From IMG/VR virus record IMGVR_UViG_3300042381_000237, positions 1 to 23,576 of that record: a stretch of DNA of 23,576 bases. One strand, written 5' to 3'. The notes under the pieces are model-generated. The model saw nothing but the letters and a program-made list of their open reading frames with translations, was not told the DNA's origin and made no database searches. This DNA is from a virus. The position numbers and the translations under genes are program-made. Shown here one piece after another: positions 1 to 23,576 of this stretch. Position 1 is the first letter of the stretch. Every line of letters starts with the position of its first letter.

Positions 1-2
1 TG

Positions 3-116
3 CTGGCCCACATTGCCGAGACCTTGAGCAATTCCGCACTGGCGGAAAAGTACGGCGTTCATCCACGCACCATTGAGAAGGTGCTGTCTTATGAGACTTG
101 GAGCCACATCAAATGA
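3..116 (+). CDS. C-terminal end of a helix-turn-helix DNA-binding protein (partial)
   Basis: An open frame enters from the left edge and stops at 114-116. The 37 visible residues contain a helix-turn-helix-like stretch, with SNSALAEKYGV as helix, turn and start of the recognition helix, followed by HPRTIEKVLSYETW. The layout 'LAxKYGVxxxTIxxVLxxxTW' is common at the ends of small phage regulators and of some HNH endonucleases, where it binds DNA. The rest of the protein lies outside the window, so which of these it belongs to cannot be told. Its stop overlaps the start of the next gene (ATGA at 113-116), so it is the upstream member of the same operon. Confidence 0.7.
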   Translation: MAHIAETLSNSALAEKYGVHPRTIEKVLSYETWSHIK

Positions 117-1087
117 GTGCAATCCCAATCCCCGACGAGGTAGCCGCGGCCATCGACGCCGCCCACGAACGCCAGGTCGAGCTACCAAGGTCGCACCTCG
201 GTGCCAGCCAACTTGGTCACTCCTGTGATAGGTGGCTGTGGCTGTCCTTCCGCTGGGCGGTGCGCGAGCCTTTCCCTGGTCGCATCCTGCGCTTGTTTCG
301 GCGGGGCCGGCTGGAGGAGGCCACCATAGCGGCGGACCTCAAAGCGATTGGGATTGAGATACACAGCACCGAGGGCGACCAAGCCCGGGTTGATTTTGGC
401 TCGCACGTCTCCGGCAGTCTGGATGGCATCATCGAGTCTGGCGTGCCTGGAGCCCCGAAGGCTCGGCACATCTTCGAGGCCAAGACGCACAGCAAGAAAT
501 CGTTTGACGATCTGGTCAAGCACGGCGTCGAGAAATCCAAGCCAGTCCATGCCGCCCAAATGCAAACGTACATGCACGGCACGAACATTGACCGCGCCCT
601 GTACTTTGCAGTCTGCAAAGACGATGACCGCATCTACACCGAGCGTTTGCGCGCAAGTCACACCGAGGCCGAGCGCCTGATTGCTCGCGGGCATCGCATT
701 GCTCTGGCGGACAGGATGCCCGAGCCCTTGTCCAGCAACCCAAGTTGGTACGAGTGCAAGTTCTGTGCGGCGCATGATTTCTGCCACGGCAGCAAGAAGA
801 CCAAGGAGGTCAACTGCCGAACCTGCGCCCACAGCACGGCGGAGCCCTCCACGCCAGACAGCGATGCGCACTGGACATGCGCACGATTCGACCGCAGCGT
901 GATCCCTATCGCCACGCAATACACCGGATGTGACAGCCATGTTCTGCACCCTGACCTAGTGCCATGGCAGCGACTGGACGGGCCGGATGCCTGGACGGCT
1001 ATCTATCTCATTGATGGGCGGGAAGTCGCGAATGGGGAGGGGGATGCGAATGTGTTTGGGTCTCGGGAGTTGCTGAATGCTCCGTGA
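113..1087 (+). CDS. PD-(D/E)XK nuclease, Cas4/RecB-like, with candidate Fe-S cysteines
   Basis: This 324-residue protein is a probable DNA exonuclease or endonuclease of the PD-(D/E)XK superfamily. Visible motifs are the GSLDG motif (D104), FEAK (E122, K124) and the downstream QMQTYM helix (Q149). A single cysteine near the N-terminus (C38, in SCDRW) and a later cluster CKFCAAHDFC match the split cysteine arrangement that holds a 4Fe-4S cluster in Cas4/AddB-type nucleases. A further NCRTCAH...WTCARF group near residue 225-260 may bind zinc. The ATG at 113 overlaps the previous stop and is preferred to an in-frame TTG at 98. It overlaps the helicase by 11 bases, so the two are probably co-translated and may work together in end processing, recombination or replication. 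Nuclease fold is fairly sure; the Fe-S cluster is inferred from spacing. Confidence 0.85.
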   Translation: MSAIPIPDEVAAAIDAAHERQVELPRSHLGASQLGHSCDRWLWLSFRWAVREPFPGRILRLFRRGRLEEATIAADLKAIGIEIHSTEGDQARVDFGSHVSGSLDGIIESGVPGAPKARHIFEAKTHSKKSFDDLVKHGVEKSKPVHAAQMQTYMHGTNIDRALYFAVCKDDDRIYTERLRASHTEAERLIARGHRIALADRMPEPLSSNPSWYECKFCAAHDFCHGSKKTKEVNCRTCAHSTAEPSTPDSDAHWTCARFDRSVIPIATQYTGCDSHVLHPDLVPWQRLDGPDAWTAIYLIDGREVANGEGDANVFGSRELLNAP

Positions 1088-2684
1088 CTACCAACAGCGC
1101 ACAATAGACCAGCTCTACTCCTGGTTCGATCACAACGCCACCGGCAATCCCTGCCTGGTGCTGCCCACCGGCTCGGGCAAGAGCCACATCATTGCAGCGC
1201 TGTGCAAGCGAGTGCTTCAGGAGTGGCCTGACAGCCAGATTCTGATGTTGACCCACGTCAAGGAATTGATAGAGCAGAACGTGGAGAAGTTGCGCCAGCA
1301 CTGGCCGGATGTGCCGGTGGGCATCTACAGCGCCAGCATCGGCAAGAAGCAGCTTGGCGAGCCTATTACGTTTGCCGGCATCCAGTCGGTACGCAAGAAG
1401 GCCGCGCTGCTGGGCCACATTGACCTGGTGCTGGTAGACGAGTGCCACCTGATTGCTCACAAGGATCAAGGCGGCTATCGGACACTCCTATCGGACATCT
1501 ATCGGACAAACCCAGCGGTCAGGGTGATAGGTTTGACCGCCACGCCGTACCGCCTCGGCCACGGAATGATTACCGACGAGCCGGCCATCTTCAAGGAACT
1601 CATCGAGCCCACGAACATCCTTGAACTGGTGCGCCTCGGCCACCTAGCGCCGCTACGCTCTAAGCACACCACGGCCCAGCTGGACACTAGCGGGGTTCAC
1701 AAGCGTGGCGGGGAGTTCATCGAGGCCGAGTTGCAGGCCGCAGTAGACACAGCAGATCAAAACAATTCTGTTGTGCGCGAGATCATCAAGCTGGCCGGGG
1801 ACCGCAAGGCCTGGCTGGCCTTCTGCAGCGGCGTCCAACATGCCTGGAACATTTGCGACAAACTCAACGAGTTGGGCATCGTTGCCGATTGCATCACCGG
1901 CGCTACTTCCAGAAAAGAACGCGAGCGCATCATCGGCGAATTCAAGGCGGGCCGCATCCGTTGCCTGACCAACGCCAATGTCTTGACCACCGGGTTTGAT
2001 TACCCGGACATTGACCTAATCGCCATGCTGCGGCCTACCATGTCGCCAGGCCTCTACGTCCAGATGGCGGGCCGGGGTTTGCGACCCAAGAGCCATACCG
2101 ATCATTGCTTGGTGCTAGATTTTGCAGCAGTAGTGGCAACCCACGGCCCCATCACCCATGTCCGACCGCCGAACAAGAAGGGCGACAAGGAAGGCGCAGC
2201 GCCAGTAAAGGTATGCGACAACTGCCAGGAACTCTGCGCCCTGGCGGCCCGTGTATGCCCTGCCTGCGGGCATCCGTTCCCGGAGCCTGAAGTTAAGAAG
2301 CTCAAGCTCCAGAACGATGACATTATGGGGTTGGCGGGCAAAGAGATGGAGGTGACTGCCTGGCGCTGGCGCAAGCATCTCAGCCGAGCCAGCGGGCAGG
2401 AGATGTTGATGGTCACCTATTACGGCGCGTTGTCCGATGCGCCAGTGAGCGAATACATGCCGATCAACAATCCAGGCTATGCGGGCGAGAAGGCCAGGCG
2501 GACTGTGGCAGAGATCGCTTCGGGTGCCGATGTGCTTGTGTCCGACCTCTACAACCCGCTGGACGTGGTGGCCGACATTCTTTCCTGCGGCGAGCCGCCA
2601 GACATGATCGAGTTCAAGATGGACGGTAAATATCACCGTGTTCTTCAAAGAAAATGGAAGCTAGATGCGCCACAAACAGCCTGA
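1077..2684 (+). CDS. SF2 DEAD/DEAH-type helicase with zinc ribbon
   Basis: A 535-residue ATP-dependent superfamily 2 helicase. It starts with LRDYQQ (Q-like motif), followed by Walker A PTGSGKS (30-36), DECH motif II (120-123), TATP motif III (153-156) and QMAGRGLRP motif VI (328-336). A four-cysteine zinc ribbon follows (C379, C382, C393, C396), then a roughly 135-residue C-terminal part that I do not recognise. The layout resembles phage and bacterial RadD/UvsW-like helicases that remodel branched DNA. The ATG at 1077 lies inside the end of the nuclease gene, so translation is likely coupled. With a PD-(D/E)XK nuclease upstream and a VRR-NUC nuclease downstream, a role in recombination or fork processing is the simplest reading. 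The exact substrate is not shown by sequence. Confidence 0.92.
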   Translation: MLRDYQQRTIDQLYSWFDHNATGNPCLVLPTGSGKSHIIAALCKRVLQEWPDSQILMLTHVKELIEQNVEKLRQHWPDVPVGIYSASIGKKQLGEPITFAGIQSVRKKAALLGHIDLVLVDECHLIAHKDQGGYRTLLSDIYRTNPAVRVIGLTATPYRLGHGMITDEPAIFKELIEPTNILELVRLGHLAPLRSKHTTAQLDTSGVHKRGGEFIEAELQAAVDTADQNNSVVREIIKLAGDRKAWLAFCSGVQHAWNICDKLNELGIVADCITGATSRKERERIIGEFKAGRIRCLTNANVLTTGFDYPDIDLIAMLRPTMSPGLYVQMAGRGLRPKSHTDHCLVLDFAAVVATHGPITHVRPPNKKGDKEGAAPVKVCDNCQELCALAARVCPACGHPFPEPEVKKLKLQNDDIMGLAGKEMEVTAWRWRKHLSRASGQEMLMVTYYGALSDAPVSEYMPINNPGYAGEKARRTVAEIASGADVLVSDLYNPLDVVADILSCGEPPDMIEFKMDGKYHRVLQRKWKLDAPQTA

Positions 2685-2856
2685 GATCGTGACGATCTAC
2701 TACAAGATGCTCGAGGCCGGCCCGCCCAAGTGCTGCCACAGCTGCGAGATGTATGGCACGGACGGCCTGTGCGTGGAGTTCTTCAAAGAGCCGCCGGAGG
2801 ACTTCGCCGCCACGCCGGATGCTTGCAACAAGTGGGTGATGGACCTGCCCTTCTGA
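2665..2856 (+). CDS. Small Cys-rich protein, probably zinc-binding
   Basis: 63 residues, with a cysteine pattern CCHSCEMYGTDGLC followed by FFKEPPEDF and a closing ACNKW. Two close cysteines, a third about eight residues on and a fourth near a terminal tryptophan suggest a small zinc-binding knuckle. Proteins with this 'CxxC...C.xF...P.dF....C.xW' look occur next to phage replication nucleases, but I know no established function. It overlaps the helicase gene by 20 bases and the VRR-NUC gene by one base (TGATG), so it belongs to the DNA-processing cassette and could be an accessory or protein-protein adapter. Confidence 0.75.
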   Translation: MRHKQPEIVTIYYKMLEAGPPKCCHSCEMYGTDGLCVEFFKEPPEDFAATPDACNKWVMDLPF

Positions 2857-3191
2857 TGAAAACAGAACACGAAGAGCAGCGCGAGCTGGTGCAGTGGATC
2901 CGCCAGGCCTGCGGGGTGCGGGTCTTTGCGATCCCGAACGGTGGCCTGAGAGGCATCGCCGCGGCTGGCCGTTTGAAGGCCGAAGGCGTATCGGCTGGCG
3001 TGCCTGACCTGTTCGTGCCGGCCTGGCTGCTCTGGATCGAGATGAAGCGGGAGAAGGGCGGCAGCGTCTCGTCGGAGCAGCAGAGCTGGCACGACTACCT
3101 GCGCAACCTGGGGCACCATGTGGTCGTCGGGCGAGGGCAGGAAGATGCTAAAGAAAAGATGCGAAACCTAGGGTTTGTACCTAGAATTTGA
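2856..3191 (+). CDS. VRR-NUC domain nuclease
   Basis: A 111-residue stand-alone VRR-NUC domain, the small PD-(D/E)XK-type nuclease fold found in phages and at the C-terminus of eukaryotic FAN1. The sequence shows the family's landmarks in order: N-terminal E5/Q8, IPNGG (27-30), AGVPD with catalytic D51, IEMK with E62 and K64, the SSEQQSWHDYL helix, and a closing GHHVVVGRGQEDA. Stand-alone members are metal-dependent DNases, and some cut Holliday junctions. The start ATG overlaps the previous stop. It ends the first operon segment, before a short gap. Family assignment is strong; junction-resolving activity is inferred from relatives. Confidence 0.9.
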   Translation: MKTEHEEQRELVQWIRQACGVRVFAIPNGGLRGIAAAGRLKAEGVSAGVPDLFVPAWLLWIEMKREKGGSVSSEQQSWHDYLRNLGHHVVVGRGQEDAKEKMRNLGFVPRI

Positions 3192-3248
3192 TGCTTTTTT
3201 TTAGGTAATATCCTTCTCACACCAACCCGCAACCGGACCGGAGCCAAC
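3192..3248 (+). promoter_or_regulatory. Short intergenic region with T-tract and possible -10 box
   Basis: This 57-base gap is the largest in the left block. It holds a run of eight T (3195-3202), a TAATAT hexamer at 3206-3211 that resembles a sigma70 -10 box, and a GGAG ribosome binding site six bases before the ATG at 3249. No convincing -35 box sits 16-18 bases upstream. A weak five-base hairpin (AAACC/GGTTT, 3164-3176) precedes the T-tract. It could be a promoter, a weak terminator or both; I cannot decide from sequence. Confidence 0.3.
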
Positions 3249-3608
3249 ATGAACCTTAAAAAACTTGACGAATGCCGCCAGGCCTTTACCGCTGCTGAGG
3301 CCGCAGCGTATGACAGTCTTGGGAATGTCATCAACGCCGCCGCCCTGCAAGACTTTAGCCGCGCGTCGGATGCGCTGGCAGATGCCAATTTCAACGCGCC
3401 AGCCAAGGCCGACGCCACCGGTCGCCAGTGGCGTTTAGCCGGCTTTGCGGCGCACGCCGAGCTGTGGCGCGCTGACGACGCCAAATTGATGGCGCACGGC
3501 TGGGCAGTGTGCGGTCACGGCGATGAGCCGGATCACGCAACGTGGTCCACGACAACCACCGAGGCCATTGCGCGTCAGTGGTTTGCTCAACGTGTGCCTT
3601 TCTTTTGA
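3249..3608 (+). CDS. Hypothetical phage protein, mostly helical
   Basis: 119 residues that I do not recognise. The first half is alanine-rich and predicted helical by composition (AFTAAEAAAYDSL, ASDALADANF). The second half carries a histidine- and tryptophan-bearing stretch (WRLAGFAAHAELW, HGWAVCGHGDEPDHATW) and ends in FAQRVPFF. No signal peptide or membrane span is visible. The start is backed by GGAG at a six-base spacing and by being the first ATG after the gap at 3192-3248, so it probably opens a second transcription or translation unit that leads into the small-gene run and lysis cassette. Confidence 0.75.
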   Translation: MNLKKLDECRQAFTAAEAAAYDSLGNVINAAALQDFSRASDALADANFNAPAKADATGRQWRLAGFAAHAELWRADDAKLMAHGWAVCGHGDEPDHATWSTTTTEAIARQWFAQRVPFF

Positions 3609-3619
3609 ACCACAACCCA

Positions 3620-3638
3620 GCCCGGCCCAGCGCCGGGC
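3620..3638 (+). promoter_or_regulatory. GC hairpin just upstream of a strong ribosome binding site
   Basis: GCCCGGC (3620-3626) and GCCGGGC (3632-3638) form a perfect seven-base stem with a five-base loop. It lies between two genes, three bases before AAGGAG at 3642-3647. There is no T-tract after it, so it is not a standard terminator. It may protect the transcript end or tune translation of the membrane peptide that follows. Confidence 0.4.
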
Positions 3639-3652
3639 ACCAAGGAGCCCCC

Positions 3653-3727
3653 ATGATCCAAGACACCCTCTTCGCCGCAGCCCTCGGGCTTGCTGGCGCC
3701 CTGTTTCTCTTCCTGGCGCTGTCATGA
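3653..3727 (+). CDS. 24-residue single-span membrane peptide
   Basis: A micro-gene with a strong AAGGAG ribosome binding site five bases before its ATG. The peptide begins MIQDTLF and is then almost entirely hydrophobic (AAALGLAGALFLFLALS), so it is probably one membrane span of about 18 residues with a very short N-terminal tail. Its stop overlaps the start of the next gene (ATGA, 3724-3727), which is the pattern of a real translated gene in this operon. It could be a holin-related or inner-membrane effector peptide; the only firm evidence is the hydrophobic segment, the ribosome binding site and the coupling. Confidence 0.6.
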   Translation: MIQDTLFAAALGLAGALFLFLALS

Positions 3728-4002
3728 ACGGCGCCCCACCCTGCTCGCTGGACAGCGTGGAGTTCGTCTACAACATAGACGACGTGGACCAGCCCTTGGT
3801 CTGCCACCTTGATTACGAGCCCGAGTGCGCAGGCCACGGGGATCACCCCGATTACCCAAGCACCATGTGCTTGGCGGCGGCGTACATCAAGGATGTTGAC
3901 ATTCTGGGCCTCCTGAGCCCCGACAAGATCGAGGCAATCGAACTGCTCGCCCTTGATGAGCAGGAACGATTTGATGGCGATGGTGGGTACGATGAAGAAT
4001 AA
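3724..4002 (+). CDS. Hypothetical acidic phage protein
   Basis: 92 residues, strongly acidic, with no domain I recognise. It includes VEFVYNIDDVDQP, paired Cys/His residues (CHLDYEPECAGHGDHPDYPSTMC) that could bind a metal, and an acidic C-terminus ending GDGGYDEE. The ATG at 3724 overlaps the stop of the membrane peptide and is preferred to upstream in-frame starts that would overlap earlier genes. It is soluble by composition. Position in a compact run of small genes before lysis suggests an accessory, host-directed role, which is inference only. Confidence 0.7.
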   Translation: MNGAPPCSLDSVEFVYNIDDVDQPLVCHLDYEPECAGHGDHPDYPSTMCLAAAYIKDVDILGLLSPDKIEAIELLALDEQERFDGDGGYDEE

Positions 4003-4195
4003 GCCGCCGCCGAGCATCGGATGGTGGCCCACTGGCGAGCACAAGGTGCGCTGGTGGAACGGCGAGTACTGGTCGTGGACTTGCCTGGACAGCGACAACG
4101 AGTACTGGATAGCGCGGTACAGCGCCAGGGAATCAACCGATGACGTCAAGTGGTATCCACGGCCCGACTGGTGGCCAGAGAGGAGCAAGACATGA
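3974..4195 (+). CDS. Tryptophan-rich small hypothetical protein
   Basis: 73 residues from the ATG at 3974, chosen because AGGAA sits at 3962-3966, seven bases upstream. Alternatives are an earlier ATG at 3953 without a good site and a later one at 3992. The core is unusually rich in Trp, Tyr and charged residues (GWWPTGEHKVRWWNGEYWSW, YWIARYSAR, KWYPRPDWWPE). This repeated W-G-E-x-W/WW pattern is seen in small phage proteins of unknown function and suggests a compact beta fold binding a ligand or protein. It overlaps the previous gene by 29 bases and the next by four (ATGA). Confidence 0.7.
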   Translation: MAMVGTMKNKPPPSIGWWPTGEHKVRWWNGEYWSWTCLDSDNEYWIARYSARESTDDVKWYPRPDWWPERSKT

Positions 4196-4299
4196 GCGAG
4201 GATGACGATCTCAAGTATTACCGAGCGATGTTCAGGAACAGCCTGTGGTGGTCTGTTGCGCTTGTGGCAATGTTTGCGCTGATTGCGTGGCTGGTATGA
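4192..4299 (+). CDS. 35-residue single-span membrane protein
   Basis: Begins with a charged tail MSEDDDLKYYRAMFRN and ends in one hydrophobic span (SLWWSVALVAMFALIAWLV). That makes a small tail-anchored inner-membrane protein with an acidic-then-basic cytoplasmic end. Both ends overlap neighbours by four bases (ATGA at 4192-4195 and 4296-4299), and an AGAGAGGAG purine run just upstream can serve as ribosome binding site. It could belong to the lysis functions downstream or be a membrane-acting accessory peptide. No family is recognised. Confidence 0.65.
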   Translation: MSEDDDLKYYRAMFRNSLWWSVALVAMFALIAWLV

Positions 4300-4427
4300 A
4301 GCTAATGGCCTGGATGATCCTTGAAAGCAATGTCTGCATCCTGATCACTAGGCGCAGAAAAGAGATGCAATACTGGGCCGACCTTGGGTGCGTTGCAACA
4401 CCGCTCTATGCGCTGCCCTCTGTGTAA
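4296..4427 (+). CDS. Small hypothetical protein, 43 residues
   Basis: Starts at the ATG that overlaps the previous stop and overlaps the next gene by 20 bases. The N-terminal half is weakly hydrophobic (MKLMAWMILESNVCILI) and is followed by a basic patch TRRRKEM and a neutral tail. The hydrophobic stretch is broken by E and N, so a true membrane span is doubtful. I do not recognise it. Support comes mainly from the unbroken coupling of reading frames in this stretch. Confidence 0.5.
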   Translation: MKLMAWMILESNVCILITRRRKEMQYWADLGCVATPLYALPSV

Positions 4428-4665
4428 CGCACCGACCAGCGTGGTATCAACTCGCCACCAGCCCAACAACACAACCCGAAGGAGATACGAATGCTTCAAC
4501 AACCACCGGTTCAGCACAATCGAACGACACGCCGTTTTCCCAGGTCGCTCGAAGAAGCCTTTGGCGGCGACGGTTACGCCATCACCCACTACCGAAACCG
4601 ATGGTCGTGGTTCAACCGAGCCGTTGCCTTCAGTGTCTGGGTACTGGCGATGGCTTACGGGGTGA
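4408..4665 (+). CDS. NrdR-like zinc-ribbon protein
   Basis: 85 residues from the ATG at 4408. The first 40 show the zinc-ribbon seen at the N-terminus of NrdR-type regulators and in small phage relatives: MRCPLC, then TRRRYEC, NNHRFSTIE. C3, C6, C29 and H33 are likely zinc ligands. The ATP-cone domain of true NrdR is absent, so this is not a full ribonucleotide-reductase repressor. The remaining 45 residues are low-complexity and may be an unconserved extension. The gene overlaps the next ORF by 175 bases. Its conserved RRRYEC codons contain that ORF's ribosome binding site and start. No strong site precedes 4408, so translation may depend on the upstream gene. Confidence 0.6.
   Translation: MRCPLCNAPTSVVSTRHQPNNTTRRRYECFNNHRFSTIERHAVFPGRSKKPLAATVTPSPTTETDGRGSTEPLPSVSGYWRWLTG
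4479..4484 (+). promoter_or_regulatory. Ribosome binding site inside the zinc-ribbon gene
   Basis: AAGGAG, six bases before the ATG at 4491. It is read as part of the RRRYEC codons of the overlapping zinc-ribbon frame, so one stretch of DNA serves both as conserved protein motif and as initiation signal. Confidence 0.65.
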
Positions 4666-4679
4666 CGCTATGGACCTGA
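4491..4679 (+). CDS. 62-residue membrane protein before the lysozyme gene
   Basis: Opens with a basic, proline-bearing N-terminus (RTTRRFPRSLEEAFGGDGYA) and closes with a hydrophobic span (AVAFSVWVLAMAYGVTLW). The 'RFPRSLxEAFG' start resembles small phage membrane proteins common in phages of Burkholderiales. It has the best ribosome binding site in this stretch (AAGGAG, six-base spacing), even though most of its length overlaps the zinc-ribbon frame. It overlaps the lysozyme start by ten bases. A holin, antiholin or other lysis-timing role is possible from position and the single span, but is not shown. Confidence 0.65.
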   Translation: MLQQPPVQHNRTTRRFPRSLEEAFGGDGYAITHYRNRWSWFNRAVAFSVWVLAMAYGVTLWT

Positions 4680-5089
4680 AGAGCCAACTGCTACGCGAAG
4701 AGGGCGCCGAGTCCTGCGCTTATCAGGACAGCCTCGGCTACTGGACCATCGGCGTGGGCCGGCTGATCGACTCGCGCAAGGGCGGCGGGTTGTCGCCAGA
4801 CGAGATCGACTTCTTGCTTGAGAACGACATTAAGCGCAACTACGAGGCGGTACTGGCTGCGCTGCCCTGGATGGAGAAGCTCAACGATGCCCGCCAGGCG
4901 GTGCTGATTGGCATGGCCTTTCAGATGGGCCTGAAGGGCCTGCTTCAGTTCAAGCGCACGCTCGGCAGCATCGAGGACGGCCACTACAGCGAGGCCGCGG
5001 CAGAGATGCTGGACAGCGCCTGGGCCAAGCAGACTTTTGGCCGGGCGGCCCGCATGGCCAAGCAGATGGAGACAGGCGAATGGCAATAG
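4670..5089 (+). CDS. Endolysin, T4-type lysozyme (GH24 muramidase)
   Basis: A 139-residue muramidase that cuts the MurNAc-GlcNAc bond of peptidoglycan to release progeny. The catalytic triad of T4 lysozyme is present at the same numbering: E11 (REEG), D20 (YQDSLGY) and T26 (YWTIGVGRLID). The rest matches the family: helical middle (LNDARQAVLIGMAFQMG) and C-terminal GRAARMAKQMETGEW. No signal peptide or signal-anchor is visible, so release to the periplasm should depend on a holin, and a holin candidate follows with a ten-base overlap. The upstream in-frame extension to 4388 is rejected because it has no motif and overlaps two other genes. Confidence 0.95.
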   Translation: MDLKSQLLREEGAESCAYQDSLGYWTIGVGRLIDSRKGGGLSPDEIDFLLENDIKRNYEAVLAALPWMEKLNDARQAVLIGMAFQMGLKGLLQFKRTLGSIEDGHYSEAAAEMLDSAWAKQTFGRAARMAKQMETGEWQ

Positions 5090-5463
5090 ACCCACTGACC
5101 GCAGGCGTCGAACTGGCGCAGACTGTCATCACCCGCATCTGGCCTGACAAGTCGCAGGCCGAGGCCGCGCAACTTGCCGCTCAGGTCGCCATTGTCCAGG
5201 GCCAACTCGATGTGAACCGCGCCGAGGCATCGAGCCCCAGCGCGTTCACCAGCGGTTGGCGCCCAGCCATTGGCTGGGTCTGCGCGTCGGCGCTGGCGTG
5301 TCAATATATCGCCAGGCCGCTGGTGCAGTGGACCGGAATAGTGCTCGACCATCCGTTGCCTGCGCTGCCTGGCATCGACGATAACCTCTGGGAGCTCATG
5401 CTCGGCATGCTCGGGCTTGGTGGGTTGCGTTCGCTGGAAAAAATTAAGGGGGTTGCATCGTGA
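5080..5463 (+). CDS. Three-span holin (Holin_3TM family)
   Basis: 127 residues. An amphipathic alanine/glutamine helix (SQAEAAQLAAQVAIVQGQLDV) leads into FTSGWRPAIGWVCASALACQYIARPLVQW, and after a short loop WELMLGMLGLGGLRSLEKIKGVA. The GWRPAIGWVCA and MLGLGGLRxxEK signatures are typical of the three-span holins first named for gene-transfer-agent release. It would form the inner-membrane lesion that lets the upstream lysozyme reach the cell wall. It starts inside the lysozyme gene and its stop overlaps the GTG of the next gene. No Rz/Rz1 spanin pair is recognisable nearby. Confidence 0.88.
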   Translation: MAIDPLTAGVELAQTVITRIWPDKSQAEAAQLAAQVAIVQGQLDVNRAEASSPSAFTSGWRPAIGWVCASALACQYIARPLVQWTGIVLDHPLPALPGIDDNLWELMLGMLGLGGLRSLEKIKGVAS

Positions 5464-5699
5464 CCGATGAACGCATTGCGGAACTGATGGGGTGGCGTTG
5501 GCCAACTAGCCTCCACCCTGACGACATGCTTGCCAAGGTGCGGGCCGTTGTACGCGAAGCAGTACGCACTGAAGGGGGTGAGACATTTGCAGACCGATGC
5601 AAGCTGGCAACGGACTGCCTGCCCCAGTCACCCTACCGGGTGATGCTGGAGAACCTGCATCGAGAGATGTTGGGCCTTAAGCAGAGGGTTGAGCCATGA
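5460..5699 (+). CDS. Hypothetical small protein, GTG start
   Basis: 79 residues starting at a GTG whose last bases overlap the stop of the holin (GTGA). Sequence is soluble and helical: TDERIAELMGWRWP, then DDMLAKVRAVVREAVRTEGGETFADRC, and LENLHREMLGLKQRVEP at the end. The opening 'DERIAELMG' resembles the opening of the next gene ('NERIRKLMEG'), which may point to a distant common origin. No known family. It sits first in a run of tiny coupled genes after the lysis cassette, a usual place for accessory genes. Confidence 0.65.
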   Translation: MTDERIAELMGWRWPTSLHPDDMLAKVRAVVREAVRTEGGETFADRCKLATDCLPQSPYRVMLENLHREMLGLKQRVEP

Positions 5700-5896
5700 A
5701 CGAACGAATTAGAAAACTAATGGAAGGGCTGTTCGACATTACGGTTGACAGTCGCGGAAGGGAGGAATGCACTGCCGACTACATCAACGTGCAGAAGTTC
5801 GCCGACCGTATCGTCCGGGAGTGCGCCGAGTTGAGCGTCAATTACGGGGGAAACGTCAAACTCTTAATCTGTAACCATTTTGGACTTGAGCCATGA
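5696..5896 (+). CDS. Hypothetical small protein
   Basis: 66 residues, start coupled to the previous stop (ATGA) with AGAGGGTTGAGCC just upstream as a possible ribosome binding site. The N-terminal half is charged (NERIRKLMEGLFDITVDSRGREECTADY), followed by FADRIVRECAELSVNY, a helix pattern often seen in small phage proteins, and a C-terminal LLICNHFGLEP. No membrane span or known domain. Function unknown. Confidence 0.65.
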   Translation: MNERIRKLMEGLFDITVDSRGREECTADYINVQKFADRIVRECAELSVNYGGNVKLLICNHFGLEP

Positions 5897-6252
5897 CCGA
5901 GCGCGCTGCGTTTGAGGCATGGTGCGACGAGAAGTGGGGCAGCAGTGCGTATCTGCACAAGAGCAATACGTCCAGCGAGTGGGATGCATGGCAGGCTGGG
6001 CGCATTGACCTAGCGCAGGTGGGGGACTGCGGGGAAACGTGCAAGAGGGCCAAGCTCTGCTATGCCTGTTCAAAAGAGTTGGGGGGGCTAGCTCGAGGAG
6101 ACGTTTTGCGTTGCATTGAAACCGACGAGCTTTGCACTGTAGAGGCTACATCCACATCTGGCAAAACGCTGGTTAAGTGGGCCAGTAACGACTTTGCAGA
6201 GTACACGGCAGAGCAGATTGGTGAGTTGTTTTGGATTGAACCCGGTGGCTGA
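5893..6252 (+). CDS. Hypothetical protein with FEAW...WDAWQAG motif
   Basis: 119 residues. The first 40 contain AAFEAWCDEKW and SEWDAWQAGRIDLA, a motif pair repeated in many small phage proteins of unknown role, often involving a Trp-rich helix pair. The middle has clustered cysteines (CGETCKRAKLCYACSKELGG) that could form a zinc site. The last third (GDVLRCIETDELCTVEATSTSGKTLVKW) looks like a small beta-barrel. It begins at an ATG overlapping the previous stop and overlaps the GTG of the next gene by eight bases. The three parts look like a fusion of a common phage helix module to a Cys-rich segment. Confidence 0.7.
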   Translation: MTERAAFEAWCDEKWGSSAYLHKSNTSSEWDAWQAGRIDLAQVGDCGETCKRAKLCYACSKELGGLARGDVLRCIETDELCTVEATSTSGKTLVKWASNDFAEYTAEQIGELFWIEPGG

Positions 6253-6484
6253 ACCCGTAGCATGGATGGTTTACACAGAAGACGGTAAATCTGTGTATGT
6301 AACCGATAACCCAACCGACATCCAGCAAGGCCAACGAGCTTTGCCGCTTTACACGAAGCCCCAATGGCAAGGGCTGACGAAGGCTGATGTAAATAAACTC
6401 ACAAGATTCGTGATTGCGTTCAGGAGTGAGGTTGTGGAGTTTATTAGAGCAGCAGAAGCAAAGCTAAAGGAAAAAAATGACTGA
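6245..6484 (+). CDS. Hypothetical protein with EPVAW N-terminus, GTG start
   Basis: 79 residues from a GTG at 6245, preferred because the sequence right after it (AEPVAWMVYTEDGKSVYVTDNP, then ALPLYTKPQW) is a conserved phage module. An ATG at 6266 would cut into that module, and the longer upstream frame has no likely start. The module is a short beta unit that often precedes unrelated helical tails. Here the tail is LTKADVNKLTRFVIAFRSEVVEFIRAAEAKLKEKND. Function is unknown. The gene overlaps both neighbours by eight bases. Confidence 0.65.
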   Translation: MAEPVAWMVYTEDGKSVYVTDNPTDIQQGQRALPLYTKPQWQGLTKADVNKLTRFVIAFRSEVVEFIRAAEAKLKEKND

Positions 6485-6638
6485 GACCGAAAGAAACCTA
6501 GACCTCCTGCTGGGCGATGCCCTAGCGGAGAACGAGCGCCTCAAGTACGAAATCAAACGCCAAGAGATCGTCATTGCGCAGTTGCTACTGGCGATGCACG
6601 AAGGCGGAACCTTGAGGGTACGCGATGATGCATCCTGA
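6477..6638 (+). CDS. 53-residue coiled-coil protein
   Basis: This short frame starts at an ATG preceded by the purine-rich AAAGGAAAAAA and overlaps the previous gene by eight bases. The sequence MTETERNLDLLLGDALAENERLKYEIKRQEIVIAQLLLAM has leucine/isoleucine spacing of a short coiled coil, which suggests self-association or attachment to another protein. The last residues (HEGGTLRVRDDAS) are polar. It overlaps the next gene by 14 bases. No family recognised. Confidence 0.6.
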   Translation: MTETERNLDLLLGDALAENERLKYEIKRQEIVIAQLLLAMHEGGTLRVRDDAS

Positions 6639-7035
6639 CACCGAGTTGCTGATGCACCTTGCCGCCAACCTAGTGCGCGAGTACCCCAACGGCGTCAGCA
6701 CGGTCGACATGCACTTGCGCATGGCGATCACGCTGGACAAGGCCCGCAAGATATTGTGTTTTGCCCGCAAGGCTCGCCTGCTGGGCGTGGCCGGTAGCGG
6801 CGTCACTGCGCGATGGGCGTCGCCTGAGCGGGCGGCAGAGCTAGACGCTGGGCGCTGGACGAAGCGCAAGCTGCAGCACAAGGCCTGTCGGGACCGAAAA
6901 ACAGCAAGGATCGCTGCCCGCCAGGCCGCATCGGAACTGGCGCCAAGGCGGGTAGCCAAACCGTTCAGGATTAACGCACCGAATTCAGTATGGCAACTAG
7001 TGGACTTTCCATGCGACCAACTAAAGCGGCGATAG
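6625..7035 (+). CDS. Basic protein with a possible winged-helix N-terminus
   Basis: 136 residues with GAGGG six bases before the ATG at 6625. Residues 5-60 (ELLMHLAANLVREYPNGVSTVDMHLRM...DKARKILCFARKARLLGVAGSGVTARW) follow the order helix, helix, helix, then a short beta pair, as in a winged-helix DNA-binding fold. The second half is strongly basic (RWTKRKLQHKACRDRKTARIAARQAA...PRRVAK), fitting nucleic-acid binding. The last residues (RINAPNSVWQLVDF) resemble a short docking tail. It could be a regulator of phage or host transcription; this is inferred from fold and charge, not from a recognised family. Confidence 0.65.
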   Translation: MMHPDTELLMHLAANLVREYPNGVSTVDMHLRMAITLDKARKILCFARKARLLGVAGSGVTARWASPERAAELDAGRWTKRKLQHKACRDRKTARIAARQAASELAPRRVAKPFRINAPNSVWQLVDFPCDQLKRR

Positions 7036-7232
7036 ACGCCATCAGGGACGCCTACATGGCTGACGTTCTGACGATCAGAGCGCACATTCTGGCGCTCAAT
7101 GATCCGCACCTAGAGGATGCCTGGGCCGGCATCGAGACGTTCGCTGCCGTGGCGCTGCGGGTGATGGCGAAGACCAACCCTAGCAAGCTCAAGAGCGAGA
7201 TGGTGACTGTGGGTATCTCGGCGCTGCTATGA
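6990..7232 (+). CDS. Hypothetical helical protein
   Basis: 80 residues if started at 6990, or 73 if at the ATG at 7011, which has GTGGA six bases upstream and gives a natural opening MRPTKAAIDAIRDAY. All-helical by pattern (AYMADVLTIRAHILALNDPHLEDAWAGIETFAAVALRVMAK). No membrane span. It overlaps the preceding gene by 25-46 bases and the next by four (ATGA). Function unknown. Confidence 0.6.
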   Translation: MATSGLSMRPTKAAIDAIRDAYMADVLTIRAHILALNDPHLEDAWAGIETFAAVALRVMAKTNPSKLKSEMVTVGISALL

Positions 7233-7672
7233 AAATCGCTCCGATATCACTCAAGTTGGCGCAGGAGTATGTGCGCGAGCATCACCGGCACAACAAGCCC
7301 CCGATTGGCCACAAGTTTAGCGTTGGCCTGTTTGTCGATGACGTTCTTGTGGGCACGGCAACCGCTGGTCGGCCAGTGGCGCGGATGTTGGACGATGGGC
7401 TGACGCTGGAGGTGACGCGCACTTGCACCGATGGGACGCGCAACGCCAACTCAAAACTGTACGGTGCCATCTGCCGCGCAGCTACTGCGCTCGGCTATGC
7501 AAAGTGCGTGACGTACACGCAGCACGATGAGTCTGGCGCATCGTTGCGCGGCGCTGGCTGGGCAGTTGCCGCCCAACTTCCGGCCCGAAAGGGTTGGGAC
7601 GCTCCGAGTCGGAAACGCTCCGACATAGGGTCGGGTGATGTTGCGCGTATTCGCTGGGAGCGAGTGCTATGA
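7229..7672 (+). CDS. XF1762-like GNAT-fold acyltransferase
   Basis: 147 residues that match the XF1762-type phage proteins, which have an acetyltransferase-like (GNAT) fold. Key segments: VREHHRHNKPPIGHKFSVGL at the N-terminus, GTATAGRPVARMLDDGLTLEVTRTCTDGTRNANSKLYGAICRAA in the middle, and ALGYAKCVTYTQHDESGASLRGAGW, which resembles the CoA-binding region and following strand. The substrate is unknown. Phage GNAT proteins can modify DNA bases or host proteins, so a modification or anti-defence role is possible but unproven. It is the last gene of the plus-strand block, starts coupled to the previous gene, and its stop overlaps the stop of the convergent minus-strand gene by six bases. Confidence 0.8.
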   Translation: MKIAPISLKLAQEYVREHHRHNKPPIGHKFSVGLFVDDVLVGTATAGRPVARMLDDGLTLEVTRTCTDGTRNANSKLYGAICRAATALGYAKCVTYTQHDESGASLRGAGWAVAAQLPARKGWDAPSRKRSDIGSGDVARIRWERVL

Positions 7673-7903
7673 GCGGTCGACTTTGCCGTCTAGCTTGTCG
7701 AAGATGCGCCCCAGCAGGTCGCGGATCTCTTTGAGGTCTGAGCGGTAATCGTCACGGGTGACGTAGGTCTTGGGTAGCTCGACCGATAGGCGGGTCAGGT
7801 CGGCTTTCAACTCCTTGACCGCTGACCATAACTCCCTTGCAAACCAGCCGGTAACCGCGCAAGCGGTAGCAAGGCCAATGTCGATCAGGTGTTGCGAATC
7901 CAT
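7667..7903 (-). CDS. Membrane-anchored coiled-coil protein
   Basis: 78 residues. An N-terminal hydrophobic segment (LIDIGLATACAVTGWFARELW) is followed by a charged helical stretch (AVKELKADLTRLSVELPKTYVTRDDYRSDLKEIRDLLGRIFDKLDGKVDRS) with heptad-like spacing. This is the look of a small bitopic membrane protein with an external coiled coil, often found near tail-fibre or lysis genes in phages of Burkholderiales. A spanin-like or superinfection-related role is possible, but no lipobox or signal peptidase site is seen. Its start overlaps the stop of the gene at 7903-8163 by one base, so the two are a coupled pair. Confidence 0.7.
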   Translation of the reverse strand: MDSQHLIDIGLATACAVTGWFARELWSAVKELKADLTRLSVELPKTYVTRDDYRSDLKEIRDLLGRIFDKLDGKVDRS

Positions 7904-8163
7904 CAGATCATCCTAGCAAGGAGTGGCACCGCCCCGCCGGCGCAGGTTGCCAGGGCATCGAACCATTCTACTCCGTGCGTAGGGGTCAAGCCTGCTCTGA
8001 TAGCGCGTTGGTTGGAGAGCCAGTCGAGCACTTCCTTGCCAACTGCGGCCAGCACTACGAGGCCATAGGCAGCGTCAGGGCGGCGCAGGATGGCCAGCGC
8101 CAGCAGGAAGATCAGCGCGCCGTACAGGGCGTGGTTGGCCTTATCTTGCGGGAGCGAGGGCAT
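7903..8163 (-). CDS. Small multi-span membrane protein
   Basis: 86 residues with a soluble opening LPQDKANHALYG, then hydrophobic stretches ALIFLLALAILRR, AAYGLVVLAAVGKEVLDWL and a C-terminal ALATCAGGAVPLLARMI. The 'DKxNHxxYG', 'GKEVxDxxS' and 'DALATxxGG' pieces appear together in a widespread set of small phage and bacterial membrane or periplasmic proteins of unknown function (YfiM/DUF2279-like). It is the upstream partner of the coiled-coil protein at 7667-7903. It lies at the distal end of the virion operon, after the receptor-binding genes. Role not established. Confidence 0.7.
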   Translation of the reverse strand: MPSLPQDKANHALYGALIFLLALAILRRPDAAYGLVVLAAVGKEVLDWLSNQRAIRAGLTPTHGVEWFDALATCAGGAVPLLARMI

Positions 8164-8205
8164 TGTGTGAATCCTTCGATTCCCTGGTGAGCCGCACCAG
8201 TACGG

Positions 8206-9600
8206 TTAACTATTCGGGAACGCAGCAGTCGGCGGGGTGAACGTGGCTGTGTACCGGGCTATGCCCTTGGTGACTCGTAGGTCGTCTATGTAACCGTTGA
8301 AATAGCTTCCAAGTGAAGATGCATTAGCTCCAATAAAAGGTCTACTTGTCCCGGCATTTAGGTAAGTATTGCTATCCGTCAAAGTGCTACCTACTTGCAC
8401 TCCGTTTAAGAATAGTTTTGTACTTGTACCGCTTCTTGCAACGGCAACGTGATACCACGTAGACACCGAAAGAGCGGTTCCAGTTATAGTGCCGCCGCCA
8501 CTGTTAATCAAATAGCTAATAACATTAGAGGAGTCAAGATATATAAAAGCATACGCACCATTTGTTCCAGATGGTCTGCTATCATAAAGACCTTTAGTAG
8601 TGCCCGTTGTTGCGGCGTATACCCACATCTCAATAGTAAAGTCACCAGACCCAAAAGCAAATGCGGCTTGATTGGCTGGGCTTGTGTTCAGGTAATCCCC
8701 CGTCCCGTCAAACTTCATAGACCCAGTACCATACTTGAACACACTGGTGCTGATCTGAGCGTCGGCCACCGTCTCAAGGTTATTGAGTATCGCGTTGTCA
8801 AAGATGGCTGCGTTGCTCATGCCCAGCAGCAGTGCAGTGTTCGTGACTGCGGTCAGTGGCGCTGTGGGGGGAGTGAACGTCGTGCCGCTGGGGTACAGGC
8901 AGGTGCCGTTGACTAGGCGGAAGTTGGAGATGTAACCGTTGAATGTAATACCTACATTATCCCCTAAAGTCCCAACAGCCAAGCTACCCGTTGAATTAAG
9001 GATAACGCCTGTTGATACAGAAAGCGTGCCTCCTTGCACGCCATTAACATATATTCTAATAGTAGCGCCATTGCGAACACAAGCTATATGCGCCCAAGCA
9101 TTTAGCGATACGGTTATTGAACTAGTTGCGTTTACAAAAAATCCACCAATTGAAACATAAAATGCGGGAACGCCTGCCGAAGAAATATAAAGGAAAAAAG
9201 ATGTTACAGCAGCATCTCCAGCCGCCCCTGCTTGCGCGGCTACATATTGATTTGCAGCCACTGTTGGGTATACCCAGCACTCAATAGTGAAGTCATTAGT
9301 CCCCAACGTAAACGCCGCATTGTCAGGAACAGTAAGATAATCCCCCGTCCCATCAAAGTACGCAGACCCACCGTTAGTAGCAACAGCATAGGGGTATGTC
9401 TTGACAAACGGATTGAACGAGCCTTGGGTCGTGTTGCCGTTGCGGGTGACGGTGAAGTTGTTGGTGCTACCGTCTAGGAACGTGTTGTTCTGCGCCGCGT
9501 TGGTCCCGTCCCCGTGCAGGAGCATGGAGACGTTGGCCCAGTAGGGGTCTTTGGCTTCGGAAGCGCCGCCCGTCAAGAAAGCATTGAGTGCTGCAAACAT
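8206..9600 (-). CDS. Virion surface protein with two LamG-type lectin domains
   Basis: 464 residues from the ATG at 9600, which overlaps the previous stop (TAATG) and has a GGGGGG site four bases upstream; a TTG start 12 bases earlier is less likely. Two copies of a concanavalin/LamG-like jelly-roll are visible at about 78-245 and 290-458. Each starts with FDGTGDYL, continues with DFTIExWVY, a W-x-H-[IV]A-x-x-R-x-G strand and NGVQ, and ends with FNGYI followed by a strand and FTPPTA. Such tandem domains bind glycans and occur on phage tail fibres and capsid decorations. It sits last in the receptor-binding gene set. A carbohydrate-binding role at the tail tip is inferred. Confidence 0.82.
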   Translation of the reverse strand: MFAALNAFLTGGASEAKDPYWANVSMLLHGDGTNAAQNNTFLDGSTNNFTVTRNGNTTQGSFNPFVKTYPYAVATNGGSAYFDGTGDYLTVPDNAAFTLGTNDFTIECWVYPTVAANQYVAAQAGAAGDAAVTSFFLYISSAGVPAFYVSIGGFFVNATSSITVSLNAWAHIACVRNGATIRIYVNGVQGGTLSVSTGVILNSTGSLAVGTLGDNVGITFNGYISNFRLVNGTCLYPSGTTFTPPTAPLTAVTNTALLLGMSNAAIFDNAILNNLETVADAQISTSVFKYGTGSMKFDGTGDYLNTSPANQAAFAFGSGDFTIEMWVYAATTGTTKGLYDSRPSGTNGAYAFIYLDSSNVISYLINSGGGTITGTALSVSTWYHVAVARSGTSTKLFLNGVQVGSTLTDSNTYLNAGTSRPFIGANASSLGSYFNGYIDDLRVTKGIARYTATFTPPTAAFPNS

Positions 9601-9896
9601 TATGCCCCCCAAGGCATTCCAGCGGCCTGAGTAGGAGCCGCCATCAGATCAAGCGTGACTTGCAGATTGGCTTCGGTATCAGGTGCGGCTTCCTTGACCC
9701 ATCCCAGCACGATCTCTTCGGTCAGGTCTTCATAGGGGATGACCGCCTTATCAGGGTCTTGAGTCCAGCAGGCTGCGCTGGTCATCCCTGTAGTGTTCAC
9801 ACCGTCATTGGCAGTTACACCAAACTTCGCCAGGATGACAAACCCATCCGCAGTGGTGCGCTCCAGATCGTTAATAGTCCAGATGAATGAGGTCAT
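9600..9896 (-). CDS. Small fibre-associated phage protein (DUF7936-like)
   Basis: 98 residues. Opening SFIWTINDLERTTADGFVILAKFGVTANDG and the later IPYEDLTEEIVLGWVKE match a conserved small phage protein usually encoded among tail-fibre genes. The fold is likely beta-rich at the start and helical at the end. It lies between the repeat-rich fibre gene (ATGA overlap at 9893-9896) and the LamG gene (TAATG overlap), so its product is made together with the receptor-binding proteins. It may be a fibre chaperone, connector or tip component. The family link is from recall of the motif, not from a search. Confidence 0.7.
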   Translation of the reverse strand: MTSFIWTINDLERTTADGFVILAKFGVTANDGVNTTGMTSAACWTQDPDKAVIPYEDLTEEIVLGWVKEAAPDTEANLQVTLDLMAAPTQAAGMPWGA

Positions 9897-10960
9897 GGTG
9901 TGTACCCTTGTGAGTATGAGCCGTACCAGTTTGTGCCGTCAGCGACAAACGTCAGAATGTCCATCTTGCCCACGGTGGCCGTGATGGTTGGTGCGCCAGA
10001 AGCATTAAACTTCACTCCGGTAAATGTTGCCGTGGTTGCTGTACCGGATGCTGGTTGCTTGAGAAGCAAGATGAATGACTTGCCCGCAGTAGCCGTTGGC
10101 ATTGTGAACGTACATGCCGTAGCACTGGTTAGCGTAGCAGTAAGTACAGTACCGGCAGTGATTGCCAGGGTTGCTGATGCTCCTACTGTGCCGCTGGCTA
10201 CTATGGTCTCAGTGTATGCGGATACAGTCAGGGAGCCGGTGTAGGATATGACCCCCGAGCTATCAATCCGCATCCGCTCGGCACTACCCGCAGCAATGAT
10301 CACAGTATCGCTAAGACCAGCAGTCCCGGCAACTGATCCTATGATCGTGTTGTTGTTGCCTGTGGTTAGTGCGTTGCCTGCACCTTGGCCTAAAGCAATG
10401 TTGCTAGTGCCTGTGGTGTTGGCGTAGAGTGCTTGACGCCCATTGGCAGTGTTGTAAGTGCCTGTGGTGTTGGCGTAGAGTGCTCTATATCCATTAGCAG
10501 TGTTGTTATCGCCTGTGGTGTTGGCGTAGAGTGCTCGAAGTCCAATAGCAGTGTTGTTTTCGCCTGTGGTGTTGGCAGCAAGTGTTTGATATCCGCTAGC
10601 AGTGTTGTTGCTGCCTGTCGTGTTATTTGTTAAGGCCGCGTAACCTACCGCAGCATTGCTACCCCCACTCAAGCTACCACTACTCAGCGCATTAACACCA
10701 ACCGCAGTATTAGTAGCAACTGCATTAGCCCCCAGCCCCACGGTCAGGCCTTGGATCACTGCGCCGCCAGTCAGGGTCGAGACGCCTGTGACACCAAGCG
10801 TTGTGGTCGAAGTGAGGCTCAGAGCACTCACCGCCCGCCCAGCAGTCAGGTTGGCCACCGAGACTTGCTTGGTGGTCGAGCTTTGCACAATCGGCAAGAC
10901 CTCCGTGCCCGCTAGGGGTGTGGTGCTTGCCGGGAGGGCACTGATTTTTGAGTCAGCCAT
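9893..10960 (-). CDS. Tail fibre with YadA-head-like 17-residue repeats
   Basis: 355 residues. The N-terminus (SKISALPASTTPLAGTEVLPIVQ..TTKQVSVANL) is an attachment-type module used by many phage fibres. Residues 107-208 are six 17-residue repeats with core NTTGxxNTAxGxxAL, the left-handed beta-roll motif of trimeric adhesin heads. A linker GSAERMRIDSSGVISYTGS follows, then a Thr/Ala/Ser-rich beta C-terminus ending DGTNWYGSYSQGYTP. It is likely a trimeric fibre that contacts the host surface. AAAGGAAC lies about seven bases before the start. Repeat number is probably variable among relatives. Confidence 0.82.
   Translation of the reverse strand: MADSKISALPASTTPLAGTEVLPIVQSSTTKQVSVANLTAGRAVSALSLTSTTTLGVTGVSTLTGGAVIQGLTVGLGANAVATNTAVGVNALSSGSLSGGSNAAVGYAALTNNTTGSNNTASGYQTLAANTTGENNTAIGLRALYANTTGDNNTANGYRALYANTTGTYNTANGRQALYANTTGTSNIALGQGAGNALTTGNNNTIIGSVAGTAGLSDTVIIAAGSAERMRIDSSGVISYTGSLTVSAYTETIVASGTVGASATLAITAGTVLTATLTSATACTFTMPTATAGKSFILLLKQPASGTATTATFTGVKFNASGAPTITATVGKMDILTFVADGTNWYGSYSQGYTP
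10337..10642. repeat. Six tandem 51-bp coding repeats in the fibre gene
   Basis: The string GCCTGT[GC]GT recurs at 10358, 10409, 10460, 10511, 10562 and 10613, exactly 51 bases apart. The three central copies share 25 identical bases there. Each unit encodes 17 residues of the fibre repeat, and the copy nearest 10337 is the most diverged. Repeats stay in frame, so gain or loss of whole units would lengthen or shorten the fibre without breaking it. Confidence 0.88.
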
Positions 10961-10978
10961 TTTGCTTGTTCCTTTGCT

Positions 10979-11053
10979 TTATGATACACGAACGGAGTTG
11001 ATTGAACCGAGCTCATCCCTTCGGGAAAGGTGCCGCCAGGCCGGAGCTTTCAT
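10979..11053 (-). CDS. Possible 24-residue micro-ORF between fibre and tailspike genes
   Basis: An ATG-to-TAA frame (MKAPAWRHLSRRDELGSINSVRVS) fills most of the 102-base gap between tailspike and fibre genes. It is basic and soluble. No convincing ribosome binding site precedes it, but it lies ten bases after the tailspike stop in a genome that otherwise leaves almost no gaps, so it may be translated by re-initiation. The gap also holds a small TCCC/GGGA hairpin (11016-11026). It may equally be a non-coding leader of the fibre gene. Confidence 0.3.
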   Translation of the reverse strand: MKAPAWRHLSRRDELGSINSVRVS

Positions 11054-11062
11054 CTTGGCTGC

Positions 11063-12796
11063 TTACGTTGCAAAGTACATGCCCGTGATGATTACGTTGG
11101 CCAGCGCACTCCAGGCAGGCGGGTAGATGTTGCCGTTGCCTACGCCGCCAGTTCCAAGGCCAACTGCTGTGGTGTTGTTTGTTGCCACGCATGTTCCGTT
11201 GCTGAACAAAGTGGTGCCAATAGTGAATGCCGTTGTTCCCGCCGTGGCCGTGGTGGTGCTTCCCCCAGGCGAAACAATGTTAATCGTAAAAAAGACCGCA
11301 TCGCCAACATATTGATAAGTAGCGGTAATGGTAGGAGCGCTTCCGGTAACCGTTAAACTAGTAGTTACGGGCGTCCAAGATTCCCTGCTTAATAGTGAAT
11401 CTTTTACTATGCCTGCGCTACCTGCTGGGACATAAAACAGTTGGATATTTCGAGACGCAGTTCCGTTATCTGTAATAGTGCCAGTGTAAGCCATTGCAAC
11501 GGTAACGGTATTGCTAGCGCCAGCATCAATTCTTAGGCTATCTATTTGACCGCCGCTAAAATATGATGAGTTTGACCCGCTTAATAGTATGATCCAAGGA
11601 CTTAGGGTAGCATCAGACGAAATGTTATAAAACGCATTTCGCACGCCGGCGTCTTTTATGTGGAACGTTGTAGCGTTTCCTAAAATTCCATTTGCCTCAA
11701 AAAACGTTCCTGTAAAAGTATTTTCACCAGCACCCGATGAAAGGTTTACAGCGCCTCCGCTTCCGGTAGCAATATAACCGCATCCTTCGACGGTGCCGCC
11801 AATAAATGTATTTGCAACCATAGACGCTGCGTCAATACCGTAAGTGCTGGCTCCTTCAATAACAGGATTTATCCATGTGCAATCAGCGCATTCTTCTCCA
11901 GTACCTCGCGCATTCAAAGACAATCCAGTGGTAGTCAAGATAGTAATGCCAGGCTCATTGCCCGAATAGCAGAAGTCGTAGAACGAATTGGACACCATGA
12001 ATGCGCAGTACATTGCCGAGCCAATCCAGTTGATTGGGCGCAAGCGGTTAAACTCGCTGTGCGTGATGCCTCGGATAAAGACGCCGACGTTGCCAGCCGA
12101 TGAGTTGACGCCATCAATTGTCAGATTTTCAATGACAATATCAGACACTACTACGCCACCGCTTACTAGCGGGGTTGCCCCAGCATCAATAACCAGTCCC
12201 GGCCCTGCGCCGGTAATGTTGAGCACCACCCGCCCGATGCCCTGAATCCTAGTGCCCCGCACCGCAAAGTTAGGCAGAGAGCTAACGCTGTACGTCCCTG
12301 CCGGAATAGTGAGTTGGGTGGATGCCGCAAAAGCATTAGCAAACGCAGTGGTGTTGGCAGCGGCTGAAGCAGAAGGCAAAAAGCCAAAATCCGCTACGCT
12401 TACGCTCTCGCGCAACTTGGCTTGCACCGTAGTGGCCACGGCCCCCGATCCCGCTGGATCGTAAACCACTTCACTTGCGTTGATGATTACGTCGCCATAG
12501 GCCGCCGTAGGAGCAGGCGAACTATAGACGGCACTTCCCTTGGCGTTTTGAACCAAGATGCTGTAGTCGCTGGCCGCGTAGATTACTGCCGGCGTGCCTG
12601 AGTTGACGATGTAGCCGCCAGATGTGCGCAGTGGCTGCGCTGCTGTCTGCGTCAGCGCGGCGTCCCAATAGATGCTGATCGGGTTGGTCTGCGGAGCAAG
12701 ATTGACCGTGCCGATCCAGATGTAGCCGTTGTCCAGCGGCTGGCCATCGGAATCGCTGAAGACTGGGAACGGCGGCTGGATTGAGAGTGCGGTCAT
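11063..12796 (-). CDS. Tailspike with P22-type head-binding domain and beta-helix
   Basis: 577 residues. The first ~110 (PPFPVFSDSDGQPLDNGYIWIGTVNLAPQTNPISIYWD..., then LRTSGGYIVNSGTPAVIYAASDYSILVQN) match the head-binding domain that fixes P22 tailspike to the tail machine. After a linker, SVADFGFLPSASAAANTTAFANAF and LTIPAGTYSVSSL mark the start of a pectate-lyase-3 type right-handed beta-helix, continuing through repeated VSDIVIENLTIDGV-like rungs to about residue 430. A beta-rich C-terminal domain (TYQYVGDAVFFTINI) follows. It should bind and perhaps cleave host surface polysaccharide; catalytic residues cannot be picked by eye. AGGAA lies about eight bases before the ATG. Confidence 0.9.
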   Translation of the reverse strand: MTALSIQPPFPVFSDSDGQPLDNGYIWIGTVNLAPQTNPISIYWDAALTQTAAQPLRTSGGYIVNSGTPAVIYAASDYSILVQNAKGSAVYSSPAPTAAYGDVIINASEVVYDPAGSGAVATTVQAKLRESVSVADFGFLPSASAAANTTAFANAFAASTQLTIPAGTYSVSSLPNFAVRGTRIQGIGRVVLNITGAGPGLVIDAGATPLVSGGVVVSDIVIENLTIDGVNSSAGNVGVFIRGITHSEFNRLRPINWIGSAMYCAFMVSNSFYDFCYSGNEPGITILTTTGLSLNARGTGEECADCTWINPVIEGASTYGIDAASMVANTFIGGTVEGCGYIATGSGGAVNLSSGAGENTFTGTFFEANGILGNATTFHIKDAGVRNAFYNISSDATLSPWIILLSGSNSSYFSGGQIDSLRIDAGASNTVTVAMAYTGTITDNGTASRNIQLFYVPAGSAGIVKDSLLSRESWTPVTTSLTVTGSAPTITATYQYVGDAVFFTINIVSPGGSTTTATAGTTAFTIGTTLFSNGTCVATNNTTAVGLGTGGVGNGNIYPPAWSALANVIITGMYFAT

Positions 12797-12858
12797 TTAT
12801 TGGCTTTCCTGGGTGGATTGTCGCTCAAGGCTGCGCTGGTGGCAATGCGCCGATAGCG

Positions 12859-14892
12859 TCATCGGTTGGCTTTGCGCTTCAGCAGCTCTTCCATCGATTT
12901 GACGGCGTTTTCTTTGTTGATCCCGCGTAAATTTTCCGCTTTTTCGGCCAGCAAGTCGAATGCTCTTTCGGCAATTCGACCACGGGCAATGTCAACCCCA
13001 GTCCCTAAAACGCCTTGAGCAACTTCGCTTTTTAGTGAAGTCTGCGCAGCCGCGCCAAACATGCGGTCGAGTTCATTGACAAAAATAAGCTGGCTCACAA
13101 TGTCATCGTCTAGCTTCATGCCGTACTTGGCGGCCACTTGGTTGGCCTGGTCAAGTGAGTCAATCAGGTTGGCGCGTGTGCTGTAGTTGCTGGTCAACTT
13201 GCGCATGGCCGTGCCAAGGGCTTTGTTGGCGTTCTCTGAATCAAAGTTAATTTGAGTGCCTGCGGATTTCTGCAATTCGTCTAGCGCTGTGATGGTGTCG
13301 GCATACTTTTCATTAGCGGCTTTGTAGACTGGAAACTTTTCGCCTAGTGATTGGTTCAAGTTGCGGCGCAAGCCTTTAACGGCCCTTTCCGCTTCAGCGG
13401 TCAACGGGTTAGCAATACTTCTTTTGCCGTAGTCAACTTGTGTGTCAATGAATCGCTTTGCATCATGGACCCCTAATGCATCGGGCGCTTCTGTTTTGCT
13501 TAATCTTTTGAGAACGCGGTTAAGCAACTTCTCACCAGCTTCATCCCCTTCAATCCTTGATCCTGCCAAGTTGGCTTTGGCAACGCCATTTTGATCTAGC
13601 TCAACTTTAACGCCGATCTTGCCCAGGTCATCAATAAATGAATTTACAGCAGTATCGTAGTCAACGGTCTGGCCGCGCAGCCTGCTTTGTGCAATGCGGT
13701 CAATGGCTTTTCCAGATGACTTATTTGCCTTATCAAGAAAATCAATCCGAGCCTGTACGGTGTCCCCAAGAATGTCTGCTGGCCTGTTTAGTGTCCGATA
13801 GACCTCGCTCTTTTCGCCCATCTTAAATTTGTTGAGCATCTGGAGCATGGCCGTGCGGTCTTTGTCGGATGCGGCCTTGATGCTGGCAATCGTTCCGTCC
13901 TTCCAGCCTTGATTAATGGCTGAAACTGCTTCGTTGTCCGGTACTGCTTGAGTGCCTGACAAACGAAACTTTACAGTTTCCACTGAATCAGGATTCTGGG
14001 AAATTTGCCGCTTAATGAGCTGTTGATTTTCTGGAGAAATCTTTTCGCCAATGGTGGCTTTGATGCTTTGTAAAGATTCTTGCACCGTTGGCGCATCACT
14101 TGGGGTGTAGCCAAGTCGTAATTGCTCAGCCGTTACTGGAGCGCCTTGCTCTTTAATGCCGGCGCCAGGTGCCGCAATCTGCTTTGCAACTTTTCCAGCA
14201 ACTGCTTTTAATGCTGTAGGTATAGATGGAACGAAAGCACCGCCTACGGTTGCTGCAATTTGACCAACAGGGCCGGCCCCTGCTTCTTTTGCCAATTGTC
14301 CTGCGCCACCAGCCGTTGCGCCCGTGACTGTTTGCAGGCCTGGCGTGGTCGCCATCATACGGCCAACCTCCCGGGCGACTGGCCCTGTTGCGGCAGATTC
14401 CAAGGCTTTGCCTACGGCAACTCCGCCTGCGCCGCCGCTTGCGCCAGCCGCTGTCGTCTGTACGATGCGCTCTGCTGCTGTGCGTGGTTGCGCTACACCG
14501 ACACGAGTAAGCAAATCCTCCAATGCATCGGTAGGCAATGTGTATTTTGTGCCGAATAGACTATTGATTGAACCAACAATCGGATCGCCAAGCACTCCCG
14601 CAAGGGTAGCGGCACCAGCACCTGCAATAGCTCCTGGGATCGCGCCAATGCCAGCAAACGGTGCGCCGATCATTGCGCCAAGTGTCGCACCAGCTGCCGG
14701 CAAAGCCAAGCCCCTGGTAGCCGCGCCAGCAACGCCGGCTGCGGTTGTGGCTGGCACGTCAACAGCGCCGCCATATTGAGCCGCAAGGGCCGTCAGGTCT
14801 TCTTGTTTGGCGGGTGGCGGAACTCCCGCCTCAGAAGACGGCTCAACTATGCCGCCAAATTGCTTTGCAAGTGCTTTATAGTCTGTTGCCAT
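12859..14892 (-). CDS. Ejection (internal virion) protein, P22 gp16 position
   Basis: 677 residues. The N-terminus repeats an ALAxQ[FY]GG motif (YKALAKQFGGIVEP and DLTALAAQYGGAVDVP). Residues ~50-120 are Ala/Gly-rich and hydrophobic (GAATRGLALPAAGATLGAMIGAPFAGIGAIPGAIAGAGAATLAGVLG), suited to membrane insertion. The long C-terminal part is helical and charged. Size, Gly/Ala-rich membrane-active segment and position (third of three, next to the tailspike) match the gp16-type ejection protein of P22-like phages (about 600 residues), which passes into the cell with the DNA. No lysozyme or transglycosylase motif is seen. The start overlaps nothing, but its stop and the tailspike are separated by 62 bases with no clear signal. 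Confidence 0.72.
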   Translation of the reverse strand: MATDYKALAKQFGGIVEPSSEAGVPPPAKQEDLTALAAQYGGAVDVPATTAAGVAGAATRGLALPAAGATLGAMIGAPFAGIGAIPGAIAGAGAATLAGVLGDPIVGSINSLFGTKYTLPTDALEDLLTRVGVAQPRTAAERIVQTTAAGASGGAGGVAVGKALESAATGPVAREVGRMMATTPGLQTVTGATAGGAGQLAKEAGAGPVGQIAATVGGAFVPSIPTALKAVAGKVAKQIAAPGAGIKEQGAPVTAEQLRLGYTPSDAPTVQESLQSIKATIGEKISPENQQLIKRQISQNPDSVETVKFRLSGTQAVPDNEAVSAINQGWKDGTIASIKAASDKDRTAMLQMLNKFKMGEKSEVYRTLNRPADILGDTVQARIDFLDKANKSSGKAIDRIAQSRLRGQTVDYDTAVNSFIDDLGKIGVKVELDQNGVAKANLAGSRIEGDEAGEKLLNRVLKRLSKTEAPDALGVHDAKRFIDTQVDYGKRSIANPLTAEAERAVKGLRRNLNQSLGEKFPVYKAANEKYADTITALDELQKSAGTQINFDSENANKALGTAMRKLTSNYSTRANLIDSLDQANQVAAKYGMKLDDDIVSQLIFVNELDRMFGAAAQTSLKSEVAQGVLGTGVDIARGRIAERAFDLLAEKAENLRGINKENAVKSMEELLKRKANR

Positions 14893-16310
14893 TATTTAAT
14901 CCCTGCGGCTTTTTTGTAAGCATCGGCAGCAGCTTGATTAGGAAATTTGACTCTTGTCCCATCAGGTAGTGGAACAAAAACTTCCTGTTTTGCTGGAACA
15001 TCACTTGGCAAAGCAGGCAATCCTGCGCGAGCTGCAATATTAACTCTTGCAATTTCCATTAATCTTACTGCTTCAGTGACATTTGCAATAAGTTGGCTTG
15101 GAGATTGTTTCAAGCTCAAATTCTGCAAAGACGCTTGCAACTTGTCGCCTTCTTTTTCAGTTAAAGTGCCGGTCCCTTTGATTTTTGGTATTTGAGCAAT
15201 AAATGCTTGCGACCCAAGAGTCTCAACTAATGCCTCAAAGTCGGCAACATCCTGATTGGTAGTTGGCAATCTTGATGCTATTGGCCCAGTTGCAGATTTA
15301 ATAATGCTTATTGGTGTCCGCTTGATTTGTTCGGCTGTATTGATGAAGTTGTCAATGTCTGCCGATTGACTGGCAAGCGTTGCTCGTTGATCCCTGTCTG
15401 CAGTGTCTCGCTTGTCTTTTGCATCATCAATTTTTTGCCGCAATTCATCTCGCCGAAGTAAGTTTGTTTCTTTGGCTTGTGCTGCGTTAAGCGCTGCAAT
15501 GAGAGCGTTCTCTCTGTTAATGATAATGTCTGCATCAGTCTTGCGTATAACAGCGGCTGACTTGTCAATCTCTGCTTGTTCTTTTCGTTCTGTAAACTTA
15601 GCCTCGACCGCCGCCTTGGCTGCGTTTGCCGTTGCTAGTGCGGCATCAGCGGCTGCTTTCTCCTTCGAATTCTTGGCGGCGTCTTGAGCTACAGTAGCAT
15701 CTGCTATGGCTTTATCTGCCTTTGCAATGGCTTCTCTTTTTACTTCTGGCGCCAAGGCCTCTTCCCGCGCCGTGCTCAAGCTCTTGTCAATGTTCTCAAA
15801 GAATTCTTTTGCACCTGGGATGCCTGCTGTACGAGCTGCCAAAGATTTGAAAACAATGGTTGGGCCACGTTTTGGATCTGCTGCTGCTGTGGCCATGTCA
15901 TCAAACAAAGCGGCGTCCTGGTTGTCACCGCTGTTGCGTGCGGCAGCGGCGCTATCTTGCAGAAGTTTGATGCCAATTTCCGGGTTTGTTTGCAGTGCCG
16001 AAAGGATTCGACCAGTGGAATTCAGTGTGCCTTGCTGCTGCTCTTTGCTGATGCCTTCCATGAATGGTCGGAATGCGTTGGCCTGCTCTGGCGAAAGGAG
16101 CGAGGCGTAGCGGGCAGCGTCACGCATGGTAGGGTTAGGATTCGTAAAGAATTTAGCCTGCTCTTGCGCCGCCAACTGTTGCCGCTGTTGCTGCTGGACC
16201 ATGGCGGCTTGCTTTTGCTGCAACTCGACCATGCCAGCGCCAAGCTGGAGGCCTTGCAATGATTGAGCAAAGGGGTCAGCGACTTGTGCGAGGTAGTTGA
16301 TTGGTTCCAT
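14892..16310 (-). CDS. Ejection (internal virion) protein, P22 gp20 position
   Basis: 472 residues, close to the ~470 of P22 gp20. The opening EPINYLAQVADPFAQSLQGLQLGAGMVELQQKQ and long glutamine-rich helix (AAMVQQQQRQQLAAQEQAKFF) are typical of these proteins. Residues ~190-310 form an extended charged coiled coil (AIADATVAQDAAKNSKEKAAADAALATANAAKAAVEAKFTERKEQ). The C-terminus, FVPLPDGTRVKFPNQAAADAYKKAAGIK, is a short beta-helix unit seen in phage internal proteins. Its stop overlaps the start of the gp16-position gene (TAATG at 14890-14894), so both are made together. Assignment is by position and architecture. Confidence 0.75.
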   Translation of the reverse strand: MEPINYLAQVADPFAQSLQGLQLGAGMVELQQKQAAMVQQQQRQQLAAQEQAKFFTNPNPTMRDAARYASLLSPEQANAFRPFMEGISKEQQQGTLNSTGRILSALQTNPEIGIKLLQDSAAAARNSGDNQDAALFDDMATAAADPKRGPTIVFKSLAARTAGIPGAKEFFENIDKSLSTAREEALAPEVKREAIAKADKAIADATVAQDAAKNSKEKAAADAALATANAAKAAVEAKFTERKEQAEIDKSAAVIRKTDADIIINRENALIAALNAAQAKETNLLRRDELRQKIDDAKDKRDTADRDQRATLASQSADIDNFINTAEQIKRTPISIIKSATGPIASRLPTTNQDVADFEALVETLGSQAFIAQIPKIKGTGTLTEKEGDKLQASLQNLSLKQSPSQLIANVTEAVRLMEIARVNIAARAGLPALPSDVPAKQEVFVPLPDGTRVKFPNQAAADAYKKAAGIK

Positions 16311-16319
16311 GGTGCGCCT

Positions 16320-17096
16320 TTAGAAGCTCAAGCCAAGATCTTGATTGCCGTATGCAAGGCCAGAGCCGAAGCCAGAGGAGCCGAGTGGGGTTTGTGAGAA
16401 TCTGGCTTGCAGGCTTGAGGCGTCATTGCCAAAAAGATTGCCAAACCCACCCGCACCTTGAAGTGTGCCGAATGCTTTGTTGATGCCGCCAGTGAGTGCG
16501 CTTTGCTGGCCTAGGATTCCGCCAGCTTCGGCCTGTCCTTGCCGCCCAAGTAGGGTGGCAATGTTGGTTCCTGTGGACATGCCGGCATTGCCGACGCCGG
16601 CAGCTGCGTTCTGGCCAATGGAGGTCAAACCACCGAGGCGGCCGTATTGCTGTTCAATCAGGCTGGAGAGGAGTTGAGGCCTAAATTGAGCAAGAGCGGC
16701 TTGCACGTTGCCGCCGCGCAGACCGCCAGTAGCTGACGCATTCTGGAGGATGGCGTTTTCACCTTGCTGCTGGAGCGCAGCAAACTGTGGGCTGCCTTGC
16801 AGGGCTGCGATAGCTTGCTGTTGTGCGCCTGGCGCACCTAGTCCAAGCAAAGCCTGCTGCTGTGCGAGCGCTCCTGTGCCGGCTTCGTTGTAAGGCTGCA
16901 AGAGCTGCCGAATGGCATCAAACTGTCGGCGCTGTTCGTCGATTCCGCCTTGCGCTGCTTGCTGCTGTACTTGTGAGGCTTGGCCTACCGACTCGCTGCC
17001 CTCAATCGCTCCACCAAGACCGGCGCCAATTGCACCGCCGACTCCCGGAAGGAAGAAGTTGCCCGCAATGCCGCCCAGTACGCTGAGTAGACCCAT
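16320..17096 (-). CDS. Ejection / DNA transfer protein, P22 gp7 position
   Basis: 258 residues (P22 gp7 about 230). N-terminal GLLSVLGGIAGNFFLPGVGGAIGAGLGGAIEG is a glycine-zipper-like hydrophobic helix, followed by a Gln-rich region (QVQQQAAQGGIDEQRRQFDAIRQLLQPYNEAGTGAL) and Gln/Gly/Ala-rich repeats (ALLGLGAPGAQQQAIAAL, LRGGNVQAALAQF). This 'QYNEAGTGAL..Q..L.G' pattern is widespread in phage DNA transfer proteins annotated with gp7-like function. GAGGTG lies four bases before the ATG. It is the first of the three coupled ejection genes and directly follows the HNH insertion in the minus-strand direction. Confidence 0.78.
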   Translation of the reverse strand: MGLLSVLGGIAGNFFLPGVGGAIGAGLGGAIEGSESVGQASQVQQQAAQGGIDEQRRQFDAIRQLLQPYNEAGTGALAQQQALLGLGAPGAQQQAIAALQGSPQFAALQQQGENAILQNASATGGLRGGNVQAALAQFRPQLLSSLIEQQYGRLGGLTSIGQNAAAGVGNAGMSTGTNIATLLGRQGQAEAGGILGQQSALTGGINKAFGTLQGAGGFGNLFGNDASSLQARFSQTPLGSSGFGSGLAYGNQDLGLSF

Positions 17097-17167
17097 AAAA
17101 ACACCTCAATATTCATTGGATGCCGCTGGTAGCGTTTTCCTCAGCGACTTGATTTTCACACAAATGC

Positions 17168-17195
17168 TTGCTTTTGCAAACGCCTATCGTAAAAT
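17168..17195 (+). promoter_or_regulatory. Possible promoter for the HNH endonuclease gene
   Basis: TTGCTT (17168-17173) and TAAAAT (17190-17195) are spaced by 16 bases on the plus strand, in the 186-base gap between the gp7-position gene and the HNH gene. The gene lies opposite to its neighbours and so needs its own promoter. The -35 match is weak (three of six). The rest of the gap shows only a short CGCT/AGCG hairpin near 17125. Confidence 0.35.
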
Positions 17196-17282
17196 TGGCT
17201 GGCAGCTTACCCGACGGGGGACAGGCGATTCATCACCGCTTGCTGCAACTTTTGATGGCTTTCCACTCCGATGAGGTGCAAC

Positions 17283-17762
17283 ATGATCGCTCAACAACGA
17301 CTGCGCGAGCTTGCGCATTACTGCCCAAAAACTGGAAAATTTACCCACCTTCAGTCTAAGGGGCGCAAGAAATCCGGGACGCCTGCCGGGTCGCTGCGAT
17401 GCGATGGGTACGTTTACGTCATGTTCGACGGATTCCGTGCAATGGCGCACCAGTTCGCGTTGCTGTACGTGACGGGCGAATGGCCAACGCAAGAGATTGA
17501 CCACATCGACGGCAATAAAGCCAACAATGCCTTTGCCAACTTGCGGCAGGTAAGCAGGCGAATTAACACCGAGAACAAGCGCGCAGCCAAGCGCACCAGC
17601 ACGACTGGATTGCTTGGCGTGATAAGGCATCCACGTGGGTTTGTTGCTCGCATCGTTAGTGAAGGCAAGCGCACATATCTTGGCATCTTTGAGACGCCAG
17701 AGGCTGCGCATGAGGCCTACGTGCAGGCAAAGCGAGAGTTGCATCAAGGCTGCACCATTTAA
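17283..17762 (+). CDS. HNH homing-type endonuclease with AP2 DNA-binding domain
   Basis: 159 residues from the ATG at 17283, chosen over 17271 because GAGGTG lies four bases upstream. The HNH_3-type nuclease core is visible as MAHQFALLYVTGEWP (H57), EIDHIDGNKANN (D73, H74, N78) and ANLRQVSRRINTENK. An AP2-like DNA-binding unit follows at 105-157 (TGLLGVIRHPRGFVARIV..KRTYLGIFETPEAAHEAY). This HNH-AP2 pair is typical of free-standing homing endonucleases that spread through phage genomes by cutting gene-free relatives. It is the only plus-strand gene inside the minus-strand virion block, fitting an inserted mobile gene. No intron or intein boundary is seen. It overlaps the convergent neighbour by four bases. 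Confidence 0.9.
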   Translation: MIAQQRLRELAHYCPKTGKFTHLQSKGRKKSGTPAGSLRCDGYVYVMFDGFRAMAHQFALLYVTGEWPTQEIDHIDGNKANNAFANLRQVSRRINTENKRAAKRTSTTGLLGVIRHPRGFVARIVSEGKRTYLGIFETPEAAHEAYVQAKRELHQGCTI

Positions 17763-18157
17763 TCGTCTTCCTGCTCTCGTTCTTCCCATGCTTGACATGA
17801 TCTCATGTCATGACAAATGAAATCAAAATTTTTGCAGTAGCCGCGATACCCTGCTCCATCGTCCCATTGGTTGCGTGGGATTCTGTCCATCTTGGCTTGC
17901 GTCAGCGGGTCATTGAAAAAGTACTCACAGTTCGAGCACCGGCGGCGGCGGGCCTCTTTCTCGTCCACCTGCATCGCCTTGCCAACAGCGACCCAATAGA
18001 CCTTGTTGGCCGTTGGCTCGTTGGATGGGTTCTCAGGGCCAAGCATCCAGTCCTCGATGACGGCATCGGTGTTCTTCTTGTTCTTCGCCGTGGTGATGAA
18101 CTCCTCGCCCATCGGCAGGCCTGCAAAGCCCTGGGGGATGACCATAAATTCTTTCAT
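17759..18157 (-). CDS. Cys-rich conserved phage protein
   Basis: 132 residues. The N-terminal part starts MKEFMVIPQGFAGLPMGEEFITTA and is followed by KVYWVAVGKAMQVDEKEARRRR. The C-terminal third carries CSNCEYF, GYCKNFDFICHDMRSC and a closing QAWEE, a likely zinc-binding unit. A similar C..C....C..C..W arrangement appears in the small protein at 2665-2856. It lies between the needle-like gene region and the ejection genes, where P22 has its small head-assembly gene gp14, but sequence gives no sign of that function. It is probably a conserved virion-associated or assembly protein of unknown role. Confidence 0.7.
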   Translation of the reverse strand: MKEFMVIPQGFAGLPMGEEFITTAKNKKNTDAVIEDWMLGPENPSNEPTANKVYWVAVGKAMQVDEKEARRRRCSNCEYFFNDPLTQAKMDRIPRNQWDDGAGYRGYCKNFDFICHDMRSCQAWEEREQEDD

Positions 18158-18171
18158 GCTGTTGGGCTCCT

Positions 18172-18507
18172 TCAGGTAATTTCGCGGCCTGATGCGCGGA
18201 TGGTCAGCGATGTGGCTGCGCTGGCAATGGTAGAGATGAGGCCGCCGGGCTCCAGCGCTTGACCGACCAACTCCGGGAACGTGTAGGTCTCGTCCGGTGC
18301 AATGCTGCGAGTGTCCACGATCAGGTTGGCCGCGCCAGCGCTGCCGCTACTGGTCACCAGGTTGACGCCGATCGTCACGTTGCCGCCGCTGGTGTTGGTG
18401 GCGGTGAATTTGTCGATGATCGCCTTGCAGTTGATGGCGGTGTACTGCGTGGTCTGGCTGTTCTCGGCCTGCTTTGCTGGGATTAGGACTTTGACGGTTA
18501 CGGTCAT
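18172..18507 (-). CDS. Small beta-rich structural protein
   Basis: 111 residues, almost all beta-type sequence: VTVKVLIPAKQAENSQTTQYTAINCKAIIDKFTATNTSGGNVTIGVNL, then DTRSIAPDETYTFPELVGQALEPGGLISTIASAATSLTIRASG. The pattern 'FTATNTSGGNVTIGVNLV...G.L.Iv..r.I.pgeTy..pel.G..L.pG..I' is frequent in small phage structural proteins with a jelly-roll or Ig-like fold. It sits just downstream of the needle-like protein and eight bases separate them. Likely a virion decoration or tail component. Name and precise role are unknown. Confidence 0.7.
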   Translation of the reverse strand: MTVTVKVLIPAKQAENSQTTQYTAINCKAIIDKFTATNTSGGNVTIGVNLVTSSGSAGAANLIVDTRSIAPDETYTFPELVGQALEPGGLISTIASAATSLTIRASGREIT

Positions 18508-18515
18508 GATGGCTT

Positions 18516-19754
18516 TTATTGCTCGGTTTGAGTGACGGCAAGGATGACGGCTGGCGCTGCTGGGGCAAAAGCGGTAGCCGCTACGGTTGCAATGCTAACG
18601 TTGGTATTATTTGCGGCATACATTACTTCAATAAAATCACCAGCAAGCAAGGACGCAACTTCATTTAGCGTTATTACCAAATACCCATTGTTCAGCGTGA
18701 TAGATGCAACTCTAGCTGAATTAGTAAAGTCAGTTGTGCCATTCAATCGCAACCAAATCCAAATAGATTTCTGAGATGAATTGGTTGATGTAATCTGCAC
18801 CGAGCAAGCAATATTGTACAGTCCAGCCTGGGCAACAATAATTTGCGATGTTGTTCCGCCAATACTGACGCCATTGGCGATCTCTGTATTAGTGAACAGC
18901 AACGGATAAGCCGTGTTGATTACAGCAGGGCTTTGGCTATTTGTTTTGGTGAATTCGCCGTAATAAATTTGCTGTTCAATGGTTGGGCGTACAAATATAA
19001 CGCCGTCAGTTGTGCCAACTTGCAGAACGGCTGCAATTGGAACCACGTTATTTGGCGCAGTAGGCTTAACATTGGTAAGCCCTCCGGCCACGGTAGGCGA
19101 GGCGTACAAAATGTCGCCCAACGTAAACGCACTGGTGTCCAGATTGCGCACAAACCCCCATACAGTGCAGTATCCTTTTTCTCCAGTGTCCGGTAAATCG
19201 TGCGTCATTACGCCAACAACATATAGCGTATTTGTTGCGCCATTTGCTAGGTATGGAGCAATCGACAACGCGCTATCGGGAACGGCCCCCGTAAAGCCCA
19301 CCACGGTGCCGTTGGGGATGGTGACGCCGGTGAAGTTGGCTACGCGAGCGTAGGTTTCTAGCCCAACTTGCTGAACAACGCCGTACTCCATCCCAATATC
19401 AGCGGTTTGGTCTGTCTCGTTCCACGCCATGCGTGCCATGCGGGAAACGTGTGGTGCGGATTGATCGAAGTCGATGTAATCAGTAACAACAGAGTTGTTG
19501 TTCTCAATGACTGGGGCCGCCGCCAGCAGTTCTACCGCATTGGCGATGCGCGTGAGTTGCGCCAGTGCATCATTCGCCGTGGCCTGGGCGTTGCCGGCAG
19601 CGATGTTGACCTCCAGCACGCCATCAGGCCCGATGGCATCAACGGCCGCAAACAGCAGTTCGAACTGTCTGATCTGCTGCTGGTCGGTCAAAAACTGCGC
19701 GAGCTGATCCCGCGTCAGATTGAGCTTGCGAGAGTTCGGCGCAGTGGTTGCCAT
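18516..19754 (-). CDS. Tail-needle-position protein with jelly-roll (C1q/TNF-like) tip
   Basis: 412 residues immediately after the gp10-like gene, where P22-like phages encode the gp26 tail needle. Residues 1-85 are helical (LTRDQLAQFLTDQQQIRQFELLFAAVDAI, AQATANDALAQLTRIANAVELL), suited to a trimeric coiled coil. The middle (GMEYGVVQQVGLETYARVANFTGVTIPNGTVVGFTGA ... GDILYASPTVAGGLT) is a beta module seen in phage fibres. The last ~145 residues (YGEFTKTNSQSPAVINTAYPLLFTNTEI ... GLYNIACSVQIT ... GDFIEVMYAANNTNVSI) have the layout of a C1q/TNF-like jelly-roll knob. DNA coding the tip is much more AT-rich than the N-terminal part. Needle function is inferred from position and architecture. Confidence 0.65.
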   Translation of the reverse strand: MATTAPNSRKLNLTRDQLAQFLTDQQQIRQFELLFAAVDAIGPDGVLEVNIAAGNAQATANDALAQLTRIANAVELLAAAPVIENNNSVVTDYIDFDQSAPHVSRMARMAWNETDQTADIGMEYGVVQQVGLETYARVANFTGVTIPNGTVVGFTGAVPDSALSIAPYLANGATNTLYVVGVMTHDLPDTGEKGYCTVWGFVRNLDTSAFTLGDILYASPTVAGGLTNVKPTAPNNVVPIAAVLQVGTTDGVIFVRPTIEQQIYYGEFTKTNSQSPAVINTAYPLLFTNTEIANGVSIGGTTSQIIVAQAGLYNIACSVQITSTNSSQKSIWIWLRLNGTTDFTNSARVASITLNNGYLVITLNEVASLLAGDFIEVMYAANNTNVSIATVAATAFAPAAPAVILAVTQTEQ

Positions 19755-19757
19755 GCT

Positions 19758-21272
19758 TTAGAACGCCAGCGCTTCTAGCTGGGCCTCGAGCCTGGCGAAT
19801 GACACGTGGGCGCTACTGTCGCCCCTGAAGCGCTGGATGCGCCAGTTGCGCATGTGGCCTTGCTGAAACCATGCCAGGCGCTTCTTGGTGTCTCCTGTGG
19901 TGCCGACTGAGATGAACCTGTCCTGGCTCCATGATCTGCCGTCCACCGAGTAGCTCGTGCTGATCTGCGGGTTTCCGAGTGCCGCTGAATTCGGAACAGC
20001 GAGCTCGAGCAGGATGTATTCGCCATTCTCTTGCAGCAAAAAGAACCCGTTTTCTTGGAGCAAGCCGTTGACCACCTGCGTGGCCAGGGCAACGCTTCCC
20101 GTCAATGCCACCAGTTCTAGCTTGTTGAAGATGGCGCCATTGCTCTCGTTGTAGACGATGAGCGTACCGAATTCCCAACGCACCTGTTGGCCCCAGTGGT
20201 GGCCGGTGTCCTGCACGAGATACCCGATGGCGTTGGACTGCGGATCTCCGACCAGCCACTTGCTGTAGCACCAGACGATGTTCCTGGCCCGGTACTGCGC
20301 GATGCCGGTGGTGGTGCTGGCCAGAACAAACCAGACCTGCTCCTGCAACTCTCGAGAGGCCGATGCGTCGTAGACCAGCGTTTGGTCTGGCAGGTGAACG
20401 TAGAGGTGTTCGTGCGCCTTGTCGTTCCTGGACTCTAGCTTTACCGTGCTCAGTTGAGCCTCGGTGTACCGCTGAAGAATGTTGTCGATCTCTTGAGTGC
20501 TGACCTTTGTTGTCGTTGCGGAGACGCCAAGATAGATGCCGGGTGCCTCGTTCCGCCCGCCGCCAAGGAAGGCCATCGCATCAACAAAAACGCAGCAGGC
20601 CTGAGTGCCAACAACACCCTTTTGAATCTGAGCGCCCTCGATCCTTGCGAACGGAAACAGATCGCCGCCCACGTTGTTGAAGACCTCGATGGTGTGCCGA
20701 TTGAGAGCGTAAACCTCGTTGCGGAGCTTGAGCAGCGCTAGTATCGGGTCGGGGTCTGCTTCGCTTGACCCGTACTTCAGCGGGTTGACGGCGAATGGAT
20801 CGTTTAGCTCTGTGACGATCAGGTACTGGCCATCGGTGGTCATGAAGTAGCCATCGACCCAACAGAAGTCGATCACGAAGCCCAGGTCCGGGTCTGTGAC
20901 TTGCAGCAACCCTGCAGTGCTGTTCCAGTAGTACAGGCGGCCACCGGATGCGACCGCCAGGCTGGTGAAGCTGTAGTCGAAGGTCACCAGGTTGGTGGTT
21001 GGCCCGCCAACGTCGCCAAGGACGGTTACAGCGCCGCTGCTTGAGACAGAGACCAAGCTGGTGCCCATGACCCGATAGCAGATGTTGTTCCACTCAATGC
21101 CGCCGCGGTCAACGCCTGGGCCTGTCCCATTGGCGACAATGCCATCACCTGGGCGAAGGAAGCCGTTGCTGATGCCGCTGACCTTTGGCACGGGCACCAG
21201 ATTGACGGGGTAGCTGGTGCGAATCTCCGGCGTGCCGTCAGTGTAAATTCCGTTCAGGATTGGAATTTGCAT
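19758..21272 (-). CDS. Packaged-DNA stabilisation protein, P22 gp10-like
   Basis: 504 residues (P22 gp10 about 470). The start PILNGIYTDGTPEIRTSYPVNLVPVPKVSGISNGFLRPGDGIV follows the conserved opening 'PVN..P.PK....S.GfLR..PGi' of the Phage_stabilise family, and the whole is a WD-like beta-propeller pattern with repeated short strands (VDGYFMTTDGQYLIVTELND, ALNRHTIEVFNNVGG, PFARIEGAQIQKGVVG, YCFVDAM-like pieces). The protein plugs the portal channel after packaging and holds the needle. An inserted piece near 20010-20063 repeats LLQENG/YILLE as in the small gene at 21567-21701. Upstream is the DUF6321-like gene and downstream the needle candidate, as expected. Confidence 0.88.
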   Translation of the reverse strand: MQIPILNGIYTDGTPEIRTSYPVNLVPVPKVSGISNGFLRPGDGIVANGTGPGVDRGGIEWNNICYRVMGTSLVSVSSSGAVTVLGDVGGPTTNLVTFDYSFTSLAVASGGRLYYWNSTAGLLQVTDPDLGFVIDFCWVDGYFMTTDGQYLIVTELNDPFAVNPLKYGSSEADPDPILALLKLRNEVYALNRHTIEVFNNVGGDLFPFARIEGAQIQKGVVGTQACCVFVDAMAFLGGGRNEAPGIYLGVSATTTKVSTQEIDNILQRYTEAQLSTVKLESRNDKAHEHLYVHLPDQTLVYDASASRELQEQVWFVLASTTTGIAQYRARNIVWCYSKWLVGDPQSNAIGYLVQDTGHHWGQQVRWEFGTLIVYNESNGAIFNKLELVALTGSVALATQVVNGLLQENGFFLLQENGEYILLELAVPNSAALGNPQISTSYSVDGRSWSQDRFISVGTTGDTKKRLAWFQQGHMRNWRIQRFRGDSSAHVSFARLEAQLEALAF

Positions 21273-21275
21273 GGC

Positions 21276-21560
21276 TTACCACTTGACCTTATCGGCCCAA
21301 TACGCTGCGCTCATCTTGCCCTTGGAGATGTTCTCGGCGTGCCTAGCCTTGAATGACTCTCGGCGAGCCTGTGACGCCTTGGACTCGCCCTCCGTCTTCG
21401 GCGACCCGGATACGCCTTGCTGGCCGAAGCGAATGGTCTTCACTTGGTCGCCGGCCTTGGCCACAACAACATGGCTTTTGGTCGGATGCGATGGCGTGCG
21501 CTTGGGCTTGTTGTAGCCCTCGACGCCAGCCCGATCCAGTCTTGAGTCTTTGGCGCCCAT
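21276..21560 (-). CDS. Small basic conserved phage protein (DUF6321-like)
   Basis: 94 residues, strongly basic. Core segments AGVEGYNKPKRTPSHPTKSHVVVAKAGDQVKTIRFGQQGVSG and KARHAENISKGKMSAAYWADKVKW match a widely shared phage protein group known as DUF6321. The family occurs in structural gene clusters of cyanophages and many podoviruses; function is not established, though its basic charge and 'FKARHxxNIxKGKMSAAYWADKVKW' tail suggest nucleic-acid or virion binding. It lies between the gp10-like gene (three bases away) and the 44-residue gene. Confidence 0.82.
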   Translation of the reverse strand: MGAKDSRLDRAGVEGYNKPKRTPSHPTKSHVVVAKAGDQVKTIRFGQQGVSGSPKTEGESKASQARRESFKARHAENISKGKMSAAYWADKVKW

Positions 21561-21566
21561 GATGCC

Positions 21567-21701
21567 CTAGTCAAGCAAAATATACGCGCCATCCTCTTGC
21601 AGCAGGAAGAACCCATCCTCCTGCAACAGCGCTCCGGCAACTGGGCCGCCACCGATATTCCAGAATCGAATACGGAAGCGCAGCCGAGTCAGCGGGTACA
21701 T
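21567..21701 (-). CDS. 44-residue phage protein with LLQEDG repeat motif
   Basis: A short ATG-to-TAG frame with GAGGG about eight bases upstream, starting two bases from the stop of the previous gene. The sequence opens MYPLTRLRFRIRFWNIGGG and ends in LLQEDGFFLLQEDGAYILLD. This doubled 'LLQEDG' unit is nearly the same as one inside the gp10-like protein (LLQENGFFLLQENGEYILLE). Short proteins with this motif are encoded among structural genes in many phages and are often missed. It may be a small virion component that docks in the same way as the gp10 segment. Function unknown. Confidence 0.7.
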   Translation of the reverse strand: MYPLTRLRFRIRFWNIGGGPVAGALLQEDGFFLLQEDGAYILLD

Positions 21702-21702
21702 C

Positions 21703-22005
21703 TCAGAAGCCCTCGCCAGGCATGACGTGCAGGGACGTGCCGGCTGCGGAGATGTACGCCATTAGGCTGTAATCGCCGGGCTTGGTGATGGTTACCTGTG
21801 CGCCTCCCGGCACCGGGTAATCTGCCGTGGTTGCGACCACCGGGGCGGTTTCACCAAAGCGGATGTAGCAGACATTTGCGCCGAGGTTGGTCAAACAGAC
21901 GGTCTGCGTAGCGCCGGTAACCGTTGCGGTGGCCGATGCCGCTCCTGGGGACACGATGACGCCACGGTTGTAGCCTGGCGAAAATGGGGCTGAGTTGTAA
22001 GGCAT
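21703..22005 (-). CDS. Small beta-rich structural protein
   Basis: 100 residues. PYNSAPFSPGYNRGVIVSPGAASATATVTGATQTVCLTNLGANVCYIRFGETAPVVATTADYPVPGGAQVTITKPGDYSLMAYISAAGTSLHV is a single small beta-sandwich in pattern, as in phage capsid decoration or tail proteins. 'VCLTNLGANVCYIRFGE...A....D.pvp.Ga.v.itkp.d...maYIsaaGtSLhV' is a frequent phage motif. A strong site GAGCGAACCC lies just upstream (AGGAGCG, seven bases). It lies in the cluster of small genes between the gp4-like and gp10-like genes. Precise role unknown. Confidence 0.75.
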   Translation of the reverse strand: MPYNSAPFSPGYNRGVIVSPGAASATATVTGATQTVCLTNLGANVCYIRFGETAPVVATTADYPVPGGAQVTITKPGDYSLMAYISAAGTSLHVMPGEGF

Positions 22006-22023
22006 TGGGTTCGCTCCTGAAAA

Positions 22024-22479
22024 TTAGCCGATGCGATACCAAGAGTTGGTCGCTTGGTAAAAACGCATGGTGAAGAACGCATTGGCGGCCAAGGTGGTCG
22101 GCGCTCCGAATGCCGCGGCAGCGCCGTTGAGCGCCAACGTGAATGCCGTGATGATCTGCGTGGTGGTCACCAGCAACTGCGTCCCGTCTGGCGTGCCGGT
22201 ATTGAGCGGGAGCGTGATCGTGCCGGTGGCCAGCGTGCCGGCTGGCTGCAGCAACATCCACTGCTGTTCGCTGACTGGCGTTGGAACGGTGACGTTGAAC
22301 CCGGCGCCTGGGGTGTAGAGGTTGGTGGAGACGGTCGGCGCTGCAAAGACGGTCTGAAAGTACGTCAGCAACTGGGTAACGCTGACCTTGCGAGCATCGC
22401 CGTTGTTCGGGACGTAGATCGGCAGAAGATCGCCGCCGGATATCTGACTGAGGCCTGCTAGTTGATTGATCGTCGGCAT
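22024..22479 (-). CDS. Small structural protein with fibre-type N-terminus
   Basis: 151 residues. The N-terminus, INQLAGLSQISGGDLLPIYVPNNGDARKVSVTQLLTYF, is the same kind of module as in the 355-residue fibre (I-x-x-L ... LPI ... KQVSV-x-L). The remaining ~100 residues are beta-rich (YTPGAGFNVTVPTPVSEQQWMLLQPAGTLATGTITLPL, NTGTPDGTQLLVTTTQIITAFTL, TMRFYQATNSWYRIG). This two-part architecture is common in phage structural proteins placed next to tail completion genes. A fibre adaptor or virion decoration role is inferred only from the shared module. An AAAGAGG site lies about seven bases before the ATG. Confidence 0.72.
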   Translation of the reverse strand: MPTINQLAGLSQISGGDLLPIYVPNNGDARKVSVTQLLTYFQTVFAAPTVSTNLYTPGAGFNVTVPTPVSEQQWMLLQPAGTLATGTITLPLNTGTPDGTQLLVTTTQIITAFTLALNGAAAAFGAPTTLAANAFFTMRFYQATNSWYRIG

Positions 22480-22491
22480 GTGTGGCCTCTT

Positions 22492-22974
22492 TCAGGTGTA
22501 TTCGAGCGGGCCGTCCTGGCCGGCCAGGGTTGGGTAGACAGGCCTGGCCAGGAATGGATTGTCGTAGACCCTCCAAGGCTTGTTGCCTGCGCCAGATGGC
22601 ATGGTTCCTGGCATCTGTTGCTCAATCGGCATGGCGGCCCTGGACAGGAGGGTATTGTACGTCTCCTTGGCTGTCATCTTGGTGTCTGGCATGACCTGCT
22701 TGCCGTAGGACGGAGCCAGTTTCACGCCGAGATTGGTGTAGATCGCTTCGTTGGATGAATCCGGGACGTTGGTCTGCTCGTCCAGATCGCTGTCCTGCGG
22801 GCTCGAGGGGAGCGGGTAGCCCAAGCGGATGCCAAGCGCATTCCACGATGCAATCATGGTATCAAGTCGGCGCAGAGCGCTGTCGAGTTGCTCCGGCGTG
22901 AGATCAAATACGTAGGACGCCAGCCCGATTTCCTCGAAGGCCTGCGTTACGAACTGGCGCTTGGTCCATCCCAT
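22492..22974 (-). CDS. Tail accessory factor / head completion protein, P22 gp4-like
   Basis: 160 residues (P22 gp4 is 166). The opening TKRQFVTQAFEEIGLASYVFDLTPEQLDSALRRLDTMIASWNALGIRLGYPLP is diagnostic of this family: 'A.eeiGl....fdltpeql..aL.rLd.Mia.W...Girl.Y..p'. Further on, LGVKLAPSYGKQVMPDTKMTAKETYNTLLSRAAMPIEQQMPGTMPSGAGNK fits the C-terminal region. Gp4 binds the portal after DNA packaging and forms the platform for gp10. Some gp4 proteins also have muramidase activity, which sequence here does not decide. Upstream is the SAP/HeH-like gene with three bases between them. Confidence 0.9.
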   Translation of the reverse strand: MGWTKRQFVTQAFEEIGLASYVFDLTPEQLDSALRRLDTMIASWNALGIRLGYPLPSSPQDSDLDEQTNVPDSSNEAIYTNLGVKLAPSYGKQVMPDTKMTAKETYNTLLSRAAMPIEQQMPGTMPSGAGNKPWRVYDNPFLARPVYPTLAGQDGPLEYT

Positions 22975-22977
22975 TGC

Positions 22978-23388
22978 TCAGACTCCTGTGATTCGGTGCT
23001 GGATCAATTGTCCCAGCTTTCTGTCCGGCGTGCGACCGTCGAAGCGAATGTCTAGCTCTCGCGCTTTGAGCTCAAGCTCTTGCCGCGTTGGTGGTGCGTC
23101 ATCCTTTGGGGCTGGTGCTGCCGCTTTGGCCAACTCGCGCCAGTCTAGAGGCTTTGAGGGCTTGTGCTTCTTGACTGGCTTGCGCAGCCACTTGGCCTTG
23201 ATCTTAACCGGGCCGCCGGCCTTGTCGCCAGCAGCGATGATAGCCTCATCGGACGATGCAAACCAGCCGGCTGCCAGCTTGGCGTCGGCCTGCTCTTGGG
23301 TCTGTACGCCGATGATCTTGTAGGTGCCAGTGCCGCCAGGCTTTGGGATTTGCCCTGGCGACTGGTAGAGCATGGCCGGGAGTTGCAT
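22978..23388 (-). CDS. Head-completion-region protein with HeH/SAP-like C-terminus
   Basis: 136 residues. The N-terminal half (LPAMLYQSPGQIPKPGGTGTYKIIGVQTQEQADAKLAAGWFASSDEAIIAAG) has a 'Tyr-x-x-Val.....eq.dA.laaGWf.s.deAi' pattern common in phage proteins near portal and coat genes. The middle is Lys/Pro/Ala-rich linker. The end, TRQELELKARELDIRFDGRTPDRKLGQLI, has the helix-extension-helix layout of HeH/SAP-type nucleic-acid-binding motifs. It starts from an ATG overlapping the previous stop (TAATG) and precedes the gp4-like gene. Role unproven. Confidence 0.72.
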   Translation of the reverse strand: MQLPAMLYQSPGQIPKPGGTGTYKIIGVQTQEQADAKLAAGWFASSDEAIIAAGDKAGGPVKIKAKWLRKPVKKHKPSKPLDWRELAKAAAPAPKDDAPPTRQELELKARELDIRFDGRTPDRKLGQLIQHRITGV

Positions 23389-23576
23389 TACTTCTTGGCC
23401 TTCATAGGCTTGGCTGTTTTTGCAGATGCAATGAATGCGGCCTTTGTTGGTGCGCCTTCGGTGCCGGGTTTGCGCATACGCTCAGGCGTCTTGCCTGCGG
23501 CCTTCTGGCTTGCAATGCGCTTGCGCTTGGCCTGAATGTTGGAGTAGAGACCGTCTTGCCAAGCGCAAGCGCATTG
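23388..23576 (-). CDS. Conserved phage protein near portal/coat genes (partial, edge)
   Basis: An open minus-strand frame runs from the right edge to a TAA at 23388-23390. The readable part ends KMPKATKAS...: in N-to-C order it contains QDGLYSNIQAKRKRIAS, GTPERMRKPGTEGAPTKAAF and ends AKTAKPMKAKK. 'DGLYxNIxAKRxRI....eRMRKPG..GAPT..AF..aAKTAK' is a common motif of a small basic phage protein lying next to head genes. The few residues before QDGLYS come from the second arm of an inverted repeat that ends at the window edge, so they may not be natural. The start is not in the window. Confidence 0.7.
   Translation of the reverse strand, partial: QCACAWQDGLYSNIQAKRKRIASQKAAGKTPERMRKPGTEGAPTKAAFIASAKTAKPMKAKK
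23513..23576. repeat. Perfect 19-base inverted repeat ending at the window edge
   Basis: Bases 23513-23531 and 23558-23576 are exact reverse complements, separated by 26 bases. The outer end of the second arm is the last base of the window, so the arms may be longer than seen. The first arm lies in normal coding sequence, while the second falls where the conserved DGLYS start of that protein would be expected. A fold-back read or assembly error is the simplest reading; a real terminal palindrome is the alternative. Confidence 0.85.

Follow-up and report, generated by a model that had tools for sequence, protein, structure and literature searches.

By its architecture, its distribution and the natural co-conversion recorded beside it, the lone plus-strand gene among the late genes of the window (the whole 23,576-nucleotide stretch of viral DNA analysed here) is, as judged from sequence, a free-standing HNH-AP2 homing endonuclease gene. 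Comparison with relatives suggests that this gene was copied in from another phage and brought with it an altered end of the neighbouring gene. We consider it highly probable that the gene spreads by intronless homing, through gene conversion and together with a target allele that is probably resistant to cutting.

The HNH-AP2 gene (17283..17762, plus strand) encodes 159 amino acids; its open reading frame covers 17271..17762, with the conserved start ATG at 17283 and the stop codon at 17760-17762. It is flanked by a P22 gp7-like DNA ejection gene (16320..17096, minus strand; PF25688, E 6.2e-8; phrog_598, E 6.5e-38) and by a gene for a Cys-rich protein of 132 amino acids (17759..18157, minus strand), whose product matched nothing in Pfam or PHROG at E 0.01 or better. 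An earlier sequence-only reading had placed the gene at 17097-17762. Its end at 17762 stands and its start does not, as coding begins at 17283; 17097 is the first base past the ejection gene, and 17097-17282 is therefore upstream region. Other parts of that description hold: in the list of open reading frames all other tiled genes from 7667 to 23388 lie on the minus strand, forming a late-gene stretch of about 15.7 kb around the HNH-AP2 gene; a ribosome binding site (RBS), GAGGTG at 17273-17278, is present four bases 5' of the ATG; and the four-base overlap with the convergent neighbour can be read directly as TTAA (17759..17762), where the stop codons of the HNH-AP2 and Cys-rich genes overlap. 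No Rfam family, intron families included, matched around the gene; nothing reached the gathering score across the window or appeared up to E 5 in 16900-17900, and thus no known intron, riboswitch or ribozyme lies at the site. The gene is situated outside any intron or intein, between two open genes. Elsewhere in the window, a minus-strand gene at 9893-10960 carries short repeats (NTTGxYNTANGxxALYA) and is perhaps a fibre or tail part, and another at 8206-9612 (minus strand) has two similar-looking halves, each with an NGVQ.G motif, that appear LamG-like by eye.

The HNH_3 domain (Pfam PF13392) of the encoded protein scores 45.7 bits, above the cut-off of 24.8 (E 4.9e-12), and the best PHROG is phrog_99 (E 9.1e-52). 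The Pfam AP2 domain scores below its cut-off (22.8 versus 33.3 bits, E 1.2e-4), and we count a C-terminal AP2 domain on this sub-threshold match together with matches to PDB profiles and structures. A profile of 14 sequences searched against the PDB matched I-HmuI (1u3e, E 2.1e-8) over positions 37-101 as well as plant AP2 domains. With the AF2 model of the protein (pLDDT 89.7), Foldseek returned nothing at E 0.001 or better; VIA, which takes a second look at Foldseek's own candidates, gave scores that are middling by the tool's notes, both for the AP2 chains 7et4 and 7wq5 (Z 7.6 and 7.2) and for I-HmuI 1u3e (Z 7.4, rmsd 3.0 over 95 residues). Residues D73 H74, N82 and N86 L87 R88, which make up a DH...N...NLR block, are invariant in the 14 aligned sequences, which excludes the loss of the active-site histidine that the sequence-only reading had named as counter-evidence; we take the catalytic roles of these residues to be those of their counterparts in I-HmuI. 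Additionally, pairwise dN/dS among 12 close homologues (66 pairs) has a median of 0.14 and ranges from 0.06 to 0.29, and the protein is therefore under purifying selection.

Relatives of the HNH protein are encoded at 28 viral loci, three of which (L026-L028) are short partial matches that were left out of the analysis. In loci L001-L022 the HNH is 79-91% identical to that of the window and directly follows the Cys-rich stop. The relatives examined are the best 80 of 495 and the best 80 of 481 loci, and frequencies given here describe these nearest relatives. Many relatives among the matches listed carry no HNH gene at the site and have the Cys-rich stop separated from the ejection gene by about 70-80 bp; in other HNH-less relatives among these matches the gap measures 411-538 bp, or 1015 bp in two, and two HNH-less loci (L064 and L083) stop short of the ejection gene. 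At-site carriers account for 14 class-I alleles and one class-II allele among 104 distinct Cys-rich alleles (again among the matches listed). In L029 the gap holds an annotated minus-strand gene (L029:5742-6227), named as a tetracenomycin polyketide synthesis protein in MW202867.1, where the Cys-rich homologue is named as a high potential iron-sulfur protein; both of these annotations seem questionable.

The site is therefore not occupied in all relatives, and the comparison with gene-free phages proposed from the sequence alone does yield an empty site. Empty alleles occur in close relatives, L110 and L111 among others. In the best of these, L110, blastn aligns window positions 12522-17162 at 94.9% and 17775-21221 at 90.9%, such that a segment of 612 bp (17163..17774) takes the place of 32 bp of the empty allele (L110 3447-3478). 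Two further HNH-less relatives are 94.2% identical over 17775-23154 (L054, whose gap holds a different stretch) and 93.5% identical over 19576-22008 (L034). The gene had been described as having landed precisely between the ejection genes and the Cys-rich gene: the location is borne out, but 32 bp were replaced and the import reaches into the Cys-rich gene. In a genome-contig collection, a search that finds close relatives only gave 24 pattern matches, none a relative by tblastn. The HNH protein matches 2563 records of a phage collection, all below 60% identity (the best among the matches listed about 38-43%), and hence the family is widespread and close relatives are absent from that collection; the flanking region matched two of its records, with 37% and 6% covered.

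How far the import extends can be seen in the identity to L110. On the ejection side, 200-bp steps between 16000 and the insert give 98-100%, and on the Cys side identity is 75% at 17800-17999 and then 94.5-99.5% from 18000 to 18600; the stretch of about 75% identity corresponds to the last ~160 bp of the Cys-rich gene. The dip recurs with L054, to which identity is 74% at 17775-17974 and 93.9-97% in the kilobase that follows. Further out, identity to L110 falls again, at 18600-19400 and at 15000-15400. Across the 104 distinct Cys-rich sequences, the 3' part of the window's gene is nearest to HNH carriers and its 5' part is nearest to sequences without HNH at the site. For 20 of 25 recipient/donor pairs, a maximum chi-square scan located the break at Cys position 238 (window 17919); the other five, which all had L016 as donor, gave position 339 or 341. 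In none of the 25 pairs was any of 500 permutations as extreme. The Cys-rich gene is thus a chimera of a resident 5' part (17920..18157, minus strand), delimited by the 5' tree, and an imported 3' tail of HNH-carrier type (17759..17919, minus strand), delimited by the breakpoint scan, the 3' tree and the carrier-specific alignment columns, which begin at 17919. In the 5' tree the window falls within a set of 22 sequences, 21 of them without HNH at the site (starred branch, support 97), and in the 3' tree it groups with three other HNH carriers in a four-member set made up of carriers only (starred branch, support 98). In the 3' tree, a single set takes in 14 of the 15 site carriers together with one non-carrier. 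In the 5' tree, the starred branches require HNH state at the site to have changed four times or more, and the best tree has five such changes.

A comparable pattern is seen in other carriers. When carrier L015 is compared with L125, identity on the ejection side is 95-100% to 4750, falling to 88% where it meets the insert. The 150 bp of Cys-rich sequence that adjoin the HNH gene are 68% identical and the following 300 bp 95-96%; beyond 5950 identity drops again, in another divergent stretch. In 11 of 14 class-I carrier sequences, which are related to one another, the best breakpoint lies within Cys positions 200-243 (elsewhere in L001, L004 and L011), and in nine of the 14 none of 200 permutations reached the observed value. 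For three sequences (L005, L007 and L018) the window itself served as donor, and the breaks placed in them may thus reflect its own; without them, 8 of 11 breakpoints fall within positions 200-243. The asymmetry is reversed for the class-II HNH of L128 compared with L137, where the Cys side is 82-99% identical (mostly 94 or more) and the ejection side 54-84%; the HNH gene that L128/L080 (1468-1947) has at this site is 49% identical and is preceded by nearly the same leader. The class-II pair and the breakpoints of L001, L004 and L011 count against the homing account. The identity dip next to the insert, the break within the Cys-rich gene and the conflicting trees support the reading that the final ~160 bp of this gene were imported along with the HNH gene, with co-conversion of the flank seen as a natural pattern rather than in a cross (17759-17919; L015/L125). 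The sequence-only reading is thus borne out in its observation and in most of its interpretation; its suggestion that the gene may bias inheritance of neighbouring genes finds support in the form of this natural co-transfer.

Within the imported tail, the candidate altered target is codons 78-90 of the Cys-rich gene (17888..17926, minus strand), where EYFFNDPLTQAKM replaces EYYDNSTMTQAKM. The third residue of this segment is F in all 14 class-I carriers, which read EYFEATP... or EYFFNDP...; among the 86 HNH-less sequences in the matches listed it is Y in 82 and F in four (L081, L085, L166 and L169), and four sequences with a class-II or other-side HNH retain Y. The segment was picked after the alignment had been inspected, which makes this association post hoc, and the tree provides only four to five independent pairs for HNH versus altered segment, nearly always in the same direction (sign test, median p 0.125). 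On the simplest reading, the target is altered in carriers. Alternatively, a linked tail could hitchhike, with crossovers favoured in a CSNCEY-coding block that is common to carriers and non-carriers and lies just before the breakpoint. On the altered-target reading, L081 is a candidate resistant empty allele: at L081:4501-4890 it has the full carrier-type Cys segment and lacks the HNH gene, as would be expected of an HNH-less, resistant allele. If repair must span both the break and the inserted gene, the break is to be expected either within the final ~160 bp of the Cys-rich gene or within the 32-bp junction, and the tract would thereby narrow the likely cut site to about 190 bp.

The HNH gene is preceded by a conserved leader (17201..17282, plus strand, RBS GAGGTG at 17273-17278 included). 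The 71 hits to this ~82-nt leader come from overlapping loci and represent 18 distinct sequences with a mean column identity of 91%. At 13 loci compared, the leader is 78-96% identical to that of the window and the coding sequence 51-88%; in 7 of the 13, the sequence 5' of the leader has 34-56% identity to that of the window and is thus dissimilar. The leader precedes HNH-AP2 genes of 43-50% amino acid identity to that of the window in the five unlike cases compared (L188, L195, L207, L049 and L080). It was also observed in different surroundings at L049:4885-4972 and in L195, L207, L210, L212, L213 and L215; L214 was dropped as a chance match to the leader pattern. RNAalifold folds the leader into a three-way junction with a hairpin covering the RBS and two compensatory pairs (6 cells). 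Of the cells, 99.2% are paired versus 97.8% in shuffles, pairs changed on both sides are not unusual (reached by 102 of 500 shuffles) and further pair types number six, fewer than in shuffles (mean 7.0). The minimum-energy fold of the window's own leader differs from the consensus fold (z 0.13), which makes the RNA structure tentative; a pseudoknot between CATC and GATG is possible. The leader is not in Rfam 15, was absent from the genome-contig collection as an exact pattern and gave no match in the phage collection. Among the paper titles listed by a literature search, none is on an HNH leader RNA, which is not proof of absence, and the leader may be an undescribed regulatory RNA.

The sequence-only reading had also given the gene a weak promoter of its own. 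A putative promoter, read from the sequence, lies upstream of the leader (17168..17195, plus strand), with TTGCTT at 17168-17173, a 16-nt spacer and TAAAAT at 17190-17195. Conservation speaks for it, as TAAAAT or a similar hexamer stands 5 nt before the leader in the relatives inspected, but the consensus promoter scan flagged nothing at the HNH site. On the minus strand, a promoter-like element before the ejection gene (17152..17179), likewise read from the sequence, consists of TTGCAA, a 16-nt spacer and GAAAAT. Its counterpart in L110 has TTGAC(g), a 16-nt spacer and GAAAAT, and the first hexamer overlaps the Cys-rich stop; as the sequences read, the insert removes this TTGAC(g) and places TTGCAA at the same spacing. 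Either minus-strand hexamer pair could act as a promoter. An inverted repeat upstream of the ejection gene (CGCTGAG...CCAGCG, 17122..17148, minus strand) is retained in empty alleles. The element at 17122-17162, which in HNH-less relatives follows the Cys-rich stop (TTGAC, GAAAAT and the inverted repeat), is kept in many relatives, with or without a longer gap, and is possibly an internal promoter of the late operon with a 5' hairpin.

A second docking site lies just upstream of the Cys-rich start. In L049 it holds a 46%-identical HNH gene with the same kind of leader, convergent with the abutting late gene, and the two stops overlap by four bases (CTAA). At both docking sites, the end of the cassette can be read directly as supplying the TAA stop of the convergent gene. 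The second site is empty in L034 and L057. In L059 (about 3225-3240) it contains a short scar, GTCCTAAATGG, whose sequence is that of the L049 cassette's 3' end, as though an HNH gene had been deleted there; loss of HNH genes is therefore probable as well. A broader reading, which we offer tentatively and would not favour at present, is of a self-insulating homing cassette: the ~82-nt leader, with its three-way-junction RNA and RBS-sequestering hairpin, would serve as an exchangeable module for unlike HNH-AP2 genes at several sites, with a cut-resistant tail and with edges that supply the neighbour's stop and promoter.

In the homing mechanism that we propose, the enzyme would nick or cut the HNH-less allele of a co-infecting relative during mixed infection; the likeliest place is around codons 79-84, within the final ~160 bp of the Cys-rich gene. 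During repair, the HNH cassette would then be copied into the recipient genome along with the Cys tail of the carrier. Because the conserved YYDNST-coding stretch is absent from the imported tail, carriers would be protected from their own enzyme. The cassette would bring its own -10, conserved leader and RBS. Its 3' end would supply the neighbour's stop codon, and its 5' edge would restore the -35 spacing of the promoter-like element, which together should leave the late operon hardly disturbed.

Ordinary phage recombination between conserved blocks could move the same HNH and Cys-tail block with the nuclease uninvolved. The late operon is mosaic elsewhere, as the outer drops in identity to L110 and the drop beyond 5950 in L015/L125 attest, and the CSNCEY-coding block shared by carriers and non-carriers may favour crossovers and so account for the clustering of breakpoints. 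Set against this are the repeated changes of HNH state on the 5' tree, a tract that abuts the HNH gene on one side, the purifying selection on the HNH protein and its intact active-site residues, and we therefore regard recombination alone as unlikely, with the nuclease the probable driver. It is less probable still that the HNH gene is ancestral and was lost from the empty relatives: loss does occur, as the L059 scar indicates, and L081 retains the carrier-type Cys segment with no HNH gene, but the HNH-less L110, L054 and L034 share the window's flanks and not its Cys tail, which makes one gain in the window the simpler history.

A domesticated HNH with a phage function, such as aiding DNA packaging or excluding competing phages, would have a precedent in phage HNH proteins that work with terminase (the HK97 case, PMC10448857). 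The sporadic presence of the gene among the Cys-rich alleles listed (14 class-I and one class-II of 104) and its exchange between phages argue against such a role, which we rate as very improbable. On the homing interpretation, the near-isogenic occupied, empty and HNH-less-but-altered alleles would document homing as it occurs in nature among P22-gp7-type phages, and would show how the coding sequence of an adjacent late-operon gene can be changed by a selfish gene; such genes can thus reshape their neighbours.

The kind of element is already known from PMC10448857 and PMC2988022, and what is new relative to the accounts given there is the leader, the presence of a second docking site and the narrow limits of the tract. 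The gene resembles the HNH-AP2 homing endonucleases described for vibriophage ICP1 ('IPA-HNH'), which have an N-terminal HNH and a C-terminal AP2-like domain and often lie near essential phage genes (PMC10448857). Unlike those, whose domains are described as too divergent, the window's HNH passes the HNH_3 Pfam cut-off (PMC10448857), and it is placed against the late operon and has a leader. Free-standing phage endonucleases are described as intergenic, cutting at a distance and leaving co-conversion tracts, and T4 endonucleases that displaced promoters are known (PMC2988022). The likeness to the intronless homing of T4 Seg and Mob extends to intergenic insertion, co-conversion of flanks, cleavage at some distance from the point of insertion, host promoters that are displaced or embedded and, in some, RBS hairpins (PMC2988022). 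Unlike them, the window's gene has an AP2-type DNA-binding domain, its own -10 and a conserved leader, an orientation opposite to the operon and a tract of only about 160 bp. I-HmuI, the intron-encoded HNH of a Bacillus phage, is similar in the profile match over positions 37-101 and in structure, but no group I intron was matched here and most of the AP2-like C-terminus falls beyond the region matched to I-HmuI. Finally, the I-HmuI-like HNHs of lactococcal Skunavirus phages likewise occupy several insertion locations in one phage group and, for some, have marker-exclusion activity, which we count as a likeness (PMC12724721); they differ in belonging to different phages, and AP2 is unmentioned in the main text of that report (PMC12724721).
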